IMG/VR virus record: IMGVR_UViG_3300043778_000063
Location: 1 to 64,000 of that record
DNA: 64,000 nt
Reading direction: 5' to 3' (one strand)
Origin: a virus
In this document: in pieces, positions 1 to 64,000 of the stretch
Numbering within the stretch: position 1 is the first letter of the stretch
Layout: each line of letters opens with the position of its first letter
Made by a program: the position numbers and the translations under genes
Notes under the pieces: model-generated
What the model saw: the letters and a program-made list of their open reading frames with translations, nothing else
What the model was told of the DNA's origin: nothing
The model's database searches: none

Positions 1-242
1 CGATTGTCGATCAAGCATCTCTGAGGCTCGCAGAGCCGGTCCTGGAGAAGGCCAACAAGGCCGACCTCGCCCTCGCCCGCGCCCTCGCCCTCGCCCGCGA
101 CCTCGCCCTCGCCCGCGCCCTCGCCCGCGACCTCGCCCTCGCCCTCGCCCTCGCCCGCGACCTCGCCCTCGCCCTCGCCCGCGCCGATAATTGGGAGAAG
201 AACGTAATCGGCATTCTTAATGCAGTTTGTTCAATCCCGTGA
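1..242 (+). CDS. C-terminal part of an Ala/Leu/Arg hexad-repeat protein (truncated by window edge)
   Basis: A reading frame is open from base 3 to a TGA at 240-242 and has no start in the window. After a short segment (LEKANKAD) it consists of repeated DLALAR, ALALAR and longer DLALALAR units, followed by a non-repetitive tail (NWEKNVIGILNAVC). The repeats would form an amphipathic, Arg/Asp-punctuated helix. The TTG start of the next gene lies inside its last codons, the same overlap style as elsewhere in the window, which supports this frame. The opposite strand also reads open as poly-Arg-Ala, but that frame has no context support. I do not recognise a function. Confidence 0.45.
   Translation, partial: IVDQASLRLAEPVLEKANKADLALARALALARDLALARALARDLALALALARDLALALARADNWEKNVIGILNAVCSIP
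63..186 (+). repeat. GC-rich tandem repeat, units of 12-18 bp
   Basis: Back-to-back imperfect copies of CTCGCCCTCGCCCGCGAC, with variants ending GCGCC and units shortened or lengthened by 6 or 12 bases. Every length change is a multiple of three, so the plus-strand frame stays open through the array. Slipped-strand expansion and contraction is the likely origin. Confidence 0.85.
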
Positions 243-430
243 CCCCAGCCAAATACAGAGCGGCATTGAAAAATCTCGGCATCACGATTGTCGGGGCCGC
301 TCTCTATTTCGGGATCGGCCGCCGGCAGGCGCAGCGGATCGCAGCCGGCGATGGGCCGGTTCCGAATCTCGTTGCGAAGGTGATTGATCTGCTGATCGCC
401 GGGAAGCTGAAAAAGGAGGATTTGCTGTGA
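227..430 (+). CDS. Small helix-turn-helix protein
   Basis: 67 residues from a TTG start. The central part (ALYFGIGRRQAQRIAAG, about residues 26-42) looks like the two helices of a compact HTH, followed by a helical tail. The start lies inside the end of the upstream repeat-protein frame, and the TGA overlaps the GTG of the next gene (GTGA), so the three are probably translated together. A Cro-like DNA-binding role is plausible but inferred only from the helix pattern. Confidence 0.6.
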   Translation: MFNPVTPAKYRAALKNLGITIVGAALYFGIGRRQAQRIAAGDGPVPNLVAKVIDLLIAGKLKKEDLL

Positions 431-618
431 GATTTGAGTGCGAGGCGACCTTTCTCGAAAAGTGTCGAAAGGATGAGGCGGCCGTGCGTGAGTTGCTCGG
501 TCGATGGGTTTCAGAATTGGAGCCCGCCGTCTGTTATCATCGCGGCGAAATTATCGGTCTCACGCTTGCCGATGCTCCGCTAGGTTCTAAGCCATTTATT
601 TTGAGGCGAGATGACTAA
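427..618 (+). CDS. Small hypothetical protein
   Basis: 63 residues from GTG, overlapping the previous stop as GTGA and running 8 bases into the methyltransferase gene. It has two Cys and a charged helical N-terminal half. No family recognised. The tight coupling to both neighbours is the main evidence that it is real. Confidence 0.55.
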   Translation: MRFECEATFLEKCRKDEAAVRELLGRWVSELEPAVCYHRGEIIGLTLADAPLGSKPFILRRDD

Positions 619-1702
619 ATCCAAACCACTCGCCATCGATCTTTTTGCAGGCCTTGGAGGCTGGTCTCACGGTCTGCTCGCCGAGGGCTGGGATTGCATC
701 GGTTTCGACATCGAACAGCACGTCTACGGCGATCACCGCTATCCCGCGCAGCTCGTGGTGCAAGACGTTCTGACGCTGCATGGCTCGCAATTCCGCAACG
801 CCGACCTGATCGTGGCTAGCCCGCCGTGCCAGGAATATTCGTGGATGGCCATGCCGTGGTCGAGGGCCAAGGCGCATGCGGCGGAGATCCGAGCCGACAC
901 CACGGGCGCCGAGCTGGCGCGGCTCAACCGTCTGTTCAACGCCTGTTTCCGCATCCAGCGCGAGGCGTGCGAAGCGGCCGGCCGCCATATCCCGATGGTG
1001 GTCGAGAACGTCAAGGGTGCGCAGCCGTGGGTTGGCCGTGCGCGCTGGATGTTCGGATCGTTCGCGCTCTGGGGCGACGTGCCGGCGCTGATGCCGATTA
1101 CGGGACGCCGAAGTCATATGAAATGCCCTAACGAAAGTTGGAGCCCATCGCGTCCGAGCTACACTAAAGATCACGCTTGGAAAGATGAGGCGACCAAAAA
1201 CAACGGCGGCTCATGGTTCAACGTCGCGCACAACACGACCAGCGGCAAAGGGCGTAACCCGGATGGGCGGAATCCGAAATGCGATTGCCAGCATCCTGAG
1301 ACAACGCCGGCAGGTTTCGCCGCAGTCAGCGTCAACTGTCCAGTTCATGGGAACGTCGGCCCGACGCTCTGCACCACGTTTCCATCGGCCCGATCGGGCG
1401 GTGCTGATCCAATGTGGCGGCGCGGATTTCAGGCGACGGCCGCAGATCAATTGCAGGCCGAAGGCGTCAAGCAGCGCGGCAGCGGCGCTGCTTGGTTCGA
1501 CGAAGCGCTGAACGAGCGTCGGCGGAATGCCACGGCAGCCGGCATGAAGACGGGAAACCGGTGGTTCGGCGATGGCAATGAACGGTCGCCGATGCGCCAG
1601 CACAACAGCAAATCGAACGCTCGCAAGATGGCCTGTGCCATGATCGCCAAGATCCCCGAACCGCTGAGCCGCCACATCGCCCGGACGTTCAAGCCTCGCT
1701 GA
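611..1702 (+). CDS. DNA (cytosine-5) methyltransferase
   Basis: 363 residues. It would transfer a methyl group from S-adenosylmethionine to C5 of cytosine in DNA. Motif I is AIDLFAGLGGWSHG (residues 8-21). Motif II is GFDIE (31-35). Motif IV is VASPPCQEYS, with nucleophile Cys73. Motif VI is VVENVKGA (about 130-137). A motif-X-like helix AMIAKIPEPLSRHIA lies near the C-terminus. Between the two halves, about residues 195-260 hold an insert with CDC, a later C-P-V-H and another Cys, which may bind metal and takes the place of a conventional target-recognition region. It ends three bases before the convergent minus-strand operon. A role in protecting phage DNA from restriction is likely but inferred. 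Confidence 0.88.
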   Translation: MTKSKPLAIDLFAGLGGWSHGLLAEGWDCIGFDIEQHVYGDHRYPAQLVVQDVLTLHGSQFRNADLIVASPPCQEYSWMAMPWSRAKAHAAEIRADTTGAELARLNRLFNACFRIQREACEAAGRHIPMVVENVKGAQPWVGRARWMFGSFALWGDVPALMPITGRRSHMKCPNESWSPSRPSYTKDHAWKDEATKNNGGSWFNVAHNTTSGKGRNPDGRNPKCDCQHPETTPAGFAAVSVNCPVHGNVGPTLCTTFPSARSGGADPMWRRGFQATAADQLQAEGVKQRGSGAAWFDEALNERRRNATAAGMKTGNRWFGDGNERSPMRQHNSKSNARKMACAMIAKIPEPLSRHIARTFKPR

Positions 1703-1705
1703 TCC

Positions 1706-2914
1706 TCACCAATCCAGGAACCGCTTCCCGGCCTCGGGGATCTCAACGCCAGATTCATGAAGGATCTTGTACATTTGCGCTTGCCCGGCCAGGGAAGACG
1801 CAACGTTTTTCACCTCTTCTGGAACGCTATTCCAAGCCACCCCGCCGTCATCCCGAAATGTTGGCTTCCACCCGCTAGATAGAGCCCCTGAGATGATTTT
1901 CTCGCGGTGCCGGTAAACGTCGTCTTTCTGCTTGGCGGCCTCCTGGCGTTGCTTTGCTTCCTCTGCGGCGCGCTCAGCCGACGACATGTTCTTCCAGCGA
2001 TCAAAATCCTTGCGGTATTCGGCATGTTCTTCCCTGACCTCGGCATGCTCCCCATTGATCACCTGATCGATTTCCTCGATCGCCGATTTCAATTCATTGC
2101 GGAGACTTTCAATTCCGTCCCGCAAGGCCTCCTCCGCCTCTTCTATATCGGCCTCAATTTCGTCGGCATCAATTTCAGCAGTCGGAATCTTATCCCCGTC
2201 TTCGTCGAGGCCGCGGATGAGATGATCCAGCGTATCGGACAGCGAATCGACCTCTTCGAACTGACCGGACAGATCCTCAACGACGCGGGCTATCTTGATG
2301 GATTGAATGTGTGACAGGCCGAAATCCTCATGACTGACTTTCTCGATAGTAGCCCCTTCAGGCTTGTCTCCAATTAAAGCCGACAACTTGTTCGTGATTC
2401 CGATCAGATTATTGCGGACGTTAGCCGCCATGCGCGGGGCTTTTTCATACGCATATTCTTGCGCGCTCTGTTCCGCCTCAAACTCCAGCCCCTCTTCCAG
2501 TTCTGCGCGATCCTCTGGCGTGATGTCCCATATCTCGCCGAGCACGCTGTCGAACTCATCGTTCAGGTCGACCAACTTGGAATGCAGCCGCTCGCTCACC
2601 TTTGCCGCCTTGTCGAGCTTCAGTTCCTTCGCTGCCTTCGAGATGGACTGAGCCGCGCCAGATCCGAACTTGCCATCCGGCGCCCGCGGGTGCTCCGATT
2701 CCACGAACTCAGCGTCGCCCGCGAGGAAAGGGAGGACGGCATCGCTAGCCCCGCCTCCCTTGTTTTTCGGATCAAATCCGAGCATGGCAATGACATCTTC
2801 CGGTGTCTCATCAAGCTCAACATCGTCATCAGGTACTTCTGTGATTTGCCGTTTCCTCCAATCAGGAAGCGGAGTTTCAGCGGTTCCGAATCTCGCGTCT
2901 GGTAACATCATCAT
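1706..2914 (-). CDS. Coiled-coil protein with HPRAPDGKFGSG linker, next to portal
   Basis: About 402 residues from the ATG at 2914, which overlaps the portal TGA as ATGA; an in-frame ATG at 2929 gives a longer alternative. The first ~75 residues are acidic. Then comes the linker HPRAPDGKFGSG, almost the same as the one in the portal (HPRDDDGKFGSG). The rest is long charged helices (heptad-like E/K/A-rich stretches around 200-330) and a short globular C-terminus. I do not recognise an enzymatic domain. Position directly after the portal is where MuF-type minor head proteins usually lie, so it is probably a capsid-associated protein. Confidence 0.75.
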   Translation of the reverse strand: MMMLPDARFGTAETPLPDWRKRQITEVPDDDVELDETPEDVIAMLGFDPKNKGGGASDAVLPFLAGDAEFVESEHPRAPDGKFGSGAAQSISKAAKELKLDKAAKVSERLHSKLVDLNDEFDSVLGEIWDITPEDRAELEEGLEFEAEQSAQEYAYEKAPRMAANVRNNLIGITNKLSALIGDKPEGATIEKVSHEDFGLSHIQSIKIARVVEDLSGQFEEVDSLSDTLDHLIRGLDEDGDKIPTAEIDADEIEADIEEAEEALRDGIESLRNELKSAIEEIDQVINGEHAEVREEHAEYRKDFDRWKNMSSAERAAEEAKQRQEAAKQKDDVYRHREKIISGALSSGWKPTFRDDGGVAWNSVPEEVKNVASSLAGQAQMYKILHESGVEIPEAGKRFLDW

Positions 2915-5616
2915 GCTGCGATCTTCCACGCTGCGAATACGGACGGATTGATATAGCTCTGCAATGCAATCACCGGCGTATTTCCGAGTTTCGAAGATAC
3001 CACTTTTGCCACCTCCATGACGGCCTTTTTATAATCCTTCTCGTTTTTTGGAGCTTCACGATTGGCTACCTCGCTAATCGCCGTGCGCGTGCCAAGCAGA
3101 GTTCGGAAATCTTTCGTTTTGAATCCACCCCCATCGAAGGAATGGACATGGTCCAGCAGCATCTTTTCATTGATAGGAAATAGCTGCCCATTGTCGCCCG
3201 CTGCTGACTTGCGCTCTCGAAGCATTGCCGCCGTTCCTGGATCGGTGACGGGAAGATCAAGCGAGACGCCCTTTTTACCGACAAATTTCAGCGAAACCCT
3301 CTCGCCATCGACAACGACATGCTTACCTTCCAGGGTAGTGGCTCCATACGCTTTCTTCTCTGCTCCAGTATCGTCTTCGCTGCCGGGTCGAATGCCTGTG
3401 GTCATGATCAGGTGGGCGCAATCCGCAGCGGCCCGTTTCTTAGGATCTCCGGATTTGCGAGCTTCTTCATTTTGCGCGTAGATCGAATTGAATTTCTGAT
3501 TAAGCTCATTGATGCGGGAAAACTTTGCTGCTGCTTGCCCGGCAGAAAATTCCGCTGAATAAACTGCCTGCCTACGCCCCTTCACATCCTTGCCTGTCGC
3601 CAGCAATGCCGCCTTCGGATCACTGCTGAACGTCACGTCGGTCCACGCTGGAGGAATCTTGAGCACTTGGATATGCGACGGGAGAGGTGACCCGGTAGAT
3701 GTAACGCGCTTGCCATCCACAATCTTTGTCGGCTGATGTGATGACTTAGAGCCTGATGATCCTCCACTTCCAGATCCGAATTTTCCGTCGTCATCTCTCG
3801 GATGCTTACTTTCGTCGAACGGAGCTTCGTCTTGCGCGCCGCCGCTGGCCTCTTTCTCGAACTCGGTCGCCGCGGAGCCAGCGCCTGGCCCGAGCAGGCC
3901 CTCCTCGGCCGGCGGCTCCGGCAGGTCGTCCGGTTTGAGATTCGTGTAGGGCAACTCTTTGTCGGCGATGATTATCTTGCGGACCTCGTCCGGCCCGACG
4001 GCTCCCATGTCGACATACTTCTGATGCGTGTCGGCGCTGTCCTTGTCCTTCTGTCCTTTCTCTGCCTGCGTGATCGGTCGAAGCTTTTCCCATCGATGCG
4101 TAATTTCCGGATCGATTTCACCCCACAATGACAATTGCTCGAAATTAATAGTTGTTCGAAGATGGCTGTCGAGGACACGCGCTTGATACGCAACAATATT
4201 GTCGTCATAGACCTCGATTTCACCTTCCGATGAGGCGTTCAAACCAGCGGGCTGAATTCCGGTGAATTTTACGAGCGGAAGGCGTCCAGGAAAGGCCATA
4301 TGCTCCTGAGCTTGCGCCTGGAGTTCGTGTAGGCCGGCCAGCGAGGCGGATACGTTCTTGAAATCTTCCGTTTTGTTATTGATTACGAAAGTTCCCATGT
4401 TATCGCGGAACATGTTGAATGCGGCGACTCGCGTCATCAGCGGTGTCACATTTCCCGGCTGCATCAGCGTCGATAGATCGGTCGCCAGCACCATGACCGA
4501 GAACGAGTGGATCAGCGCGTTAACGCTCGATACTGTCGTAATGAAGCGGTCGACGTACGGCTTCGCCATCTGCGTCAGGCTGAGGCCGCCGAACGCATAG
4601 GCTGGCTTCAGCATGTCCGGCACCGGGTGGGGGATGAATGTCAGCAGCCGCGAGCCGTGGAATTCCTGGCCGTTCACGTACCAGACCTGCGGATTGTACC
4701 AGTCCTGGCGCCACGGATATGCGGCGTTGTACATCAGCGGGTAGGCCCACATGGGCTCGATCGTCTTCAGCGCCTTGAACGACCCGATCGGGACTTTGGT
4801 CTTGCTGAGCGCATCGCGGCCATTCCCGATCGGGTTCTTGAGCTCCTCGACGTTGATGTCGTCCGAATCATTGGTCCGGATGTCGTGGAAGAGATGCGAG
4901 CGCCCGAAGAAGCCGCCGTTGCGCGCCTGCTCGTAATAGCGATCGCGGACCGCCAGGCGCAGCTGGTCGTCCTGCAGCGCCTTGACCTTGTCTGTCTTGC
5001 CGGCCGCGCCAACGCGCTTCTTGCGCTCGTCTGGATCGGCCATGCGCTCATCGTAGCCGGCCGGGTCCTTCTCGCGGTCCTCCTGCTGTGTCTTCTCGTC
5101 GCCGACGACGTCGAAGTCGATCCATTTCCTGGTCGCGTCATCAGCGATCGTCTCGGCCATGACGCGGTACTCCGGGCGCAGCGCGAGCTCCGACAGGTAG
5201 GTGTAGCCGAGGAACATGAAGCCCTCGCCGGCGAATCCGCCATCGCCGCCGGCGAGCCACTGATTCGAGGCAAACCCCAGATTGGCCGTCAGGGCGCTGT
5301 CCTGCGCCATCAGCAACTTGGAATCGGATGGAACCGCGGCCTTGGGGAACGCTGGCAGTTGGAACGGGTTGTCGGCCGACGTCCGCTCCTTCTTCGCCGA
5401 GTACTTCCGACTGATCTCCTCGATCTCAGGTAGCATCATCGCCCAGGCACGGGGATCAATCGCGGGGCCGACCTCGCTCTTGGGCTCAGCCGGCGCGAGG
5501 GGCGCGCGCGGCGCCAACTTCGTCTCCGCGACCTGGCGAGGCTTGTTGGGGTTCGGCTTGCGCCCCTGGCCGCGGCCGCCGCCGCCCCAGTTCGGGTTCC
5601 GCGGATTGGGCGCCAT
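2911..5616 (-). CDS. Portal protein (DUF1073-like) fused to a topoisomerase IB-like domain
   Basis: 901 residues, far longer than a usual portal of 450-550. Residues ~95-560 have DUF1073 portal character (GYTYLSELALRPEYR, then TIADDATRKW at about 140-165, and a conserved C-terminal helix region with SLWGEIDPEITHRW). A Gly-rich joint follows (KHPRDDDGKFGSG at ~604-616, then a Ser/Gly run). Residues ~640-901 match bacterial/pox topoisomerase IB in order: LPSHIQVLKIPPAWTDV, ATGKDVKGRRQ, GIRPGSEDD (Arg743), FVGKKG (Lys781/782), KTKDFRTLLGT (Arg838), KLGNTPVI (Asn879, where bacterial enzymes also carry Asn) and QSYINP (Tyr888). All catalytic positions of the family are present. One continuous frame, no sign of a frameshift or internal start with a strong ribosome-binding site. 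The catalytic inference rests on motif reading, not on an alignment program. Confidence 0.88.
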   Translation of the reverse strand: MAPNPRNPNWGGGGRGQGRKPNPNKPRQVAETKLAPRAPLAPAEPKSEVGPAIDPRAWAMMLPEIEEISRKYSAKKERTSADNPFQLPAFPKAAVPSDSKLLMAQDSALTANLGFASNQWLAGGDGGFAGEGFMFLGYTYLSELALRPEYRVMAETIADDATRKWIDFDVVGDEKTQQEDREKDPAGYDERMADPDERKKRVGAAGKTDKVKALQDDQLRLAVRDRYYEQARNGGFFGRSHLFHDIRTNDSDDINVEELKNPIGNGRDALSKTKVPIGSFKALKTIEPMWAYPLMYNAAYPWRQDWYNPQVWYVNGQEFHGSRLLTFIPHPVPDMLKPAYAFGGLSLTQMAKPYVDRFITTVSSVNALIHSFSVMVLATDLSTLMQPGNVTPLMTRVAAFNMFRDNMGTFVINNKTEDFKNVSASLAGLHELQAQAQEHMAFPGRLPLVKFTGIQPAGLNASSEGEIEVYDDNIVAYQARVLDSHLRTTINFEQLSLWGEIDPEITHRWEKLRPITQAEKGQKDKDSADTHQKYVDMGAVGPDEVRKIIIADKELPYTNLKPDDLPEPPAEEGLLGPGAGSAATEFEKEASGGAQDEAPFDESKHPRDDDGKFGSGSGGSSGSKSSHQPTKIVDGKRVTSTGSPLPSHIQVLKIPPAWTDVTFSSDPKAALLATGKDVKGRRQAVYSAEFSAGQAAAKFSRINELNQKFNSIYAQNEEARKSGDPKKRAAADCAHLIMTTGIRPGSEDDTGAEKKAYGATTLEGKHVVVDGERVSLKFVGKKGVSLDLPVTDPGTAAMLRERKSAAGDNGQLFPINEKMLLDHVHSFDGGGFKTKDFRTLLGTRTAISEVANREAPKNEKDYKKAVMEVAKVVSSKLGNTPVIALQSYINPSVFAAWKIAA

Positions 5617-5922
5617 TCAATTTGATCCTTGCTTTTTGAGCTCGCCGAGGCTCTCGAACACAGTGCAAGGCACGCCATAGCCGTACCATTGACCATTGCT
5701 GCCGAGCGGGTCGTTCTTGATCGGATCATCGAGCACGATCGCCACCGCGTTTTCGTCTTCATCCAGCGTGATCTGATTGATCAGGTTACCGTCAGGATCA
5801 CGGGACCGGAAGATGTCGCCCTTGCGGAGGTCCTGATATCGGCAGGGAGACCACCCTTCGCCGACCAGCCGCTCTGCGGTGATCACCTCGTCGGGCGGCG
5901 TGGGATGCCACTTCGCGGTCAT
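5617..5922 (-). CDS. Small hypothetical protein before the portal
   Basis: 101 residues; its stop directly abuts the portal start. It contains a short beta-rich fold (LRKGDIFRSRDPDG, then DEDENAVAIVLDDP). Its last codons supply an AAGGA ribosome-binding site for the portal gene. No family recognised. Confidence 0.65.
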   Translation of the reverse strand: MTAKWHPTPPDEVITAERLVGEGWSPCRYQDLRKGDIFRSRDPDGNLINQITLDEDENAVAIVLDDPIKNDPLGSNGQWYGYGVPCTVFESLGELKKQGSN

Positions 5923-6161
5923 GCGCTGGTCGGCGGCAGGTCCAGATCCGCCATGCTGTCGCAGGCCGTGGACCAGATCTGATGGATGATGGTTCCGTCT
6001 TTGTGGAAAACTGCCCCTTCGCTAAGCCGCTTGGCCTTCCTGCGGGCGCGGCGGGCCTCCGCAGCAGCCTTGCGGTCCTCCGCGCCGGCGCGCTTCTGGA
6101 TGGTCCGGACGGCATGCCGGTTGAACCCGTTCCCATGCGCGTCGATGTTGATAAAGGTCAT
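5919..6161 (-). CDS. Small basic hypothetical protein
   Basis: 80 residues, overlapping the next gene by 4 bases. The middle is a strongly basic helix (RKAAAEARRARRKAKRL). It is the first gene after the terminator at 6222-6256, so a new promoter probably lies between 6162 and 6222; a near-perfect inverted repeat TTTCAAGTTTGAAA sits at 6184-6197. Confidence 0.6.
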   Translation of the reverse strand: MTFINIDAHGNGFNRHAVRTIQKRAGAEDRKAAAEARRARRKAKRLSEGAVFHKDGTIIHQIWSTACDSMADLDLPPTSA

Positions 6162-6221
6162 GACCCGTCCTCACTTGATTTGGTTTCAAGTTTGAAAATG
6201 CAATCAACCATGGCACGGCAC

Positions 6222-6256
6222 CAAAAGCAACGGCCCCAGGTGTGAGCCCGGGGCCG
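6222..6256 (-). terminator. Rho-independent terminator, minus strand
   Basis: A 9-base-pair perfect stem AACGGCCCC/GGGGCCGTT with an 11-12 base loop. On the minus strand it is followed by GCTTTTGG. It would stop transcripts coming from the terminase gene. Confidence 0.7.
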
Positions 6257-6515
6257 TTCTGCCGATCCGCGTCGGCTCGCCTACTCACAACCCTGTTCCG
6301 GTGGTAGATCGTCTTACGAGGCCGTTTGACCTCAGCCGTTCCAGATTTTGCCTTTGGTTGCTTTCGCTACGGGATTCTTACGTTGGCGTCACGGTTCTCT
6401 CCACCGCTGGGCCGCACCCGAAGGCCGCCAGTCCTTCCCTAAGCCACACCACTATGCAGGTGTCGCACCGTCTTTTGCCTTCCGCGCGTAAGCTCCTAGA
6501 CGGAGGAAACGTGGA
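6257..6515. other. Stretch between two terminators with no convincing gene
   Basis: About 260 bases bounded by two minus-strand terminators. The open frames on both strands have poor starts and no phage-like features. I could not fold a tRNA from it. A small structured RNA is possible but I see no specific support. Confidence 0.4.
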
Positions 6516-6557
6516 ACAAAAAGGCGGCCGAGCTGGGGGCGCTTTCTCGGCCGCCTT
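6516..6557 (-). terminator. Strong Rho-independent terminator after the terminase cluster
   Basis: A 12-base-pair perfect stem (AAGGCGGCCGAG at 6521-6532 with CTCGGCCGCCTT at 6546-6557) followed on the minus strand by TTTTTG. This is the clearest terminator in the window. Confidence 0.85.
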
Positions 6558-6628
6558 CGTTGATCCATGCCAGCGGCGACTTGGAGGGCCCACCGCCAGC
6601 ATGGAGGTCCGCGGTACTGTCTGCCGCG

Positions 6629-6742
6629 TCAGCTACGATCGGAGGATTTGCCTTTGTCTGGCCGAGGCTTACGATCGAAAGCCCCACCGAACTTGCCCGC
6701 TTGAATTGGCCTTGGTGCGTCGGCTACCGTCTGGGCCGTCAA
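6629..6742 (-). CDS. Possible 37-residue basic peptide
   Basis: Begins with TTG overlapping the upstream mini-gene stop as TTGA and ends about 70 bases before the strong terminator. The peptide is rich in Lys, Arg and Pro (FGGAFDRKPRPDKGKSSD). The only evidence is coupling and composition; the start codon is weak. Confidence 0.25.
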   Translation of the reverse strand: MTAQTVADAPRPIQAGKFGGAFDRKPRPDKGKSSDRS

Positions 6743-6816
6743 ACGATATAGGGAGATTTGTCCCCCGTGTCCAGCGCCACGCGCGGCCTATTCCCAGATT
6801 TCAGCACCGGCCGCAT
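6739..6816 (-). CDS. Possible 25-residue peptide coupled to terL
   Basis: The ATG overlaps the terminase stop as TGATG and is preceded by a very strong GGAGGT ribosome-binding site encoded in the last terminase codons. The peptide (MRPVLKSGNRPRVALDTGDK...) has no recognised family. Confidence 0.4.
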   Translation of the reverse strand: MRPVLKSGNRPRVALDTGDKSPYIV

Positions 6817-8507
6817 CAATACCTCCGTTGTGGCGCGCCTGCCTGCGCGATCTGCCTCAGCATGTCCATCGTGATTTCAACCGGTGGCTGCTCCATCGGT
6901 GCGTAATGGATCACGACCGCATCAGCCTGATTCGGGCTCTTGCGGCCGTTCGGCTTCTTCTCGATGATGAGCTTGCCGACCTCGTTTTGCTTGTAGGTGG
7001 CCTGGCTCAGTTCCGCGACGAGCTTCATCAGATTCGGATTCTCGGAATTCAGCGAGATGATGTCGTCCGGCGGGCAGGCAACCCCAGTCTCGACCCAGCG
7101 GTAAGTCCGCTGGAACCGCTTCCGTAGCGACCACCACGATTGCGCCTTGTGGTTCCCGAAATAGTCCTGATTCGTGCGACCGGCGTCGCCCTCCGACCCG
7201 ATGGTGCCCTCTACGATCCCCTCCGGATCATAGACCCCTTCCGAGCCGCGATAGCCGATCGCCCGAATCACCCGGGCCTTGTTCTTGACGCGCCGCTCGT
7301 TGATCACCCGGGCATCGCCCCGGACATCTGCGCCCATGCCGTCGGCATCGTACCGGAACTCGGTGTAGCCGTTCTCATCGCAGACATCGAAGACATATTC
7401 CGTCGACGAGAAGATGTCGCCGCCCTTGCCACTCCACTCATCGGTCTCGACGACCTCGGTCCCCTCGCATCGCGCGATCGCGTTCTTGTCGTCCCCCTCG
7501 TCGGCGACGTCGAACGCAACGCCCTTCTTGCCCGACGGCGCGATGCCGAGCTTTTTCTTGGCATCGATCGCCGCGCGCACCCATAGGCCTGGGATGACCA
7601 CACCATGGATCGAGGCCGAATAATCCCGGTCGATCTCCTGGGCGACAATGACCGGATCCAGGTCCTCGCACTGGCGCTCATACCAGGCTTCGTCCTTTCT
7701 CGGGTCCTCCCTCCAGTCGAAGATGAAGACGTCGATCTTGCCGCCCCACCGCTTTTGCGCGAACAGATTGTTCATCCCGCGGACCGAACTCATACCAATC
7801 TGGCAATTGGTCGTCTGCGATAGCGCGGCTGCTACGAGCTCCTGGCGCGGGTGGTGAGCTTCCTCATCGAAGAAATACAGCGTAGTCCGATCGCCGCGGC
7901 CGATGTCGTCACCGCCTTCGCCAGCGATGATGGAGCCGGTCTCGGGGAACGTGATGCGCATGTACGGCGCATCACGCCAGGGGATGAACCCCCCGCGGAA
8001 CTCCTCTGGCAGATGCTCCATGAACATCCTGCCCTTGGGCAATAGCGGTTTGTAGGTACCGATCTTGTCCACGTATTCAGTCTTACGCGACCCGAATCCG
8101 ATCGCCACGCCATCGTTGAACAGACACAGCGTGCAGGATAGCGAGAGCGCCAGCCACGACACACCCATGTCGCGCGATTTCTCACACAGGCCAGGCCGGC
8201 GGTTCTTCCACCGATCGATTACCCAGTCGATCCACTCGCGTTGCCGCGGGAACAAGATGAACGGGATCAGCGTCGGCAGACCGATGTCGGCGTTGCGGGG
8301 GTCGTGCGTCACCCCCCAGTCGTTGATGAAGTCGGCCGGGTGCGCCGCGTAATAGGTCTTGAGCTCTGGTAATCGCTCTGGATGCTCGCGGAGCTTCTCG
8401 AGGTTCTCAAGCCGCGCCCGGAAGATCGCCGCATATTCCGGCTGCTTCCAGTTCATCGCCAGAACCGGGAGGCTCTCGGTCTGGTACTCGATCTTGGGGA
8501 TGTTCAC
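6816..8507 (-). CDS. terL: Terminase large subunit
   Basis: 563 residues from the GTG at 8507, which overlaps the HNH gene stop as GTGA; longer starts would lie inside that gene. It cuts and pumps phage DNA into proheads. The ATPase has a variant Walker A, CEKSRDMGVSWLA (about residues 108-120), of the K/R-SRxxGxS type, and Walker B TLYFFDEEAHH (about 209-219). The nuclease half begins at GVAFDVADEGDDKNAIA (about 329-345) and ends with a late acidic/basic cluster NGRKSPNQADAVV. The small subunit is probably the gene at 11204-11521. Confidence 0.95.
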   Translation of the reverse strand: MNIPKIEYQTESLPVLAMNWKQPEYAAIFRARLENLEKLREHPERLPELKTYYAAHPADFINDWGVTHDPRNADIGLPTLIPFILFPRQREWIDWVIDRWKNRRPGLCEKSRDMGVSWLALSLSCTLCLFNDGVAIGFGSRKTEYVDKIGTYKPLLPKGRMFMEHLPEEFRGGFIPWRDAPYMRITFPETGSIIAGEGGDDIGRGDRTTLYFFDEEAHHPRQELVAAALSQTTNCQIGMSSVRGMNNLFAQKRWGGKIDVFIFDWREDPRKDEAWYERQCEDLDPVIVAQEIDRDYSASIHGVVIPGLWVRAAIDAKKKLGIAPSGKKGVAFDVADEGDDKNAIARCEGTEVVETDEWSGKGGDIFSSTEYVFDVCDENGYTEFRYDADGMGADVRGDARVINERRVKNKARVIRAIGYRGSEGVYDPEGIVEGTIGSEGDAGRTNQDYFGNHKAQSWWSLRKRFQRTYRWVETGVACPPDDIISLNSENPNLMKLVAELSQATYKQNEVGKLIIEKKPNGRKSPNQADAVVIHYAPMEQPPVEITMDMLRQIAQAGAPQRRY

Positions 8508-8833
8508 TTGGATTCCTCGGCAGCGAAAGACTTTGGGCAGCCGGCATTTTCGCGATGATGGTGCGGCCTCCAATTCGTAGGCACTCGGCGCCGGCCTGGT
8601 CTCCACCAATAATCATGCTCAAATCGGTAGACCGCCCATTGCTCTTCGGTCATGTCCCGCTTGACGTGGTTGCACGTGGCGCATGCCCAGACGAGGATGC
8701 GGCCGCCCTTGGATCTCGGCTCGACGTGATCCCTGGTTGGATAGAGCAGCGGCACATCGGTGCTCATCGGCCGCGCGCAATAGGTGCAGAGCTTGCCGTT
8801 CTGCCGGCGGGACCTGACAAACGGCTTCGTCAT
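8504..8833 (-). CDS. HNH endonuclease, terminase-associated
   Basis: 109 residues. The HNH core is LCTYCARP, then RDHVEPRSKGG, then ACATCNHVKRD: two CxxC zinc knuckles around the His-His-Asn centre. HNH proteins encoded next to the terminase assist cleavage in HK97-like packaging systems, and this gene overlaps terL by 4 bases. The C-terminal 30 residues are basic and probably disordered. Confidence 0.88.
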   Translation of the reverse strand: MTKPFVRSRRQNGKLCTYCARPMSTDVPLLYPTRDHVEPRSKGGRILVWACATCNHVKRDMTEEQWAVYRFEHDYWWRPGRRRVPTNWRPHHHRENAGCPKSFAAEESK

Positions 8834-9084
8834 CAGATCCCCGCCGCGATCTCGGTTGCTTGGCGCTTCAGGCGGTCCCAGATGCGACAGGCGCGCGCGA
8901 AGTCAGTCTCATGGTGGAAGCGGCGGTAGGCCTTCTTGACGCGCCCGTAGACCCGCCTGCGGGCCTTGGGCAGCATGATCCAATGATCGCGGCACAGCCA
9001 TTCGCTGGCGTAGATGCCATCTCGGCCCGGGTTCCTGCGGGTATGCCGGCAGAAAGGGATGCAGCAGCCGATTCGGTCGCTCAC
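8833..9084 (-). CDS. Small Cys/His-containing protein
   Basis: 83 residues from GTG, joined to the HNH gene by TGATG and to the upstream gene by GTGA. The N-terminal half has IGCCIPFCRHTRR and WLCRDHW, spaced like a short zinc site; the C-terminal half is basic helix. Position suggests a packaging or DNA-binding accessory, but no family is recognised. Confidence 0.65.
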   Translation of the reverse strand: MSDRIGCCIPFCRHTRRNPGRDGIYASEWLCRDHWIMLPKARRRVYGRVKKAYRRFHHETDFARACRIWDRLKRQATEIAAGI

Positions 9085-9299
9085 GGAGCGATGCCCTCAG
9101 CGCAAAAGGCCGCAATGACCTTCGGGACTGGACCCATCATTTCCCTTTCCCAAGCAATTCCTGTGCGAAGTTCTTCTCCGATACGAGCGGAAGCCTCAGC
9201 GAGACAAGCCGCCCGATCTTGCTTTTGCTCAAAATCTAACCCGTGGAAATAAGGGCTGACAGGCGAATAGATCAGGATCAAGACGTAGGCGATATTCAT
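9081..9299 (-). CDS. Small hypothetical protein with hydrophobic N-terminus
   Basis: 72 residues. The first ~17 residues (MNIAYVLILIYSPVSPY) are hydrophobic and could be a membrane anchor; the rest is a short helical region. Strong GGAGGT ribosome-binding site overlaps the end of the upstream gene. Confidence 0.55.
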   Translation of the reverse strand: MNIAYVLILIYSPVSPYFHGLDFEQKQDRAACLAEASARIGEELRTGIAWEREMMGPVPKVIAAFCAEGIAP

Positions 9300-9505
9300 C
9301 GGATACCTCCGGGCCCGGCGCGCAGCGGGCGAAAGGCCTTGATCATTCTGTCGAAGGCGGCAGCAGCTTCGGCGGCCGTCGCATAATGCGTGCTATCAAC
9401 AAACCGCTCCTCGGAAAGTCGAATGCGAGCATAGAATGGCTTTTTGCGGTGATCAGTTCGCATGCGGACTCCGCGGTAACCGTGCTTATTTCGCGAACAG
9501 GTCAA
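9296..9505 (-). CDS. Stand-alone AP2/ERF-type DNA-binding domain
   Basis: 69 residues from TTG. HGYRGVRMRTDH, then FYARIRL, then YATAAEAAAAFDRMIKAF follow the AP2 pattern (YRGVR, W/F-x-A-x-I strand, EEAA-x-AYD helix). In phages this domain is usually attached to an HNH nuclease; here almost the whole protein is the domain. Only the TTG start keeps the first strand; an internal ATG would remove it. It probably binds DNA, target unknown. Confidence 0.7.
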   Translation of the reverse strand: MTCSRNKHGYRGVRMRTDHRKKPFYARIRLSEERFVDSTHYATAAEAAAAFDRMIKAFRPLRAGPGGIR

Positions 9506-10097
9506 TTTGCTTCCTCGCGTTATTCAGATTCGGCAGCGTCTTCGCAAATCGACTTACCGATGATCCGTCAAAACTGGTAACTCCAGCGTGCGCACATAGA
9601 AAGACGCGCCGTTGCGTATTGACGCGGCCGACATGGCATATGGCACCGCACTCCCGAGCCAGCGCGCCCCACATTGCCATGGTCGATTCCTTCCACTCGG
9701 TGGTACCTCCGACGAAGATACCGCAACGCTTGCCCAGTCGATGCATCACATCGCTCGGAACCATTCCGTCCTGAACCGCGATTAGCGCCACCATGCTGCG
9801 CTCCAGTACCCACGGTAGCCACTTTCGCGACAACTCGAGGCTTTGGAGGCCGCCGGCGACGATGTCCGGCACTACGACGAAATGTGCATTGGCTCCGATT
9901 TTGGCGACAGCCTCCATGAAAGGCTCCGCCGGAAACGGCATGCTGGCGATGTGCGCGCTCCATGCGCCGTTATCCAGGGCATACTCAAGACCGTAGTTCT
10001 TCAAGCCCGTGGCGGGCGACAGGAGAACGCGCCAGTCCGCACCGCGCAATGCGGCCAAGCTTCTGCGATTCGTCGTATACGCCGCATACGCAATCAC
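9486..10097 (-). CDS. tRNA-guanine transglycosylase-like TIM-barrel protein (possible DpdA-type)
   Basis: 203 residues from GTG, GTGA-coupled to the upstream gene. Motifs occur in the order seen in the TGT superfamily: ALDNGAWSA (Asp42), VVPDIVAGG (Asp78, candidate nucleophile), IFVGGTTEWK (130-136), CHVGRVNT (154-161) and SFDGSS (178). TGT relatives exchange guanine for 7-deazaguanine in tRNA; the DpdA branch does this in phage DNA. The protein is shorter than typical DpdA and no preQ0/queuosine synthesis genes are in the window, so substrate would come from the host or from genes outside the window. Assignment to the superfamily is moderate; a DNA-modifying role is inference. Confidence 0.6.
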   Translation of the reverse strand: MIAYAAYTTNRRSLAALRGADWRVLLSPATGLKNYGLEYALDNGAWSAHIASMPFPAEPFMEAVAKIGANAHFVVVPDIVAGGLQSLELSRKWLPWVLERSMVALIAVQDGMVPSDVMHRLGKRCGIFVGGTTEWKESTMAMWGALARECGAICHVGRVNTQRRVFLCAHAGVTSFDGSSVSRFAKTLPNLNNARKQIDLFAK

Positions 10098-10351
10098 CTG
10101 ATACCTCCCGGTCCCGCCTTGAGCGGGAACCGCTCAACCGACGGGTAAAATCCGTATTCGCACTTCTCGCCGGCATCTGTGGTCAGACGCCCCGAGATTC
10201 CGTTGCGGCAGTCACCGCGGTATCGGCTGCTCTTGCTCGGCCGGAAGTGCTGGCAGTTCGAGCAGAGCTTCGGGATATCGCCGGCGTGCTGCGGAGAAGG
10301 GCGCCGCTGCTTTGGGATTGGGATCTCGGGGCGATCGGCTGGCTTCTTCAT
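10094..10351 (-). CDS. Small Cys-rich protein
   Basis: 85 residues from the ATG at 10351 (ATGA overlap with the upstream stop); an ATG at 10405 is possible but would sit inside the previous gene. Contains CSNCQHFRPSKSSRYRGDC and then KCEYGF, a four-Cys arrangement likely to bind zinc. The C-terminus AGPGGIR is the same as that of the AP2 gene because both stretches encode the ribosome-binding site of the next gene. Confidence 0.65.
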   Translation of the reverse strand: MKKPADRPEIPIPKQRRPSPQHAGDIPKLCSNCQHFRPSKSSRYRGDCRNGISGRLTTDAGEKCEYGFYPSVERFPLKAGPGGIR

Positions 10352-10638
10352 TGGGGGAGCCCAGGCTCGCGATGCGAGGTCTGCCACGGCTCGATTTTGA
10401 GCCATTCCTTTTGTCTATCGAACCGGTAGGCGGAACATGATTGCCGGTCCTCGCTCGCGTGCCGATCGTACGGCGTGCCAGAGCCATGCTCGGTCTTGGG
10501 ATGATGAAAGCTCATTCGAGCATATGCTAATGATCTCCCGAAGTGATTCGCGCAGGATCGCGCGGCTGGGCAACTCCAGTCATCGCAATAGCTTTGGCGC
10601 CTCGGCTTGGTCAGTATGTCGTCGCGCGGACGCTTCAT
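10348..10638 (-). CDS. Small Cys/His-rich protein
   Basis: 96 residues from the ATG at 10638, which overlaps an upstream mini-gene as ATGA; the ATG at 10671 is less well placed. The segment YCDDWSCPAARSCANHFGRS holds three Cys and a His in zinc-site spacing and recalls a recurrent small phage family. Function unknown. Confidence 0.6.
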   Translation of the reverse strand: MKRPRDDILTKPRRQSYCDDWSCPAARSCANHFGRSLAYARMSFHHPKTEHGSGTPYDRHASEDRQSCSAYRFDRQKEWLKIEPWQTSHREPGLPQ

Positions 10639-10715
10639 ATCGGCACCGCAAAGACGCTCTGGGCCACGCATTGGATCTTGCAGAGGCCCATAAGCTCAAG
10701 TCGATCCAATCGCAT
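10635..10715 (-). CDS. Possible 26-residue peptide
   Basis: ATG overlaps the upstream mini-gene as TGATG and the TGA overlaps the next ATG as ATGA. The peptide begins MRLDRLELMGLCKIQC. It fills a gap in an otherwise gapless operon, which is the main argument for it. Confidence 0.3.
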   Translation of the reverse strand: MRLDRLELMGLCKIQCVAQSVFAVPI

Positions 10716-10768
10716 CAAACAGCCCGATATCGAACATCGTGATCGTAAAGCACACATGCATCACGCAT
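10715..10768 (-). CDS. Possible 17-residue peptide
   Basis: MRDACVLYDHDVRYRAV. The ATG lies 8 bases inside the upstream gene and the stop is joined to the next ATG as TGATG. It may only serve to couple translation across the gap. Confidence 0.2.
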   Translation of the reverse strand: MRDACVLYDHDVRYRAV

Positions 10769-10949
10769 CATCCTCTCGCACTTCGCCGTTGCGCTCGACG
10801 ACCCGGAAACCTTCGCGCAATTCTTCGATGGCTGTCCCGAGGTAATGACCGGCAACGCCCTTGTTCACCGCATAGGCCTTTCCGTCGATGATGCTGACGA
10901 CCACCGGAGAGCCAGCAGCGATGCGCTCGCCGGTCACGTAGAGTTCCAT
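10761..10949 (-). CDS. Small hypothetical protein, beta-rich
   Basis: 62 residues from the ATG at 10949 (TGATG with the upstream gene, AAGGA ribosome-binding site). The strand pattern LYVTGERIAAGSPVVVS followed by GKAYAV and GHYLGTA resembles a small barrel. No family recognised. Confidence 0.6.
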   Translation of the reverse strand: MELYVTGERIAAGSPVVVSIIDGKAYAVNKGVAGHYLGTAIEELREGFRVVERNGEVREDDA

Positions 10950-11167
10950 CAGGACCGTTCCTTCTTGCGGCGCCAATTCTTCTGAGCTTTGGCTTTCTGA
11001 CGTCTCCGCTCGACACAGACCGGGCATTCATGCTTCGGCGCGGTTGAGACCTGAGCCGCCGTCAGCAGCGGAAGCGTACCATCGATATAGGTCAGCCAAT
11101 CGCCGCGGGTCGAACCGAGGGTTCGAAGTCGACTGCCAAGTTGGTGAAGTTCGGAGCGGGTCATCAT
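10949..11167 (-). CDS. Small protein with CPVC motif and basic tail
   Basis: 72 residues. The C-terminal third reads HECPVCVERRRQKAKAQKN and ends in a Lys/Arg cluster, a probable nucleic-acid-binding tail with a half zinc site. TGATG coupling to the next gene. Confidence 0.6.
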   Translation of the reverse strand: MMTRSELHQLGSRLRTLGSTRGDWLTYIDGTLPLLTAAQVSTAPKHECPVCVERRRQKAKAQKNWRRKKERS

Positions 11168-11203
11168 GCGTAGATACTACATCCCGGCGCGTAGTGTCTA
11201 CAG

Positions 11204-11521
11204 CTATCTGACCTGCTTGATCATCCGCTGATACAGCCGGGCCGCCGCCACCGGGTCGTCGATCTGGACCACGTTGCCCTCGTGCTGGATGGTCTTCTGC
11301 TGGTCCGGCATGACCTGCGGGGCCTGGATGCTGGCTATCGCGCCTAGAATCGGGTGGACGAACCTGGCCGCGGCCTTGGCCATGTCGTCGCGGCGCTCCT
11401 TGGAGGCGCGGGGGTCGCGCATGATTCGGAGCATGTATTCCAGTGGGGTGACACCGGATTGAGCAACTACGGCCTCTCGTTTGGTGAGGGGGTTGACCTG
11501 TCTTTTGCTGCGGCGTGCCAT
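11204..11521 (-). CDS. Possible terminase small subunit
   Basis: 105 residues. A basic N-terminus (MARRSKRQVNPLTKREAV) leads into SGVTPLEYMLRIMRDPRAS and a helix ending ARFVHP, a pattern I associate with small DNA-binding proteins near terL in alphaproteobacterial phages. A C-terminal helix PVAAARLYQRMIKQV could mediate oligomerisation. It is in the same operon as terL, about 2.7 kb upstream. Small-subunit function is an inference from composition and context. Confidence 0.45.
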   Translation of the reverse strand: MARRSKRQVNPLTKREAVVAQSGVTPLEYMLRIMRDPRASKERRDDMAKAAARFVHPILGAIASIQAPQVMPDQQKTIQHEGNVVQIDDPVAAARLYQRMIKQVR

Positions 11522-11575
11522 TATTTGTACCTGATCGGTAAATGATATCAGATGGTTGTGTTGAAAATCGTCCTG

Positions 11576-12097
11576 TTATCCGAGGTCTGCAAGGTCGAGC
11601 GGCTTCTGCGGTGTAACCGTCCCATCGGCGCCTAAGGTTCTCTCCATGACCCATTCCTGGCGCGCGATCTGCCCCGGATCAAAAGAGGCGACGAAATCCA
11701 GCAGGCGCCGCAGATATGCGCTGCAAGTTTCGTCCTTGCTCTTGCCGCCCAACTCACCGGTCAGCATCAGCATCGATAGGACCGTCTCGCCTTCGGTATT
11801 CACCGTGCCCGCTGCGACAGTCTGGACTGAAACGCCGGCCGCGAGCCGTGCGGAGGCAGATTCGATCGGTTCGATCAGAACTGATTCGCCCTCAGCAGCC
11901 AGGATTGATCCTTCCGGCGGGTGGAAGTGGAAATGGCGGCCTGGCCCGTCAGCCTTGAGGATGGCCTCGATCGCATCGCCGAGCGCGCGCACAAGCGCCC
12001 TCTCGTAATCTGCAGCATGGCTGTCTTTTGGAGCCCGCTCGACCGGATCAAATGCTGCAAAAACAGCATCAGAAAATGCTTTGGCAATCTCACCCAT
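11576..12097 (-). CDS. Hypothetical protein
   Basis: 173 residues. N-terminal helical half (FSDAVFAAFDPVERAP...ALVRALGDAIEAILK), a His-rich turn GRHFHFHPPEG, then a mixed second half with LLDFVASFDPGQIARQEW. Preceded by an AGGAGAGG ribosome-binding site. No family recognised. Confidence 0.6.
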   Translation of the reverse strand: MGEIAKAFSDAVFAAFDPVERAPKDSHAADYERALVRALGDAIEAILKADGPGRHFHFHPPEGSILAAEGESVLIEPIESASARLAAGVSVQTVAAGTVNTEGETVLSMLMLTGELGGKSKDETCSAYLRRLLDFVASFDPGQIARQEWVMERTLGADGTVTPQKPLDLADLG

Positions 12098-12128
12098 TTT
12101 AACCTCTCCTCAATCTTTGCCGCCTAAG

Positions 12129-12260
12129 TTAACCGCACCACCACCAACTTCGAATCATCTGCGCATGCCGGCAAGCCGGTTCAACGTCGATGACGATGCG
12201 CAGCCAGTAGAGCGCAACGACCAACCCGACAAACGCTAAAACCTTGGGAATCCGTCTCAT
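12129..12260 (-). CDS. Possible 43-residue membrane peptide
   Basis: MRRIPKVLAFVGLVVALYWL begins the peptide: two Arg and then one transmembrane helix. The C-terminus is Trp-rich. It is co-directional with its neighbours and fills a 240-base gap. The ribosome-binding site is weak, and an alternative hydrophobic frame exists on the other strand. Confidence 0.4.
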   Translation of the reverse strand: MRRIPKVLAFVGLVVALYWLRIVIDVEPACRHAQMIRSWWWCG

Positions 12261-12339
12261 GTTCGCGCAACGCCTTATTCTCGTGATCGCCGCTACTGCC
12301 GCTTGCTCTTGGGCGCTCGGCGTCGCTGTGGTTCAGATC

Positions 12340-12726
12340 CTACTTTAGGGGTGGATTGTCCCCGGATGCAAGCTCGGATCCGCTGGAATCAACGAGGGCG
12401 GTGCGCGCGAGATTTCTCGCCGTATCGTACATTTTGAATGCCTCTTCCGCCTCTGGATCATCGGTCGAAGCTCCGATGATGGCGTTTCCGCATCTCAGCA
12501 GATCCTCCAACGCCTTCACGAGTTCGTCGTGCGCGTTGCAGGCCTTGACGATGAAGTCGGCGTTGGCGCGACGTTCCGGCTCCATCGCCTCAGAAATAAA
12601 GCCGCCGCCGATCTGTCGGATTTGAACGGCACATACATAGTGATCCGAAGGACCTCCGATGATCATGACCTGTTCTGGTCCCGTCCTTCCGTGGGCCCAC
12701 GGTCCCGGCGTTCGCTGTGCCATCAA
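12340..12726 (-). CDS. Conserved small phage protein
   Basis: 128 residues. TPGPWAHGRTGPEQVMI at the start and RRANADFIVKACNAHDELVK in the middle follow a pattern common in phage accessory proteins (a TPGPW opening, then NAxxIxxAxxxxxELxxAL). The conserved core ends at about residue 100. Function is unknown. ATGA-coupled to the upstream gene. Confidence 0.65.
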   Translation of the reverse strand: MMAQRTPGPWAHGRTGPEQVMIIGGPSDHYVCAVQIRQIGGGFISEAMEPERRANADFIVKACNAHDELVKALEDLLRCGNAIIGASTDDPEAEEAFKMYDTARNLARTALVDSSGSELASGDNPPLK

Positions 12727-12929
12727 TATATCCTCCGCACGTCAGGATCATCGTCATCAAGCACCGATCTCAGGGCGTGAGCTCTGTCAGTCTGAGAATA
12801 ATCGAACGCCTCAAGCGCGGCGATTTCCTGCCGGAGGCGCCGGTTCTCGGACTTCAGTGAGGAGATCCTGACCAGCAACGCGCCGACGATCCCGTTGCTG
12901 ATCAGACTCGTGATGACCCAGACGTTCAT
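12723..12929 (-). CDS. Small membrane protein with coiled coil
   Basis: 68 residues from the ATG at 12929 (ATGA with the upstream stop). Residues 3-20 form one transmembrane helix (VWVITSLISNGIVGALLV). A short coiled coil follows (SSLKSENRRLRQEIAALE). Layout resembles a spanin-like or holin-accessory protein, but it lies far from the lysis genes. Confidence 0.6.
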   Translation of the reverse strand: MNVWVITSLISNGIVGALLVRISSLKSENRRLRQEIAALEAFDYSQTDRAHALRSVLDDDDPDVRRIY

Positions 12930-13465
12930 GCCGGCCACCGGGACGGGTCGACCATCAGATCGTAGATGGCGAAAGCGTGAGCCTTGTCGACGATGGTCAC
13001 AGTCGACCAGAACCTTTCGTCATCCTCGACAGGAATCCCGATTCCCATATTTCGAGCGATGGCGATCGCCATCTTTGCGCGATCCGGCCGCAGCGGCGCT
13101 TCCTCTCGCCTAGCGAAAGTCGTGCTGAAACGCAGCGCGGACACGATCTGGGCGACCTCCGAAACCTCCAGCAGGTCGTCGACGTCAAACGCATCCTTGT
13201 CGTCGACGCGCCGCGACACGAACCCGAGACGGACACAGCGTTCCAGCCGGTCGGCCAGCGCCTGCGGTTCGGGATGAGGGCCACCATTGGGCAGCAGCTC
13301 GACGCCGACGAACTGCTTCGTCTCGTAGGTGTTCGACGATTTCGCCATGAACTGCTCCACCTCGGGAGCAGAGACGTCGAACGTCGCGAATTCCTGTACG
13401 GCCGCAGCGCCTGCGACATGAGCCGCTGCATTGCAATTCTGGGTCTGGATGACGATTCGGATCAT
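12926..13465 (-). CDS. Hypothetical protein, first gene after a divergent promoter region
   Basis: 179 residues with a clear ribosome-binding site (GAGGAGATAGCC). It looks like a soluble alpha/beta protein (GVELLPNGGPHPEPQALADR, then a helical C-terminus). Likely the first gene of a transcript reading leftwards from the 13.5 kb gap. Function unknown. Confidence 0.6.
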   Translation of the reverse strand: MIRIVIQTQNCNAAAHVAGAAAVQEFATFDVSAPEVEQFMAKSSNTYETKQFVGVELLPNGGPHPEPQALADRLERCVRLGFVSRRVDDKDAFDVDDLLEVSEVAQIVSALRFSTTFARREEAPLRPDRAKMAIAIARNMGIGIPVEDDERFWSTVTIVDKAHAFAIYDLMVDPSRWPA

Positions 13466-13574
13466 GGCTATCTCCTCGTTGCGGAATCAAGTTTTAGCGA
13501 CAATTATCACCGCTGGCTATGGACAAATACGCAAATCGGTAGATAAATCTTGGTGGAACCCAGGAGATCCACCC
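13466..13574. promoter_or_regulatory. Divergent promoter region
   Basis: About 110 AT-richer bases between two divergently read genes. Rightwards a TGGACA box (13519-13524) is followed after 17 bases by ATAAAT. Leftwards a GATAAT box lies about 60 bases before the start at 13465. Both are weak matches, so only the regulatory nature of the gap is proposed. Confidence 0.4.
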
Positions 13575-13982
13575 ATGGCGATGGCCCCGATCAGCGAAAA
13601 CGAACTCCGGAAACTCACCGCTTGCCAACGCAACATGCTGATTGGACACATCGATGGAGAGGTCGACGTCGCCGTCTGCGACCCGCACAAGGTCCAATCC
13701 AGGAACGCGCTCATCGGCCAAGGCTACCTCCGGGGCTCGCCCACCGGAGCTGTGAGGCCCAGGACCACGGTCCTCACCGAGCGCGGCCGGGCCATGCTCG
13801 GCGTGGTTTTGGGCGATTACGCCGATGCGCTGATCCGCGCTGGCATCCTCAAGCAGCAGCATCCGCTTGAGGTTTTGAAGCATCTCAAGCTGTCGCGCGG
13901 CGACGCACGTGATCAATTCCAGCCTGATGTTCCCAAAGCTCAGTTGGCATCGAGAAATTCCAAAATCCCTGATGGCCGTTGA
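13575..13982 (+). CDS. Winged-helix-like protein, lone plus-strand gene
   Basis: 135 residues from the ATG at 13575, preceded by AGGAG at good spacing. ISENELRKLTACQRNML begins the domain and TERGRAMLGVVLGDYADALI reads like the wing and last helix of a MarR-type fold. It is isolated on the plus strand inside a minus-strand block and its 3' end overlaps the convergent ASCH gene by 98 bases. A regulator is plausible. Confidence 0.65.
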   Translation: MAMAPISENELRKLTACQRNMLIGHIDGEVDVAVCDPHKVQSRNALIGQGYLRGSPTGAVRPRTTVLTERGRAMLGVVLGDYADALIRAGILKQQHPLEVLKHLKLSRGDARDQFQPDVPKAQLASRNSKIPDGR

Positions 13983-14448
13983 TTTTGATCGGTTCATCGA
14001 ATCGTCGAATATCCGACATCGGCCACGCCCAATTGCAATGCTCCAGCCGATCGCTGTCGTTGATCAGGGCTGCCCATTCTGGTTTTAGTTCGCAACTCAG
14101 AGTCGGCTTTCCGATCGTCGCCGTTCCGAGCAGCGCGGAGTGCTCGATTATGCCCATGCACTTGTGCGCTGACATCAGGCGGTCAAGAAGCGGCCGCGCC
14201 AGATCCGGGACCAATCCGGTTGATCCATCCTCGTCATCCAAGCGGGCCAGAAGGTCTCGAACTTCCGCCGGCTTGGTTGGTCGCGCGCCGGCATGAATTC
14301 CGATCGTGTCGCCAACGCGCACACCGACGCCGCGTGTAGCATAGTTCCAACTTCGAAATTCCCACGGCTTCGCGCCGATCATGATCAGGCTTGCCCAGGG
14401 CTGCCATAACGTGATCACTTTGATTTCCTTGAACATGGCCATTTTCAT
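13885..14448 (-). CDS. ASCH-domain protein
   Basis: 187 residues. The start of the domain is ITLWQPWASLIMIGAKPWEF (about residues 11-30), the typical ASCH/PUA-like opening, followed by GDTIGIHAG. These small beta-barrels bind RNA or modified nucleotides; some are nucleases or N4-acetylcytidine amidohydrolases. Specific activity cannot be read here. ATGA-coupled to the upstream gene; 3' end overlaps the plus-strand gene. Confidence 0.8.
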   Translation of the reverse strand: MKMAMFKEIKVITLWQPWASLIMIGAKPWEFRSWNYATRGVGVRVGDTIGIHAGARPTKPAEVRDLLARLDDEDGSTGLVPDLARPLLDRLMSAHKCMGIIEHSALLGTATIGKPTLSCELKPEWAALINDSDRLEHCNWAWPMSDIRRFDEPIKINGHQGFWNFSMPTELWEHQAGIDHVRRRATA

Positions 14449-14807
14449 TCATCCCCTCTGAGTGATGGTCTTTCATGATTCGGCCGCACGAGCTGCCGCT
14501 CGCCGTTGAAATCGACCACGGTCCACCCCATCGACAGCAGCAGCGGGAGCGATACCGTCGGGACGCCATTCGCATCAACCTGCAGCGGTTCGACTCCGGC
14601 CTGTTCGTAATCGCGCCGGATCGCCCGCTTCGTGGTCTCAAGAGTGAACTGCCGCGCGGATTCATGCCGCGCCGCCTCAGCGGCAGCCTCCTGTGCGGCG
14701 GTCGCTGCATTCCGCTCCTTCAGCCGGTCCAGATACGCGCGGCGCTCTGCGGCCTCATGGCGGTCGAAGATGTCCTCCGGTTCCCAGGGCTCGTTGAAGG
14801 ATCTCAT
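14445..14807 (-). CDS. Hypothetical protein
   Basis: 120 residues. A long charged helix (AAERRAYLDRLKERNAATAA...) precedes a small beta domain (GVPTVSLPLLLSMGWTVVDF). Couples to the methyltransferase upstream and the ASCH gene downstream. No family recognised. Confidence 0.6.
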   Translation of the reverse strand: MRSFNEPWEPEDIFDRHEAAERRAYLDRLKERNAATAAQEAAAEAARHESARQFTLETTKRAIRRDYEQAGVEPLQVDANGVPTVSLPLLLSMGWTVVDFNGERQLVRPNHERPSLRGDE

Positions 14808-15748
14808 TCTGCGGCCCTCGCGAATAGAGGGCTGTCGTCGTCGACGCGGCGGCGGGCCATGGCGGCGTAGGAGGGATTGAGTTCGATGAGGATCGCGTTG
14901 CGGCCCTCGCGCGCGGCGACCATGCCCACTGTGCCGCTACCTCCGAACGGGTCGAGGACGATGCCACCGACCGGGCATCCTGCAAGGATGCATGGCGTAA
15001 TCAGTGCCGGCGGGAATGTCGCAAAGTGTGCCTCGGGATAGGGATCTGTGACTGTGGTCCATACCGTGCGCTTGTTGCGTTTTGTGACAGGCCCAAGGGT
15101 GCTGGCCTGGAAGCTACGGTTGTGTCGGTTACCGCTTCCTGGTCGCGTCGCTTTCGGCGAATTTCCCGTGCCGCGTGAATGGGTATTGGGACTGCAGTCC
15201 TCGGCGATCGCCGCTGCATCGTAAAAATATTGCTCGGACTTGGTAAGCATGAAGAGAAATTCGTGCGTACAGGTTGGTCTGTCCTTGACGTTCTCCGGTA
15301 GCGGGTTGAGCTTGTACCAAACGACATCCCGCCGCAACCACCAACCGGCATCACGCGCAGCGAAGGCGAATCGCCAGGGCATGCCAACCAAGTCCTTTGG
15401 TTTCAGGCCAGTCTTCCGCTTCTCTCGGCCGATGCGCGTCTCGCCGCCATGCAGATATCTCGTGTGTTTGCCCCCGATGGCGCCGCCCCCCTTGCCATCG
15501 TTGGCATAGCAATCACCGAGGTTAACCCAAGCTACGCCATCGTTTCGCAGCACCCGCTTCACCTCGTTGAACACTTCGACCATGACTAGCAGCCAATCCT
15601 CGAAGTTTTCTTCCTGCCCGATCTGACCTTCGACCTCGTAATCTCGGAGCCCCCAATAGGGCGGCGACGTTACGACGCAATTCACGCTCTGGGCCGGCAG
15701 GAGTTTCAACTGCTCGAGCGCGTCGCCGATGATGATCTTGACAGTCAT
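14804..15748 (-). CDS. DNA N6-adenine or N4-cytosine methyltransferase (beta class)
   Basis: 314 residues from the ATG at 15748 (ATGA with the upstream gene); the frame extends upstream but only as a shadow. The catalytic motif TSPPYWGLRDY (about residues 28-38) comes first and the SAM-binding motif VLDPFGGSGTVGM lies near residue 280, the order of the beta class. The segment DVVWYKLNPLPENVKDRPT is typical of phage members that modify short palindromes. Protects phage DNA from restriction or marks it; target sequence unknown. Confidence 0.9.
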   Translation of the reverse strand: MTVKIIIGDALEQLKLLPAQSVNCVVTSPPYWGLRDYEVEGQIGQEENFEDWLLVMVEVFNEVKRVLRNDGVAWVNLGDCYANDGKGGGAIGGKHTRYLHGGETRIGREKRKTGLKPKDLVGMPWRFAFAARDAGWWLRRDVVWYKLNPLPENVKDRPTCTHEFLFMLTKSEQYFYDAAAIAEDCSPNTHSRGTGNSPKATRPGSGNRHNRSFQASTLGPVTKRNKRTVWTTVTDPYPEAHFATFPPALITPCILAGCPVGGIVLDPFGGSGTVGMVAAREGRNAILIELNPSYAAMARRRVDDDSPLFARAAE

Positions 15749-16413
15749 CGCTGCTCCTCGACCGTAGCGGCCAGCAGCGCGACCGCAGAGCGATTCTGAT
15801 ATTCTGCGATCTTCTTTCGCATCGCTGCTTCCTGCTCCGGCGTGAATTCCCGGATCGGTTCGGCGAGCAAGAGTTCGTTGAGTTTGCGTCGCACGGCCAT
15901 GACCCGATAGGTTTCCGTCATCGAGATCGTGCGCAACGTGGATGGGCCTGGCTGCCAAACATAATCGTACTTCTCACCGCACTCGCCGCGGTACCAACGC
16001 CGCATTGCCTCCTGGACGGCCCAACTCGGCACGTCCTCAAGCGCGGCCATGTAGGCCTCCCCTTTGGCGTCGCCGGCCATATCGCCGGCCTCTTTGCTCG
16101 GAAGGGCCATCGTCATCTTCGTCACGGTCGTGAGCGTTGAGACCCCATGCGTAGTGTCTTCCGCCGGCGTCATCTTCAGCACATCGTCCAATGCGGCCAC
16201 ATGCTGCTCAACGAGATGCTTTTGGTTGAGATCCAAAATCAAACCCTTCGGCATAATCGGCACCTCCCGATAGATCCCCTGCTTGTCCGGTTGACTTGCG
16301 CGTTTCAAGGAATCGCAACGCTGCTGCACCCATGGTGGCAACGTGGTGAGCTTCGCGGGCTGTCGCGCGTCCGGCGGACGAATCGGCTCGACTACCGTGA
16401 GTTCCGTTCCCAT
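15745..16413 (-). CDS. Hypothetical protein of the replication region
   Basis: 222 residues if started at 16413; an ATG at 16254 gives 169. The first ~50 residues (LPPWVQQRCDSLKRAS...) look protein-like but overlap the replication gene. The middle has VPSWAVQEAMRRWYRGECG and the C-terminal helix has FTPEQEAAMRKKIAEYQ. Resembles proteins found between replication and methyltransferase genes of alphaproteobacterial phages; function unknown. Confidence 0.65.
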   Translation of the reverse strand: MGTELTVVEPIRPPDARQPAKLTTLPPWVQQRCDSLKRASQPDKQGIYREVPIMPKGLILDLNQKHLVEQHVAALDDVLKMTPAEDTTHGVSTLTTVTKMTMALPSKEAGDMAGDAKGEAYMAALEDVPSWAVQEAMRRWYRGECGEKYDYVWQPGPSTLRTISMTETYRVMAVRRKLNELLLAEPIREFTPEQEAAMRKKIAEYQNRSAVALLAATVEEQR

Positions 16414-16969
16414 TCGATATTCCTCCCTGTCGATTCAACTTCGGAGCTTCTCGGCGCATCCAGCCGTAGAATGTCGATCTCCAGTCCGCCTTACGTGCCA
16501 CCGCTCGGTTGGCGTTTCCCCTGGCCCAGAGCCGCATGTCTTCTGCGCATCCATTGACTTGCTGCCGGGTGATCCCGAGCTTTTCGCCGTAGAGATAATC
16601 GGCCTCCAGGACTACCCAATCTTCCGCCAACGATGTCCCGCGTTTTGTCCCACTTTGTCCCGGGACATCAGATTTAGCTCTTCTTTCTTTCTTGTTAGAA
16701 TCCTGAATCTTACTACTATCTAAGGAAGGTATAGCGTTCACTACGTGTCCCGGGACATGTCCCGTCGATTTCTGGGACATTCGGAGACGGTAATCAGCCT
16801 TTCGCAAACGCTCCCTCTCGCGAAAATCAGCATCCGATCCCCTAGATCTAGTAGAGGTTCCCATCGCCGCCTCGACGGTGCGAGCTGTCTCAATGACGAT
16901 GTCCCATGGGACATTCTGGGACATCATCCTTTCGACCAGGTCGCAGATCGGGGTGGGCGTTTCCGTCAT
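16208..16969 (-). CDS. Phage replication protein (initiator-like)
   Basis: 253 residues from the ATG at 16969 (ATGA with the upstream gene). The C-terminal half contains GTSLAEDWVVLEADY, then a helix, then ARKADWRSTFYGWMRREAPK, the pattern of the C-terminal module of phage replication-initiation proteins (LPEDW ... DWxxTWxxWxRxA). The N-terminal part (MTETPTPICDLVERMMSQNV) is a helical segment with an Arg/Lys-rich linker. It probably recruits host helicase to phage DNA. The last 206 bases overlap the following gene in another frame. Confidence 0.65.
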   Translation of the reverse strand: MTETPTPICDLVERMMSQNVPWDIVIETARTVEAAMGTSTRSRGSDADFRERERLRKADYRLRMSQKSTGHVPGHVVNAIPSLDSSKIQDSNKKERRAKSDVPGQSGTKRGTSLAEDWVVLEADYLYGEKLGITRQQVNGCAEDMRLWARGNANRAVARKADWRSTFYGWMRREAPKLNRQGGISNGNGTHGSRADSSAGRATAREAHHVATMGAAALRFLETRKSTGQAGDLSGGADYAEGFDFGSQPKASR

Positions 16970-17169
16970 TTGTCCCGCTTGTCCCGGGACAGATCGACAG
17001 AAAACAGGTGGATCTTGCGGAGGATTTTTGAGGCAATTTCGGAGAGTCTTGTCGGCCTCCAGTCGCCGGCGTCCTCCTCGCAACCACGACGATATCGAAG
17101 CCGGGTATCCCTTGGAATTGGGTAGCCATCGGCATCCAGGCCGTCGTCTTCCCAGTCGTCTTCGGGCAT
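16966..17169 (-). CDS. Small acidic-then-basic protein
   Basis: 67 residues; acidic N-terminus (MPEDDWEDDGLDADGYPIP) and a basic C-terminus. ATGA-coupled to the replication gene. Possibly a partner of it. Confidence 0.55.
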   Translation of the reverse strand: MPEDDWEDDGLDADGYPIPRDTRLRYRRGCEEDAGDWRPTRLSEIASKILRKIHLFSVDLSRDKRDK

Positions 17170-17244
17170 CGGAATCCCTTTGTGAAGGACCGATGAATTT
17201 TGCGGAAATGTGGGACAGGAGGTTGACGGCGGGCGGCGTTCGCC

Positions 17245-17331
17245 CTACATCTTGTGCCTATCCGATGCTCCCGCGAAGAACCATCGGTTTAGTTTGAACG
17301 GCCCGCCCTTTGCCCCGGCGGGTCGTTGCAT
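17245..17331 (-). CDS. Possible 28-residue peptide
   Basis: MQRPAGAKGGPFKLNRWFF begins the frame. It lies in a 200-base gap in the operon. Part of it is encoded by a hairpin (17297-17327), so the conservation one would expect could come from the RNA instead. Confidence 0.25.
   Translation of the reverse strand: MQRPAGAKGGPFKLNRWFFAGASDRHKM
17297..17327 (+). other. Stem-loop in the gap before the replication genes
   Basis: AACGGCCCGCC and GGCGGGTCGTT pair with one mismatch around a 9-base loop. On the plus strand GCATTTTG follows, so it could end rightward transcripts; on the minus strand there is no U-run. May be a terminator for antisense transcription or an RNA-processing site. Confidence 0.35.
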
Positions 17332-17367
17332 TTTGTACGTCCGACTCGGTTCCGAAGTCAATGGCTG

Positions 17368-17568
17368 TCAGGAGCCCTTCCGAGCCTCCAGGAACGCGTC
17401 AATCGCGGCCCGGTCCTCCGGGTCGGCCACCTTCACCGCAAACGACGTGGCGCCAGCGGCGGGCTGGCGCGGGGCCGTTGCCTCGCGGAGCTCGTTCCGC
17501 TCGAGCGCGTACTGCCGGCGGGCCTTGGCGCGGCGGTCGACCTCTTTCTTGCGGAGATCACGCGGCAT
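17368..17568 (-). CDS. Small hypothetical protein
   Basis: 66 residues from the ATG at 17568 (TGATG). N-terminal basic helix (RDLRKKEVDRRAKARRQYAL), then FAVKVADPEDRAAIDAFLEA. No family recognised. Confidence 0.55.
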   Translation of the reverse strand: MPRDLRKKEVDRRAKARRQYALERNELREATAPRQPAAGATSFAVKVADPEDRAAIDAFLEARKGS

Positions 17569-17771
17569 CAGTTGAGCCCGGCCGCTTCCTGGGCGGCCCA
17601 CAGGAGGTCGAGGGCGCGGCAAAGGCGGCCTTCTATGCCCCGAATCACCTCATCCGTGAAGCTGCACCGCATGCTTCCAGGCGCAGCGGGCGCGCCGCGA
17701 ATCAGCAATAGGGATTGTTGGCAGACACGCAGATTGAACCGCGCCAGGGTAACCACTTCAATCGGATCCAT
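17568..17771 (-). CDS. Small helical protein
   Basis: 67 residues from the ATG at 17771, chosen because AAGGAGG stands 5-6 bases upstream; longer starts lie further inside the methyltransferase gene. Two helices with three Cys. Unknown function. Confidence 0.6.
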   Translation of the reverse strand: MDPIEVVTLARFNLRVCQQSLLLIRGAPAAPGSMRCSFTDEVIRGIEGRLCRALDLLWAAQEAAGLN

Positions 17772-18360
17772 CGTTTCCTCCTTTGCCATCGCGACGCAGC
17801 CAACAAAGTTCAGGTGCGGCGCCGTCATATCCGCGCTCCCATACCAGCCAGCAAAAGTCCATCTTGCCGCCTCCAGGTTTCAAGCCAGAGGCAATCGTGT
17901 GACCGGGCGGCATGCTCGGCCGCGGCGTCATCAGCCAGACCCGAATCAGCGGAGTTCCGCGCAGCCAGTGAGCGCCATTGAGGCGCGCGGTGGGGAAGAT
18001 CATCGCTACTTTCTCGACGCGGTCCAGGGACAGCGCATGAAGGGCGAATCGACTCGCGATATTGAACGGAGGGTTGCAGACGATATGGCCCGCGAGCACA
18101 CGCTGAGTTGTCAGGAAATCCTGTTTGCAAGCCAGCATGTGGAATCCTCGATCGGCGATATCCGTGCCAATCACATCCAGGCCAGCGCGAGCAGCCGCGA
18201 TCGGGATGCGCCCGAATCCGCAGCACGGATCCCAGACCCTCGGCGAAAAATTCTCTTCCTCAAACAACCTCTCGCTGCACCAAAAAGGCTCGACGTAATG
18301 CTCATTCGACTCGCGCGCCCATCTGTGCGCTTTTACCAGTGTCTTGCCCTTGGTCGCCAT
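17758..18360 (-). CDS. SAM-dependent methyltransferase-like protein
   Basis: 200 residues from the ATG at 18360. Motif I reads VWDPCCGFGRIPIAAARAG (about residues 42-60), motif II IGTDIAD, and the catalytic motif HIVCNPPFNIAS (about 92-103), in the alpha/gamma-like order for N6-adenine enzymes. The protein is small and lacks an obvious target-recognition domain. The first residues (EHYVEPFWCSERLFEEE) are typical of phage relatives. DNA is the likely substrate, but RNA or small molecules cannot be excluded. Confidence 0.75.
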   Translation of the reverse strand: MATKGKTLVKAHRWARESNEHYVEPFWCSERLFEEENFSPRVWDPCCGFGRIPIAAARAGLDVIGTDIADRGFHMLACKQDFLTTQRVLAGHIVCNPPFNIASRFALHALSLDRVEKVAMIFPTARLNGAHWLRGTPLIRVWLMTPRPSMPPGHTIASGLKPGGGKMDFCWLVWERGYDGAAPELCWLRRDGKGGNDGSD

Positions 18361-18362
18361 GT

Positions 18363-19193
18363 TCAGACCCCGCAATGCCCTTCGCACTCATTTCCGAACA
18401 GATCATTCTCGCCGCTCTTTGCCATAAGGTCAGCATGGGCGAGCGGGATGCGGCTATGATGCAGAAAAACCTCGCCATGGAAGCGTGCGACCTGAGCAGG
18501 CAAGCGGAGCCATCCGTCGAGTTCAAGGGTTTCGGACCACTCTTCCGGGCTGTCCCGCAGATCGCGCCATCCCTCATTGCCTTGGAACGGGCAGTATTTG
18601 CAGCGGGATTTCGGCGGGCGCCGATATTGGCGCTTTTCAAGCCAACTATAACAGCCTTGGCGGCTCATCCTCGCTTCGATGAGAATGTGGCGATTGTGGA
18701 TGAAGCGGCATCCGCTAGGTTTGATCCGCTCGATTTCGTCGGTCGAGATGCCGATCCAACTTTCGACCGTATCGGGAGCAATATAGCCGCGCGGACCAAC
18801 GCCCAACAATTCGCGAATCATCCGCCTAATCGGGCGGATTTTCCAGTTTCGAGTGCAGTTCCGACCGCCCATACCGCCAGCGCCGACGAACCATGGGATA
18901 CGAGCGCCGTCTTCATCACCCGCAACCAATGCCGCCTTGAGAGTGCGCGTTGGCCTTACTACGTGAATTGGAAAGGGAAGAACCCCCGGCGATGCCAGCC
19001 ATGCCAGATGCTCGTAGACCGCTCTCGGCTCATCACCGGTATCGGCGAAGATCGCACAATCTGGCGCTGGAATTTCCCCGCGCGCGGCCATCAATGCAAT
19101 AGTGGTGGACTGGACGCCGGCGCCGAGGCTCAAAACCCTGAGTTTTGGATTCGCCAGCGGGCGCGAAATGCCATCGTGCTGAAGTTCGATCAT
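18363..19193 (-). CDS. PAPS reductase-like PP-loop protein
   Basis: 276 residues. The PP-loop is LSLGAGVQSTTIALMAARGE (residues 21-40), followed by FADTGDEP (49-56) and the RNCTRNWKIRPIRR block (111-124). A Cys pair RCKYCPFQ (197-204) lies in the C-terminal half with another Cys at 181, a possible Fe-S or zinc site. Phage members of this adenylate alpha-hydrolase superfamily are widespread; roles proposed include sulfur metabolism and DndC-like DNA modification. I see no Dnd partner genes, so the role stays open. Confidence 0.8.
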   Translation of the reverse strand: MIELQHDGISRPLANPKLRVLSLGAGVQSTTIALMAARGEIPAPDCAIFADTGDEPRAVYEHLAWLASPGVLPFPIHVVRPTRTLKAALVAGDEDGARIPWFVGAGGMGGRNCTRNWKIRPIRRMIRELLGVGPRGYIAPDTVESWIGISTDEIERIKPSGCRFIHNRHILIEARMSRQGCYSWLEKRQYRRPPKSRCKYCPFQGNEGWRDLRDSPEEWSETLELDGWLRLPAQVARFHGEVFLHHSRIPLAHADLMAKSGENDLFGNECEGHCGV

Positions 19194-19196
19194 ATC

Positions 19197-19409
19197 CTAT
19201 TCCGAGATGATGGAGACGCCGAAATGCGCCCGCAGCAAACTGCTGTCGCGAAGTCCCTCCGCAATCACCTCGACTGGGCCGGGGATATCCCGATCGCCGG
19301 CTTCCCAGCGCCGCACCGCACGCCCGCTCGCGACGCGGACGAGCCGGGCAAAGGCCTCTGCGGAGAGGCCTAGGCTGCGGCGGATGGATTTGAGCTCAGA
19401 GGGGGTCAT
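19197..19409 (-). CDS. Xre-family transcriptional regulator
   Basis: 70 residues from the ATG at 19409. The HTH is SELKSIRRSLGLSAEAFARL then RAVRRWEAGDRDIPGP, the classical Xre/Cro pattern with RxWExG. A DNA-binding domain without an oligomerisation tail. Lies near the start of the long minus-strand operon, so it may adjust its expression. Confidence 0.8.
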   Translation of the reverse strand: MTPSELKSIRRSLGLSAEAFARLVRVASGRAVRRWEAGDRDIPGPVEVIAEGLRDSSLLRAHFGVSIISE

Positions 19410-19514
19410 GTCGAAATATCCATTGAAAATTATGTGCAGTCTTTCTTGGACCCGCGCACTGCACGGACGGGTTTGGCGCTGGGAGGACGCATGAACATCC
19501 TCCACGGCCAAGCT

Positions 19515-19706
19515 CTAGTGGGCGACCTCAACCGGCTTGCCGTCGAATTCAGTGGTATTGGCGGGCCACGCTTCGTCGCCGTCGTGCCAGGCTTGGTCTG
19601 ATGCCATCGCATCGCAGCCCTGGATGCCTTGGGTTTTCCAGTTTCCGGTCTGACCGTCGATGATGTCGTATGATTTGGTGATTTCGAGGTTTCGGAACTT
19701 GGCCAT
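19515..19706 (-). CDS. Small hypothetical protein, first gene behind a promoter
   Basis: 63 residues from the ATG at 19706 with GGAGACGACAG before it. NLEITKSYDIIDGQTGNW and WPANTTEFDGKPVEVAH suggest a small beta fold. It sits about 40 bases downstream of the predicted start point of the promoter at 19754-19783. Unknown function. Confidence 0.6.
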   Translation of the reverse strand: MAKFRNLEITKSYDIIDGQTGNWKTQGIQGCDAMASDQAWHDGDEAWPANTTEFDGKPVEVAH

Positions 19707-19753
19707 CTGTCGTCTCCATCTCTGGCGGGCACCATTGCCCTGTCGACAAATGC

Positions 19754-19783
19754 AACATAGGGCCAAATGGACCATTCCGTCAA
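19754..19783 (-). promoter_or_regulatory. Sigma-70-type promoter, minus strand
   Basis: TTGACG (19778-19783) and TATGTT (19754-19759) separated by 18 bases; read with flanks it is CTTGAC...CTATGT, the form preferred by alphaproteobacterial housekeeping sigma factors. It should drive the genes from 19706 leftwards. Confidence 0.7.
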
Positions 19784-19800
19784 GAGGCCAATGCAAAATT

Positions 19801-20124
19801 TTATGAATATTTATCCCCGATGCCGGCGAATGCGCTCTCTGGATCACGGCGCACCGGAGCCCAAAGCGGCAGCCGGCGGCGCCGAGCGGCCTCCGCGGTC
19901 CGCCAGCGCTCGATCAGTTCGTATCCGAGCGGCGATGGCTTCACGAGCCAGCCGCGCCGGTGGATCAGCCCGGCCCGCGCCAGCGCCGCCAACGCGGCAT
20001 CGAAAGCCGGGATACGATCGCCGCACGGCTTGACGCTCGCCCAGTCCCGACCCGCCACCGGGCTGTTGGGTCGGCATCCTCTGGAGATCGTGACTAGGAC
20101 TTGCGTCAGATAGGCGGTGGACAT
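19801..20124 (-). CDS. Small winged-helix-like protein
   Basis: 107 residues, overlapping the RusA gene by 19 bases. FDAALAALARAGLIHRRGW then PSPLGYELIERWR resembles a winged helix in which the second helix is followed by a short wing. The tail is basic and disordered. Role unknown. Confidence 0.55.
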   Translation of the reverse strand: MSTAYLTQVLVTISRGCRPNSPVAGRDWASVKPCGDRIPAFDAALAALARAGLIHRRGWLVKPSPLGYELIERWRTAEAARRRRLPLWAPVRRDPESAFAGIGDKYS

Positions 20125-20669
20125 GGCGGCAGGAACTCCCGAACCTCGATGCGCATGGCAGGCGTCGGGTCATAGCGCTTGATCACCCGCGCGTCGACGA
20201 CCTGGCTGTCATCCCGCCAGACGATTTGATTCAAGGAATCTTGAACCAACTTCAGAAAATTGTCGCCATCGGGTTTTGACGTCGGCAAGATCGCGCCGGC
20301 ACGCGCCTTGGCTTTATCGGTCTTGGACCAACTTTCGGGAATCGGTTTGAACGCGTGGACCAACAGCGCCACCGGGTTCTCGGTCGGCGCGCGCCCGCGC
20401 ATGAACAGCGCTGCAGCCTCGGCGAGGACTTTCTCGGCTTTCTCGGTAGTCGGATCGGGGTATTGCTGGATGAAGAGCTTCTTGACGTTCTCTTTGGGGA
20501 TGAAGGAACTCCGCGCCGTGTGAACCCAGACCTCCCGCGGGATCACCAGCCGGGCCCGGTGCCGCGCCTTGTGCGCCGGCGGGCCCTCTAGTTCAAAGCA
20601 CAGGAAGACATCAGGACCGGCCACGAGGGCCGGCCATTCGAGCGTCGGGAGGGTCGGCTGCGCGTCCAC
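20106..20669 (-). CDS. rusA: RusA-like Holliday junction resolvase
   Basis: 187 residues. RusA cuts Holliday junctions that arise during recombination and replication. The signature is SKPDGDNFLKLVQDSLNQIV then WRDDSQV (about residues 131-157), which supplies the acidic catalytic residues Asp134/136, Asp144 and Asp153/154. An N-terminal strand FELEGPPAHKARHRARL is also typical. Companion of the ERF and exonuclease genes in the divergent operon. Confidence 0.88.
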   Translation of the reverse strand: MDAQPTLPTLEWPALVAGPDVFLCFELEGPPAHKARHRARLVIPREVWVHTARSSFIPKENVKKLFIQQYPDPTTEKAEKVLAEAAALFMRGRAPTENPVALLVHAFKPIPESWSKTDKAKARAGAILPTSKPDGDNFLKLVQDSLNQIVWRDDSQVVDARVIKRYDPTPAMRIEVREFLPPCPPPI

Positions 20670-20672
20670 GGC

Positions 20673-21164
20673 TCAGATAGGTCCGCCAGCGGCCTCGGCA
20701 ACCTTGCGGGCGGCGGCGCCGATCTGGGTGACGTTGCCGCCCTCGGCCGCGCTGATATCGTCACCGGTCGCGCCCTTTCCCTTGCGGCCCTTGCGCGGCG
20801 GCTTGACCGAATCGGCCGTCGCCGTGTCGATCTTGTCGTTGTCGAACATCTCCTCCTGCGCCTGGGCGCGCTTGAGGACGCCGAGCTTCTTGAGGCCGTC
20901 GATGAGGTGGTAAACCGTGACATGCAGGTCGAGGTCGTCCTCGATCGCGTCGAGAGCCAGGACGATCCGCATCGCGCGGCGGTCGACGTGTTCTTCCTCG
21001 ACCAAACGGGCCAGCACCTTGGAAAAGGTTCCATTCGCCGAAGATGCCCGCTTCTTTGCCGTTCGCTTCGCCTCGGCCGCCTCTTCCCATGCCGATTTCT
21101 TCGGGAATATCAGCGTCGTGGCCTCGGTTACGCTTCCTTCTCCAGTTGCCGGTGATCTCGCCAT
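20673..21164 (-). CDS. Conserved hypothetical protein beside RusA
   Basis: 163 residues. Core about residues 35-110: GTFSKVLARLVEEEHVDRRA, then DLHVTVYHLIDGLKKLGV, then a short RAQAQEEMFD. Helical, with a basic PRKGRKGKG tail. I associate this pattern with small proteins of phage recombination clusters, but the function is not known to me. Confidence 0.65.
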   Translation of the reverse strand: MARSPATGEGSVTEATTLIFPKKSAWEEAAEAKRTAKKRASSANGTFSKVLARLVEEEHVDRRAMRIVLALDAIEDDLDLHVTVYHLIDGLKKLGVLKRAQAQEEMFDNDKIDTATADSVKPPRKGRKGKGATGDDISAAEGGNVTQIGAAARKVAEAAGGPI

Positions 21165-21186
21165 GTCGTCTCCTCAGGGTTGGGGT

Positions 21187-21396
21187 TCAGTTGAATGTGA
21201 CGGTGCCGGCCTCGGCTCCGGAGGGGCGGTGCGCCTCATCGTCTTCAGCGAGCACGTCGTGAAGAAGGGGCGCTGCTACGCCGATCGGGTCCGCATGGCA
21301 AACGTCAGACAGGTTACGCAGGCGTGCGGCCGTCAGTGGGTCCAACGGGATGCTGATCCAGACGGTGTCTTGGGGGTCTTCCATCAGATTTTCCAT
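21187..21396 (-). CDS. Small hypothetical protein
   Basis: 69 residues from the ATG at 21396 (AGGGA upstream). DTVWISIPLDPLTAARLRNL and DPIGVAAPLLHDVL suggest a ribbon-helix-helix-like or small helical protein. Weak evidence. Confidence 0.5.
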   Translation of the reverse strand: MENLMEDPQDTVWISIPLDPLTAARLRNLSDVCHADPIGVAAPLLHDVLAEDDEAHRPSGAEAGTVTFN

Positions 21397-21431
21397 GATT
21401 CGCAATCCCTATCGGATTCGCGAATCGGGCG

Positions 21432-21716
21432 CTAGGAGCGCTTGTCGTCCACGAAGCCTGCGTCGATTTTTTTCCCCAACCTTCCGATGGGGGACGTCTG
21501 GGGCCAAGGCGCGCCTTTCGGCCATCTGGCCCGGAACCGATTCACCAACTGGTAGTACGTATTGACGCCGCACGAGATATCGCCGTTGAGAAACTCGCCG
21601 AAAAAGTCCCCATTTCCATGGATTTTCTTTCCCACGGTCACCATCGAAAGCCCGGTCGCCTCGGCGTAGGCCTGGGCGATCACGAATAGATTTTGGCGCA
21701 TTGTTTGTTCTGACAT
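21432..21716 (-). CDS. Repressor-like HTH protein, likely leaderless mRNA
   Basis: 94 residues from the ATG at 21716. AEATGLSMVTVGKKIHG is an HTH-like opening, followed by FFGEFLNGDISCGVNTYYQL and WPKGAPWPQT, a pattern seen in small regulators of alphaproteobacterial phages. The -10 box of its promoter ends only 7 bases before the ATG, so transcription should begin at the start codon, as for lambda cI. It faces the early operon across a 120-base control region. Repressor function is inferred from context and fold. Confidence 0.65.
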   Translation of the reverse strand: MSEQTMRQNLFVIAQAYAEATGLSMVTVGKKIHGNGDFFGEFLNGDISCGVNTYYQLVNRFRARWPKGAPWPQTSPIGRLGKKIDAGFVDDKRS

Positions 21717-21723
21717 GGCCGAC

Positions 21724-21752
21724 CGTCTAGCACCCGTGGAACAAATCGACAA
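21724..21752 (-). promoter_or_regulatory. Leftward promoter of the repressor-like gene
   Basis: TTGTCG (21747-21752) and TAGACG (21724-21729) with 17-base spacing. The distance to the ATG at 21716 leaves no room for a leader. Confidence 0.6.
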
Positions 21753-21771
21753 CCCGGAAATTTCAAAATTG

Positions 21772-21783
21772 TTGTGGACACAA
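21772..21783. promoter_or_regulatory. Candidate operator palindrome
   Basis: TTGTGGACACAA, arms TTGTG/CACAA around GA. It covers the -35 box of the rightward promoter. Next to it AATTTCAAAATT (21759-21770) forms a second short inverted repeat. Binding would block the early operon. Confidence 0.45.
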
Positions 21784-21803
21784 GGGAGAATTATCCCTAG
21801 ATT
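21775..21803 (+). promoter_or_regulatory. Rightward early promoter
   Basis: TGGACA (21775-21780) and TAGATT (21798-21803) with 17-base spacing. The first gene starts 37 bases downstream. Should drive the plus-strand block to about 32.5 kb. Confidence 0.6.
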
Positions 21804-21839
21804 GATCGGGCAACGTAACCCGGGAAAGGGGCGATTGAG

Positions 21840-21974
21840 ATGGACAGCAATATTTTGAATAATTTAGAGGCCGTGCAGAAGTTTTGCTTCCGCGCGGCCC
21901 TTTACTTTTTGGCGCTCGGCGCCACCGTCACGGCCCTCGCCGTTTGCGGCGCGATGTACGTCGGCCTGATCTGA
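21840..21974 (+). CDS. 44-residue membrane peptide, first early gene
   Basis: ATG at 21840, preceded by AAAGGGGCGATTGAG. Residues about 20-40 form one transmembrane helix (ALYFLALGATVTALAVCGAM). Its stop is joined to the next ATG as TGATG. Possibly an early host-membrane effector; no family recognised. Confidence 0.55.
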   Translation: MDSNILNNLEAVQKFCFRAALYFLALGATVTALAVCGAMYVGLI

Positions 21975-22174
21975 TGCCGTATGTATATTGCAACCAACTG
22001 ATGGCCGACGATAGCGTGACACCGAGACGCGTGCTTGGGACTTTCAGCAGCCATTGGGCTGCATGCGCGGCGATGATCCGATTGAGCGATCCGGACTTCA
22101 AATCGCTCGGCGGCGACAAGCCGGAAGATCTCGCCACCGAATCGAAAATCCACCATATCGTCGGCCTGATCTGA
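21974..22174 (+). CDS. Small hypothetical protein
   Basis: 66 residues from the ATG at 21974. SSHWAACAAMIRLSDPDFKS is the most ordered part. It ends HIVGLI, like the preceding peptide (YVGLI), because both genes end in the same 16-base sequence. Confidence 0.55.
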   Translation: MPYVYCNQLMADDSVTPRRVLGTFSSHWAACAAMIRLSDPDFKSLGGDKPEDLATESKIHHIVGLI

Positions 22175-22181
22175 GGATCCC

Positions 22182-22802
22182 ATGACGACCGCCAAAAAGG
22201 ATCGATTCGCCAAGTTCAAGGAATGGATCGTCGCGCGCGGTGCGGAACTGATGGCCCCGACCAATGAGTGGGAAGCCGTCCGATTCCGCGGAGAGGGACG
22301 CACATCAATCATCTATGTGAGCAAGGCCGGCAATATCACATTCACCGGCGAAGCCCGTGCGGCATGGGATGCTTTCGAGGCCGGTGGCCATTATCGCTTC
22401 GCTCCACGCGCGCGCCGTGATCGTTTTGCCGCTCGCGCTTCAGTGGTCACACTGACGCTACTGGATCGTGACGGGCCGCGCTGCTTCTATTGCGCGGTCG
22501 ATTTCTCGGATGATGTCAAACCGACGAAGGAACATCTCGTTCCGATCACCGCTGGCGGTCCGGATCATCTTGGAAATCTATTTCTCGCTTGCGAGCCTTG
22601 CAATCGCGATGTCGGGCACCGCTCGGCGGCGGAGAAGATTCGTTACCGCGATTTGAAACGGCGCGGTGCCGGAACGGCTCTGTTGATCGACATCCGGCCA
22701 ATTCTTTGCGAACTCAACGGCGCGACGCCGACCGAGCTCATCGGCCGACTCGATGCCATCATCCACCACCAACCAAAGGACAACTCCGATGCCACTCCCT
22801 GA
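22182..22802 (+). CDS. HNH endonuclease
   Basis: 206 residues. The HNH core is CFYCAVDF (101-108), TKEHLVPITAGGPDHLGN (115-132) and LACEPCNRDVGH (135-146): two CxxC pairs and the His-Asn-His centre. A ~70-residue N-terminal domain (WEAVRFRGEGRTSIIYVS...) is separate and may bind DNA. Early position suggests host-DNA or recombination-related cutting, or a homing nuclease. Confidence 0.85.
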   Translation: MTTAKKDRFAKFKEWIVARGAELMAPTNEWEAVRFRGEGRTSIIYVSKAGNITFTGEARAAWDAFEAGGHYRFAPRARRDRFAARASVVTLTLLDRDGPRCFYCAVDFSDDVKPTKEHLVPITAGGPDHLGNLFLACEPCNRDVGHRSAAEKIRYRDLKRRGAGTALLIDIRPILCELNGATPTELIGRLDAIIHHQPKDNSDATP

Positions 22803-23286
22803 AGGCTACCTTCCACGTCAGGACGACGAACTGCTGATCCGAGTCAAAGTCTCATACGATTGTGATGATGGCGAAAGCGATGTGCACATCCGACTTGTCG
22901 GCGCCGAGCACAAGACCGCAGTCCTCGGTCTGAGTAGCATCCACGCGCTGCATCTTCGTAATTGGCGGATCGGCGATACCATTTCCTATCCCTCCCTGTT
23001 CGAAGGCCCCGCCGAAGTGCTCGCGATCGACGGCCACGAAGTTTGGGTCCGCGACACCGAGAACCAGCGATGGACCATCGAGGCGAACGAGCTTGAAGCA
23101 TACGTCGAGCCCGCGCCGGACGCGCTCACCGTCACCCCCATCTCGGGTGAAGTGAAGATCGGAGACACGATCACCGGCGCCGGGAATCCATACTATCCCG
23201 ACGACGGCAAGATCGTCGCTGTCCTGCCGCCGTCCCCGCCCGCCGTCGATGCCGCTTCGATCGGCGACGATGACATGCCGATCTGA
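22789..23286 (+). CDS. Hypothetical beta-rich protein
   Basis: 165 residues from the ATG at 22789, chosen for the AAAGGAC upstream. Two repeat-like beta segments (NWRIGDTISYP and EVKIGDTITGAG, each followed by a VLxIDG/IVAVLP strand) look like tandem small barrels. No family recognised. Confidence 0.6.
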   Translation: MPLPEGYLPRQDDELLIRVKVSYDCDDGESDVHIRLVGAEHKTAVLGLSSIHALHLRNWRIGDTISYPSLFEGPAEVLAIDGHEVWVRDTENQRWTIEANELEAYVEPAPDALTVTPISGEVKIGDTITGAGNPYYPDDGKIVAVLPPSPPAVDAASIGDDDMPI

Positions 23287-23327
23287 CGAATCGGATCCGA
23301 TCGCAACCAACCCAGAAGGAATCTCTG

Positions 23328-24218
23328 ATGTCTGATCTAAACCCACGCGCCGGGATCGGCGACAACGTCCAATCAATCGATTGGGCCGGGACGGAAACCG
23401 CCCGCCTGCAACTCGACTATGCGTACATCGGCAAATCGGTCGAGGAATTGCTTTCCGAGGCTGCCAAGTTCGAAGTCGTTACCGACGACGACGACAAGGG
23501 CAAGGTCACCAGCCTAATCAAGCGCATCCGCGATGAGGCCAAGCGAATCAATGGCCTGCACGAAATCGAGAAGGCTCCCCACTTCCGCCGCGGCCAGGCC
23601 GTCGACCAGTTTTTCTTCGGCGCCGAGGACAAGCTCCTGAAGCGGGACAAGAAAGCGAAGGATGGTGCGGCCGACCGACTGGGATCGATCCTGACTGCCT
23701 ATGATGTCCGCAAACTCGCCGAGGAGCAGGAGCGACGCCGCAAGGAAGCCGCTGAGGCCGCCAGGATCGCCTATGCCGCCGAGCAAGAGCGCCTCCGGCT
23801 CGAGCGGGAGGCCGAGGAAGCCAGATTGGCCGCCGAGCGCGCAAGGAAGCCGGAGACCACAGCGGCGAAGGCTGAGATTGCGGAGCAGAAGGCGGATGAG
23901 GCCAGCGCTGCGCGGGTCGATGAGGCCGTCGCAACTGCCGCCGCCGAGGAAGCCTATGTAGCAACACTGGCGCGGCCAGCCGACATCATGCGAGCTCGCG
24001 GCGATGACGGAACCCTGTCGACCATGGGGACCGAGAAGTTCGCGGAAGTCACCGATCGGACCAAGATCGATTTGGAAAAGCTCCGGTCCTACCTGCCGAT
24101 CGCAGCGATCGAGACCGCGCTCCGGAAATACGCCGAATCGGTCGGCTACAGCAACGATGCCTCGGTTCAGATCGCAGGCGCGCGATTCGGCAAGAAGCCT
24201 AAGTCTAAGGTGTATTGA
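23328..24218 (+). CDS. Coiled-coil protein of the recombination operon
   Basis: 296 residues. The N-terminus contains an IGDN motif and a conserved helical region (EIEKAPHFRRGQAVDQFFFG), then an uninterrupted charged coiled coil from about 125 to 215, then a folded C-terminal domain (LRSYLPIAAIETALRKYAES). Proteins of this build often precede ERF/RecT genes in phages; the activity is not known to me. Confidence 0.7.
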   Translation: MSDLNPRAGIGDNVQSIDWAGTETARLQLDYAYIGKSVEELLSEAAKFEVVTDDDDKGKVTSLIKRIRDEAKRINGLHEIEKAPHFRRGQAVDQFFFGAEDKLLKRDKKAKDGAADRLGSILTAYDVRKLAEEQERRRKEAAEAARIAYAAEQERLRLEREAEEARLAAERARKPETTAAKAEIAEQKADEASAARVDEAVATAAAEEAYVATLARPADIMRARGDDGTLSTMGTEKFAEVTDRTKIDLEKLRSYLPIAAIETALRKYAESVGYSNDASVQIAGARFGKKPKSKVY

Positions 24219-24219
24219 G

Positions 24220-24558
24220 ATGGTCCGCACCGGATGGATTGGCGATCGGAACTGCAGCGGCTGCCGCTATTGGTCCGAGATGATCGCGATGGTTCAGGCC
24301 GGCGAAGTCGTCGCAATGTGCCTCGGAACCGACGCCCTGAAGGGCCGCTATACGACCGAGCGCCAGACCTGCGGGGCATTCGCTCGGAACACCCATGGCG
24401 CCGTGGACGATCCGCCCGACTATGGCGAAGAAGTCCGCGCGATGTACGCAGCGCAGGCCGCTGAGAAATACCCCAATGGCGCACCGAAATACGCCGCCGA
24501 TGGGACAATGCTGGACGACCGCGGCGCGCGGTCAATCTTCGACGATGTCGACCTTTGA
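24220..24558 (+). CDS. Small Cys-containing protein
   Basis: 112 residues, starting one base after the previous stop. RNCSGCRYWSEM, a later MCLG and QTCGAF give a four-Cys zinc-like arrangement in the first half. The second half is acidic and probably disordered. Unknown function. Confidence 0.65.
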   Translation: MVRTGWIGDRNCSGCRYWSEMIAMVQAGEVVAMCLGTDALKGRYTTERQTCGAFARNTHGAVDDPPDYGEEVRAMYAAQAAEKYPNGAPKYAADGTMLDDRGARSIFDDVDL

Positions 24559-24569
24559 GGAGAAAAGAC

Positions 24570-24902
24570 ATGATAATCATCATCAACCCAGGTACTGAAG
24601 CAAAATCTGGCGCCACCGAAGCGAACGCCATGATCATCTGCGATCGGATTTGCGATGACCTCGAAATCGATCGCGCAACTGTGTTTCGCCAATCGGCCGC
24701 AGACGATGTGGCCGGAGGATGGTTTGGGTTCTCGTTCGCGAAGCCAAATGGTGATCGGTTCGAAGTCGATATCCCAGGCGACGATCCCGACCAAGTGTGC
24801 GAGGGGCGGCCATTCAAATCTCGGCGTCTCTACGTCGATGGTTCAAGTTGGCTTTACGGCTACGCTTTGAACCGAATCGAAGAACGAACGAAGGGAGAAT
24901 AG
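24570..24902 (+). CDS. Hypothetical protein
   Basis: 110 residues from the ATG at 24570 (GGAGAAAAGAC upstream). Alpha/beta pattern: NAMIICDRICDDLEID, WFGFSFAKPNGDRFEVD, RLYVDGSSWLYGYAL. No family recognised. Confidence 0.6.
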   Translation: MIIIINPGTEAKSGATEANAMIICDRICDDLEIDRATVFRQSAADDVAGGWFGFSFAKPNGDRFEVDIPGDDPDQVCEGRPFKSRRLYVDGSSWLYGYALNRIEERTKGE

Positions 24903-24907
24903 GAGCC

Positions 24908-25099
24908 ATGAAGCAATATTCAATCGTAGGCCAGAAGCACCGCGGGCTTGACCCGTATCTGGCCGGCACGTTGCCGGGCGTTCCGGTCACCCTGGTTCGG
25001 GAGCCGATGAACCAATACGACCCCATCGCGGATCTTATGAAGCGCCTCAAGGTCGCGCTCGAAGCGTCCGCCGATTGGTGCGATCAGATCCCGTTCTGA
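24908..25099 (+). CDS. Shortened HIRAN-like domain protein
   Basis: 63 residues. YSIVGQKHRGLDPYLAGTLP then VPVTLVREPMNQYDP follows the HIRAN pattern (VGxxHR, then LVREPxNxYDPNA). Where the domain should continue with a strand of the xVxVG type, the sequence switches to an unrelated helix (ADLMKRLKVALEASADW). HIRAN domains recognise damaged DNA or 3' ends. TGATG-coupled to the ERF gene. Probably a truncated relic or a minimised form. Confidence 0.55.
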   Translation: MKQYSIVGQKHRGLDPYLAGTLPGVPVTLVREPMNQYDPIADLMKRLKVALEASADWCDQIPF

Positions 25100-26097
25100 T
25101 GGTCTCTCCGATGACATTCGGGCCAGCGATGGAGCGCCCGAGATGCGGTGATTGTTCCGAATTCCGAGATGGTTGGTATTGCACGATGAACTGCGGTCCA
25201 TCGGTGCCGATGAAGGGAAAAGAAATGGCCGCCGAGATGAAAGACGTCACGCCGACGAAAGAGCGCGTCAGAGTCCTGAATGCGACAGATGAGACGAGCC
25301 GCAAAAATCCAATTGCCATGCGATCGCAGCCAAAGAATGTGCTCGCGATCATTGCGGATGCGGCGGCTAATCCGGCCATCAATCCGGCCACGATGCGCGA
25401 GCTCCTCGATATGCAGAAGGAAATCGTGGCAGAACAGGCGAGGCTCGCCTACACCGAGGCGAAGTTGGCCCTGAAGCGAAAGCTTCCCGTCATCAACAAG
25501 GATGGTCGAATCGAATTCAAGGACAAGGGCGCCGGCAAAGCCACGCTCCGATTCGCCAGCTTCGAAAATATAAACGAGATCATCGGGCCGCTGCTCGACG
25601 AGTTCGGATTTGATCTTTGGTTCTCCTCTGAACCCGGGCTGGCCGGAATGATAAACGTGATCGGGCATCTCGATCACAAAAGAGGTCATACCCGCGAGAC
25701 GACGTTTCCGATGCCTCACGACGCCTCAGGAGGCAAGAGCGGTGCCCAGGGTTGGGCAAGCGCATTCTCTTTCGGCAAGCGCATCACAACAATCGGGCTT
25801 CTCAATATCCAGACGCGGGCGATGGAGGATCGCGATCGGGATGGCAGCGAGAAGAATCTGAAGCGCGCCAAGGGCGGCGGCCTGGCTGAGGTCCCCGACG
25901 AGGTCCCAACGATCACGGCTGCGCAAAAGGAAACGCTGCTGGAAAAGATCAATTGGTGCGGCGTCTCCCTCGCCAAATTCCACGAGCACTACGGCATCGA
26001 GAAGACCGCAGACCTCCCCGCGAATCTCTTCGATGCTGCGGTGAAGGCCTGCGAAGATTTCCACGCGAACAAGCAGGCTAAGGAACGTCATGGCTAA
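25099..26097 (+). CDS. erf: ERF-family single-strand annealing protein
   Basis: 332 residues from the ATG at 25099; an ATG at 25225 with a better ribosome-binding site gives 290 residues. ERF proteins anneal single-stranded DNA in phage recombination. The core runs ARLAYTEAKLALKRKLPVIN, then FASFENINEIIGPLLDEFGF, then GAQGWASAFSFGKRITTIGL. The first ~40 residues of the long form carry four Cys (RCGDCSEFRDGWYCTMNCG) and may be a separate small zinc module. Followed at once by its exonuclease partner. Confidence 0.85.
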   Translation: MVSPMTFGPAMERPRCGDCSEFRDGWYCTMNCGPSVPMKGKEMAAEMKDVTPTKERVRVLNATDETSRKNPIAMRSQPKNVLAIIADAAANPAINPATMRELLDMQKEIVAEQARLAYTEAKLALKRKLPVINKDGRIEFKDKGAGKATLRFASFENINEIIGPLLDEFGFDLWFSSEPGLAGMINVIGHLDHKRGHTRETTFPMPHDASGGKSGAQGWASAFSFGKRITTIGLLNIQTRAMEDRDRDGSEKNLKRAKGGGLAEVPDEVPTITAAQKETLLEKINWCGVSLAKFHEHYGIEKTADLPANLFDAAVKACEDFHANKQAKERHG

Positions 26098-26767
26098 GAA
26101 AGCAACCGTCGCCATTCCGGCCGCGCCGAAGAGCCAGTTGGTAATCGTCGACGTGGCCCAAGGGAGTCAGGAGTGGTTCGAGGCGCGCCTTGGCATGCCA
26201 TCGGCGTCAAATTTCGGCATCGTGATGGCGAGCGGCCGCGATGGCGACAAATCTCTGACGCGAACCGAATATCTCTATCGGATCGCTGGCGAGATCATCA
26301 CCGGTCGCCCGGCTGAGGAGACGTTCAAGTCACGCGCCATGGAGCGCGGTAAGGAAATGGAGCCAGAAGCGATCGCCGATTATGAGATGCGCCATGGCGT
26401 CTCGGTACGTCGCGTTGGTCTGGGCATTAATTTCTCTGGTTTGAAACGGTGCTGCGCCAGCCCAGATGGAATCGTCGGTTTCGATGGTGGCCTCGAGACA
26501 AAGACGATGCGACCTGATCTGATGATTCCACTCCTTGAACGCGGTGCAAGAATGCCGTCGGAGCATAAGGCCCAGGTCATGGGAAACATGCTCGTCTTCG
26601 AGAAGGATTTCTGGGATTTCAAGATCTTCTACCCGAGGATGCCTGACTTCACGGTTCGCGTCTATCGAGATGATTCTTACATCAAGGAGATGCACAACCA
26701 GATCGAAATCTTCAATCACGAAACGAAGCGCCTGGTCGAGAAGCTTCGCAGCATGGGAGCATCATAA
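26090..26767 (+). CDS. YqaJ/lambda-type exonuclease
   Basis: 225 residues, overlapping the ERF gene by 8 bases. It degrades one strand of duplex DNA so the annealing protein can act. QGSQEWFEARLGMPSAS opens the domain; AMERGKEMEPEAIADYE is the helix with a conserved Glu; the PD-(D/E)XK site is CASPDGIVGF and LETKTM (Asp126, Glu136, Lys138); EHKAQVMGNMLV follows as in the family. Confidence 0.9.
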   Translation: MAKKATVAIPAAPKSQLVIVDVAQGSQEWFEARLGMPSASNFGIVMASGRDGDKSLTRTEYLYRIAGEIITGRPAEETFKSRAMERGKEMEPEAIADYEMRHGVSVRRVGLGINFSGLKRCCASPDGIVGFDGGLETKTMRPDLMIPLLERGARMPSEHKAQVMGNMLVFEKDFWDFKIFYPRMPDFTVRVYRDDSYIKEMHNQIEIFNHETKRLVEKLRSMGAS

Positions 26768-27036
26768 TGGGTATGTTCAATCCGGATAAGGACGAGGAAA
26801 AATCCTTCGGCCCTCTGCCACAACCGCGGCAAATTGGAGACGGCGGCCCTGCGTTTCCGAGCGGAGATGGTCAAGCCGGCGGAGGACCGAATCACTACTA
26901 TGGCATGAGGCTTCGTGACTGGTTCGCTGGCCAGGTCCTCGCCGGATCGGCCCGCCAGTTCGACAAGCCGTCCGGCGCCGCGAAATGGGCCTATGACGTC
27001 GCAGAGGCGATGCTGAAAGAGCGGGAACGGACCTGA
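26767..27036 (+). CDS. Small conserved phage protein
   Basis: 89 residues. DGGPAFPSG and YYGMRLRDWFAGQVLAG match a motif common to accessory proteins near phage recombination genes (GGPAFP ... GMxLRDWFA). Function unknown. Confidence 0.65.
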   Translation: MGMFNPDKDEEKSFGPLPQPRQIGDGGPAFPSGDGQAGGGPNHYYGMRLRDWFAGQVLAGSARQFDKPSGAAKWAYDVAEAMLKERERT

Positions 27037-27584
27037 TGCCGGCCGGCAAACCACGCAGCGCGAAGCTCCGACCAATCATCTGTATTTGGGACGGTCAGCA
27101 TATGATCCCCCTTCCCCGGTTCGATCGGCTTTGCGCTGCGCAGTTTGTCGTCAACGAAGAATACCCTCTGATGCTGGTCGAGAATCGTTCGCTGGCATCG
27201 CACAACCATTATTTCGCGGCATTGACCGAGGCCTTCGAAAATTTGGCTGAAGAGTACGCCCAGGAATTCGATTCGGTGGAGCATCTTCGCGCGTGGTGTC
27301 TCTGCATGGAGGGGTTTTGCACCCAGACACGATACGAACTCAATACGGCCGCCGATGCCAGGGTGCTACGAGACGTGCTGAAGGTGCAGGACAAGGCCAC
27401 GATTGTGAAGATAAACGGGTCGGTCGCGATCGTCTACACGCCAGAGTCTCAGGCGATGTATGGCCCGAACAGAATGCATAAGGACAGGTTCCAGGCTAGT
27501 AAGGATGCAGTCCTCGCTCGAGCTGCATCGATGGCGCGGACCACGCCGGCGGAACTGAAGAAGAACGCGGGGCAATCAGCATGA
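27036..27584 (+). CDS. Conserved hypothetical protein
   Basis: 182 residues from the ATG at 27036 (TGATG). Contains NHYFAALTEAFENLAEEY and SVEHLRAWCLCMEGFC, a pattern I have seen in phage recombination operons; the C-terminal part is helical and ends in a basic tail. No activity assigned. Confidence 0.65.
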   Translation: MPAGKPRSAKLRPIICIWDGQHMIPLPRFDRLCAAQFVVNEEYPLMLVENRSLASHNHYFAALTEAFENLAEEYAQEFDSVEHLRAWCLCMEGFCTQTRYELNTAADARVLRDVLKVQDKATIVKINGSVAIVYTPESQAMYGPNRMHKDRFQASKDAVLARAASMARTTPAELKKNAGQSA

Positions 27585-27907
27585 GCCTGAACGTATCGAC
27601 ACTGGCGCAGCAGATCGAGGCGATCGAGCAAGTCATCATCGCGCACCGGAGGCGAGGAGAGCCGGCCGGCAATGCGGAGATGTTCGAAGCGCTCACGGCG
27701 ATTGCTGCGGATCTGCGGGCAAGGTCGAAGCTCCCGAACAGCGCCGCACTCACCGAGCTTGAAAAGGTCATGTTTCGGATGAAGGCGGCCAAGACCTCGC
27801 ACGGCTGGTACGACGAAGGCAAGATGATTGCGGTCGCGAATGTAGTGGTCGCCAACTGGCACACGATCAGGCAGGCGCTGGAGAGATTCTCGGAGACGGA
27901 GACATGA
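27581..27907 (+). CDS. Small helical protein
   Basis: 108 residues, almost all helix (STLAQQIEAIEQVIIAHRRR, then a long C-terminal helix). ATGA-coupled on both sides. Unknown function. Confidence 0.55.
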   Translation: MSLNVSTLAQQIEAIEQVIIAHRRRGEPAGNAEMFEALTAIAADLRARSKLPNSAALTELEKVMFRMKAAKTSHGWYDEGKMIAVANVVVANWHTIRQALERFSETET

Positions 27908-28086
27908 AGGATTACAACGGAAGGGAAATAAAAATCGGAGATCGGGTTTGCTGGGCCTCTGATCAATTGCGAGGATGGAAGCTTGGAGTCGTCGTCCAAA
28001 TCGTCGACGACAAAATGGTTACTCTGTCTGGCCCGTTCTGGAGGTCGGCCCGAGGTTTCGACTTAGTAGTCGAATCCGAATCATGA
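27904..28086 (+). CDS. Small SH3-like protein
   Basis: 60 residues. REIKIGDRVCWAS, WKLGVVVQIVDD and KMVTLSGPFW read as three strands of a small barrel with a KIGDRV opening, as in many nucleic-acid-binding KOW/SH3-like proteins. Confidence 0.55.
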   Translation: MKDYNGREIKIGDRVCWASDQLRGWKLGVVVQIVDDKMVTLSGPFWRSARGFDLVVESES

Positions 28087-28379
28087 GCGACCCGCACGAA
28101 TACGACGACGATCTTGACGACAGCGAGTGCTGGAATTGCGGCGGCGTCGGCCGGGTGAATGATTGCATCGACGGGTGCTGCGTTGATCAGGATGATCCGT
28201 GGTGCCCATACTGCTCGAAGCGCTGCGATATCTGCAATCCGAAACGGAAAGAGGAGAAGACCGATGTCGCATGTTACGGGTCCGAAGGAGATGCAGCGCA
28301 GACAAATGCGGGAGGACCGCCACGCCAAGAAGAGCGGCAAGAAGCCCTCGACTTCGGACCTCAGAGCCCAGATTGCTAA
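28083..28379 (+). CDS. Cys-rich zinc-finger-like protein
   Basis: 98 residues from the ATG at 28083. SECWNCGGVGRVNDCIDGCC then WCPYCSKRCDICNP gives ten Cys within 45 residues, like the DnaJ-type zinc fingers of small phage proteins. The last ~40 residues overlap the next gene and may not be conserved. Confidence 0.65.
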   Translation: MSDPHEYDDDLDDSECWNCGGVGRVNDCIDGCCVDQDDPWCPYCSKRCDICNPKRKEEKTDVACYGSEGDAAQTNAGGPPRQEERQEALDFGPQSPDC

Positions 28380-28425
28380 GACGCAAGGGGCGAAGAAAAT
28401 CAGGTCCGGCGGAAGGAAGAAATGA
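28264..28425 (+). CDS. 53-residue basic peptide
   Basis: The ATG at 28264 has GAGGAGAAGACC directly before it. The peptide (MSHVTGPKEMQRRQMREDRH...) is Lys/Arg-rich and ends GGRKK. It lies inside the 3' part of the Cys-rich gene in another frame and is coupled to the next gene. Likely nucleic-acid-binding. Confidence 0.5.
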   Translation: MSHVTGPKEMQRRQMREDRHAKKSGKKPSTSDLRAQIAKTQGAKKIRSGGRKK

Positions 28426-28898
28426 TGAAGCGCGAGCGCCCGCCAATGCCGCCTGTTGCTATATGCGCAATCGTCGCAGAACGGCAATTCCTTGCGATGA
28501 ATCCATCTGTCGGAGAGATCTATGCTCTTCTCAAGAAGGATTGGAGTACGACGCGCCGCTTGCAATGGATGCTGAGCCGGATATTCGAGGATGGCGAGAA
28601 CGTCACGCCGCATGCTCTTGATCACGATCCTGCTCTGATCCTGCGGCCCTACAATTCCCGCATCAGGGACGTCGCCGCGCGCTACACGCCGCACGCTCAT
28701 TCCGCAGATCATCTGATCTACCGTGCGAAGGATGAACACCAGCAGAAGACCACCGGGCGACGCCCGGGCGCCGAGCGAACAATCACGACAAAGGGCAGCG
28801 ATATCGGGATCAAAACCAAGTTCGCCCGGCTGGAACGCGGCCCGAGGCGTAAGGCGAAGATACCAAGCCATCCATTCCCGAAGAGGGCAAAGCGATGA
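28422..28898 (+). CDS. Hypothetical protein
   Basis: 158 residues. AICAIVAERQFLAMNPSVGE then a helical centre; the last 50 residues are basic and disordered. ATGA-type coupling on both sides. No family recognised. Confidence 0.55.
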   Translation: MMKRERPPMPPVAICAIVAERQFLAMNPSVGEIYALLKKDWSTTRRLQWMLSRIFEDGENVTPHALDHDPALILRPYNSRIRDVAARYTPHAHSADHLIYRAKDEHQQKTTGRRPGAERTITTKGSDIGIKTKFARLERGPRRKAKIPSHPFPKRAKR

Positions 28899-29104
28899 CG
28901 ACGCGAACCGCAGTCCTGATCGACGAGCGCGACCGCCGAGTCGGGAAGGTCCAGGTCCCCGAGATCTGTTTCGTGATCCAGCACAATGGATGCACGTTCG
29001 TCCGGACGGAGAAGACGGTTCGGCTGCACCACTCGCATCGCGCATTCGCGGTGGTGTTTGATCAGACGGAAATTTTCATCCGCGAGCGGCTGGAGGCGAT
29101 ATGA
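28895..29104 (+). CDS. Small beta-rich protein
   Basis: 69 residues. Alternating strands (TAVLIDERDRRVGKVQV, then ICFVIQHNGCTFVRT, then RAFAVVFDQTEIFIRE). Unknown function. Confidence 0.55.
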   Translation: MTTRTAVLIDERDRRVGKVQVPEICFVIQHNGCTFVRTEKTVRLHHSHRAFAVVFDQTEIFIRERLEAI

Positions 29105-29760
29105 CCGAGCAGCTCGGGCTATTCGCCGGCGCTGTCGAGCCCCGCCAGCATCCTCGACCGTCGGAGCCGATCATTCGTTCGGCCGACATCGAAGGGCCGT
29201 ACCGCTGGTCGATGACGCGCGCCTGGGGCGCTGGCCCGCATGTCCTATGGGGATTGCTCAACCCGTCTGACGCTGACGGCAGGCGAGACGATCCGACGAC
29301 GCTTCGCATGATGCAGTTCAGCTATTCATGGGGCTTCGGGTCAATGACGGTCGTCAACGTCTATCCGTTCATTTCGTCCACGCCGAAGGAAATGATCGCT
29401 TGGCGGCACACGTTCGATCACAAGACGCACGAAGCACTCGGGATGCCACTGTGGGAAACCGGCATCGACCGCGGAAGTTGGTCCGCCTTCCTGCATAATC
29501 AGCGGATCATTTCCGGGCTGATCACCGAGGAAACTACCTGCGTCGCCGCTTGGGGTCTCGGCCCCGACCCGATCGACCTGCAGAACTTCCTGGTCGGCGT
29601 CTGCATGCGCGTTCAGGACACCGAGTATGGCTGCGTTCCGATCCCGCCGACGTGGCATTGCATCGGAACGACATCCGATGGAAGCCCGATCCACCCTCTC
29701 GCGCGCGGACGCAACCGCGTCCCCGAAGGAACCGAATTGCGGAAATGGAAGAGGACGTGA
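29101..29760 (+). CDS. DUF1643-family protein
   Basis: 219 residues. The domain has YRWSMTRAWGAGPHVLWGLL NPSDADGRRDDPTT (about residues 38-71) and FGSMTVVNVYPFISSTPKEM (about 81-100), the defining blocks of DUF1643, and a C-terminal GRNRVPEGTELRKW. The family is widespread in phages and genomic islands; no activity is known to me. Confidence 0.85.
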   Translation: MTEQLGLFAGAVEPRQHPRPSEPIIRSADIEGPYRWSMTRAWGAGPHVLWGLLNPSDADGRRDDPTTLRMMQFSYSWGFGSMTVVNVYPFISSTPKEMIAWRHTFDHKTHEALGMPLWETGIDRGSWSAFLHNQRIISGLITEETTCVAAWGLGPDPIDLQNFLVGVCMRVQDTEYGCVPIPPTWHCIGTTSDGSPIHPLARGRNRVPEGTELRKWKRT

Positions 29761-29993
29761 TGGACGGAATCGAAATCGGAGAACGGTGGCGACATCGCAA
29801 ACGCGGTATCGTTTACGAGATCATCGCTACCAGTGCGAACCTGCAGTGCTCGGCCGCACCGGAGTTCGAAGCAATGTTCGATGATGACCATTTCATCGTC
29901 TACAAAAGCGTCAGAACCGGAGCATTTTGGATTCGTCCTGCTCCAGAATTTTTGGATGGTCGGTTTGAGAAGGTAGAACAGGAAGAATCATGA
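29760..29993 (+). CDS. DUF1653-like small protein
   Basis: 77 residues from the ATG at 29760 (TGATG). GERWRHRKRGIVYEIIATS at the start and FWIRPAPEFLDGRFE at the end match the shape of DUF1653 (YxHxKxxxYxVI ... WVRPxxxFxxxF). Small beta barrel, function unknown. Confidence 0.65.
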   Translation: MDGIEIGERWRHRKRGIVYEIIATSANLQCSAAPEFEAMFDDDHFIVYKSVRTGAFWIRPAPEFLDGRFEKVEQEES

Positions 29994-30811
29994 GCAAATA
30001 TTTCGACGACCAGCCGATTGTCCGCGGCGCCGATGTGATCTATCGGCCGGCTGGAAATGCCGGCGAATACGCTCCGTTGGCGACCAATCCGTGGAAGGGT
30101 TGCGGGCATGGCTGCAAATATTGCTATGTTCCGAACGCCACCCACATCGATCGCAAACTATTCAATGCTGGAGCCATCTATCGGGGGCCCGAATACGAGC
30201 GGCGGCTGGACCGCGACATCGACCGCCACCGGCATCTGTCAGGGACGGCGGCCGAGCAGGTCTTCATCACGTTCAGCAGCGATCCGTTCCACCCGCATGG
30301 CCGTCTGATCGAGACCACCGGCGTCGTAATGGAAAAACTTCGGCTGGGTGGTCTCGCCTATTGCACGCTGTCAAAGGGCGGCACCCGGGCACTACCGTTC
30401 CTGAAATGCTACCGGCCAGATCGCGATGCCTATGCTTGCACGCTGACGACGCTTGATGATGATTTCTCGCGGAAATGGGAACCGAACGCCGCATTGCCGG
30501 CGGATCGAATTGAAGCCTTGCAGGCCTTCCACAACGCCGGCATCTTCACGTGGGTCTCGCTCGAGCCAACGCTTGATGTCGACGCCAGCCTCAACATCGT
30601 TTGGGAGACGCATCAGTTCGTTGATCTCTACAAGATCGGCCGCGCTAACTACCTCAAAGAGATCACGCGAACTACAGACTGGCGCGATTACACCATCCAC
30701 ATGATTGCGCTCTGCCAGGACCTCGGCGTTAGGCACTACATCAAGAAGGACCTGCAAGAATTTTTGCCGCCCGGCTATCCCAACCCGCTGCGGGTTCAGC
30801 AGCATCACTAG
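29990..30811 (+). CDS. Radical-SAM protein related to spore photoproduct lyase
   Basis: 273 residues. The [4Fe-4S] site is WKGCGHGCKYCYVPNA with Cys38, Cys42 and Cys45 (CxxxCxxC). VFITFSSDPFHP and FTWVSLEPTLDVD follow the strands of the half-barrel. Related proteins are the Rv2578c/SplB group; in phages they appear as stand-alone genes. DNA repair or a nucleotide modification is possible; substrate cannot be read from sequence. Confidence 0.88.
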   Translation: MSKYFDDQPIVRGADVIYRPAGNAGEYAPLATNPWKGCGHGCKYCYVPNATHIDRKLFNAGAIYRGPEYERRLDRDIDRHRHLSGTAAEQVFITFSSDPFHPHGRLIETTGVVMEKLRLGGLAYCTLSKGGTRALPFLKCYRPDRDAYACTLTTLDDDFSRKWEPNAALPADRIEALQAFHNAGIFTWVSLEPTLDVDASLNIVWETHQFVDLYKIGRANYLKEITRTTDWRDYTIHMIALCQDLGVRHYIKKDLQEFLPPGYPNPLRVQQHH

Positions 30812-30820
30812 GAGAACGAA

Positions 30821-31519
30821 ATGACGATCGAAACGCATGTGGTGGACATGAGCAAATACGCCGTCAGAGGGAAGCTTTCCGTGACCCGATCTGAATCCGC
30901 GCCATCCTCGTTAATGGACGCTGACCTGAGCGACGCAGCATTGATTCACCGTGCGTCCGTGATCGTCGGCTATGCGGCGGCGATTACCGCGGCAATCCTG
31001 ATGCTGATCTTTATCGCGGTTCTCATTTTCATCCCGATCCCGGCAAAAGCCGAGAGCGCCGGCAAGATCACGATTGCCCAAGCCGCCGCGATGACCACGG
31101 CGCTGCGCAACATGGACGGCCACATTATCGTCGTGAAACAGGGCGGCATCGACAACATGGTGATGATCCCGTGGGACTTCGGGTCGGCATCCCTGCGGCT
31201 CCGAATCGCGAGCGACATTGCGATCCTTGATGGCGTCGCGAGATCGGTCGAAGCATCCCGGCAGGCGATCATTAAGGAACTCCTCGCAAAGGCGAATGAG
31301 CGGACCCCGGACAAGTCGGTGACCGAGATCAAGCCGAGCACGCCCGAATATGACGAGTTCCAGCGCCAGTACGCCGACCTCAATGCGAGCCCCGCGCCTG
31401 GAACCCAGGACCTCGCCCGGATCAAGGCCAGCGAACTCCACATGGACCGGAACGATATACCGGTGACGGTCCTTTCCGCGCTTGGCCCCATCCTAGACGA
31501 CGACGTTTCCGCCAAATAG
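30821..31519 (+). CDS. Membrane-anchored hypothetical protein
   Basis: 232 residues. One transmembrane helix at about 48-73 (VGYAAAITAAILMLIFIAVL), a soluble C-terminal domain with helical repeats (RLRIASDIAILDGVARSVEA) and a disordered end. Preceded by AGGAGAACGAA. Orientation with the C-terminus in the periplasm is likely. Unknown role. Confidence 0.65.
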   Translation: MTIETHVVDMSKYAVRGKLSVTRSESAPSSLMDADLSDAALIHRASVIVGYAAAITAAILMLIFIAVLIFIPIPAKAESAGKITIAQAAAMTTALRNMDGHIIVVKQGGIDNMVMIPWDFGSASLRLRIASDIAILDGVARSVEASRQAIIKELLAKANERTPDKSVTEIKPSTPEYDEFQRQYADLNASPAPGTQDLARIKASELHMDRNDIPVTVLSALGPILDDDVSAK

Positions 31520-31644
31520 ACCCGCGCCGGGCCGCATTCTGGCCCATGCGCGTCATTCCGAACCGTCCGCTACGGTCGTCTACCCCAAAACCAACCGCGC
31601 CCAGCGGCCTCCTCTGGGGCGTCATCCCGAAACAGGAGTTCCCC
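31520..31644. other. 125-base gap between early genes
   Basis: Holds a small hairpin GGGCC-GCATTCT-GGCCC at 31528-31544 directly after the stop, without a U-run, so at most a weak terminator. An ATG at 31546 could extend the next gene, but the AGGAG at about 31636 argues for the internal start. Confidence 0.4.
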
Positions 31645-32187
31645 ATGGCACCACCCTTTGTCGAGCGACTTCGCGACCGCCAGATGGCCGAAGCCGTCCT
31701 TTCCATGCCAGATCCGGAATCGATTCGAACGGTTCCCCGCGCCCGCGACAATCCGATCCTCCGCGCCGCCGAGGACCTCGCCGCCAGTTGGGAGGAGATG
31801 CGCCTGGAACGCGACGAGGCGCGCCTTGCCGCCGAGCGGGACCGGCAGGAGAACCTGCGCCTGAGCGAACGGGTTGACGCGCTCGAGCGCGAGCTCCGGG
31901 AAAAAGTCGCGTTCCTGGTCGAGGAGGCCGACGACGAGAAGCGGCGCGCCCTGGACTTTCACGGCCAGGCGCAGGGGCTCCGGGCAAGTTTCTCGGTCAT
32001 CGTGCAGGCGCTGCTTTATGTGGTCCAAGCCGATGCCGCCGCCGGCGGCGTTCTTCCCAAGCCGCCCCCGATCGAGGAGCAGCCCGCAGCGCACCCTGCG
32101 CCTGAGGGTCGTGCCATCCATCCGATGGACCTCGACGATATCTCCAGCATCCTGCAGCGGCTGCCGCCGAACAGCCTGAAGAGGTAA
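31645..32187 (+). CDS. Coiled-coil protein
   Basis: 180 residues from the ATG at 31645 (CAGGAG upstream). Residues ~50-115 form an unbroken charged coiled coil (RLERDEARLAAERDRQENLR), followed by a hydrophobic helix (FSVIVQALLYVVQADAA) and a Pro-rich tail. Unknown function. Confidence 0.6.
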   Translation: MAPPFVERLRDRQMAEAVLSMPDPESIRTVPRARDNPILRAAEDLAASWEEMRLERDEARLAAERDRQENLRLSERVDALERELREKVAFLVEEADDEKRRALDFHGQAQGLRASFSVIVQALLYVVQADAAAGGVLPKPPPIEEQPAAHPAPEGRAIHPMDLDDISSILQRLPPNSLKR

Positions 32188-32190
32188 CCA

Positions 32191-32328
32191 ATGAACCGCA
32201 ACAGCATATTCGACCCCACCGCATGGATCATGATACCAATCGGCATCACGCTTGCTTTTTGGCAGGCGGTTCTTATGGGCAATCCGCCGCCGGTCATGCG
32301 CGATAGGTTGGGGAAATTGGGCAAGTGA
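32191..32328 (+). CDS. 45-residue membrane peptide
   Basis: ATG at 32191 with GAAGAGGTAACC upstream. One hydrophobic helix (AWIMIPIGITLAFWQAVLMG) followed by a basic tail. Coupled as GTGA to the next gene. Confidence 0.55.
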   Translation: MNRNSIFDPTAWIMIPIGITLAFWQAVLMGNPPPVMRDRLGKLGK

Positions 32329-32528
32329 GCGCCCTTGAGCCGATCGGGCATCGATCCTGCTCGAACTGCGGCAACTGGAACAAATCGATCTCGGTTCCAG
32401 AGGATGACGTGATGAAAGCGTTGTGCTGCGTCGACAATGAGGTCCGGAGCGGCGGCTATCGGTGCGGATCGTGGATTCGAAGGATCGACTGGCTCAAGGC
32501 GCCTCCGGCTCGACCTTACGAAATGTGA
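32325..32528 (+). CDS. Small Cys-rich protein, last gene of the early block
   Basis: 67 residues from GTG. RSCSNCGNWN and KALCCVDNEVRSGGYRCGSW give a zinc-like arrangement close to that of the Cys-rich gene at 10094-10351. Its 3' end overlaps the convergent gene by 35 bases. Confidence 0.6.
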   Translation: MSALEPIGHRSCSNCGNWNKSISVPEDDVMKALCCVDNEVRSGGYRCGSWIRRIDWLKAPPARPYEM

Positions 32529-32682
32529 CCTCCCAGGTCTCGCCGATCGCGAATTGAACGATCGCCTTTGAGATCTGGCCCATCAGATGCGATCCGCCGT
32601 CCAGCGGATCAGGCTTCAGCAGGAACATGTCCTCCCCGTTCTTCGATACGGTCGCGAGGCATTTCCACTGCACCGAGGCCAT
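32494..32682 (-). CDS. Small beta-rich protein, last gene of the late operon
   Basis: 62 residues. VQWKCLATVSKNGEDMFLL and GETWEVTFRKVE are strand-like. No family recognised. Tail-to-tail with the early operon. Confidence 0.55.
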   Translation of the reverse strand: MASVQWKCLATVSKNGEDMFLLKPDPLDGGSHLMGQISKAIVQFAIGETWEVTFRKVEPEAP

Positions 32683-32683
32683 G

Positions 32684-33307
32684 TCACTTCTGCGATTGAT
32701 TTTTCAACTCGACCTCGAGCTTTGAAATCCTCTCGATCAGGGACTCCAGCGACGGAAGCTTGTCGCGTTCGTCGGACCTGATCTGGTCAATTTCCTTTTC
32801 AGTTATGGACTGCCTGGTCTGGAGATTCCCGCGCTCGACGTTCTCACCGGCATGCTCCACAATCCGATTGGTTTCGTCGTCCTTCAGTTTAGCGACATCC
32901 ATAGAATCGATCTGCACGTGAGTTTGGAGGCTGCCCAATTGAATCGCGCCGGAGATAAGCGCGATCACTATCGCCACGATGATGCTGACTCCTCCGATCA
33001 GGATCGCGGGATTGGTCTTTCCCAGCAGATCGACCTTGTCGGAGAGCGCCTTATATTGGGCGTTGTATTCGATCGACTTTACGAACGTGATATTCTGATC
33101 GATCAAAGTCTGACGAAACTCGTTGACGCTATCGAATCGCTTCTCAAGCGCCTTTCCTGCGACATCAACTGCGGCAAGAGCGGCTGCGAATCTTTCTTGC
33201 GCCAATTCCTTCGCCGCACCGATTCTCTCGATCGATAGATCCTCGGCTTTGGATAGGCGGTCCTCGAATTCCTTTTTGGTGACCAAGCGATGAACCTCGG
33301 CGGTCAT
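32684..33307 (-). CDS. Membrane protein with coiled coils (lysis region)
   Basis: 207 residues. Helical N-terminal 95 residues including VNEFRQTLIDQNITFVKSIE, one transmembrane helix at about 101-122 (AILIGGVSIIVAIVIALISG), then a C-terminal coiled coil. The EFRQTL motif with a single membrane span is common in accessory proteins of phage lysis clusters. Could be a spanin-like or anti-holin protein. Confidence 0.65.
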   Translation of the reverse strand: MTAEVHRLVTKKEFEDRLSKAEDLSIERIGAAKELAQERFAAALAAVDVAGKALEKRFDSVNEFRQTLIDQNITFVKSIEYNAQYKALSDKVDLLGKTNPAILIGGVSIIVAIVIALISGAIQLGSLQTHVQIDSMDVAKLKDDETNRIVEHAGENVERGNLQTRQSITEKEIDQIRSDERDKLPSLESLIERISKLEVELKNQSQK

Positions 33308-33311
33308 GTCC

Positions 33312-33755
33312 CTATCCCCAATACCATGCCGTCGAGACTACAACGGCCGCGACCGACAGCATCCACGGCCAATTCCCAAGCGCTCGTTGCGTCAGGAAAT
33401 AGGTCACCCCGACGCGCCCAATGATCAGGAAGAACGCCCCGATGATCATCAGCGTGACCTGGGTGGAATTCATAGGACCGCCCCCACCTCCGATCCCGAT
33501 CCGGCGCCAATACCAGACGGTAACCCGCGTGATGGCGGCGCCGGCGCCCTCGAAACACAGCAGCCCGGCGACGCCGATCAGGCATCGATAGATGTCGTCC
33601 TCGTCGAATCTCTCGAACTTGATCGGGCTGAGATGCCCGCTCAGAAGCCGAAATAGCTCGTAAATGTAGACGAACAAAACGAGGAGCATGATCACAGCGA
33701 CGATGGCCGACTCTGTGTTCGCGTATTCATTGAGAGCGATCAGCGTTTGCATCAT
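33312..33755 (-). CDS. Multi-pass membrane protein, holin candidate
   Basis: 147 residues with four hydrophobic segments (about 16-37, 59-82, 99-119, 128-146). Its position in the lysis cluster and its size fit a holin or its antagonist. No signature motif visible. Confidence 0.55.
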   Translation of the reverse strand: MMQTLIALNEYANTESAIVAVIMLLVLFVYIYELFRLLSGHLSPIKFERFDEDDIYRCLIGVAGLLCFEGAGAAITRVTVWYWRRIGIGGGGGPMNSTQVTLMIIGAFFLIIGRVGVTYFLTQRALGNWPWMLSVAAVVVSTAWYWG

Positions 33756-33934
33756 TCGTCATCCTCATGTTCTTCATTGAAGTGGATGGATATCGCGATC
33801 AGAGGATCAAGCTTGGCGCATAGAATCGATGTGCGCTCTTTGAGACGTTCCGCAGCGACGTGAACTCGATCTGATTCGTCGAGGCGATGAGGCCTGCCGG
33901 TCAGTTTTTCCCACAGCCTCACCCATATGGTCAT
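33752..33934 (-). CDS. Small hypothetical protein of the lysis region
   Basis: 60 residues from the ATG at 33934 (ATGA with the upstream gene; ATGA with the next). Helical (RVHVAAERLKERTSILCAKL) with an acidic end. Confidence 0.55.
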   Translation of the reverse strand: MTIWVRLWEKLTGRPHRLDESDRVHVAAERLKERTSILCAKLDPLIAISIHFNEEHEDDE

Positions 33935-34224
33935 CGCCGGCCTCGCCCATTCGGCTTCACGTTCAGAACTCGATCGAAAATTCCGTTCGTTGACCGTTGC
34001 ACTTCGGCCATCTTGTCGATTGCGCTCGCGGTGTCGTTCATTGATTCGGTGGTGTCTCTCGACACCTGCTTCAGCTCGGCCTGTGCCGATTTCCGCTCGT
34101 CCCGTTCCATCCACCACCTGAACTCCGCGGACACCCACAGGATCGCGAAGGCTCCAGCGATCCCATGTGCTGCGATGAACGCGAACACTTTTTCGAGAAA
34201 ATCGCCCAAGCTCTCCAGGGTCAT
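33931..34224 (-). CDS. Single-span membrane protein, spanin-like layout
   Basis: 97 residues from the ATG at 34224. Transmembrane helix at about 15-35 (HGIAGAFAILWVSAEFRWW), then a coiled coil (RKSAQAELKQVSRDTTESMN). The arrangement, membrane anchor plus periplasmic coiled coil, resembles an i-spanin (Rz), though no outer-membrane partner frame was found. Confidence 0.55.
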   Translation of the reverse strand: MTLESLGDFLEKVFAFIAAHGIAGAFAILWVSAEFRWWMERDERKSAQAELKQVSRDTTESMNDTASAIDKMAEVQRSTNGIFDRVLNVKPNGRGRR

Positions 34225-34262
34225 CGGGTAGCATCCTACTCTCCGAAATTGTCCTGGGCGAC

Positions 34263-34306
34263 CAAAAACAAACGGCCCTGATTCCTGCATATATGGAATC
34301 AAGGCC
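34263..34306 (-). terminator. Rho-independent terminator after the porin-like gene
   Basis: Twelve-pair stem with one G-U/mismatch: GGCCCTGATTCC (34274-34285) with GGAATCAAGGCC (34295-34306), loop of nine, followed on the minus strand by GTTTGTTTTTGG. Confidence 0.8.
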
Positions 34307-34350
34307 GGTTGCATCAGTTGTCATGATTCGCGCGATGCGCGCGATCCGAT

Positions 34351-35091
34351 TCAGAACTCGACAGCGACGCCGGCGAGATACTTCGTCCCGACGGTCGACG
34401 TCACGCCGACCGGGCCACCGAACGTGACGCCTTTGTTTTGAAATACGGTCTCGACGTACTCGCGAACGGCAGAACCGTTGCTGAGTTGCTCCATCAGGTC
34501 GAACTCGATTTTTGGCGAGAACGACCAGACTTTGTTGGATCCGGCGCCGAGAAAGGCGACCGTGACGTCGTCCGCGCGGAAGCCTGCGCCAAAGCCGGCT
34601 TGAACGTTACTTGCAGTGACGCCGACCGGCAGCAACGGGAACGGGGCTACGCTGCTGAACGGATTCGGCAAGCTCAGCAGACCCAACGCGTTCTGGATGG
34701 TCGAAACAGGCGTCCATATCAGTCCGGTACCCTCGAATGAGACCGGGCCCGAGACCGAGAAGCCAGCGTTGGCGCCGTTGAAATTAGTCGCGCTGACTTT
34801 GCCCTCGATCGCATAGGCGAACATGCTGCTTTTGCTGCCCCAGGCATAGCCGGCATTCAGGCCAACACCCGCCGTGGTCGTGGTCAGGCTGGCCGGGTTA
34901 ACGCCAGGGACACTGGCGACCACCGGGCCGCCGCCGGCCTCGGTGAAGATGCCGGCGTAGAAGCCGGAAGTGCCGAACGGATAGCCGGTAAAGACGGGGG
35001 TTGCTGGCGCCTTGACGGCCATGTCCGCAGCAAGCGCGGGACCGGCCAGGAAAGCCGCGGCGATCGCCGCAATGCGGAGGAAGTTCTTCAT
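34351..35091 (-). CDS. Host-like outer-membrane beta-barrel protein
   Basis: 246 residues from the ATG at 35091 (AGAGGA upstream). Signal peptide MKNFLRIAAIAAAFLAGPAL with cleavage after ALA, then ADMAVKAPATPVF and SGFYAGIFTEAGGG, an opening typical of RopB/Omp25-like barrels in Bradyrhizobium and relatives. Alternating hydrophobic strands follow, and the chain ends in Phe (VAVEF), the usual C-terminal insertion signal for barrels. It is followed by its own terminator, so it forms a separate unit. Might alter the host surface (receptor masking, superinfection exclusion); that is inference. Confidence 0.75.
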   Translation of the reverse strand: MKNFLRIAAIAAAFLAGPALAADMAVKAPATPVFTGYPFGTSGFYAGIFTEAGGGPVVASVPGVNPASLTTTTAGVGLNAGYAWGSKSSMFAYAIEGKVSATNFNGANAGFSVSGPVSFEGTGLIWTPVSTIQNALGLLSLPNPFSSVAPFPLLPVGVTASNVQAGFGAGFRADDVTVAFLGAGSNKVWSFSPKIEFDLMEQLSNGSAVREYVETVFQNKGVTFGGPVGVTSTVGTKYLAGVAVEF

Positions 35092-35208
35092 GGAGTGTCC
35101 TCTCAAGGGGTGACGGAATGCGCAGGAAGGTACGCGCCGACCACGTCAGGCCGAAAGAGGATTTACGGCGGCGCGCGTCAGATTATCTCCGACTGCGGCA
35201 TTTATACA
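35092..35208 (-). other. Upstream region of the porin-like gene
   Basis: About 115 bases with no gene. A GATAAT box (35182-35187) with GATGTA 17 bases upstream (35205-35210) is the best promoter candidate on the minus strand; the -35 match is poor. Confidence 0.35.
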
Positions 35209-35451
35209 TCACCGCCGTTCGCCGGTCTGTTCGCATCCGTAGCGGCCGCAGGGATGATAGCCAGCCTCGATAGCATCCTTGGACCACGATTGCGGGATCC
35301 AAAATCGCTGTTCCGAATCCAGCGATAGCGGCACACCGCGGACTTGAGCGCTGGTCGTGCAGCAATCCGGAGTTACCGAAAACATCACCATGCGTTCGGC
35401 CGCGGCCGCAGGAATCACCGAGGCCAGCAGCGCCGCAATGACCCGGTTCAT
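35209..35451 (-). CDS. Small secreted protein with Cys
   Basis: 80 residues. Signal peptide MNRVIAALLASVIPAAAA, then a short mature part with five Cys (TPDCCTTS, then HPCGRYGCEQ) likely to form disulfides in the periplasm. ATGA-coupled to the holin-like gene. No family recognised. Confidence 0.6.
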   Translation of the reverse strand: MNRVIAALLASVIPAAAAERMVMFSVTPDCCTTSAQVRGVPLSLDSEQRFWIPQSWSKDAIEAGYHPCGRYGCEQTGERR

Positions 35452-36164
35452 GCGGCCGTCAGCGGCGCCGTGGGGGGAACGAGGAAGCTCGGCGGGGCTG
35501 TTGCCGAAGGCACAATGGGGCGGTCCGTGACCGGAACCGGCGGCTCCGGGCTGTCCTTGTGCGCGTCGGCGATGATGGCGGCGCCTGCGGTCGTCTGCGG
35601 GATGGCATCGATGATTTTGGCGGCGACCACGTCGGGCGTCAGGCCGAACCGCTTGAGCACCCCGGGTATTGCCAGCGACGCCTGATTCGCCGCGCGCGCC
35701 AACATCGCGTTATCGACCTGCACGGACTTCCCGCTCATTCTGACGGCGCCATCGGAGATCAGCGACGCAGCGCGGTTCTGGAGGAACGTCGTCAGCGCGT
35801 TGCGATGCCCCTGGTCGAGGTCGATATTCCACTTCGATTTCAGCACGGTTGCCATGTAGCCGACGAGCGCCAGGATCAGCGCATTGGCAACCGAGTCGAT
35901 GTACGGCTCAAGCCAGCCGAAGGCGGAAAACTGGATGAGGCCACCGGAGGGCGGCGCCGGCGCCGAAATCAGCGCAACCTTGCCGCCATCATCCTTCTGC
36001 AGCTGCGCCTGTCCGATCGCCACCGGACCGCCCACTCGCTGGGACGCCACCACATCGGCCGTCGCCGGCATCGGCACGCCCTCCGGGTGGATGTTATTGA
36101 ACTGCGCGGCCGCCGGCAGAACCAAGGCCAGCAGCATGGCCGGGACGATGAGAAGTCGGCGCAT
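35448..36164 (-). CDS. Signal-peptide membrane protein, possible LLH-type holin
   Basis: 238 residues. Signal-like N-terminus (MRRLLIVPAMLLALVLPAAA), second membrane segment at about 89-108 (IDSVANALILALVGYMATVL), followed by a helical domain with LDQGHRNALTTFLQNRAASL, which recalls LL-H-type phage holins. Pro-rich C-terminus. Adjacent to the endolysin. Assigned mostly on context. Confidence 0.55.
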   Translation of the reverse strand: MRRLLIVPAMLLALVLPAAAQFNNIHPEGVPMPATADVVASQRVGGPVAIGQAQLQKDDGGKVALISAPAPPSGGLIQFSAFGWLEPYIDSVANALILALVGYMATVLKSKWNIDLDQGHRNALTTFLQNRAASLISDGAVRMSGKSVQVDNAMLARAANQASLAIPGVLKRFGLTPDVVAAKIIDAIPQTTAGAAIIADAHKDSPEPPVPVTDRPIVPSATAPPSFLVPPTAPLTAA

Positions 36165-36173
36165 CAGGATCTC

Positions 36174-36377
36174 CTATTCGGGGAAAATTCTGTCTATCAC
36201 GGCGCAGAAGGCGGCGTAAGCGTCTTTCAGCTCTTTCATGCCGTTCTCGAACTGCGCCGCAGCAGCGGGAACGCCCTCGCCGATGCCGTTGGTGGCGCAG
36301 TTGGCCGCGCGCGCCTTGGTCGCGTCGATCAGGCCATCCTTGACCGCCTGCAGCATCTCCGCCCGGGACAGGGTCAC
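36174..36377 (-). CDS. Small helical protein next to the endolysin
   Basis: 67 residues from GTG, overlapping the endolysin stop as GTGA. Helical throughout (MLQAVKDGLIDATKARA, then GMKELKDAYAAFCAVIDRIF). Unknown role, lysis cassette by position. Confidence 0.55.
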   Translation of the reverse strand: MTLSRAEMLQAVKDGLIDATKARAANCATNGIGEGVPAAAAQFENGMKELKDAYAAFCAVIDRIFPE

Positions 36378-37228
36378 GTCGAGGTCTTCGGCGCCGCTGG
36401 CTCTTCCTTCGGCGCGTCGAGCGCGGCCAGCGCTTCCTTGAGCGCGGCCACCGTCTCGGGCCCGGCGAAGTCGACCCTGAGGTTGTAGCTGCGCTGGAAA
36501 TGCTCCACCGCCTTTTTCGTCTTGTCTCCGTAGCTGCCATCGACGTGCAGCGGGGGTTCCCAGCCGAGCCGATTCAGTGCCGTCTGAATCCATTTGGTGT
36601 CGACGCCGGTCTCAGGCGCCGCGATGCCGGAATGGATCGGCGGCGCAATCGCTGCGCTCGGCAGCGCCAGCGACGGATCAATCTCGACCATCCGGCGGGC
36701 GACCGGGATGATGCCCAACTGCTCGTCCATCACGGTTGGATCATAAACGTGATCTCTCACGTATTTGCCAGGGGTTTGAATGTTCGTTCCTCCCCATAGA
36801 TAGCTGGTGTGCTGATGATGCTCATCGCGCGGTCCAAACCCGTTAAAAAGTTCTCCATAGAAGCAGATCAATTCCCAGATCCAGTTGGGCGCGCCAACGC
36901 GATCAAGTCCATTCAGATGGTACGCAGCAATCGCCGAATCCGCCCACGTCCGGAAGGGTCCATTCTTCGGAACGTCCTTCGATATGCTGTTCAAGGGCCA
37001 ACCTTGACCTGCGTTTCTAGTGAAATCCGAACCGGATTCGCGCTCGAATAGCGTCGCCATGAAGACGATCGGCACGCCGGTCGCCACGCTCACGGACTGA
37101 TACCGCGGTTTGAACCCGATCAACTTCATCGCGACGTGGTCGACCTCGGCGCGGCATTCCTTCCGGACCACCATCGCGGAGAGCAGTTGCGAATATTCCG
37201 GCTTCAGGATCTCGAAAGGATGACGCAT
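36374..37228 (-). CDS. Endolysin with C-terminal peptidoglycan-binding domain
   Basis: 284 residues, no signal peptide. The N-terminal ~180 residues hold a lysozyme-like domain: FMATLFERESGSDFTRN with candidate catalytic Glu, then DVPKNGPFRTWADSAIAAYH, then YGELFNGFG and HHQHTSYLWGG, close to a family of phage lysins with an SV-P-x-GRGPF-type block. Residues ~205-265 are a PG_binding_1 repeat (DTKWIQTALNRLGW, VDGSYGDKTKKAVEHFQRSY, VDFAGPETVAALKE). Export depends on the holin. Confidence 0.85.
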   Translation of the reverse strand: MRHPFEILKPEYSQLLSAMVVRKECRAEVDHVAMKLIGFKPRYQSVSVATGVPIVFMATLFERESGSDFTRNAGQGWPLNSISKDVPKNGPFRTWADSAIAAYHLNGLDRVGAPNWIWELICFYGELFNGFGPRDEHHQHTSYLWGGTNIQTPGKYVRDHVYDPTVMDEQLGIIPVARRMVEIDPSLALPSAAIAPPIHSGIAAPETGVDTKWIQTALNRLGWEPPLHVDGSYGDKTKKAVEHFQRSYNLRVDFAGPETVAALKEALAALDAPKEEPAAPKTST

Positions 37229-37240
37229 CGATCCAACTCC

Positions 37241-38401
37241 TCAGTTCTGGGATTCCTTCGAGACGATGAAGTTCGATACGAACCCCGTCGGGTTGGCGAC
37301 CATGATAGCACCGTTGTACGACCGGATGTTGAGGCAATCGTTCAGATTGAGCCACATGCTGGCGCTGACTTTCGTGGTCTGCACGCCACCAGTGCCATTC
37401 TCCTCATCCGCCTTGATGATGCCGCCGTTGACGTACAGCGACACGTAGAACACGGTATTCGGCGGCGCAGAGGGGAAATACAGCGTCGCGTCGGCATGGT
37501 ACACACCTGCGACATGCGGCGTGAAACAGCCTGTGGCCGGATTATAATCCCCGTTCAAATCGGTGTAGATCAGATCCGGCACGAGGAATTGCGGCGTCGG
37601 CGTCGCCGAGAGCGCGACCGCCTCTTGCCAGCCGACTGACGTCAACGTCGGACCGCCGAGCGTGACCGGGATTCCAGCCAGATAGCTCATGACGTCTTGG
37701 TTGAAATACCCAGGCTGGTGACCCAACGTCCGGATCGTGAGCAGAGAGCAACTGGCGCCGACCGCTGGACAGAATATCGACGACGTCAGATTCTCCGGGA
37801 CGGTCGAGTCGTTGTCCCCGTGCCAGATCTGGATCGGAACGCCTACAAAATTTGCTGCATTCAGATTCGGCGTGACTGAACTCTGGATCGCCGAAAATCC
37901 GGCCGCCGTCACGCCATATGCGCTGTATAGCGACGCCTGAAGCGACGGGAAGACAGCAGGGTCGGTCACGGGGAAAACTGCCGCGATCCGAGCGCACATC
38001 GAGGCCGGAGCATTGAAATTTTGCAAGCCTCCGCGCGATTGCGCATAGCAATTCGGTTTCGCCGCTAGCGAATAATTCGACGTGATAAACGCAGCGAATG
38101 GTCCCAACTGCGCGGCGTTATAGCCGTAGTCGTCGAGCCCGCCATCGGCCCCAGGAATCCACATGCCGACCACGGTCTGGCAAAATGGCTGCTGCGATAG
38201 GCCGGCTATCAAAGGGAGTGGTGCGGCATATCCGAGGCCGCCATTTGACACCGGCCCGGTCGGCATGATCAGCGTCCATTGATTGCCCGTGCAGCCGGCT
38301 GCGGGCGTATTCATGAAATATGTGAACCCATTCCATGTCAGAGCATTTGCGGGAAGACATCCGATCGACAACAGGAGCAGTGCTGCTAATATTTTTTTCA
38401 C
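37241..38401 (-). CDS. Secreted alpha/beta-hydrolase-like protein with C1q-like C-terminus
   Basis: 386 residues. Signal peptide MKKILAALLLLSIGCLPANA. Residues ~40-240 have an esterase-like order: nucleophile region YAQSRGGLQNF (Ser122), IWHGDNDSTVP (Asp196/198) and TLGHQPGY (His228), with several Cys that may form disulfides. Residues ~255-386 form a jelly-roll of the C1q/TNF type (CFTPHVAGVYHADATLYF, FYVSLYVNGGIIKADE, ASMWLNLNDCLNIRSYNG), as found at the ends of tail fibres. Likely a virion-associated enzyme that modifies surface polysaccharide; the signal peptide is unusual for that. Confidence 0.75.
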   Translation of the reverse strand: MKKILAALLLLSIGCLPANALTWNGFTYFMNTPAAGCTGNQWTLIMPTGPVSNGGLGYAAPLPLIAGLSQQPFCQTVVGMWIPGADGGLDDYGYNAAQLGPFAAFITSNYSLAAKPNCYAQSRGGLQNFNAPASMCARIAAVFPVTDPAVFPSLQASLYSAYGVTAAGFSAIQSSVTPNLNAANFVGVPIQIWHGDNDSTVPENLTSSIFCPAVGASCSLLTIRTLGHQPGYFNQDVMSYLAGIPVTLGGPTLTSVGWQEAVALSATPTPQFLVPDLIYTDLNGDYNPATGCFTPHVAGVYHADATLYFPSAPPNTVFYVSLYVNGGIIKADEENGTGGVQTTKVSASMWLNLNDCLNIRSYNGAIMVANPTGFVSNFIVSKESQN

Positions 38402-38413
38402 GTTGATTCCTTG

Positions 38414-40504
38414 CTATGGTGAATAATGCTCAAGAACGTAGATTGATCCGACAGCCCCCGCTCCGCCAGGTTGGCCTGTAGATGCCGTGCCTGCAGCCCC
38501 TCCCGCGCCAACGCTATAGGAATAAGTCGCGCTCGGCGCATTGACTATCTTGCTGAAACATCCTCCTGCGCCACCTCCAGTTCCAGCTCCAGCGCCAGCA
38601 AGCGCCGTTCCGCCGCTGCCTCCTCCCCCTGAATTTGTGATCCCGGCCGTGCCTGCATTTCCCGGTGTCGAGATTGGACCACCGCCACTATAAAATCCGC
38701 TATCACCTCCGATTCCAGCGTTTCCGGTTGTCCCGGTTCCCGGGCCGCCGGCTCCTCCTGTAAAATTCAGATCTCCTCCTGTGGCCGTACCGCCGTTGAC
38801 CGCGGCGCCATTATTACCATTGCCTGCGCCACCGCCGTTTGCGGTCAAGAATGATGATCCAAATGTCGTGGCAGATCCTGCTGTGGCTGCAACTGTCGTT
38901 CCGGTTCCTCCGAACCCGCCGCCGCCGCCGCCGCCGCAGCCGCGAATCTCCAGCCACGATACGGCACCGTTGGCGGTCGGTGTCGTGTACGTTCCGGAAA
39001 CAAATCCGCCTGTTCCGGTTGCTGTACCAGAGTTGAGAGCCGTGCTAACCGTGATCGGTCCGGTGCCCTTGATGGTGGTGGCGCTGGCAAATACTGCAGC
39101 CTGGCCGGCCGCTGGTGTGCCGCTGGTCGAGACGTTTCCTGATCCAGCTGGCGTTTGCCATGTGCCATCTCCGCGCCAGAAAGTGGATGAGGATGCGCTC
39201 GTTCCGCTATTCAAGTTCGTGACTGGCAGATTTCCGGTGACACCGCCATTGCCCGATGAGGCTAGATTCGCGGCCGACATGAACGAGCCAGAAACCGTCC
39301 CCGAATTGATCTCCGATCCGGCAATCGACTTGTTCGTGAGCGTTTGCGTATCGGTCGTCCCAACGATCAACCCGCTTGCGGGGAAGGTCTGCGCGGTCCC
39401 GCTGACCGTAAGAGCGGTGAATGCTCCCGTGCTCGGCGTTCCCGACCCGATCGGACCCGGCGTCGCGAAATTGGCGCCATTGATAAATGATGCGTTTAGA
39501 TTCGCGACCACTGTGGTCGACGCCACTGAGAATGGTGCGGTACCTGTTGCGAGGGTCGATGCGATCTGACCTGACGTCGTCATCGTACCCGTGATCGCTG
39601 GTGTGATCATCGTTGGCGATGTATTGAGCACATAGCCGCCAGTCCCGGTTGGTGCGGTACCGTTGTTGTAAATGAGGCCTGCAATATTGAGGGTGCTGAT
39701 GCCCTTGTCACCCCCGGTCGGCGATCCGATCGTGATGCCGCCGCTGGCATTCTGGCATAGTCCATTGGCCAATATCGCCGAGGCGATCGGTGTCGTCGCC
39801 ACGCAAGCCTGGCTGCCCTGATGCCCGGACGAGATGTTCTCCGCCGCATAGATCCGATAAGATGCAATCGCCGTCGTCGTCAGACCCGCGCCGTTGTACG
39901 CCCATGAGTTGAACGATCCGACCTCGGTGCCCGATGTGATCGCGGTTGGACTCGCGTTGGTCCCGCCGTACGAAACCCCGGAGAACGTCGATGGCTGACC
40001 GAACGCGTTGAGTTGGATGCGGCCGACCACGCCATTCGCCGCTCCGACGTTCAATGCAGCACCCGCGATCGCCGCCGGCAACGTGGTGGCGTTCAGGTTG
40101 ATGATCTGCTCGGCGGCAAATGTGTTCGTGGCGTTTATGACCGCACACGTCGCGCACGGGCCAACCCCGATCGGACCGACCGTTGATCCGTTGACCTGGA
40201 AGAAAAATCCGGCAGCGGTATCCCAGACGTCTCCATTGATGGGTGATGTCGCAGGTACGCCAGGCGCAATATTGAACCCGGAACGCGATGCCGTTGATGG
40301 CGCCGTGGTCAACTCGCCGGTCATGATTCCGCCGGACGTCAAGACCGGAGGTGCTCCAAGATAATCTTGCTTCGATGCCCACTCCTCGTTCCATTGCGCT
40401 GTGGTTGGAACTTGCCCGTAAGTCCAGCCGGGGTTGCTCTGCGCCAGCGCGGCGCTCGGCAGGAGCGCCAGCAACGCGAAGAGGGCCGCTTTCAAATGGC
40501 GCAT
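38414..40504 (-). CDS. Tail fibre protein with signal peptide and Gly-rich tip
   Basis: 696 residues. A Sec-like signal ([20 protein letters not shown]) precedes the fibre start [20 protein letters not shown]. The middle is repetitive fibre shaft ([42 protein letters not shown]), as in lambda-like fibres. The last ~170 residues are very Gly-rich ([16 protein letters not shown]... [17 protein letters not shown]), matching receptor-binding tips built of polyglycine II helices. Would bind the host surface. Confidence 0.85.
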
Positions 40505-40513
40505 CGATTTCCC

Positions 40514-41386
40514 TCAGTTCTGGAACGGTGGCAGTTTCCACGCATCGACATTCGCCGTGGTCAGATCGGCGACATCCGACATCGCCTGCGCCGCCCATCG
40601 GTGAATCGATTCGACCGTCTTCCTGTTGGCCTCTCGCGCCAGCATGAAGGCGTGATCGGCGGGTGATCTGGTCTTCGCCATCAGGCCAGGCCGGTCGGCA
40701 TAGGCGGCCTCGGCTTGCTTCACCACCGCAGCCTGATCGGCGATCGGCTGATCAAGCGCTTTTGCTGCCGCCAGATCAGAGGCAATCACCGCGCCGAGCC
40801 CGGTCAGAGACTGCATCGCCGCTCCGATCAGTCCCGGCTGCTCGGCGGCCAACTTCATCTCAATTTTCTCTTGCTGGCTATTGAGAGCGGCCAACTTGTT
40901 CCGTTCATTGTCAACCGCGCGCAGCGATTGCTCAACGGCTGCGGCATCCGCCACCTGTATGTCGGCGGCGCGAAACTCGGCGGCGCGCAGCTTCGCCGCC
41001 GGGATGACTTTCTCGATCTGCGCTACCTCGGCCTCCTGGATCTGACCGATCAACGCCTGCTTCTTCGCCGCAAGAACCTGATCCGGTGTCGGGCCATCGT
41101 CCACGATGACATAGTTCGGTCCGGTATCATCGACCGCGCCAGCAACAATGGCAGGAGCGATCGGCGGCGGGAACGGCGCGTGCGCTTTTTCCTTCGGCAC
41201 GCCAGCGGCCTTGTCTGCAGCGACCGCAGCCATGTGAGCCTTCCAATCCGTCATTTCCTTGGCATAGGCTGCGACGTCCGCCTGGAACGTCGGGCCCACC
41301 TGAGACTTCAGAATCTTCGCCGGCTCAGCGGCAAAGACCGTCGACGTGAAAAATATCGCGATGAGAAGCAGAGCTGCGCGTTTCAT
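40514..41386 (-). CDS. Secreted coiled-coil protein between fibre genes
   Basis: 290 residues from the ATG at 41386 (ATGA with the collar gene). Signal peptide MKRAALLLIAIFFTSTVFA, then helical segments (KKQALIGQIQEAEVAQIEKV and further coiled coil). No fibre or enzyme motif. Probably a fibre-attachment or assembly protein by position. Confidence 0.6.
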   Translation of the reverse strand: MKRAALLLIAIFFTSTVFAAEPAKILKSQVGPTFQADVAAYAKEMTDWKAHMAAVAADKAAGVPKEKAHAPFPPPIAPAIVAGAVDDTGPNYVIVDDGPTPDQVLAAKKQALIGQIQEAEVAQIEKVIPAAKLRAAEFRAADIQVADAAAVEQSLRAVDNERNKLAALNSQQEKIEMKLAAEQPGLIGAAMQSLTGLGAVIASDLAAAKALDQPIADQAAVVKQAEAAYADRPGLMAKTRSPADHAFMLAREANRKTVESIHRWAAQAMSDVADLTTANVDAWKLPPFQN

Positions 41387-42597
41387 AGTTTGATAATCCA
41401 TATGCCGATCATGGCTCGAGGCGTGTTATTGGCCGGCGTGTTGAAAAGACCGTTACCGCCATCGGTGGCGCCGTTGACGACATGCGTGTGGTTGGCGCTC
41501 TCGGTGCTCGTCGTGAACGAATAGGCGTGCTGATGACGCGTGCTGGCGCCTGACGTGTTGACGTTCGAATTGTTGAAGCTACCTCCGCCAGCGACATTCG
41601 CACCACCGCCGCCGAATCCCTCGACCGAGTGGAAATGATCCGGACTATCGTTTCCGGTCGTGCCGGATCCGGTATGCGTATGGGCGGCGCTCTCGATGCT
41701 GCTCGTGATGTTGATGTTGTGCGTGTGCGCCGGGAGTTCGCCGACAGTGTTGGTGTGAAAGACCTCGCCGATCAATGATAGATTGAAGTTCGGGCCGCCG
41801 CCGAAAATGACCGGGACGCTATTCAGAACCCCTGTGCCCTGGTCGTTCCCCATCTGCATGGAGCCAGCCATCGAAAACACGGCGATTTGCTTGTTCGCTG
41901 CGTAATCCGCTGCAGCATTGGCTCCTCGGCCGCCAGTGACCGGGCACTGCGTGTTCGAGCAATTATTCCACAGCAGAACGTACAGAAGTTGCGTCGTCGA
42001 GTTGGCCACTGTCGCACCGGACGACGCATTACCTATCGTAGTCGAGGCGTTCAGGTTGACCCATCCAGAGGGTACGGTCGTCCAGGTCCACGCGATCGAG
42101 CCGGTCTGATACGTGCTCGGCAGCGGCACCCAATTCGTCCCGCCAGTGTCCGGGTTCGAGGTGTTGTTGTCGGCGGTCGAAAGCCAGAAGTCACCTGGAA
42201 CGATCGTAGATTGGAGAATGGCTCCCTTCGGGTATCCATTCGCGGCTCCGGTCGCAAACGTCGCGTCGTAGAATGTCGGGCCGCCTGCGGATGTCCACTG
42301 ATCCCATTGCGTGATCTGCCGCAGAATGCCGTTGAAGTCCTGCCCGAACGGCGCGCAGCCGCCGGCAGCGGCCGGCACGAAAGTGAGCGGCGGAAAACCA
42401 TCCGTGAGCGAGGCCGAGCAATTCGTGATGCCGATCTGAGACGGCTGCGGAATCGATCGGATGTACGGCGTCGCCGCAAACGCGCCCCAGGTCAGCGCGA
42501 ACTTTGGCGGGACATTGGCCTGCTGGATGGCGCCCGCACCGCTCGCGCCGAACAGCGCCAGAGCCGCGACAAAGGCTGCTATGATTCGGTTCTTCAT
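41383..42597 (-). CDS. Tail collar/fibre protein with signal peptide
   Basis: 404 residues from the ATG at 42597 (GGGAGAG upstream). Signal MKNRIIAAFVAALALFGASG. The N-terminus PKFALTWGAFAATPYIRSIP and PFGQDFNGILRQITQWDQW are typical of phage tail-fibre proteins with a collar domain. The C-terminus has the repeated His pattern VGELPAHTHNINI, AHTHTGSG, RHQHAYSF, NHTHVVNG that binds iron in short-tail-fibre tips, and ends RAMIGIWIIKL. Likely fibre tip. Confidence 0.85.
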   Translation of the reverse strand: MKNRIIAAFVAALALFGASGAGAIQQANVPPKFALTWGAFAATPYIRSIPQPSQIGITNCSASLTDGFPPLTFVPAAAGGCAPFGQDFNGILRQITQWDQWTSAGGPTFYDATFATGAANGYPKGAILQSTIVPGDFWLSTADNNTSNPDTGGTNWVPLPSTYQTGSIAWTWTTVPSGWVNLNASTTIGNASSGATVANSTTQLLYVLLWNNCSNTQCPVTGGRGANAAADYAANKQIAVFSMAGSMQMGNDQGTGVLNSVPVIFGGGPNFNLSLIGEVFHTNTVGELPAHTHNINITSSIESAAHTHTGSGTTGNDSPDHFHSVEGFGGGGANVAGGGSFNNSNVNTSGASTRHQHAYSFTTSTESANHTHVVNGATDGGNGLFNTPANNTPRAMIGIWIIKL

Positions 42598-42614
42598 GCG
42601 GTAATTCTCTCCCA

Positions 42615-43292
42615 TCATGACGGCGGAGCTGTGATGTTAATACCGACGCCAGCCGGATCGGGCAAGACGCCAGGGGTCTGCAGGATCGCGAGGTCGACCG
42701 GCGTAAGGGGAAAGCTGAACGTATAGGTCGCCGTCATGTTCTGATTGTCGGCGATGTAGGCGGTCCCGCGGCCGGGGAAAAGCTGCAGCAGGATGCTGTT
42801 CGTCGATTGGATGGATCCGTCGGAGATGTTGCCCGCAGCTTTGGCCAGGATGAGCCGCCGAAAATCGGAGTCCTGCAGGATGAAATTGGAAACCGACGAC
42901 GAGCCGCTGGCGAAGCTGCCCTGGTTGAACCCGGTCCAACTGTTCGCCTCATTGAACCCAAAGCTCGGGGTGAGACCAGAGAATTTCAGCACCCTGGTGA
43001 CACCGACGATCCTGCCCAGCACATCGAGACCGTAGCCGACCGCGGTCGTGATATCGACCTCATTCTCCAGGAACTGCTCGTAGAACTGCGTCAGGTCCAT
43101 CGCCGCGTTGAACGACGTGATCAGACCAGTGATGATTGGACTGTTTGCGTATTGGCTGAGAACGATCGTCCATGGATCCCACGGCGAAAGTTCGCCGAGC
43201 GGACTCACGCCGATGGAAAAAGTCCCAATCGCATTCGATCCTGGCGTGAAACCTGGAGCGAACCGGGGATAGGGCGGGCCCGTGTCGGTCAT
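42615..43292 (-). CDS. DUF2612 baseplate protein
   Basis: 225 residues. [17 protein letters not shown], then [17 protein letters not shown], then [20 protein letters not shown] are the conserved blocks of DUF2612, which occupies the gpI position after the baseplate gpJ protein in myoviruses. ATGA with gpJ. Confidence 0.85.
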
Positions 43293-45154
43293 GTGTGCGA
43301 AACCAAAATGTTCGCCGCGGTGAGCTGCGGCACCTGATTCGCGTTGACCTGGATCACGATCTGATCGGCAGATGCCGCAGTGAATACTCCGTTGGTGGTG
43401 AGCGCCGCACCGCTCGACGTCGTGGTGTTGCTCGTCACGTAAACGCCAGCACCGCCGGGCGTGCCGCTGGTTTGGTTGACGATGATGGTATTGGACGGAA
43501 CGCCGGTACCGGTCAGAACATTGCCGTTTACAATCACGCCGGTCACAGCCGTCACGGTCAAGTTAAAACCTGATCCCGTGCCCGTGAACGTCGCGCCAAA
43601 TAGCGTCTGGGGTTGGTTGACCGTATAGACGCCGACGCCGCCCGGGGTGCCGCTGGTCTGGCCGGTGATATAGGTGGCATTCAGCGTGAGATTGAGCACG
43701 TCGAACAGCGCATCATTCGTGATCAACGTCCCTGACGTCACCGCAGTGACCGTCAGATTATTCCCGGAAATATTCCCAACCACGACCGCATCGGATTCAT
43801 TGGCCGATCCGATACCGATCGCAGCGACCTGCGCCCATGTCCCCAACGCCGCCACAGCTGGGACGTACTGGATCGCGTATAACTGAGAATTGATCCGCGC
43901 CCGCGGAATCGTCGTCCCGGTGGTGGTGGTCGCCGAAGTCATCGGCTCGCTGGTGACGGTCTGCGCCACGCTGACCGAATAGGTGCCGATTCCTCCGGTC
44001 CCGGTGCCGAAACCGGTGATCGTCGTGTTGGCGACCAGATTGCCGGTGAGGTCATCGATCGTCTGGCCGATTGACAGCGTTCCGGAATTCACCGCGCTGA
44101 CGGTAAGCGTCGTCCCCGCCACCGAGCCCGTGAAATTGGCCTGCAGGGATTGCCCCGAGAATGCTGCGAGGATCGCGCTCTGGATCTGGGTCTGGAATGT
44201 CGATGGGACCAGCGGGCCGTTCGCGACCACGATCTTGAACAGCACCTGAAGCGCTGGCGGGATCTCGTAGGTGATCTGGTACGGAACCGGCGCGGAATAC
44301 AGCGGATTCGAATCGTAGACCGTGACCGTGGTGTTTCCCACCATCGGCGAGCCCGGGCTCTTTTTGGACCAAATCGCCTGCGCCACGGCCGCTGGCGCGC
44401 CGCCGGCAACGCAGATGTACGTCGAATAGGCCGCGATCGAGACCCCGTTGATGACCACGGTCCCGTTCGTGGGATTGGCGACACCGTAATAGTCGAGAAC
44501 CCCTGGCACCTCGGCGACGGCGCCGATGATGGCACCGACCGGGCCGAAACTGTTGCCGGCGACGCTATCCTGCCGCCGCGTTTCAAATGCCGCGCGGCTC
44601 TCGACGTTGCGTCCGATCGCGCCCGACAGCACCGTGGCGGAATCCCATCCGGGGATGAGCTGCGTCAGGGTCACCGCGGCAGGTACCGCCAGCGGGCCCG
44701 GCACCACTGCGGCAAACGACAGCGTGATCGCCCCTCCGACTGGGATCGTGCCGGCCTGGACGCACTGATAGAGGTTGTTGTTGATGTCCTGGACCAGCGC
44801 GCCGATCGGAATTATGACGCCTTGGGCGCCGTTGCAGATGATCTGGAGTGCGGTCGGTTCCGAGGGCTGCCGGGCGAAGCCGGGGATCAGCCGCCCCAGC
44901 GCATCCTGAAACCTGCCGGACGCATAGGCCGGATCGAACTGTTGAGCGTAATAGACCGCAGTCGAATACGTATTGACGACGATCGCGCCCCAGGACTGCG
45001 CCAACTGCCCCTGCGGTGTCGTGAGCCCGTAGTTGAGCGCGCTACCGAACGCGCCGCTGATGTCGAGTTGCACGCCGGCGAGAACGGACGGGCCCGATGG
45101 CGCCAGAAACCCGGCCGACGTCCATTGTATTTGGGGGACCGACGTTCCGGCCAT
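43289..45154 (-). CDS. Baseplate gpJ-like protein with three inserted beta modules
   Basis: 621 residues. The gpJ core begins [20 protein letters not shown] and includes [38 protein letters not shown] (about 178-197), [18 protein letters not shown] and [18 protein letters not shown]. Three copies of a ~65-residue module interrupt the core: residues ~340-406, 457-522 and 523-588, of the form [20 protein letters not shown] ... [10 protein letters not shown]. Without them the length is near the usual 400-430. The assembly forms the wedge periphery of the baseplate. Confidence 0.9.
43391..43786 (-). repeat. Beta module, copies 2 and 3 of gpJ (tandem)
   Basis: Copy 2 (43589-43786) contains [15 protein letters not shown] and [17 protein letters not shown]. 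Copy 3 (43391-43588) contains [12 protein letters not shown] and [13 protein letters not shown]. Related at protein level to the modules in the sheath, tail terminator, a minor protein and the capsid accessory protein. Confidence 0.85.
43937..44137 (-). repeat. Beta module, copy 1 of gpJ
   Basis: Contains [20 protein letters not shown] and [20 protein letters not shown]. Separated from copies 2-3 by about 50 residues of core gpJ sequence. Confidence 0.85.
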
Positions 45155-45155
45155 C

Positions 45156-45536
45156 TCATCCGATTCCTTGCGGGTTAATGACGGCGAAACTGGCGAACGA
45201 GGTCTGACCTGTCGACGCGCTGGTAACCTGGATTTGGCCGGAAATCGAGCGGCCGCTCACCGACGAGATGAAGCACACCGCAGAACCGACATCGGGCACC
45301 GTCAGAGCAGCACCTACGAACAGCCCCTTGATCTGCGCCAACGAAGGATTGCCGCCGAAGACGATACCCAGATAATCGATGCCGAGCGTCGTATCGAAAT
45401 AGCACTCCCCAATGAATGTCTTGATCGCCGAGGCGGCATCTTGCGCAAGGGAGTATGGCTCGCTGGCGACCGCGATGTTCCCCGAACTATCGAGGGTCAA
45501 ATCCCATTGGGTTCTGTCCAGCAACAAAGTGCTCAT
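45156..45536 (-). CDS. Baseplate gpW/gp25-like protein
   Basis: 126 residues. [20 protein letters not shown], then [20 protein letters not shown], then [10 protein letters not shown] match the compact gpW/gp25 fold that nucleates the contractile baseplate and sheath. One base from gpJ, ATGA with the spike gene. Confidence 0.88.
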
Positions 45537-46294
45537 ACCGGCGGCCCCGAATCTCCACCGCCGGTCTGAACTCCGCTATGCACATGAGTGGCCAAACTCT
45601 TGCCGCCGCCGACGACATCGGCCGCAGTGACCGTGCCGGTAAGCACGATGTTCCCAAAATACGTTCCACCCGCCTCGCTCTGTATCGTCCCGCCGAGCTG
45701 AAAATTTTGCGTCACGACAAGCGCTCCGTTGATGGTCACCGGCTGGCCGGACTTCGGCGTGATCGACCATCCTGTCGATGAACTGACTACCATATTTCCG
45801 TCGACATCGACGAACTTCAAATGACCGTCGGCCGTGAACTGGATGTAGCAGGTTGGGGCCGGGTTCAGGATCGCGCCGACATAGACGCTGTCCGCGAGGT
45901 TGTACCGGCGCCGCGAGCCCGGCAGCGCCGCGGCCTTGGTGTTCTTAACCTTGGACATATCCCGGCTTGCCGCAACGATAAACCCGATGTCCCCCACCAC
46001 CGGATCGCAGATGATGGCGTTTTTCCCGCCCTGGATCCGCGACCATGGGATGCCATGCACTGTCCCGTGGGGCGTCCCATAGCCATTGCCGTCAATCTGG
46101 CTAATGAGCGGCTGGACGTCCACCGTGCCAGCCGCTGGCGGCGTTCCCGCGCCTGCGGTGACCGCCAGCACCTTCACCGGTGTCATGGTCGAGATCTTGG
46201 CGACGACCTGCCGCGCGAGGAACAGCACCGATCGATAGTCGGAGCCCGAATCGTTGGGGGTTTCGTGGCCATAGCCGAATGTGGTGTCGCTCAC
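45533..46294 (-). CDS. Baseplate spike protein (gp138/gpV-like)
   Basis: 253 residues. N-terminal OB-like domain (MTPVKVLAVTAGAG...VDVQPLISQIDG, GIPWSRIQGGKNAIICDPVV GDIG) and a C-terminal repeat region with GKSLATHVHSGVQTGGGDSG. The HVHSGVQTGGG ending is usual for spike proteins of this type, where it leads to the tip. It pierces the outer membrane on contraction. Confidence 0.88.
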   Translation of the reverse strand: MSDTTFGYGHETPNDSGSDYRSVLFLARQVVAKISTMTPVKVLAVTAGAGTPPAAGTVDVQPLISQIDGNGYGTPHGTVHGIPWSRIQGGKNAIICDPVVGDIGFIVAASRDMSKVKNTKAAALPGSRRRYNLADSVYVGAILNPAPTCYIQFTADGHLKFVDVDGNMVVSSSTGWSITPKSGQPVTINGALVVTQNFQLGGTIQSEAGGTYFGNIVLTGTVTAADVVGGGKSLATHVHSGVQTGGGDSGPPV

Positions 46295-47313
46295 ATCCCG
46301 CCTCCCTGCGGCGGGACCGGCGCCGCGAATCCCTTGGGATAGCAGATCATCGTTGCATCCCAGCGCCCCTTGGGGACCAGCGAATCAAGCGCCAACGATA
46401 GCCTCTGCACTACCCAATCGCGATTAGCCTGCGGTACCGCTACGCTGGTGATGTGGATGACACCGCCGAAGGCGATTTGCGGGTTGAACAGCGATTTCAC
46501 GACCGCATAGCCGTTGGGCGCGAAGCTCGGCGCGCCGATCATGCCGGTATCCTTCGACACCAGCGGGACTGGTCCGTTGGTGTTGCGCTGGCTGCCGATC
46601 GGCCAGATCGCCAGAACCTGCTGGCCTCCGCTGCCGGGCAGGATCTCGGCGTTGATATGCGCGTGCTCGGCGCATTCCCGGATCTGATCCCGCAAGGTAC
46701 CCGGGAAATAGCTCGAGGGCAGTTGGATCGTGACACCGTTATTTTCGAATCCGGCCGGGATCTGCCGAGCGAATCCGGCCATGATCGTTGCCACATCGGT
46801 CGAGCCCGGGAAGCTCGATGCGGGGATCGGCACCGTCCCAGCGATCAGTCCAGTCCGGCACTCGAAATGCATGGCCACTTGCGGCATCCCGCTGAAGTCC
46901 GGAAACGCGAAGGCGATCGTCCCCGTGAACACAGGCGTCAGCCCAGCCTGCGCATCCCCTGCGGATATCGTGATGCTATTTTTCTGGACCATGTCGAAAA
47001 TCATGCCGAGCGTCGACAATTGATTCACGAGGTTCGGCGCCAGTCCATAAATCGAGACGGTGGCGCTACAATCCACGCCGCCGCTGTTCTCGATTCGAAC
47101 CGACGTTCGGAAACCCGATAGCGTGATCGTATCGGAATCGGTGCCGGCGAATTTATTCGGCTGGTTGGTCTGCTGATTCGCCTGAAGCGAGATCGTCAAT
47201 TCGATCAGGCGTTGGACGAAGCTCTGCTGACCCTGGAATGGAGGTTGAGGGGCGATCGTTGAGGTGTCGGTCGTTCCGCCGGTGATGATGACCTTCGTAG
47301 GTCCATCCGCCAT
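46291..47313 (-). CDS. Baseplate hub protein
   Basis: 340 residues. SDTITLSGFRTSVRIENSGG, then SIYGLAPNLVNQLSTLG, then VFTGTIAFAFPDFSGMPQV are the blocks seen in hub proteins of the gp27/gpD superfamily next to the spike gene. The first ~50 residues look disordered. Connects spike, tail tube and wedge. Confidence 0.75.
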   Translation of the reverse strand: MADGPTKVIITGGTTDTSTIAPQPPFQGQQSFVQRLIELTISLQANQQTNQPNKFAGTDSDTITLSGFRTSVRIENSGGVDCSATVSIYGLAPNLVNQLSTLGMIFDMVQKNSITISAGDAQAGLTPVFTGTIAFAFPDFSGMPQVAMHFECRTGLIAGTVPIPASSFPGSTDVATIMAGFARQIPAGFENNGVTIQLPSSYFPGTLRDQIRECAEHAHINAEILPGSGGQQVLAIWPIGSQRNTNGPVPLVSKDTGMIGAPSFAPNGYAVVKSLFNPQIAFGGVIHITSVAVPQANRDWVVQRLSLALDSLVPKGRWDATMICYPKGFAAPVPPQGGGM

Positions 47314-47316
47314 GTG

Positions 47317-47640
47317 TCAGCCTCCCGGCAGGTCGGTCGTCTCCAGATAGATCAATTGATAGCGGGTTCCGAGGCCGGTGAACACCGGATCCGACGGGCT
47401 GCTACCGCCCTGGGTGTCCAGAAAGCAGAAATCCCCAACGAATCCGAAATAGGCGTCACGCACGATCCGGTTGAGATTTTCGCAAATCACGCTGCCGACC
47501 ACCAACGAATTGCCGACGAACAGCGTCATGAACATCCCGTAGGTGAGTTGCTGGAGTTCGATCACGCATGGCTGATTCGCGACCTGGACCTGAAAGGTCT
47601 GATTCGGGATCGGCTGGACCGGAATCACCTGGGACATCAT
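47317..47640 (-). CDS. Baseplate-associated small protein
   Basis: 107 residues. PNQTFQVQVANQPCVIEL then GDFCFLDTQGG and TGLGTRYQLIYLE follow a conserved beta pattern of small baseplate proteins next to the hub (plug-like). Function by position. Confidence 0.7.
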   Translation of the reverse strand: MMSQVIPVQPIPNQTFQVQVANQPCVIELQQLTYGMFMTLFVGNSLVVGSVICENLNRIVRDAYFGFVGDFCFLDTQGGSSPSDPVFTGLGTRYQLIYLETTDLPGG

Positions 47641-48257
47641 TGCACCAATGAATTGCCGCTACTGTCCGTCAGGCCCTGAGTAACCGAGCTCGACGGCGTC
47701 GTCGGCGCCACGCTGCCGGTGTTCTGCTGGCCGGCCACCGCAGGCTGTTGCGTGTTCGAATAGGTCGACGTCGATGTGACCCGGATCTCGACGAACCAGA
47801 TGTCGATCACGATCAAGCCCACGCCATTCGTTGCCGTGCGCTTGAAATCGACATGCGTGATGTTGCAGCTCGAGAACGTATATTCGGGCGTCACCACGTC
47901 ATAGAGATCGAGCCCGTTCGCAGCACCGAGGACGGAATTCAGCAACGCCTCCCGATCGGATTCGGCACCCCCCGAGGCAACGCGAACTTTGACGTCAAAC
48001 GGCAACTGGACCTTGTCGTAAGACTGAAACCCGCCGTCCTCGACCTGATAGTCCGAGACCGGGAAATCCTGTTTGTAGTCGAAATCGACCACCGAGTTGT
48101 ATTCGAATGCCTGCTCACCATCCAGGAAGATGCCCCACGGTGACCCGAACGAGCCGCCAAATATCGCCGTCGCTACATCGGCCGCCAGCAGCACAATATC
48201 GCTCACGCTGTAGCTCGAGAGGTCCGGCACGCCGGGAAGTTGCGGCACATCTGCCAT
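47637..48257 (-). CDS. Tail/baseplate protein between tape measure and hub
   Basis: 206 residues. SPWGIFLDGEQAFEYNSVVD, then YQVEDGGFQSYDKVQLPFDV, then VVTPEYTFSSCNITHVDFKR are conserved in a family found after the tape measure gene in myoviruses with DUF3383 sheath. The C-terminal ~35 residues are Ser/Thr-rich and disordered. Likely joins tube end and hub. Confidence 0.75.
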   Translation of the reverse strand: MADVPQLPGVPDLSSYSVSDIVLLAADVATAIFGGSFGSPWGIFLDGEQAFEYNSVVDFDYKQDFPVSDYQVEDGGFQSYDKVQLPFDVKVRVASGGAESDREALLNSVLGAANGLDLYDVVTPEYTFSSCNITHVDFKRTATNGVGLIVIDIWFVEIRVTSTSTYSNTQQPAVAGQQNTGSVAPTTPSSSVTQGLTDSSGNSLVQ

Positions 48258-48258
48258 A

Positions 48259-49731
48259 TCACACCAGCCCTGAATTTGCCGGAGACGTGATCGCCGAGCG
48301 CTTCATCGCCGGGCCGATCTCGCGCGCGATCCCGTCGGCATCGGTCGCGTTTGGCGCGTTGATGTGCATATTGTTGATATTGACCTCGGACGTGGATGTC
48401 GACGTGATGGTCGAGCCGCCGCCACGCGCTGCGGCCGCACCGCGGGCGCCCTGACTCGTCCCCTCGGCGCGGCGGATCGCATCGATCAGCCTGGGGTCCT
48501 GATTGTTGACGATGTCTGCGCCCCTGATCCCTAGAGTGCCGCCAACGGTCCCCTCCCATGCCTGACTGCCCTCAGCGTACCGGGCTGCGAACTGATCCAA
48601 CGTGAGGCCGCTATAGGACGTGCCGGTGACCAGCGCGACCTGGGCGGCGCCGCCGAGAGATGGCGTCGGAAAGATCGCAAAGCCGCGCTCATCCTGGCCT
48701 GTGGCGCCATGCGCCTGGGCGAAGGCGCCAAACTTGATGTTGCCAGGGTTGTTGTTGCGGTCACCGCGAGTCGTGCCGCCCGCTGGCGCGCCGCCGCCCG
48801 CCGCTCCGAACCGATCGTTGAACGATGCCCCTTCCCCTGATGATGATACGGCGGCTGGCGCCGGCGTGCGGCCAAGGAGCTTCCCCAGCCAACTGTCCGG
48901 CGAAATGAAGATGCCCCTGCTCAGTTCCTGGATGATCTGCTTCGTGCGATCGAGGAACTGAACTAGCGACGGCGTCAGTTTCACGACCAGCACGCGCTCA
49001 AGGCCCTCGGCCGAGATCGATAATTGGTTCAGGCTCTCCTGATATGCGATCGCCTCCGCCGCGCTTTCCTTCGTCGCGGTACCGGCCGCCTTGGCCGCAG
49101 CCTCCAACTTCTGAAGGTTGGAGAGCATCACGTTGATCATGTTCTGATTCATGCCGGGGACCCAAGACATTTCTGTCGCCGCCATACTCGGCGACATTCG
49201 ACCAGCGCTGATCTGTTCGGTGAAATAAGCCTGAAGTTGACGAAGAATCTGATCTGCGTTTTTTCCTTGCAATCCTCCTATTTGATTCAGCAGAAAACCA
49301 AACTTATTATCAACCATGCCATTCCCGACCACGACATTATTAATTGCCCCTTGCAGCGCCGACATCGTTGCCGTCGCTTCTTCGGCCGATCCACCGACCT
49401 GACGGATCATTCCCTGCCAGGTCGACAGGTTCTCGACGTTCGTGCCGATCGTCTTCGCCCACCGCCCAGTCGCGGCGTCCATATTGTTGAGGTGGTTGAT
49501 GATCGCGAGGCCTTCATACCCACCGATCGCGCCCGCCGCGCCGAGGAGCCCCTTTTTGATGGCCCCAAAGATCTCGGTGAATTTCAGGCCCTGCGCGTCG
49601 ATGTCCTTGCCGAATTCCTCGGCGCCATCGCGCGTTTTCTTGAACGCGGCGAGAGCATCCCGCTGACCCTCAGTGAATTTCCTCGGGTCGATTCCTAGTT
49701 CAATAATCAATTCATCAATAACGGTCATCAT
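48259..49731 (-). CDS. Tape measure protein with C-terminal lysin-like domain
   Basis: 490 residues. Helical first two thirds with a small hydrophobic segment (IKKGLLGAAGAIGGYEGLAI), then a globular domain from about residue 325: TRGDRNNNPGNIKFGAFAQA, RGFAIFPTPSLGGAAQVAL and DQFAARYAEGSQAWEGTVGG, which looks like a murein-acting domain (NNNPGNI type). Tape length sets tail length; 490 residues suggest a fairly short tail. Ends with a Ser/Thr-rich and helical tail. Confidence 0.85.
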   Translation of the reverse strand: MMTVIDELIIELGIDPRKFTEGQRDALAAFKKTRDGAEEFGKDIDAQGLKFTEIFGAIKKGLLGAAGAIGGYEGLAIINHLNNMDAATGRWAKTIGTNVENLSTWQGMIRQVGGSAEEATATMSALQGAINNVVVGNGMVDNKFGFLLNQIGGLQGKNADQILRQLQAYFTEQISAGRMSPSMAATEMSWVPGMNQNMINVMLSNLQKLEAAAKAAGTATKESAAEAIAYQESLNQLSISAEGLERVLVVKLTPSLVQFLDRTKQIIQELSRGIFISPDSWLGKLLGRTPAPAAVSSSGEGASFNDRFGAAGGGAPAGGTTRGDRNNNPGNIKFGAFAQAHGATGQDERGFAIFPTPSLGGAAQVALVTGTSYSGLTLDQFAARYAEGSQAWEGTVGGTLGIRGADIVNNQDPRLIDAIRRAEGTSQGARGAAAARGGGSTITSTSTSEVNINNMHINAPNATDADGIAREIGPAMKRSAITSPANSGLV

Positions 49732-49952
49732 GGAGCCATGTGGTTATAGACCCATGTCTTGTCACATGGCCGCCATTCTGGAAAATAATCGTCAAGATCC
49801 GGATCCTCTGGAACAGTATTGCCGTTCTCCAATAGGAAATAATCATCTGATCCTTGATGATTCTTCCAAGCTATAAATTTGGCCATCTTCCATTGGCCGG
49901 AAACCAGAATTTCGACCGATTGTCCGTGCGTTGGTTTTGTCGTGATCATCAT
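49728..49952 (-). CDS. Small extra gene between chaperone and tape measure
   Basis: 74 residues. GQSVEILVSGQWKMAKFIAW, then DDYFLLENGNTVP and FPEWRPCDKTWVYN. Looks like a small beta protein related to 'EWRPxxDK' proteins often encoded near phage accessory genes. More A/T-rich than its neighbours. An inserted gene at this conserved junction is unusual. Confidence 0.6.
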   Translation of the reverse strand: MMITTKPTHGQSVEILVSGQWKMAKFIAWKNHQGSDDYFLLENGNTVPEDPDLDDYFPEWRPCDKTWVYNHMAP

Positions 49953-49965
49953 GTGTCTCGCTACA

Positions 49966-50603
49966 TTATTCGTATTTTCTCAACTTTTGAAGGACTCGGT
50001 CATTGTATGCGTCCACCTGAATCACCTCAAGCAGATCATACATATCACGAAGGCTGAGCGTTTGCGTCAGCGGCCCGATCAGCGATTTGTCGTGAGAAAG
50101 CAGCATGCCGATCCGCGGCGGAACGTTCACGTACTCGCGGAGGCCGGGGACTTCGTCATAATCGAGGAGATCAAGGCCGACAGAGCGTCGGCCGGCGAAA
50201 AATTTGTGTGAAGTTTTATCACCTCGCTTCTCAGCCAGAGGCGGGTTGCGACCTCCTCGATATCGTCGGGAGATGTGATCGGCTGCGAAACCTCCATGTT
50301 TTTCTTGTCCAGGATGATCCGGACGCATTCCAGCAGTTCGTTCAGCAGCGGGATCAGTTCGGCCGCTTCCATGCTGCCGCGCAAGAAGGTGTTGATCCCG
50401 AGGATCGCGATCCCCTCCATCCCGATGCCGGCCAGATCCATCGGAAGCGAGCCGGATGATTTGTTGAGCGCGAAGGTCATCCGGAGACCCCATTCCTCGG
50501 CGTGCGCGGCTGGCCACTCGGTGATGAGAAACAGCTTGCCGAGATCCCGGTTGCGGGTGCCGGGGAAACTCGGGACCGTTACCAATTGGCTCTGTCTCGC
50601 CAT
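49966..50603 (-). CDS. Tail assembly chaperone, frameshifted long form
   Basis: Predicted product of a -1 frameshift at 50199-50205. Up to that site it is identical to the short form; after it the chain continues FAGRRSVGLDLLDYDEVPGL ... PPRIGMLLSH ... LRDMYDLLEVIQVDAYNDRV, ending at 49966. The extension is protein-like and lacks its own convincing start. It corresponds to the GT-type extension that binds the tape measure protein in lambda. Confidence 0.75.
50127..50603 (-). CDS. Tail assembly chaperone, short form
   Basis: 158 residues ending in the unshifted frame. SFPGTRNRDLGKLFLITEWP, AEEWGLRMTFALN and SPDDIEEVATRLWLRSEVIK are typical of chaperones in phages with this tail type. Lies directly before the tape measure region, as in lambda gpG/gpGT. 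Confidence 0.8.
   Translation of the reverse strand: MARQSQLVTVPSFPGTRNRDLGKLFLITEWPAAHAEEWGLRMTFALNKSSGSLPMDLAGIGMEGIAILGINTFLRGSMEAAELIPLLNELLECVRIILDKKNMEVSQPITSPDDIEEVATRLWLRSEVIKLHTNFSPADALSALISSIMTKSPASAST
50199..50205 (-). other. Programmed -1 ribosomal frameshift site A_AAT_TTT
   Basis: In the chaperone frame the codons read ACA AAT TTT TCG; stepping back one base gives AAA TTT TTC and leads into the extension frame. AAATTTT fits the X_XXY_YYZ rule exactly. Confidence 0.75.
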
Positions 50604-50803
50604 CAGGACCTTCCGAGCTTGGGGTAATCGTCAGGTTGATCGGCGCCGGGCGCGCTGCGGACCTGCGGCATGTCTGCCGGCGTCAGGAACTCAACCCGGG
50701 CGATCGTCTGACCGTCGGCGGCGAACGTGACGGCCTTGACGTAGGGACATTGAATCAACGGATGATGCCACGCATCGCCGCAGCGCGGGCAAGCCTCGGT
50801 CAT
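50603..50803 (-). CDS. Small zinc-ribbon-like protein
   Basis: 66 residues from the ATG at 50803 (ATGA with the tube gene). MTEACPRCGDAWHHPLIQCP gives a CxxC-H-C pattern. A short strand domain follows. A zinc-ribbon gene between tube and chaperone is seen in related myoviruses, but its role is not known to me. Confidence 0.7.
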   Translation of the reverse strand: MTEACPRCGDAWHHPLIQCPYVKAVTFAADGQTIARVEFLTPADMPQVRSAPGADQPDDYPKLGRS

Positions 50804-51228
50804 GCCGGCGCGACCGCCATCGACTGGAAGATCATCTGGTAGCGGCGGGGCTGCATGACCTTTTTCGCCGACGGCGCCTTGTAGGAGCTCAGGAACCCTG
50901 CGTTCAGCGCGATCTTCGTCGATGTACCCGGAATTTTCACGGAGCCGAACAATTGATAGGTCGATTTGGTCGCCTGCTGCTGACCCCAGATCCGGTCGAA
51001 GATCGCGTTCGAGGCCGAATCCGCCTGCAGCACGATGTCCCACGGGATTTCGACGAAAACGAATCCGGCCGACAGAACGCCATCCACGCCCATCGTTGAT
51101 TCGATCGACTTGATCGCCGGAATGTCGAAGACGTCATCCGCCGCAAAGCCCTGGAGTTGCTGCGGCGTCGGGTAGAGCAGCGCCTGCGTCAGCGTCAGCA
51201 CGACATCGGATGCGGTGATCACGCCCAT
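50800..51228 (-). CDS. Tail tube protein
   Basis: 142 residues. ITASDVVLTLTQALLYPTPQ, then LQGFAADDVFDIPAIKSIES, MGVDGVLSAGF and SYKAPSAKKVMQPRRYQMIF follow the pattern of tube proteins that come after DUF3383 sheath genes. Polymerises into the inner tube. Confidence 0.85.
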   Translation of the reverse strand: MGVITASDVVLTLTQALLYPTPQQLQGFAADDVFDIPAIKSIESTMGVDGVLSAGFVFVEIPWDIVLQADSASNAIFDRIWGQQQATKSTYQLFGSVKIPGTSTKIALNAGFLSSYKAPSAKKVMQPRRYQMIFQSMAVAPA

Positions 51229-51240
51229 TTCAGATGCTCC

Positions 51241-53238
51241 TCATTGGATGGCGACGCTCGACAGGCTGATGCTTTGCGCTGAGCCCCTATCAAGGTACCA
51301 GAACGTGATTGCCCACGGTCCACGGTTCAGCCGAATGTTGGTCGCCTGCTGCAGGACCTGGAGGTAGTAGCCCTGAGCCTGCAGCGTGTCGGTGATGTTG
51401 AGGCTGGGATTGCCGGCGTTCGCTCCAGCCTGCGAGTTCACTGCGGCGATTTGTGCCGGAGAAATGGTGCCGGGCGCAAAGGCATTGAAATTGAGACCGG
51501 CCTGGATCGGCGAAGCCAGCGCGGCCTCGATGAGCGCCGCGCCGACCGTGTTGAACGGGATCGACAGCGAGTTGTTCATCAGGTTGAGCAGCGCGAGTTG
51601 CAGGTTGCTGTTCAGCCAGATCTGATTGACGTAACTGTCGGCCCAAAGGAATGATCCGGTGATGATCCCGCGCTGGAGCCACGTGAAATTGGCATTTCCG
51701 GAGCCGACGGCACCATAATAATTGTAGCCGTTGCCGCGGTCGCCGAGGACCTGCGGATTGCCACCGATATTGATCGCGGTCTGCCCGGATACGACATCGG
51801 AGACCAAGCCGGTCTGACTTCGGAAGGCGAAATCAGTTCGGCCATTGGTCTGGTTGAAATTGATCGACGCCGCGATTCCCATTACGAAAGCGGCTTGGTT
51901 GAGATCGGTGAGTTCGGAGATCAGGAACGTCCCGGAATCGCCATTGCCGGCTAGAATCTGCCCGAGCGTTTCCGATTGCGGCGGGTTCGACCGCACCAAC
52001 ACGTCGGTGTCGCCCGGCACGTACATGTAGCGGTTCGGGAACGTGTTTTTCCAAGCGGCAAAGGCTTGCTTGAGCGTGTTTCCGACGCCGCCATCCGGAT
52101 CCACCGTGGTCGTATAGGTGGCCCAGTTGGTGGTGATCGCGACCACGGCGTTCATGACACTAGCCGGCGTCGCCGCCGCGGCACCCTGCGAGAGGAACGC
52201 GCCGGTCGCCGAGGTCAGCAGCAGCGAGGCCGCCAGCGTCCCGGTGGCGAATGCCGAGGTCGAGGCGGCTCCGGTGATCCCCGAGGTGATCACGAACGCC
52301 CCGGACTGGGAATCGAACGTCACCAGGGGAGCAGTCGCGATCGCCGTCATGGCCTCGCTGGCGACCTGCTGTTGCGCACCGCTGAGCCGATAGGTTCCGA
52401 CGCCGCCTGCGGGCCCGGTGAGTTGCGCGGTGATCGTCGGCGCGCCCGTGACCCCGGCGCCGACCACGGTCTGGCCGACCACCAGCGACACGACGGATTC
52501 CACCGTGACATTGAGGACCGTGCTCGAGCCGACGCACGCCGCACCGGAGGCAGTGCCGCTCAGGCTGGTGACGTAGACGCCAGCCCCGCCCGTGGTCCCG
52601 GAGGTCTGGGAAACGATCGTGGTGTTCGCCGCGACGCCGGTTCCGGTGACGGTGTCGCCGATCGAAATCAGCCCGGTGACGGCCGTCGTCGTCATGTTGG
52701 TGCCGGCCTGTGTCGCCGTGAAGGTGGCGCCGATGGCCGCGGTAAAGGAGGCCTCCGTCGGATCGGTAAATGCCGCCTGGATCGCGGCAGCAGCGGCCGA
52801 GAAGCTGTTCGATGAGGCCAAACTGATCGACGCGATCGCGTGCGCGTAGCCGTCCATGACGATGTTGAGGGAACCGTTCAGGGCTTGCAGTTGCGCCAGC
52901 GTCAGGGCCGCACCGGCGTTGCCGCCCCACAGATACGCCGCGACGGCGGCGGCATTGTACTGCGCGAACAGCAGCGCGCCCGGCAGCGAATTGGAGTTGG
53001 TGAACCCGCCGAAATAGCCGGTCCCCTTGCCGCCGCCGCCGCCGGCCATCAGGGCTTCCTGGGAGGACGAGCCGAAGAACGCCGCGACCGCCGTGGCGCT
53101 CGCGAAGCTATAGACGGCCCCTAGAGGAACCCGGTTGCTGCCGGTCAGGATCAGGCCATTGAGACTGACGGCCTGGCCGACGGTCGAGAGGACGGATGGG
53201 ACGACGTTTACGAAGAGACTCGCAGGAATCGTCGTCAT
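51241..53238 (-). CDS. Tail sheath protein (DUF3383) with two inserted beta modules
   Basis: 665 residues, about 130 more than expected. The DUF3383 core opens SLFVNVVPSVLSTVGQAVSL, has FASATAVAAFFGSSSQEAL and YFGGFTNSNSLPGALLFAQY, and resumes after the insert with DVLVRSNPPQSETLGQILAG, NFTWLQRGIITGSFLWADSY and LNRGPWAITFWYLDRGSAQS. Residues ~166-233 and 234-299 are two copies of the shared module, placed in the variable region where sheaths show surface insertions. Contracts around the tube at infection. Confidence 0.9.
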   Translation of the reverse strand: MTTIPASLFVNVVPSVLSTVGQAVSLNGLILTGSNRVPLGAVYSFASATAVAAFFGSSSQEALMAGGGGGKGTGYFGGFTNSNSLPGALLFAQYNAAAVAAYLWGGNAGAALTLAQLQALNGSLNIVMDGYAHAIASISLASSNSFSAAAAAIQAAFTDPTEASFTAAIGATFTATQAGTNMTTTAVTGLISIGDTVTGTGVAANTTIVSQTSGTTGGAGVYVTSLSGTASGAACVGSSTVLNVTVESVVSLVVGQTVVGAGVTGAPTITAQLTGPAGGVGTYRLSGAQQQVASEAMTAIATAPLVTFDSQSGAFVITSGITGAASTSAFATGTLAASLLLTSATGAFLSQGAAAATPASVMNAVVAITTNWATYTTTVDPDGGVGNTLKQAFAAWKNTFPNRYMYVPGDTDVLVRSNPPQSETLGQILAGNGDSGTFLISELTDLNQAAFVMGIAASINFNQTNGRTDFAFRSQTGLVSDVVSGQTAINIGGNPQVLGDRGNGYNYYGAVGSGNANFTWLQRGIITGSFLWADSYVNQIWLNSNLQLALLNLMNNSLSIPFNTVGAALIEAALASPIQAGLNFNAFAPGTISPAQIAAVNSQAGANAGNPSLNITDTLQAQGYYLQVLQQATNIRLNRGPWAITFWYLDRGSAQSISLSSVAIQ
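52342..52743 (-). repeat. Two beta modules inside the sheath
   Basis: Copy 1 (52540-52743): AGTNMTTTAVTGLISIGDTV and [16 protein letters not shown]. Copy 2 (52342-52539): LVVGQTVVGAGVTGAPTITA and GPAGGVGTYRLSGAQQ. Confidence 0.85.
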
Positions 53239-53317
53239 TTTCGGGATCTCCGGGCGATAGTTCCCAATTCAGGTGCTGCGAGCGATAACACGATATGCCA
53301 GAATCCACAATTACGGA

Positions 53318-54067
53318 CTACGGAAGCGGATATTTCGCATCCACACTCACCGGGGTAAGGACGGCGCTGTCGGCGAAGGTTTGTGGGACAGAAATGACGA
53401 TATTCGACTGTAAAATGCATTCCGAGACCCAACGCCACTCGATTTGCGATTCCTCATTCAGGAACGGCATCTGGCGCGCATCATCGGCGTAGAGTGGCGC
53501 CACGCCGTAATAGGGCGATTGTCCCTGAAATTGCAGCACGGCGAATTCATCCCGGAACAGGGCGCTCACGGTCGCCGCCATATCGCCGGCCGAACTCAAA
53601 TCAGCACTATGGAAATCGAGTTGGATCGTGTGCTTGGTCGGCATCATGATTTGCTTGGTGCCGGTCGAGATGGTCAGCGGCCCAACGGTCTGGGGTGGGG
53701 ATACCGTATAGGTCCCGATCTGGCCAGTTCCGGTCAGGATCGCGCTCACCGAGGTCCCGGCCGTGATCCCGACGCCGAAGATGGTGCCGCCGACCCCGAT
53801 CTGCGCGTTCGGAAACTTGGGATTCACTGCGGTGATCGTCAAAGTCGTTCCGGCGATCGACCCCGTGAACACGCCATCGGCGTAGCCATCGACGTTCGTC
53901 TCAAGCCGCTCCTGGCGGATCTGCGTCATCACGACAAAATCGACCCCGGCAGGCTCAGGCACCCGGTTCTGCTGCGCTGGAACCACCACGACACCGGCCG
54001 GCAGGACCGATAGCAAAAAGCTCCGGAGTTGCGCGAAGACGTTCGACTGGGTTGGCGATGGTGTCAT
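53318..54067 (-). CDS. Tail terminator/connector protein (LIC_12616-like) with one inserted module
   Basis: 249 residues. Core: [39 protein letters not shown], then after the insert [31 protein letters not shown] and [23 protein letters not shown]. This pattern fits the small protein placed just before the sheath in related myoviruses. Residues ~66-136 are a copy of the shared module between two core strands. Confidence 0.8.
53660..53872 (-). repeat. Beta module inside the tail terminator
   Basis: Contains [40 protein letters not shown] and [12 protein letters not shown]. Confidence 0.85.
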
Positions 54068-54108
54068 TTCTATCTTGGATAGGAGGAAGCGAGCATTTCA
54101 TTCCTGGG

Positions 54109-55428
54109 TCATGGACCAAATCCAGACGCAAATCCAGACGGGACAGGCTGTGTCAACTGAGAGGCCGAAAAGTTTGACGTTAGTTGGTCGCCCGTGGCCT
54201 CAATCATAGCTATCGGATATCGCTTTCCGGTACCTAGCGGACCCGTGCTTACTCCGCCAACTCCAGTGGACGGGTTAGCTGATCCGTTACCGTTCCAAGA
54301 TTGCGCCACGCCTGATCTAACTCGCCGAAACCAAGCCAAGTTAGCCGTAAAATCCTGACATTCCTGTATGATGTCGCCACCTGTCCACGTCGCCGCCGCT
54401 GCTAATGTCGTTCCGTTTATTTCTATCGCGCCAGTGTCGAAGTATCCGATGCTGTTATTGTCTCCGGTCCCTGGCTGGAACGCGCCATTGTATTCGTTGG
54501 CGGTATTGACCAATCCGACAATTAGAAGATTGTTGAAGGCGTCTGCCGAGATTTCCCAACAGTACTTTCCAGACGAGACGCCTGGGAACCCTCGCACTTG
54601 ACGATTTCCAAAACCGGATAAATTAGTGATAGTTCGATTGCCATTCGAAAGCACACCCGATGATGCGATATCGATCGGACTGAATGTCAAAGGCGCCTGA
54701 ATTTGGGTTCCAGGGTGCTTCATGACGCTGACTATTTGAGGCTCGGCAATCGTTGCTAAGGTATAATACCCGAGCGCCGTGAGGTGCACACAGTCCGATT
54801 GATAGTAGGTTGCGTTGCAAGCGCCAGCTTGCGTGGAAAACGCAGGGTTGGCAAAAAAATCCACGAGTGCGTCGGCACTAAGATCCGAGTTCCAATACGA
54901 TCTGATAAGCCCATTTAGGCTTATGATCGTCGGCATTTCCTGCGTCGTATCGTTGGAGTTATTTCTTGCAATCAAAGTGGCGATAGTTACACGCTGAAAT
55001 CCCGCCGCCCGCGCATCTGCGATAATGCTACGTAAGGTCACGTAGATCGCTGAGGCGCTGGTACCGCTGTTGACATCATTTGTCCCGGCGAACAGAATTT
55101 CAACATTAAGCGCCTTCGTCGCATCGAAATCGGAGACGTATTGCGATGGATAATTGGCTAAAATAGTCGCTGCGGTGATCCCGCTCACGCCATGGTTGAG
55201 CGTCGTGTAGGCGGGACCGTGAGGCAACAGGAACGAGACTTGATCTGGGTAATCGAATGGCGGCGAAACGAATAAACCCGCCGTTAAGCTGTCACCCACG
55301 TAAGTCAGTTTGACGCTCGATGGAAGCCCCGATCCACTCATGATAAGCAGACGACAGGCCCCGGTGCAGGCTCTGGTCTCCGACAGGAACGCCAGAGTTA
55401 CAAATAGGGCGATCAGAATTTTCCTCAT
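54109..55428 (-). CDS. Secreted SGNH/GDSL hydrolase with SPRY-like C-terminus
   Basis: 439 residues. Hydrophobic signal (MRKILIALFVTLAFLSETRA). SGNH blocks are complete: LTYVGDSLTAG (Ser47), NHGVSGITA (Gly83), FAGTNDVNS (Asn117) and SDCVHLTALGY (Asp212, His215). Residues ~275-400 form a SPRY-like beta sandwich (GKYCWEISADAFNNLLIVGL, IGYFDTGAIEINGTTLA, IIQECQDFTANLAWFRR). Probably an O-acetyl esterase acting on capsule or lipopolysaccharide, with the SPRY part for attachment or binding. More A/T-rich than flanking head and tail genes. Confidence 0.88.
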   Translation of the reverse strand: MRKILIALFVTLAFLSETRACTGACRLLIMSGSGLPSSVKLTYVGDSLTAGLFVSPPFDYPDQVSFLLPHGPAYTTLNHGVSGITAATILANYPSQYVSDFDATKALNVEILFAGTNDVNSGTSASAIYVTLRSIIADARAAGFQRVTIATLIARNNSNDTTQEMPTIISLNGLIRSYWNSDLSADALVDFFANPAFSTQAGACNATYYQSDCVHLTALGYYTLATIAEPQIVSVMKHPGTQIQAPLTFSPIDIASSGVLSNGNRTITNLSGFGNRQVRGFPGVSSGKYCWEISADAFNNLLIVGLVNTANEYNGAFQPGTGDNNSIGYFDTGAIEINGTTLAAAATWTGGDIIQECQDFTANLAWFRRVRSGVAQSWNGNGSANPSTGVGGVSTGPLGTGKRYPIAMIEATGDQLTSNFSASQLTQPVPSGFASGFGP

Positions 55429-56276
55429 GGATCGCTCACATAGGGAGGTCGGTTTTTATATGGATTGTTCGCCGGAAGATTTGACCCGTTTTTCCCGTCA
55501 TACCAACTTTCCCACCCCTCCAGTTTAGCAACCTCGCTAGCCGTCAGAACCCTGTTGAAACAAAATGCTTGTTGGATGACGCCCGTGAATGGCGAGCCAC
55601 CATTCGAGTTTGCCCCGATAGCACCTCCGGCAGTTCCGGTGGCTGGCGTGCTCAGCGTTGCTGTTTGGGTGACCCCGTCTGCAGTGACGGATGCGGCCGT
55701 TCCATTCTGATTCCACACGATCATTCGATCAACCGAACTCCACCCGAAGGTTGTGAAAAAATCGCTCGTAAAGAGGCCGGCGTCGATCGTGCTGCCTGAA
55801 ACACGAAGCATTCTCCAACTAAGATTTGATCCATTGTAACCGTATCCAAACACGCCGACTGTGTTTGTCGTGGCATATGCTGCCAGAGCCAGCGATCCGG
55901 GGGACGCGCCGGAAGGAAACCCAGTTTGCGCAAACGAGAGAAATTGGCTCCCGTTGAAAGTAAGACCAGGTTTTCCGTTCCTGGCGGTAGTGCTATAACC
56001 GGGCTGAGCAGATCCAGTTACTTGCGTTGCCGCAATGCCAGATGCCTTATCAGACCATGATGAAACTGTCGTGCTGTTGAATATTATGCTTGGAAAATTC
56101 TGCGCGTCCCACCACGCTACGAGGGACGACCCAATGTTCAGCGGTGTCCACAGTTTATTGCCACTCATCAGCAACAACCGCCGCCCACTCTGCGCATCCG
56201 CCGATCCGAACCCAAGCGCCAGCAGCTCGGATACCGCCAGTGCGGCTACGACAGTGATGGAAGACCGCCGGCGCAT
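55425..56276 (-). CDS. Secreted LamG-like protein
   Basis: 283 residues from the ATG at 56276. Signal MRRRSSITVVAALAVSELLA. The body is a concanavalin-like sandwich: VAWWDAQNFPSIIFNSTTVS SWSD, KPGLTFNGSQFLSFAQ, VDRMIVWNQNGTAASVTADG and GVIQQAFCFNRVLTASEVAK LEGW. This fold is common in phage adhesins. Begins RLLLMSGNKLWTP after the signal, like the next gene (RLLIMSGSGLP), so the two share an N-terminal segment. Confidence 0.75.
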   Translation of the reverse strand: MRRRSSITVVAALAVSELLALGFGSADAQSGRRLLLMSGNKLWTPLNIGSSLVAWWDAQNFPSIIFNSTTVSSWSDKASGIAATQVTGSAQPGYSTTARNGKPGLTFNGSQFLSFAQTGFPSGASPGSLALAAYATTNTVGVFGYGYNGSNLSWRMLRVSGSTIDAGLFTSDFFTTFGWSSVDRMIVWNQNGTAASVTADGVTQTATLSTPATGTAGGAIGANSNGGSPFTGVIQQAFCFNRVLTASEVAKLEGWESWYDGKNGSNLPANNPYKNRPPYVSDP

Positions 56277-56277
56277 C

Positions 56278-56880
56278 TCAATTCTCTTTGTAGGTTCGCA
56301 GGAAATACGAATGCTTTTCGCTGGCGATCGGCGTGTAGGCGCCGATCTCTTCCATGGCATAGATGGTCGCTTGCGGTTCTTGCGATGGAATCGGCTGCAT
56401 GGTCGTCAGCATCAGACTCGAGCCGGAGCATTCCGAGAAATATTGCGCGGTGGCATCGTTCGTCGGCTGCCACGCCGAGCAGGTAAGATTCCCAAGATAG
56501 ATGTTGGCGGCGAGGTCGGCGGCGTAGGGGCCCACGTAGGCGCTACCATCGACGAGGCCTGTCGTGGTCGGCTTGGCAGAATAGAGCCACAACGTCGACG
56601 TCCCCGGCTTGTTGGTGCCGTTCGAATAGATGAGCGCCTTGATCGTGAGCGCCTGACCGGCGGGAACGCTGTTGAGAACGATCGGCGACGCCACGGCGCT
56701 GCCACTATTGTTCAGCGCGAATAGTTGATTCCCCGTGTATGGAGTCGTCCCGGCGAAGTGCGTCGTGCTCCCGAGCCCATTGTAGGCGGTCTGGGAAAAC
56801 GCTGCCGAGGCGAACATGATCAGCCCGAGGACGACGTAGGCGACGGTCAGCCACGTTTTCAACGTTGATTTCGGTTTCAT
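56278..56880 (-). CDS. Secreted hypothetical protein
   Basis: 200 residues from the ATG at 56880 (ATGA with the homing-nuclease gene). Signal/anchor LTVAYVVLGLIMFASAAFS, mature part beta-rich (ALTIKALIYSNGTNKPGTST LWLYSAKPTT). May be a small adhesin partner of the two genes after it. No family recognised. Confidence 0.6.
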   Translation of the reverse strand: MKPKSTLKTWLTVAYVVLGLIMFASAAFSQTAYNGLGSTTHFAGTTPYTGNQLFALNNSGSAVASPIVLNSVPAGQALTIKALIYSNGTNKPGTSTLWLYSAKPTTTGLVDGSAYVGPYAADLAANIYLGNLTCSAWQPTNDATAQYFSECSGSSLMLTTMQPIPSQEPQATIYAMEEIGAYTPIASEKHSYFLRTYKEN

Positions 56881-57788
56881 GTTTCGACTTCCGTTTTGCA
56901 GGGCGCGCTGTCCAAGGTCTTTGCGAGTCTTCGTTTCCGTTCTACGGCTTTGACCCAAGAAGCCCTGATCGTTATGCCTTCTGAGATTAAAACCCTACGA
57001 ATTTCTCTGCGGCCAGCTCCATATTTCCTGACAATGAAATCGACGCTTTTGCCATCTAAGTATTCGGATACGATCAATTTTGCATCTGTTATTATAGATT
57101 TAGCCCTACTGCCCAATGGGTGAATTTTTATCCCGGCACCAATCACAATATTACGTATCGCATCATCATGGGTATGATATATTTTCTTGAGGGTGGCAGT
57201 CCCCTTACCGGATGCATACAGTGCTATGATTTCTGATTTGATTTGATCCGAAGCGATATTTTCAAAACAATTGGACGGCTTCTTTCCTGTTCTTATGGCC
57301 GATATCTTAGTTCTGAATTCTGGCGAACGCTTTCCTGGACTGCCTTTTCCGCCGCGCTTCGCTGATGCAGCTTTTTCTCGGGCGGATGCTGACCATACGC
57401 GCTCCCGATTTGATTTGGCAGTTCTTTCCCGCTGATCTTTCGAAGGTGATCTTCTAGGGCTATTGGCTGACATTTTAGCCCTGGCTTCATCCGACTGTTT
57501 CGTGCCTAAACGGCTTCCGGCAATAAGGCATGAATTATAATTTGGCTTCAAAATATCGATAGCGCGCTGCTCAAACATCAATAAGTCTGATGGACGACAT
57601 ACCAAAAGTCGAATGAAGCTCAGATTCTCTAATCCATATTTGTTGCAAGCGCGTTGAAGTGCTCGGCTGTGATGAATGCCCCTCCGCAAATGGGATTTGT
57701 GCATGTACCATCGCATATTGAAATTGACCGCACTTCCGACGTAGAATCCGCCAGATGGTGATTTGATCTGGTAAATTCCAGAATTCAT
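56877..57788 (-). CDS. GIY-YIG homing endonuclease
   Basis: 303 residues from the ATG at 57788 (an ATG at 57800 adds four). GIY-YIG core: SGIYQIKSPSGGFYVGSA, then Arg30, YGLENLSFIRLL, MFEQRAIDILKPNYN with Glu77 and Asn88. A linker with KMSANSPRRSP and other NUMOD-like basic repeats follows. Two HTH-like repeats end the protein (EIIALYASGKGTATLKKIYH and IVSEYLDGKSVDFIVRKYGA). Clearly more A/T-rich than neighbouring structural genes, so probably an inserted selfish gene. Confidence 0.9.
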   Translation of the reverse strand: MNSGIYQIKSPSGGFYVGSAVNFNMRWYMHKSHLRRGIHHSRALQRACNKYGLENLSFIRLLVCRPSDLLMFEQRAIDILKPNYNSCLIAGSRLGTKQSDEARAKMSANSPRRSPSKDQRERTAKSNRERVWSASAREKAASAKRGGKGSPGKRSPEFRTKISAIRTGKKPSNCFENIASDQIKSEIIALYASGKGTATLKKIYHTHDDAIRNIVIGAGIKIHPLGSRAKSIITDAKLIVSEYLDGKSVDFIVRKYGAGRREIRRVLISEGITIRASWVKAVERKRRLAKTLDSAPCKTEVET

Positions 57789-57789
57789 C

Positions 57790-58335
57790 TCAGTTTCCAT
57801 TCTGCAAGGTGATCACACATTTTGTCCATCCAGCAGTCAGCCCCCAAGGCTCAGGGACCAGCGTCACAAGCCACACTGTTCCGTCAGGCAATCGTATCAG
57901 ATCGCCACCCTTGAGCAAAACGCGCACCACTCCGTTCAGCGTTCCCGACACATAAAGCGCGCGCATTTCTCCCTGAAGGTTGAGCCCTTCCGTCTGATGG
58001 AGATCGCGCGTTGATAATGCCTGGACCTGCCCGATCAGGTTGAGCGCGGTGGTCATCGCCTCCGAGGCGATGGGCGTCGGCTGGATTTGGCTGAGGAGGT
58101 AGGTTCCGAGCCCCCCGGTGGTTCCCGTCAGTTGCGACGTGATCGTGGTGGCCGGCAGCAGCGCTCCGGCGTCGGATAGCGTCTGGCCGGCCTGCAGGAC
58201 CCCGCTGGCGACGTTGGTGACGGTCAGGACATCGCCCGAGACCGAGGCAGTGATTGCGCCTGGGGTGGCGAACGAGGGCGCCTGACTGCCATCTGGATTC
58301 TGCGCGCCGGGCCCGGTGCTGATCTGGACAGTCAC
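57790..58335 (-). CDS. Minor head-tail protein with one inserted module
   Basis: 181 residues. After a short start, residues ~24-97 are a copy of the shared module; the remaining ~85 residues are a small beta domain (TEGLNLQGEMRALYVSGTLN, VVRVLLKGGDLIRLPDGTVW LVTLVPEPW). The latter recalls small tail proteins between capsid and sheath genes. So nearly half of this protein is the module. Confidence 0.7.
   Translation of the reverse strand: MTVQISTGPGAQNPDGSQAPSFATPGAITASVSGDVLTVTNVASGVLQAGQTLSDAGALLPATTITSQLTGTTGGLGTYLLSQIQPTPIASEAMTTALNLIGQVQALSTRDLHQTEGLNLQGEMRALYVSGTLNGVVRVLLKGGDLIRLPDGTVWLVTLVPEPWGLTAGWTKCVITLQNGN
58045..58266 (-). repeat. Beta module inside the minor protein
   Basis: Contains ITASVSGDVLTVTNVASGVL, LPATTITSQLTGTTGGLGTY and IASEAMTT. 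Confidence 0.85.
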
Positions 58336-58402
58336 CGGGATCAGAGGGTTGACCGCACCGACGTAGGGAGAAACGAGGCCGTGAAGGTTGATCGCAGCCT
58401 CC

Positions 58403-59044
58403 TCAATTCATTCCAAATACCTGCAAAAATGCGAATATCGCATCGGTGGCCGTCGCCGCATTGATCGTCACCGCAACCGAGATCGCGGCGGACTCGTTCA
58501 GCGTGAGCAATGAAAATGCGGTGAGCGTGGCTAGATCCGCGCCACATTGACCGGCTTCGTGGATCGCGATTTGCGTATTCGAACCTGCGGCGCCATACTT
58601 GAACACATTGGCCGTGAGTTGCCAGCCGCCTGCCGAGGTCGTGGTGACGGGACCAAGTGCGGCGACAGTCGTGCCGCCGCTGACAATTGATCCAACGGCC
58701 GGCGCCGTCGCACCCATGATGATTTTGAACGTCTTGCTGGTCGCATTCAGTGCCGAGCCGGCTGCCATGATGTTGATGCCGCGATTCGCGATATCAAAGG
58801 CACCAACCGGAATACTCCCCACCGCCACCACATAGTCGCTCCCGGTCCCTGCAGGATTTCGACCGGCCGCTATGGTCTGAACGATCAGATTGCCGTCATC
58901 GCCCATCTGCAACGGGTTGTTGGCATTGGCGCCGAATGTTGCAGCACCGTTACCAAGCGATGCCCCGATCGCGGCAGCTTGGGCAGCGTTCAGATTGACA
59001 TCGCCAAGCGACGACCAAAGCACGAGGGAACTTTTGAGGGCCAT
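58403..59044 (-). CDS. Structural protein, unassigned
   Basis: 213 residues, Ala/Thr/Gly-rich beta pattern (GGTTVAALGPVTTTSAGGWQ, TAFSLLTLNESAAISVAVTI). Starts MALKSSLVLWSSLGDVNL. Resembles beta-structured virion proteins, but no family recognised; not the shared module. Confidence 0.65.
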   Translation of the reverse strand: MALKSSLVLWSSLGDVNLNAAQAAAIGASLGNGAATFGANANNPLQMGDDGNLIVQTIAAGRNPAGTGSDYVVAVGSIPVGAFDIANRGINIMAAGSALNATSKTFKIIMGATAPAVGSIVSGGTTVAALGPVTTTSAGGWQLTANVFKYGAAGSNTQIAIHEAGQCGADLATLTAFSLLTLNESAAISVAVTINAATATDAIFAFLQVFGMN

Positions 59045-59087
59045 GGTAGAACTCCTTCAGGTTTGCTCTGGGCGCCGAGGCGAATGA

Positions 59088-59597
59088 TTACCCGACTGCG
59101 GAGGTCGGCGGAAGCGGCTTGTGGATCTCGGCTTGGAGGGCGGCGGCGGCCGCAGCCTCATCGGTCGGCGGGGCGGGCGGCGCGGGAGCCTTGGCGGCCG
59201 CGGCGGCGATCTCTGCGGCCTGAGCGGCGGCGACATCTTCGGGCGAACTGGTCGAGGAATACGGTGGGGGCGGGTATTTTGCGGCGCTGTAGCCGGCCGC
59301 AACCCACTGCTCGATGGTCGGGCCGCCGGACTGGAGCGCCGGCGCTGATTCGCCGCGGACAGTCGGAGCGGCGGGCGGCAGCGGGACCGCGGCGCTCGGC
59401 GCGGCTGGCGTTGCCGCCAGCACGTGATCGCCACCAAGCGGCGTCATCGGGTTGCTCGGCGGCAGCGGCGCATTGATCTGGGCCGCGAGTTCGGCGCTGA
59501 TCGCCGGTTCCGCATTCACCCGTTCCCAATCGTCAATCATCGGAGCAACGCGCGCCTTGAAGGCCCGGTAGTCGGCATAGAAGCTGTCGAGATCCAT
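59088..59597 (-). CDS. Ala/Pro-rich protein
   Basis: 169 residues. A helical N-terminus (LDSFYADYRAFKARVAPMID) then long Ala/Pro-rich disordered stretches. Might be a linker or decoration protein. Unknown function. Confidence 0.55.
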   Translation of the reverse strand: MDLDSFYADYRAFKARVAPMIDDWERVNAEPAISAELAAQINAPLPPSNPMTPLGGDHVLAATPAAPSAAVPLPPAAPTVRGESAPALQSGGPTIEQWVAAGYSAAKYPPPPYSSTSSPEDVAAAQAAEIAAAAAKAPAPPAPPTDEAAAAAALQAEIHKPLPPTSAVG

Positions 59598-59618
59598 AGG
59601 ACCCTCCTCAGGTTGGGT

Positions 59619-60152
59619 TTACGTCACTTCGTGGCTGATCGACCCCAGGAGCATCCCTGTCCAGACCAAAGGTTTGGTCGAGGTGCCGGCCGAAGCCGTG
59701 TGACCCTGGGCGACCAAGCCGCGAGCCGCTGCGACATCTCTAGCACGAATGTCCCAAGGATTCGTCCAGAAAAACTCGCGCAGGACCAGCGTGACAGGGC
59801 TAAGGGGCGGCGTGTTCGTGTCCACGATCGATTGCCGCAATTGACCGGCAATGCCCTCGCCGACCATGTTGAGCGTCGCGGTCGCATCGTAGCCGTTGGC
59901 GACCAGCAGCGCGCCAGCGGCCGGGCCCCATTCATGGCTTTTGGCAGCGATCATGTTGCGGAAGAACGGCCGCGGGGGAATGCCAGCGCGGGGGGCACCG
60001 AATTCCTGTATGGCGGCCACAGTGGCTACCTTGGTGCCGTTGGGATAGGTCGCGTTCTCAAGGAATCCGACCTTGACGGTCTGCGCCGACGTTACGGCAC
60101 CGGCCATCTTCTGCAATTGGGCTTGGAATTTGTTCCCGCCGCGGACAGGCAT
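59619..60152 (-). CDS. Head-tail joining / tail completion protein
   Basis: 177 residues. VKVGFLENATYPNGTKVATV AAIQEFGAP and IPPRPFFRNMIAAKSHEW are the marks of the HK97-gp10-like family, which joins head and tail. Directly after the head-completion gene. Confidence 0.85.
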   Translation of the reverse strand: MPVRGGNKFQAQLQKMAGAVTSAQTVKVGFLENATYPNGTKVATVAAIQEFGAPRAGIPPRPFFRNMIAAKSHEWGPAAGALLVANGYDATATLNMVGEGIAGQLRQSIVDTNTPPLSPVTLVLREFFWTNPWDIRARDVAAARGLVAQGHTASAGTSTKPLVWTGMLLGSISHEVT

Positions 60153-60155
60153 GGT

Positions 60156-60659
60156 TCAATATCCGCCGCGCCACCGGCCGCCATACGGGAAGAGCAAGCT
60201 GTTTTCTGGCAGGATCGTCGGCTGCGCGACGTAGAAACCCTGCCGATAATTTGCGCTGGCAAACCAAAATTCTGCACCATAGCGCGTGGTCATAAACCAT
60301 GCCTGCGACGGCGAGCCCTCGTTGGCGTCCCCCATGTCGGCACCCACCGACACCGAGCCCTCCGAGGCCGTGTTGATTCGCCCCACGATCGGCGAGGCGG
60401 GCTGGCCGGTCGCGGCCGGGTTTCCGAACGCATCCCGCGGCGCGTTGAGCCACGCGATGTGCGCCGTCAGCAGGTAGAGCAGCCCCGTCAGTATCCCGCC
60501 GGTCGGGTCCTGCTGATAGGCCGGGTTGCAGGTATCGTTGCTGCAGAAATTGGTGGCCCGGTTGAACCACGCCTGCGCCGCCACCGGGTTCACAGCCGAG
60601 AACTCGCCGAATTGCGCGATCCAGTCCGTGAATACGAATGTGATCGCTGGCGTCGTCAT
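60156..60659 (-). CDS. Head completion protein (DUF4054)
   Basis: 167 residues. FNRATNFCSNDTCNP, LLYLLTAHIAWLNAP, INTASEGSVSVGADM and QAWFMTTRYGAEFWFAS follow DUF4054, an adaptor at the portal. ATGA-coupled to the gene before it. Confidence 0.88.
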   Translation of the reverse strand: MTTPAITFVFTDWIAQFGEFSAVNPVAAQAWFNRATNFCSNDTCNPAYQQDPTGGILTGLLYLLTAHIAWLNAPRDAFGNPAATGQPASPIVGRINTASEGSVSVGADMGDANEGSPSQAWFMTTRYGAEFWFASANYRQGFYVAQPTILPENSLLFPYGGRWRGGY

Positions 60660-61012
60660 TCCGCAGCCTGATCGGTGACTTTTGGTTCCTGCTCGGTCTT
60701 GTCCTCGTTCTCGCCTGCCAGCGCGTTGTCTCCGAGCATCTTCGCTTTGAATGCGCGCACTGCCGCAGTCTCGGCGCGGATTGCCACTTCAATTGCCTTC
60801 GCGCCCTTGGCCTCTTCCATGAGCTCGGCCGCCGCAGCCACGACGCCGAGTTCTACCTGATCAATGACCTGCTTGACCTGGTCGAACATGGCACCGAGCC
60901 TTCCCGCCAACCGCTTCCCACCGATCTCCTGAGGCATCATCACGTCCTTCAAAGGCGCCGCCAGAACGCGGTCAAGTTCCTGACTCTTCGCGAGCGTCTC
61001 CGCGAAGGTCAC
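60656..61012 (-). CDS. Helical head-region protein
   Basis: 118 residues from the GTG at 61012 (GTGA with the upstream gene). Helical: FDQVKQVIDQVELGVVAAAA, then IEVAIRAETAAVRAFKAKML. Unknown function. Confidence 0.6.
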   Translation of the reverse strand: MTFAETLAKSQELDRVLAAPLKDVMMPQEIGGKRLAGRLGAMFDQVKQVIDQVELGVVAAAAELMEEAKGAKAIEVAIRAETAAVRAFKAKMLGDNALAGENEDKTEQEPKVTDQAAE

Positions 61013-61365
61013 AGCGTAGGGTTTGACTTGGCTTCCTCCTCGAGGAGAAAGATCTGCTTCAGTTGGACGGCCGGGTTCAGCCTGTTCTGCGCCAGCCATT
61101 TGCCCCACCATTCCGCGTCGACGTCCGTGATCCCAGGCTCAAGATCGTCCGGACTAGTGTTGCCGGCTCCCGTGTGCAGAGGGGACGGACCGTTGAGCCG
61201 GATGCCGGGTCCATCATGGACCGTCGGCTTGACGCCGGTGCCGTCATCCCAACCCACTTTCGAGAGACGGATTGCGACGCCGTTCGGGATGCGGCAGGCG
61301 ATGCGCACCGTCTTCCGTTCCGGCTGCATCTCGCTAGACGCCTTTTCTTGGTCTGGTTTCAACAT
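61009..61365 (-). CDS. Conserved head-region protein, paralog of the next
   Basis: 118 residues from the ATG at 61365 (GAAGAGG upstream), which overlaps the preceding gene by 32 bases. VRIACRIPNGVAIRL, then ITDVDAEWWGKWLAQNRLNP and KQIFLLEEE align with the upstream gene (VIVACKIGVPYVNLQL, YGIDKDWFDQWLDQNKRSA, LIFAHEKED). A diverged tandem duplication. Function unknown. Confidence 0.7.
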   Translation of the reverse strand: MLKPDQEKASSEMQPERKTVRIACRIPNGVAIRLSKVGWDDGTGVKPTVHDGPGIRLNGPSPLHTGAGNTSPDDLEPGITDVDAEWWGKWLAQNRLNPAVQLKQIFLLEEEAKSNPTL

Positions 61366-62023
61366 CGCTGACCTCTTCCCGGGTGGGCTTGGCGAACGCC
61401 CTGATGCGCGGATCGGACTTCGGATTGATCGGCTCCAGGCCACTCAGGATCGCCGCCTGTTCGGTCGCCTGCCCGCGCACCATATCCTCTTTTTCATGGG
61501 CGAAGATCAACCCATTCATCACGAGCGCGCTGCGCTTGTTCTGGTCCAACCACTGATCGAACCAGTCCTTGTCGATCCCGTAGTTCAGCGCGGCGCCGCC
61601 GACCATGACCGGAGGGTCGGGAAATTCCGATGGCTTCGCGCCTCGAGGATAGGCCGTGCCGCGGAGCCGGACAACTGACCCGGTCCGCCGTCCCTGCATC
61701 CGCTTCCGCGAGCCGGTCTGCGTCTCCTCGTTGACCTCGATCATCTCGCAAAGCTGCAGGTTGACATACGGCACGCCGATCTTGCAGGCGACGATCACCT
61801 TTGCGCCGGCGCGCTGGGGCTGCGCGACACCCCCAGAGGCGGCCGCAACGGCGCCAGGATCAGCGAACGCCTTCTGATTCAGCGCCTGGATTTGCTCGGA
61901 TGTCGGGCCATTGGATTCGCGTGGAGCGGCGCCTGCCATTTCGGCCCGGGCCTGCGCGGCGCCCTCGGCCCGCAGACGATCCTCACGCTCTGCTCGCTTC
62001 TGCTTGGCCGTCAGTGTCGACAT
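61334..62023 (-). CDS. Conserved head-region protein
   Basis: 229 residues. Disordered first ~70, then KVIVACKIGVPYVNLQLCEM, SVVRLRGTAYPRGAKPSEFP, GIDKDWFDQWLDQNK and AAILSGLEPINPKSDPRIRA. This gene regularly follows the major capsid gene in related phages; the role is unknown to me. Confidence 0.75.
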   Translation of the reverse strand: MSTLTAKQKRAEREDRLRAEGAAQARAEMAGAAPRESNGPTSEQIQALNQKAFADPGAVAAASGGVAQPQRAGAKVIVACKIGVPYVNLQLCEMIEVNEETQTGSRKRMQGRRTGSVVRLRGTAYPRGAKPSEFPDPPVMVGGAALNYGIDKDWFDQWLDQNKRSALVMNGLIFAHEKEDMVRGQATEQAAILSGLEPINPKSDPRIRAFAKPTREEVSDVETRPRKGV

Positions 62024-62048
62024 GATCTCTTCCCTTCGTTGTGAGCCC

Positions 62049-62075
62049 GCCTCTCCACGTTATATATGGAGAGGC
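62049..62075. other. Perfect stem-loop after the capsid gene
   Basis: GCCTCTCCA/TGGAGAGGC, nine pairs, nine-base AT-rich loop. No U-run on either strand, so it may slow transcription or stabilise the capsid mRNA 3' end rather than terminate. Confidence 0.5.
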
Positions 62076-62133
62076 TAAGGCTTCATACACAATTTTCCCC
62101 GGGAAGGGTTTCGATCCACGCCCTCGTGAGCGA

Positions 62134-63246
62134 CTAAACGCCGAGCATCCCAGCTATGCCAACCGGCATTCTCGTGACAACACCGAAGATCCCGCTCGTG
62201 TATTTCTGCAGCCAACTTGAGGCCTGCGGGATCAGTTTGTGTGCGCGGAGCTTCTCGTTGTAGGCTGGATAGGCGACTTTGCCGCCATCGATGTTATCGA
62301 CGATGATCTGAAACACGTTCCCGATGGCGGAATCGCCCTGGGTGTTGTTGGTGGTTTTCTGCCCGTACTGCGGCGCGGGGACAATTTTCATGTTCGGGAA
62401 GCCGCGCTTCAGGAGATCCTTGACGAAGACGCCGAACGAGTTCGCGAATTCCAGGGCAAGTTGCGACTGCGGCGATAGCGCCAGCGTCATCGGCGAGTCC
62501 ATCTCAACCGCACCGTTGGTCTGATTGATGATCTGCTCGACCACCGCCAGGATGTCGTTGTAGACCTCGTTGGCAGTTGCGGCCGGCGAGCCGGCGTTGA
62601 ACCATGATGTCCCGCCCCACGCCTTGATGGCGGGCGTCAAAAACGCCGAGAGGTACGGGTTGTTGATCAAGCCGTAGTTCTGCAGGCCAGCCAGGCCGAA
62701 GGCATATCCGAGGTTTCCGAATCGATTGAGCAATCCGGCCGCAGCGCTGGTGAGTTCGCCGACGTAGTTGATCCGCATCAAGCCGGCGCGCTCGGTCTCC
62801 CGCTCGCCGTAGTTGACGAAGGTCTGGAACAGATAGGACTGGAGTTGCGGGTAATTGAAGTTGATGCCGGTGCGGCCGTTGTTCGAATAATCGTCGTAGC
62901 TGGAAACTTCGCCGTTCTCCTCGATGACCGGGAAGATGTAGGTTTCCATTAGCCAGTCGCCGACCTTGCGCTCACCACCGAGGATCTTGGCGATCTGCAG
63001 CGGGGCAAATACGAACCGGATCACATCCGGGCTGATGCCGGTGGTGAGCATCGCGGGGAGCGCCGCATTCGGATCGGTGCCCAAGGTGCCGGCGGCATCG
63101 AACGCCATTTGTCTGAGCGACTTGTCCCCCGTGTTCTTCCACTCATCGGGAATGAACATTCGGGCGCCATCGAAAATAACCCCGCCCTCGTGGTTAAGGA
63201 CGTGCCTCACCTTGTTAAACTCGGCGATTGCTTGGTTCCGGTCCAT
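62134..63246 (-). CDS. Major capsid protein
   Basis: 370 residues. DFIRFVFAPLQIAK-type segment (VIRFVFAPLQIAKILGGERK), WLMETYIFPVIEENGEVSSY DDYSNNGRTG, NYPQLQSYLFQTFVNYGERE TERAG and LGNRFGNLGYAFG-like region are typical of the DUF2184 capsid family of myoviruses. HK97-fold shell protein. Position just after the capsid accessory gene fits. Confidence 0.9.
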   Translation of the reverse strand: MDRNQAIAEFNKVRHVLNHEGGVIFDGARMFIPDEWKNTGDKSLRQMAFDAAGTLGTDPNAALPAMLTTGISPDVIRFVFAPLQIAKILGGERKVGDWLMETYIFPVIEENGEVSSYDDYSNNGRTGINFNYPQLQSYLFQTFVNYGERETERAGLMRINYVGELTSAAAGLLNRFGNLGYAFGLAGLQNYGLINNPYLSAFLTPAIKAWGGTSWFNAGSPAATANEVYNDILAVVEQIINQTNGAVEMDSPMTLALSPQSQLALEFANSFGVFVKDLLKRGFPNMKIVPAPQYGQKTTNNTQGDSAIGNVFQIIVDNIDGGKVAYPAYNEKLRAHKLIPQASSWLQKYTSGIFGVVTRMPVGIAGMLGV

Positions 63247-63311
63247 CGATGAAGCTCCTGCTTTCCCGTTTCAATCCGCCTCAAACGAGACGTCAAAAAG
63301 TGACAACCCTA

Positions 63312-64000
63312 TCAGTTACCGCCGGCGTCCTTGAACGAACTGATCTTCACGGGCTCGAGCGGCAGGCCAGTCGAGCGCGCGTAGAAGGCGGTTTCGACCG
63401 CGAGGCTGGCTACAATCGTATTCGATGTGACGGTTTGGGTCGGATTCACGGCCATCGTTCCGCCCGTGCCGCCCGTGCCCGTGATATTGGCGGTGATCGT
63501 GGTGCCAGCCACGACAGTCGGGCCAGTAAGCACATCCCCCACCGCGAATGTTCCGGTCGCGGTACCGATGGTCAGGATTCCATAGGTGCCTGAAATCGTC
63601 TCTGATGCGGCCGTGATCTCACCCACGTTAAGGGAATATGTTCCCACTCCTCCGGGAGTTCCAGTCAATTGGGCCACGATCAGCGGAGCCGGTGCGGTCG
63701 GTATCGAAGTGCCGGAAATTGCAGCTCCAGGTGTGACGGTGCCAGAACCGACGTTCGTGACCGTCATGATATTGCCGGAGATCGAACCGGTCACCGAGAA
63801 CGTGGCCGGAGCGATGGTGCTGGTCGTCGCCGAGGCGCCACCGAAGGCTGTCCCGGTCGGTGCGAACGCCACCTTGCCGGTAGCAACGAATGCGAATGCT
63901 TTCTGGCCGTACTCAGCCTCGGTAGTACCGTCGTTCTGAACTGCGAAGTCGCCGGCGATCTGCAGCGCCGTCTGAGCGCCTGGTTGGACTTGCAAGCCGG
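63312..64000 (-). CDS. Capsid accessory (decoration/cement-like) protein with two modules, truncated by window edge
   Basis: The frame is open to the window end; a TTG at 63995 is not necessarily the start. The N-terminal visible part (QIAGDFAVQNDGTTEAEYGQ KAFAFVATGKVA) and the ending LEPVKISSFKDAGGN resemble head-stabilising proteins encoded before the major capsid gene. Two copies of the shared module occupy residues ~65-196 between them, so the module makes up most of what is visible. Confidence 0.75.
   Translation of the reverse strand, partial: GLQVQPGAQTALQIAGDFAVQNDGTTEAEYGQKAFAFVATGKVAFAPTGTAFGGASATTSTIAPATFSVTGSISGNIMTVTNVGSGTVTPGAAISGTSIPTAPAPLIVAQLTGTPGGVGTYSLNVGEITAASETISGTYGILTIGTATGTFAVGDVLTGPTVVAGTTITANITGTGGTGGTMAVNPTQTVTSNTIVASLAVETAFYARSTGLPLEPVKISSFKDAGGN
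63408..63803 (-). repeat. Two beta modules inside the capsid accessory protein
   Basis: Copy 1 (63591-63803): VTGSISGNIMTVTNVGSGTV and TGTPGGVGTYSLNVGE. Copy 2 (63408-63590): TGTFAVGDVLTGPTVVAGTT and TGTGGTGGTMAVNPTQTVTS. Confidence 0.85.

What the first reader, a model, noticed from the sequence alone, without database searches (positions are those of the whole stretch)
2911..5616. Portal protein carrying a complete-looking topoisomerase IB domain
Seen: one 901-codon frame with a DUF1073-type portal followed by a ~260-residue region holding, in order, IPPAWTDV, ATGKDVKGRRQ, GIRPGSE, FVGKKG, KDFRT, KLGNTP and SYINP. Known: these are the substrate-binding and catalytic blocks of topoisomerase IB (Arg, Lys, Arg, His/Asn, Tyr). 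Inference: a nicking-closing enzyme sits at the packaging vertex, where it could relax DNA torsion during packaging or ejection, or be released with DNA as a cargo enzyme. I do not know of a description of such a fusion.
Basis: partly seen in the sequence, partly recalled or inferred. Interest (0 to 1): 0.93.

Follow-up and report, generated by a model that had tools for sequence, protein, structure and literature searches.

The report
Phage portal carrying swappable topoisomerase passenger
A soil-type tailed phage has a complete-looking DNA-relaxing enzyme (topoisomerase IB) attached to the protein ring through which its DNA enters and leaves the head, and related phages attach the same enzyme to other, unrelated head proteins, which suggests that it is loaded into the virus particle as an exchangeable cargo.

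Summary
In detail: window 5616..2911, MINUS strand, is one 901-codon ORF, a DUF1073 portal (res. 148-532) plus a complete topoisomerase IB (res. ~640-901). AlphaFold2 gives the TopIB domain pLDDT 96; its first 22 PDB fold matches are all TopIBs. R743, K781, R838 and Y888 are invariant in 93/93 relatives (N879 in 92/93), with dN/dS 0.07-0.29. It is not an assembly error: independent contigs carry such fusions. TopIB is grafted onto four portal families (DUF1073, lambda, HK97, Mu), MuF minor head proteins and DUF2213 prohead proteases, or stands alone, often inside head gene clusters. DUF1073 fusions are not one clade (AU p=2e-6). A conserved peptide, [FW]xExxHPR...GxF, often precedes it and other passengers (ADP-ribosyltransferase, NUDIX, Acb1, zeta toxin). 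The phages with the nearest portals (88-95% identical) lack TopIB: a 1,081-bp, low-GC3 cassette (2761-3841) sits exactly at the junction. Best reading: TopIB is a swappable passenger loaded into the head lumen, a new domain in the known class of portal/MuF-fused 'polyvalent' early effectors. It is probably injected to relax DNA. A necessary packaging-motor role is disfavoured. Release, ejection and activity are inferred, not shown.

The parts
2911..5616 (-). Fusion ORF, 901 aa: DUF1073 portal + linker + topoisomerase IB
4021..5175 (-). DUF1073 portal core (residues 148-532), PF06381
   Evidence: E=7e-57; E217 portal 9b41/8fvh
3742..3912 (-). Mostly low-confidence linker (residues 569-625) between portal and TopIB
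   Evidence: pLDDT <50 at 569-599 and 615-625
3778..3813 (-). Conserved linker peptide ESKHPRDDDGKF (residues 602-613)
   Evidence: H605, P606, G611 invariant in 24 fusions, E602/R607/F613 >=90%
3586..3675 (-). TopIB N-terminal domain (residues 648-677), PF21338
   Evidence: E=5e-8
2998..3540 (-). TopIB catalytic core (residues 693-873), PF01028; the domain runs on to residue 901
3388..3390 (-). Catalytic Arg743
   Evidence: invariant
3274..3276 (-). Catalytic Lys781
   Evidence: invariant
3103..3105 (-). Catalytic Arg838
   Evidence: invariant
2980..2982 (-). Catalytic Asn879 (His in L088 and in poxviral/eukaryotic enzymes)
   Evidence: 92 of 93; the His equivalence is general knowledge
2953..2955 (-). 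Nucleophile Tyr888
   Evidence: invariant
2761..3841 (-). 1,081-bp cassette (linker + TopIB + stop + start and first ~50 codons of the next gene), absent at the same junction in L155 and L158
   Evidence: GC3 0.53 (over 2914-3840) against 0.80 in the portal part
1706..2914 (-). Next gene, ~402 aa, start overlaps the portal stop (ATGA at 2914-2911); homologous to the passenger fused directly to the portal in L155/L158; function unknown, helical
2666..2707 (-). Second copy of the linker peptide, FVESEHPRAPDGKF, in the next gene
6816..8609 (-). Terminase large subunit upstream of the fusion gene
   Evidence: weak profile matches; 90-92% DNA identity to the matching stretch of L155/L158
62134..63246 (-). 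Major head protein; head module continues past the window end (NUDIX-DUF2213 protease at record 65684-66955, MuF at 68525-69652)

Best explanation
The gene encodes a portal subunit with a complete, selectively maintained topoisomerase IB as an exchangeable C-terminal passenger. SHOWN by sequence or model: fold, intact active site, purifying selection among relatives, cassette presence/absence at an exact junction, repeated grafting onto unrelated procapsid proteins, and a conserved linker peptide. INFERRED from portal topology: twelve copies are built into each head, with TopIB in the lumen next to the DNA. INFERRED, less sure: the enzyme is cut from the portal at or near the HPR...GKF linker (a DUF2213 prohead protease is encoded in the same genome), leaves the head with the DNA, and relaxes supercoils in the incoming phage DNA or the host DNA early in infection. 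Type IB enzymes need neither ATP nor Mg2+ (general knowledge), which suits an enzyme that acts straight after delivery.
For: TopIB fold: pLDDT 96.3, pTM 0.89; PDB fold matches 1-22 all TopIB (E 2.5e-14 to 1.6e-5), tyrosine recombinases only at E >= 0.02. Catalytic R, K, R, Y 93/93 and N 92/93; dN/dS 0.065-0.285 in five unsaturated relative pairs. DUF1073 portal C-terminus projects into the head: E217 gp19 res. 97-528 of 765 built, barrel in the lumen (PMC10329688). Same domain on lambda, HK97 and Mu portals, MuF and DUF2213 proteases; DUF1073-fused TopIBs not one clade, AU p=2.4e-6. Nearest portals lack TopIB: L155 (88%) and L158 (95% over 307 aa) carry passenger 2, L156 (79%) none, L157 (70%) an ADP-ribosyltransferase; seam exact at DNA level; GC3 0.53 against 0.80. 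Linker peptide upstream of TopIB in 41 of 72 non-redundant ORFs, 0.0 expected, and in proteins with ART, NUDIX, Acb1, zeta toxin and GNAT domains; codon use shows protein-level conservation. Of 48 TopIB loci with short upstream parts, 30 show head-gene homology nearby or in the same ORF. Head-packaged, co-injected enzymes fused to portal/MuF are an established proposal (PMC5512222, PMC9503650); co-ejection and prohead-protease trimming of a head-internal protein are reported for P1 Dar proteins (PMC12810830).
Against: No virion proteomics, cleavage, ejection or relaxation data exist here for these phages. Folded domains would have to pass the tail tube or unfold. The linker peptide is absent from the capsid protein, protease and MuF of this genome, so its being a prohead-protease site is a guess. 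31 of 72 non-redundant TopIB ORFs lack the strict peptide, though many of these have variants such as ESRDDHGRW or SGNFGHSGRPGQVGG. A portal tether could keep TopIB in the head. Direction of the cassette event (gain here or loss in L155/L158) is supported by GC3 only.
Confidence: 0.6

Rival explanations
1. In-head swivel: TopIB stays tethered above the portal channel and removes torsion from the DNA while it is pumped in or ejected.
For: The tether puts up to 12 copies beside the DNA path. Four different portal families carry TopIB, more kinds than any other partner.
Against: Near-identical portals occur without TopIB. TopIB is also on MuF, on prohead proteases and on standalone proteins. Passengers at the same place are ADP-ribosyltransferases, Acb1 and NUDIX, which have no known packaging role.
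Confidence: 0.17
2. The domain acts inside the producing cell late in infection (for example on concatemers or host DNA) and the portal fusion only ensures late expression and placement near packaging.
For: Late gene module; TopIB could act before head assembly. Large phages have standalone TopIB genes (PaBG, Lu11 and others; PMC7824862).
Against: Recurrent attachment specifically to procapsid-internal proteins points to loading, not only to late timing.
Confidence: 0.1
3. It works as a strand-transfer or end-joining enzyme (tyrosine-recombinase-like) on the incoming genome rather than as a relaxing enzyme.
For: Shared catalytic chemistry of the superfamily; XerH and P2 integrase appear as distant fold matches.
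Against: Top 22 fold matches are TopIB; TopIB N-terminal domain present; no recombinase family match reported.
Confidence: 0.06
4. Inactive relic or assembly artefact.
For: The cassette has a different GC3 from its flanks, as a chimera would.
Against: Open frame, invariant active site in 93 relatives, dN/dS well under 1 in relatives, same kind of fusion in many independent contigs.
Confidence: 0.02

Closest known systems
Polyvalent proteins / portal- and MuF-fused early effectors (Iyer et al. 2017, PMC5512222; PMC9503650)
   Same: Enzyme domains fused to portal or MuF, encoded in head modules, several domains per chain, thought to be packaged and injected; the domains discussed include ART, 2H, PBECR, InPase, GNAT and NUDIX.
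   Different: No topoisomerase domain is named in the main text (their supplement could not be read). Here TopIB recurs on four portal families, MuF and DUF2213 proteases.
Bacterial and poxviral topoisomerase IB (2f4q/3m4a Deinococcus; 2h7f variola)
   Same: Fold, N-terminal and catalytic domains, Arg-Lys-Arg-Asn(His)-Tyr set.
   Different: About 23-29% identical in the fold alignments, compact (about 272 aa), C-terminal part of a portal chain instead of a free enzyme. Poxviruses and mimivirus are said to carry TopIB in virions (own knowledge, not tested here), but not on a portal.
Standalone TopIB of large phages (PaBG, Lu11, NCTB, Rhizobium phages) and Bacteroides phage BS162P1
   Same: Phage-encoded TopIB (PMC7824862).
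   Different: Only 24-32% identical (query: L093's TopIB), annotated as separate genes; no portal fusion seen in the annotated phage collection.
Portal-ART of Pseudomonas phage Orimi01 (isolated phage, annotated 'hypothetical protein')
   Same: DUF1073 portal + DFDENKHPRSDDGKFGSN linker + C-terminal enzyme.
   Different: Passenger is an ADP-ribosyltransferase, not TopIB.
MuF polymorphic toxins (PMC5576092)
   Same: Swappable C-terminal enzyme domains on a head protein.
   Different: Toxin cassettes on MuF, no topoisomerase mentioned.

Membership tests
Topoisomerase IB | TopIB catalytic fold with N-terminal domain | tested here: met
Topoisomerase IB | Catalytic Arg, Lys, Arg, His/Asn, Tyr | tested here: met
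   R743, K781, R838, N879, Y888
Topoisomerase IB | Relaxation of supercoiled DNA without ATP | not testable with these tools
   needs purified protein
DUF1073 (Phage_portal_3) portal | Portal core homologous to E217/BcepNY3-type portals, next to terminase | tested here: met
   terminase at 6816-8609
Polyvalent / head-packaged early effector proteins | Effector domain fused to portal or MuF in a head module, exchangeable with other such domains | tested here: met
   a Helicobacter prophage portal piece bears Pfam LPD3, 'Large polyvalent protein-associated domain 3'
Polyvalent / head-packaged early effector proteins | Presence in virion and injection into the host | not testable with these tools
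   needs virion proteomics and an ejection assay
Tyrosine recombinase / integrase | Closest fold and family among recombinases | tested here: not met
   recombinases only at E >= 0.02 behind 22 TopIB structures; no recombinase family reported
Prohead-protease substrate (linker as cleavage site) | Same site in other processed head proteins of the genome | tested here: not met
   motif only in the fusion and the next gene; cleavage elsewhere remains possible

The most novel reading that the evidence does not exclude
The HPR...GKF peptide is a transferable head-loading or processing tag used by many unrelated tailed phages to bring enzymes into the capsid, and these phages carry a virion topoisomerase that acts on DNA right after injection, a bacterial-virus parallel to virion TopIB of poxviruses.
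Probability: 0.35. Interest if true: 0.87.

Novelty: new variant of a known kind. Interest (0 to 1): 0.74.

Why it matters
It adds a DNA-topology enzyme to the set of enzymes that phages appear to load into their heads, and shows that loading is modular: one domain family on at least six kinds of head protein, with a conserved peptide in front and near-identical portals differing in passenger. That makes two questions testable: do phages need to control DNA supercoiling in the first moments of infection, and what signal lets a head accept a foreign enzyme? The linker could serve to load chosen proteins into laboratory phage heads. It also shows that many 'hypothetical' or 'portal' annotations hide a second enzyme (for example Orimi01).

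Tried and rejected
Plus-strand reading: 13 stops. Chance motifs: rejected by Pfam, PDB and fold scores. Assembly error: rejected by independent fusions. Recombinase relic: rejected by fold ranking and the invariant active site. Linker as DNA recombination seam: motif codons vary much like background codon use, so it is conserved as protein. Linker as general prohead-protease site: not found in other head proteins of the genome. Single origin of the DUF1073-TopIB fusion: rejected (AU p=2.4e-6). Close prophage relatives in GTDB genomes: only 7 distant TopIBs, 31-34%. Known-phage fusions: none. Next gene (1706-2914): no family found and no match in known phages. Paper searches for a portal-TopIB fusion gave nothing. 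AlphaFold of the full chain has only moderate pTM 0.47, so the relative placement of the two domains is not interpreted.
Full report
Observation. The ORF is real and lies on the minus strand: 5616..2911, ATG, 901 codons. Pfam finds Phage_portal_3/DUF1073 (res. 148-532, 7e-57), Topoisom_I (693-873, 4.8e-18) and Top1B_N_bact (648-677, 5e-8). PDB sequence matches are the E217 portal and Deinococcus and variola TopIB.

Is it a working TopIB? AlphaFold2 on 64 aligned sequences gives mean pLDDT 96.3, pTM 0.89, with no disordered stretch. Foldseek's first 22 PDB matches are all topoisomerases IB; tyrosine recombinases come only at E >= 0.02. In 93 complete rows R, K, R and Y never change and N changes once, to His (L088), the residue of the poxviral enzyme (the last clause is general knowledge). 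dN/dS is 0.065-0.285 in the five pairs where synonymous sites were not saturated. The domain is therefore kept by selection in relatives; activity itself was not tested.

Is the fusion real and how widespread? Two scans of IMG/VR gave 24 and then 180 encoding loci, of which 80 were kept. TopIB is fused to DUF1073 portals in 31 sequences including near-copies and the window, to lambda-type (L008/L054, L077, L092), HK97-type (L087) and Mu-type portals (L057, L097), to MuF minor head proteins (L075, L071, L079, L102), to DUF2213 prohead proteases (L045, L055, L090), and follows NUDIX or ADP-ribosyltransferase domains in others. Standalone TopIB genes lie in head modules, for example L034: portal, MuF, TopIB, protease, capsid. 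In the TopIB tree, DUF1073-fused members are not one clade (AU p=2.4e-6) and the architectures need about 31 changes. The nearest row to the window's TopIB is L044 (not portal-fused), then L046, which was put in the DUF2213 group by sequence likeness of its N-terminal part only.

The same portal with other passengers. A search with the portal core alone gave 378 relatives, of which 80 were kept; one of them (L220, the same contig as L006) has TopIB. L155 (88%) and L158 (95% over 307 aa, with what looks like an intein) carry another passenger joined directly to the portal; L156 (79%) has none; L157 (70%) has an ADP-ribosyltransferase. The other passenger of L155/L158 corresponds to the next gene of the window (1706-2914): the sequences share the GGGASDAVLPFLAGDAEFVES.HPRAPDGKFGSG stretch and, in L155, the ending GVEIPEAGKRFLDW. 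At DNA level window 5494-3841 and 2760-2653 are adjacent in L155 and L158, and 1,081 bp (3841-2761) holding linker, TopIB, stop and the start of the next gene are extra in the window. GC3 is 0.53 over 2914-3840, 0.80 in the portal part and 0.66 in the rest of the next gene. The portal stop and next start overlap as ATGA. This is a cassette at an exact junction, most simply a recent insertion between portal and old passenger; a loss in the other two is not excluded.

The linker peptide. In 24 DUF1073-TopIB fusions H605, P606 and G611 are invariant and E602, R607 and F613 at least 90% conserved, within an otherwise variable linker that AlphaFold mostly leaves at low confidence. A strict form lies within 70 aa upstream of TopIB in 41 of 72 non-redundant ORFs against 0.0 in shuffles. 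Up to five copies occur in one chain (L069), several of them in front of a recognised domain. It also marks proteins with zeta toxin, GNAT plus ART-PolyVal, Acb1 and DUF2213 plus ART. Synonymous codons of the motif vary much as elsewhere in these genes, so selection is on the peptide. In this genome it occurs only in the fusion and the next gene, not in capsid, protease or MuF. An isolated phage, Orimi01, has an unannotated portal-linker-ART protein, and a Helicobacter prophage portal piece with a weak linker match carries Pfam's LPD3, 'Large polyvalent protein-associated domain 3'.

Genome setting. The record is a 72,706-bp IMG/VR entry. It encodes a tail sheath, an E217-type baseplate hub, a tape-measure-like protein, major head protein, MuF and a NUDIX-DUF2213 protease: a contractile-tailed phage with its own prohead protease.

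Mechanism. In E217 the DUF1073 portal is a dodecamer whose C-terminal barrel projects into the head; residues 97-528 of 765 were built (PMC10329688). A passenger after the barrel therefore most likely sits in the head lumen; this is inferred by homology. What portal, MuF and prohead protease have in common is that they are built into the procapsid; only the portal is at the channel. Together with the missing TopIB in near-identical portals, this favours loading of a cargo over a necessary motor part. Several co-resident passengers (ART, Acb1, zeta toxin) look host- or defence-directed, as in the published class of head-packaged, injected 'polyvalent' proteins (PMC5512222, PMC9503650). P1 gives a precedent for head proteins trimmed by the prohead protease and co-ejected (PMC12810830). 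Cleavage at the linker, ejection and action on incoming or host DNA are inferences.

Known or new. The main text of the polyvalent-protein paper names no topoisomerase (its supplement was not readable), and no paper in the library combined portal protein and topoisomerase IB fusion. Phage TopIBs known so far are separate genes, mostly of large phages (PMC7824862). I file this as a new variant of a known kind: a new, recurrent passenger in the portal/MuF early-effector class. Limits: metagenomic contigs, open-access literature only, the viral set was collected with viral query peptides (so its single branch against 5 cellular sequences, does not prove one viral origin), and no experiment.

Noticed in passing
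L158:4922-5869; also L162, L164, L174, L179 (DUF1073 portals): Intein-like insertions with HINT-type sequence (e.g. NHPIWLPSIN) interrupt the portal core at apparently the same place in several relatives; L102 has a Pfam intein match inside MuF.
   Followed up: no
L236:2270-4381 (Pseudomonas phage Orimi01, PP179326): Isolated phage with portal-linker-ADP-ribosyltransferase fusion annotated as hypothetical protein; a culturable system to test passenger release.
   Followed up: partly
L165:5327-9325; L135:2688-5204: Acb1 (anti-CBASS nuclease family) as a portal passenger or in a linker-bearing protein.
   Followed up: partly
record 65684-66955 (L026:5685-6956, minus): Prohead protease DUF2213 fused after a NUDIX domain and a CxxCxGxG zinc-finger-like stretch.
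   Followed up: partly
window 1706-2914 (minus): Helical protein without known relatives in annotated phages, elsewhere a portal passenger; bears the linker peptide.
   Followed up: partly
window 11-214: Low-complexity Arg-Ala repeat ORF at the very start of the record, possibly an assembly end effect.
   Followed up: no
window 611-1702 (+) and 14804-15748 (-): C5-cytosine methyltransferase next to the head genes on the opposite strand, and an N6/N4 methyltransferase.
   Followed up: no
L069:1-5301: 1,767-aa chain with five linker peptides and TopIB, NUDIX and ADP-ribosyltransferase domains; L027 has three linkers in front of three segments.
   Followed up: partly

What the first reader, a model, noticed from the sequence alone, without database searches (positions are those of the whole stretch)
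54109..56880. A second cluster of exported proteins inside the tail module: SGNH/SPRY, LamG-like and a small partner
Seen: three adjacent genes with signal peptides between homing nuclease and tail terminator, A/T-richer than neighbours, two of them starting their mature part with RLL(I/L)MSG. Inference: acquired together as an adhesin/esterase cassette that modifies host or self surface polysaccharide.
Basis: partly seen in the sequence, partly recalled or inferred. Interest (0 to 1): 0.68.

Follow-up and report, generated by a model that had tools for sequence, protein, structure and literature searches.

The report
Exported adhesin slot in phage tail module
The three genes fill an interchangeable slot in a phage's tail region that encodes proteins with export signals, and the same phages also put export signals and apparent disulfide-forming cysteines on their tail fibres, which suggests that part of these virions is finished outside the host's inner membrane.

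Summary
The three signal-peptide (SP) genes are real: 'small' 56278-56880, LamG-like 55425-56276, SGNH 54109-55428, minus strand of a 72.7-kb uncultured myophage contig. Correction: only LamG and SGNH are A/T-rich and carry RLL(I/L)MSG.

They are not one co-acquired cassette. They fill a hypervariable slot between the head-closure and tail-terminator genes, empty in 29 of 67 relatives. In phages whose sheath proteins are 96-97% identical it holds other exported proteins; leader-encoding 5' ends persist while mature parts change.

The larger result lies outside the coordinates. Both tail-fibre genes carry SPs; one is the ortholog of cultured Bcep1-type fibres, which start without an SP. In relatives, SP-bearing fibres and slot proteins carry cysteine pairs that SP-less homologues lack (fibre 9/11 versus 0/16; slot family 16/18 versus 2/62), though members are related, so these are not independent counts. 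Each fibre family is single-copy in nearly every genome, so the exported copy is the only candidate fibre.

Best reading: an export-dependent adhesin/enzyme set, probably oxidised in the periplasm and joined to virions at lysis. Export is well supported by sequence; virion attachment and polysaccharide as target are inferred. No precedent found in an open-access literature search.

The parts
57790..58335 (-). Head-closure-type gene, upstream border of the slot; carries one copy of the mobile GTGGxGTY domain
   Evidence: phrog_1912 E 9.7e-20; domain census
56877..57800 (-). GIY-YIG/NUMOD3 homing nuclease inserted at the upstream edge of the slot, absent in L008, imperfect repeats at its ends
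   Evidence: Pfam; breakpoints; flanking sequence and 45.3% GC
56278..56880 (-). 'Small': signal peptide plus beta-sandwich with two Cys invariant in six homologues
   Evidence: SP; alignment; model pLDDT 66; 97%, 71% homologues in the same slot in L008 and L009
55425..56276 (-). LamG-like protein: RRR-type (possibly Tat) leader, mature start GRRLLLMSG, concanavalin-like domain
   Evidence: SP judged by eye
54109..55428 (-). SGNH hydrolase with signal peptide, mature CTGACRLLIMSG; C-terminal part possibly SPRY
53318..54067 (-). Tail terminator, downstream border of the slot
   Evidence: PF23961
51241..53238 (-). Tail sheath (DUF3383), 96-97% identical to relatives with a different slot content
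41383..42597 (-). Tail fibre 1 with signal peptide; ortholog of Bcep1-33; extra Cys pair NC...GGC
   Evidence: phrog_12796 positions 3-187 to residues 33-220; SP-less cultured orthologues; no other start codon in first 50 codons
40514..41401 (-). Exported 295-aa protein of the fibre module
   Evidence: SP
38414..40504 (-). Tail fibre 2 with signal peptide, mature start [18 protein letters not shown]
   Evidence: SP at the same place in 18 of 20 relatives read
37241..38401 (-). Exported 386-aa protein, weak C1q-like C-terminus, 8 mature Cys
   Evidence: SP; Pfam C1q below cutoff
34351..36164 (-). Further SP genes: 238-aa and 80-aa proteins and an outer-membrane-barrel-like 251-aa protein
   Evidence: barrel reading is by eye only

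Best explanation
The interval is a hypervariable slot in the late operon, between the head-closure and tail-terminator genes, for exported adhesin/enzyme proteins, and is one part of an export habit that also covers the phage's tail fibres. Each protein is made with an N-terminal signal peptide, crosses the inner membrane by the host Sec route (perhaps Tat for the RRR-type LamG leader), and is trimmed and probably disulfide-bonded in the periplasm. When lysis opens the inner membrane, the fibres, and probably the slot proteins, meet the assembled tails and attach. Constant leader-proximal 5' ends (SP, or SP plus RLLxxxG) with exchanged C-terminal domains let near-identical phages change how they bind or de-acylate surface polysaccharide. 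Shown by sequence: signal peptides, slot variability, co-occurrence of SP and cysteine pairs, single fibre copy in nearly every genome. Inferred: export itself, disulfides, post-lysis attachment, polysaccharide as target.
For: Slot content differs between phages with sheath proteins 96-97% identical; 29 of 67 relatives have no insert. Leader regions shared between genes with unrelated mature parts. Tail fibre 1 is orthologous to SP-less cultured fibres, with the SP added in front of their first residues, and has no alternative start codon. SP-bearing fibre-1 proteins carry a cysteine pair in 9 of 11, SP-less in 0 of 16. Fibre 2 has an SP in 18 of 20 relatives, dissimilar leaders ending at one conserved mature start. 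Slot-family proteins: exactly two Cys in 16 of 18 with SP, 2 of 62 without. One match per fibre family in nearly every genome. A mobile domain confined, but for one weak hit, to virion genes of the contig is inserted in ten SP-type slot-family ORFs, some from near-identical contigs.
Against: No proteomics, no cleavage or export shown; SignalP was not available, and some SPs were assigned by eye (5 of 18, G022, LamG). SP/Cys members are related: trees need 3-4 changes of which 1-2 are forced, and the independent-pairs test has no power. SP states of slot protein and fibre 1 are not coupled within genomes. LamG has an odd Cys number (1). No tailed phage is known to me to assemble fibres after export.
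Confidence: 0.5

Rival explanations
1. Exported cargo genes ('morons', as lambda lom): the slot proteins go to the periplasm, outer membrane or medium and change the infected cell's surface (receptor masking, de-acylation of polysaccharide, superinfection exclusion, keeping progeny off debris). They never join the virion.
For: SP, patchy presence, A/T-rich insertion; lom is an exported gene inside a tail region (PMC12309495); the window has its own barrel-like exported gene (34351-35106).
Against: No own promoter or terminator above chance and translational coupling to the late genes; mobile virion-type domain in slot-family proteins; SP-less slot-family members occupy the same place; the tail fibres themselves are exported.
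Confidence: 0.33
2. The hydrophobic N-termini are not export signals but uncleaved segments used in virion assembly or membrane contact.
For: All data are sequence predictions; conserved position in front of virion-type domains.
Against: Leaders of homologous proteins are dissimilar in sequence yet keep the n-region/core/AxA layout and end at one mature start; the cysteine pattern fits an oxidising compartment.
Confidence: 0.08
3. One reading: one adhesin/esterase cassette acquired as a unit.
For: Adjacency; LamG and SGNH share the motif and low GC.
Against: 'Small' occurs beside other partners in L008 and L009 and has core-like composition.
Confidence: 0.06

Closest known systems
Bcep1-33 type tail fibre (Naesvirus; phrog_12796)
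   Same: Conserved N-terminal domain, same place after the baseplate genes
   Different: Window fibre has an added signal peptide and a cysteine pair that the cultured fibres lack
Lambda lom and other exported morons in tail regions
   Same: SP-bearing gene inside the tail module (PMC12309495)
   Different: Slot genes are several, exchangeable, coupled to the late genes, and not barrels; here fibres are exported as well
Variable receptor-binding-protein loci of tailed phages
   Same: Constant N-terminus, exchanged C-terminal domains between near-identical phages
   Different: The constant part is mainly a signal peptide, and the place is between head closure and tail terminator, not the baseplate
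phrog_10356 virion structural protein / cyanophage LamG-type structural proteins
   Same: LamG region matches at 36-43% over about 75 residues
   Different: Matches start after the window's leader; whether those proteins have a leader was not examined
SGNH/GDSL esterases
   Same: Pfam match above cutoff and all blocks
   Different: Phage-encoded, exported, with an unassigned C-terminal domain

Membership tests
SGNH/GDSL hydrolase (54109-55428) | Profile match above curated cutoff | tested here: met
   Lipase_GDSL_2 53.8 bits against 32.9
SGNH/GDSL hydrolase (54109-55428) | Catalytic blocks GDS, GxND, DxxH | tested here: met
   YVGDS, GTND, DCVH read in the translation
SGNH/GDSL hydrolase (54109-55428) | Esterase activity | not testable with these tools
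   needs an assay
LamG (55425-56276) | Profile match above curated cutoff | tested here: inconclusive
   Laminin_G_3 22.6 against 27.6; phrog_10356 E 4.5e-15
SPRY (C-terminus of SGNH protein) | Profile or fold match | tested here: inconclusive
   no Pfam hit, TRIM9 chain E 0.0054, model failed
Sec substrates (slot genes and fibres) | n-region, hydrophobic core, AxA-type site | tested here: met
   home-made rule; LamG by eye
Sec substrates (slot genes and fibres) | Export and cleavage | not testable with these tools
   needs fusions or N-terminal mass spectrometry
Tail fibre phrog_12796 (41383-42597) | N-terminal domain and gene place | tested here: met
Tail fibre phrog_12796 (41383-42597) | Presence in the virion | not testable with these tools
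   needs proteomics
Moron (slot genes) | Own promoter and terminator | tested here: not met
   site counts at shuffle level; consensus scan only, weak test
Moron (slot genes) | Insertion absent from relatives | tested here: met
   29 of 67 without insert

The most novel reading that the evidence does not exclude
A lineage of tailed phages sends its tail fibres and neck-region adhesins through the host's export pathway to be folded and disulfide-bonded in the periplasm, and completes its virions only when lysis brings tails and fibres together, so that part of morphogenesis is extracytoplasmic and depends on host secretion and thiol-oxidation systems.
Probability: 0.42. Interest if true: 0.88.

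Novelty: new variant of a known kind. Interest (0 to 1): 0.7.

Why it matters
Tailed-phage assembly is taught as cytoplasmic, and one study reads the lack of signal peptides on phage target proteins as support for their phage origin (PMC6199706). If fibres are exported, 'moron' labels mislead on many environmental phages, host Sec and Dsb functions become predicted requirements for infectious progeny, and the question of when fibres join the tail becomes directly testable. The slot is also a compact natural set of exchanged surface-active domains behind shared leaders.

Tried and rejected
The SGNH gene found no relative in IMG/VR. 'Small' had no match in cultured phages and the ~125-aa slot family only one uncultured record. 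An alignment of 17 slot proteins was too diverse to scan with; smaller ones were used. A first head-closure profile was contaminated by the mobile domain and hit the sheath; it was rebuilt from the C-terminal part. The cysteine regular expression was wrong, so its table is discarded (only the tree is used); one search is the corrected count. The SGNH model failed; 'small' gave a moderate beta-sandwich with generic viral jelly-roll matches, TM at most 0.5, so no function was read from it. No useful PDB relative for LamG, fibre 1, slot family or 'small'. Cultured phages of alphaproteobacteria (phiAO1, ppBjS10J-1, Paso) showed no leader on the fibre-type genes inspected. A Rhizobiales scan gave only the prophage already known, plasmids nothing. 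Rejected: assembly artefact (same synteny in several metagenomes), and internal starts that would skip the leader (none in fibre 1; none between leader and domain in fibre 2).

Full report
What is there. The window is 64 kb of a 72,706-base IMG/VR virus record. Its contractile-tail genes run on the minus strand. The queried genes lie between a head-closure-type gene plus a GIY-YIG nuclease and the tail terminator and DUF3383 sheath: 'small' (200 aa), a LamG-like protein (283 aa, start 56276) and an SGNH protein (439 aa). All three begin with a signal peptide (SP). SGNH is secure; LamG is below its Pfam cutoff but matches a virion-protein PHROG; SPRY is only hinted at. LamG, SGNH and the nuclease are A/T-rich, 'small' is not.

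The slot. Two relatives with sheath proteins 96-97% and terminators 89-90% identical to the window differ in this interval. L008 has 'small' at 97%, then a 355-aa protein with the same leader type and SRLLLLGG, a cellulase-like protein (read by eye, not tested) and a ~125-aa protein. L003 has a 513-aa protein and then the same last three. L009, more distant, has 'small' at 71% and a 709-aa protein with NRLLWMGG. A terminator profile gave 77 loci, some from the same contigs; in 67 the head-closure gene was found. In 29 the two genes abut and in 38 there is a gap of 150 bases or more, often holding SP-bearing genes, though several gaps hold none. The SP rule fired on 0 of 280 core virion genes and 5 of 1269 antisense ORFs.

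How it varies. About 100 bp covering the start region and signal peptide of 'small' match the same region of an unrelated slot gene, and the first 85 bp of LamG match an L003 gene that then diverges. Leaders are shared while mature parts are exchanged. The nuclease sits between head closure and 'small' with imperfect flanking repeats and is missing in L008; that it drives exchange is a guess.

Beyond the given coordinates. The region 34351-42618 holds a run of SP genes. One (41383-42597) is the ortholog of the Bcep1-33 tail fibre: the PHROG profile aligns from its position 3 to residue 33 of the window ORF, and the fibres of Bcep1, Orisa03 and phiAO1 begin there without SP. Read from 42597 the window gene has no second start codon in its first 50 codons, so the leader must be translated. 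Among 27 fibres, 9 of 11 with SP have a cysteine pair at fixed places and none of 16 without SP do. A second fibre (38414-40504) was read in 20 relatives; 18 have an SP of dissimilar sequence ending at the same mature start and two do not (one of the 18, G022, by eye). Several of the 18 carry cysteine pairs in one of two layouts, absent from the two SP-less ones (by inspection). The ~125-aa slot family repeats the pattern: exactly two cysteines in 16 of 18 with SP and 2 of 62 without; five of the 18 were assigned SP by eye after the rule misparsed them.

How strong the cysteine argument is. It is what oxidation in the periplasm predicts, and it recurs in separate families with more than one layout. 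But the members are related: the trees need 3-4 changes of state, of which supported branches force only 1-2, and the independent-pairs test has no power. The Fisher p-values are therefore descriptive only. SP states of slot protein and fibre 1 do not go together within genomes, so export looks like a per-gene trait.

Why virion rather than cargo. Each fibre family gives one match in nearly every genome, so the exported copy is the only candidate fibre, and it keeps the conserved N-terminal domain. In the contig the mobile GTGGxGTY domain sits in baseplate, sheath, head-closure, terminator and a head-side gene, with one weak hit elsewhere, and it is inserted in ten slot-family ORFs, some from near-identical contigs. 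Both points are indirect, and the cargo (Lom-like) reading stays a serious rival for the slot genes.

Literature. Nine searches of the open PMC library found no description of exported tail fibres. One paper notes that phage retroelement target proteins lack signal peptides (PMC6199706); another describes Lom (PMC12309495). Subscription papers and preprints were not searched, so the novelty claim is limited.

Verdict. The cluster is an exported, exchangeable slot within a wider export habit of this phage lineage. Export is well supported by sequence, oxidation is likely, and attachment to virions and action on polysaccharide are inferred.

Noticed in passing
43289-45154, 51241-53238, 53318-54067, 57790-58335, 63312-63995: A mobile ~65-residue domain (GTGGxGTY, phrog_21413-like) is inserted one to three times in several virion genes of this contig and in many relatives' sheath and terminator genes.
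   Followed up: partly
55425-56276; L003:5112-6170; L008:8594-9661; L009:8582-10711; L024:4580-6604: Proteins with the RLLxxxG mature start mostly have RRR(S/E)F-type, Tat-like leaders; the motif could be a docking peptide.
   Followed up: partly
34351-35106: Exported protein that looks like a rhizobial-type outer-membrane barrel (Omp25-like, by eye only; no Pfam hit).
   Followed up: no
56877-57800: GIY-YIG nuclease gene with imperfect ~17-bp repeats at its ends and an empty counterpart in L008.
   Followed up: partly
L048:3272-6982: The slot of this relative holds one 1236-aa exported protein with 28 cysteines.
   Followed up: no
L011:7794-8525, L013:7779-8516: SP-bearing homologues of 'small' lie next to what look like siphophage-type tail genes, so exported tail-module genes may not be limited to myophages (neighbours named by eye).
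   Followed up: no
L181, L182: Homologous tail modules in a Sulfuritalea MAG (slot protein with SP) and in Rhizobium rhizogenes (slot protein and fibres without SP).
   Followed up: partly
L017:1406-3529: Acetobacter phage phiAO1 has an annotated catalase gene on the opposite strand within its tail region.
   Followed up: no
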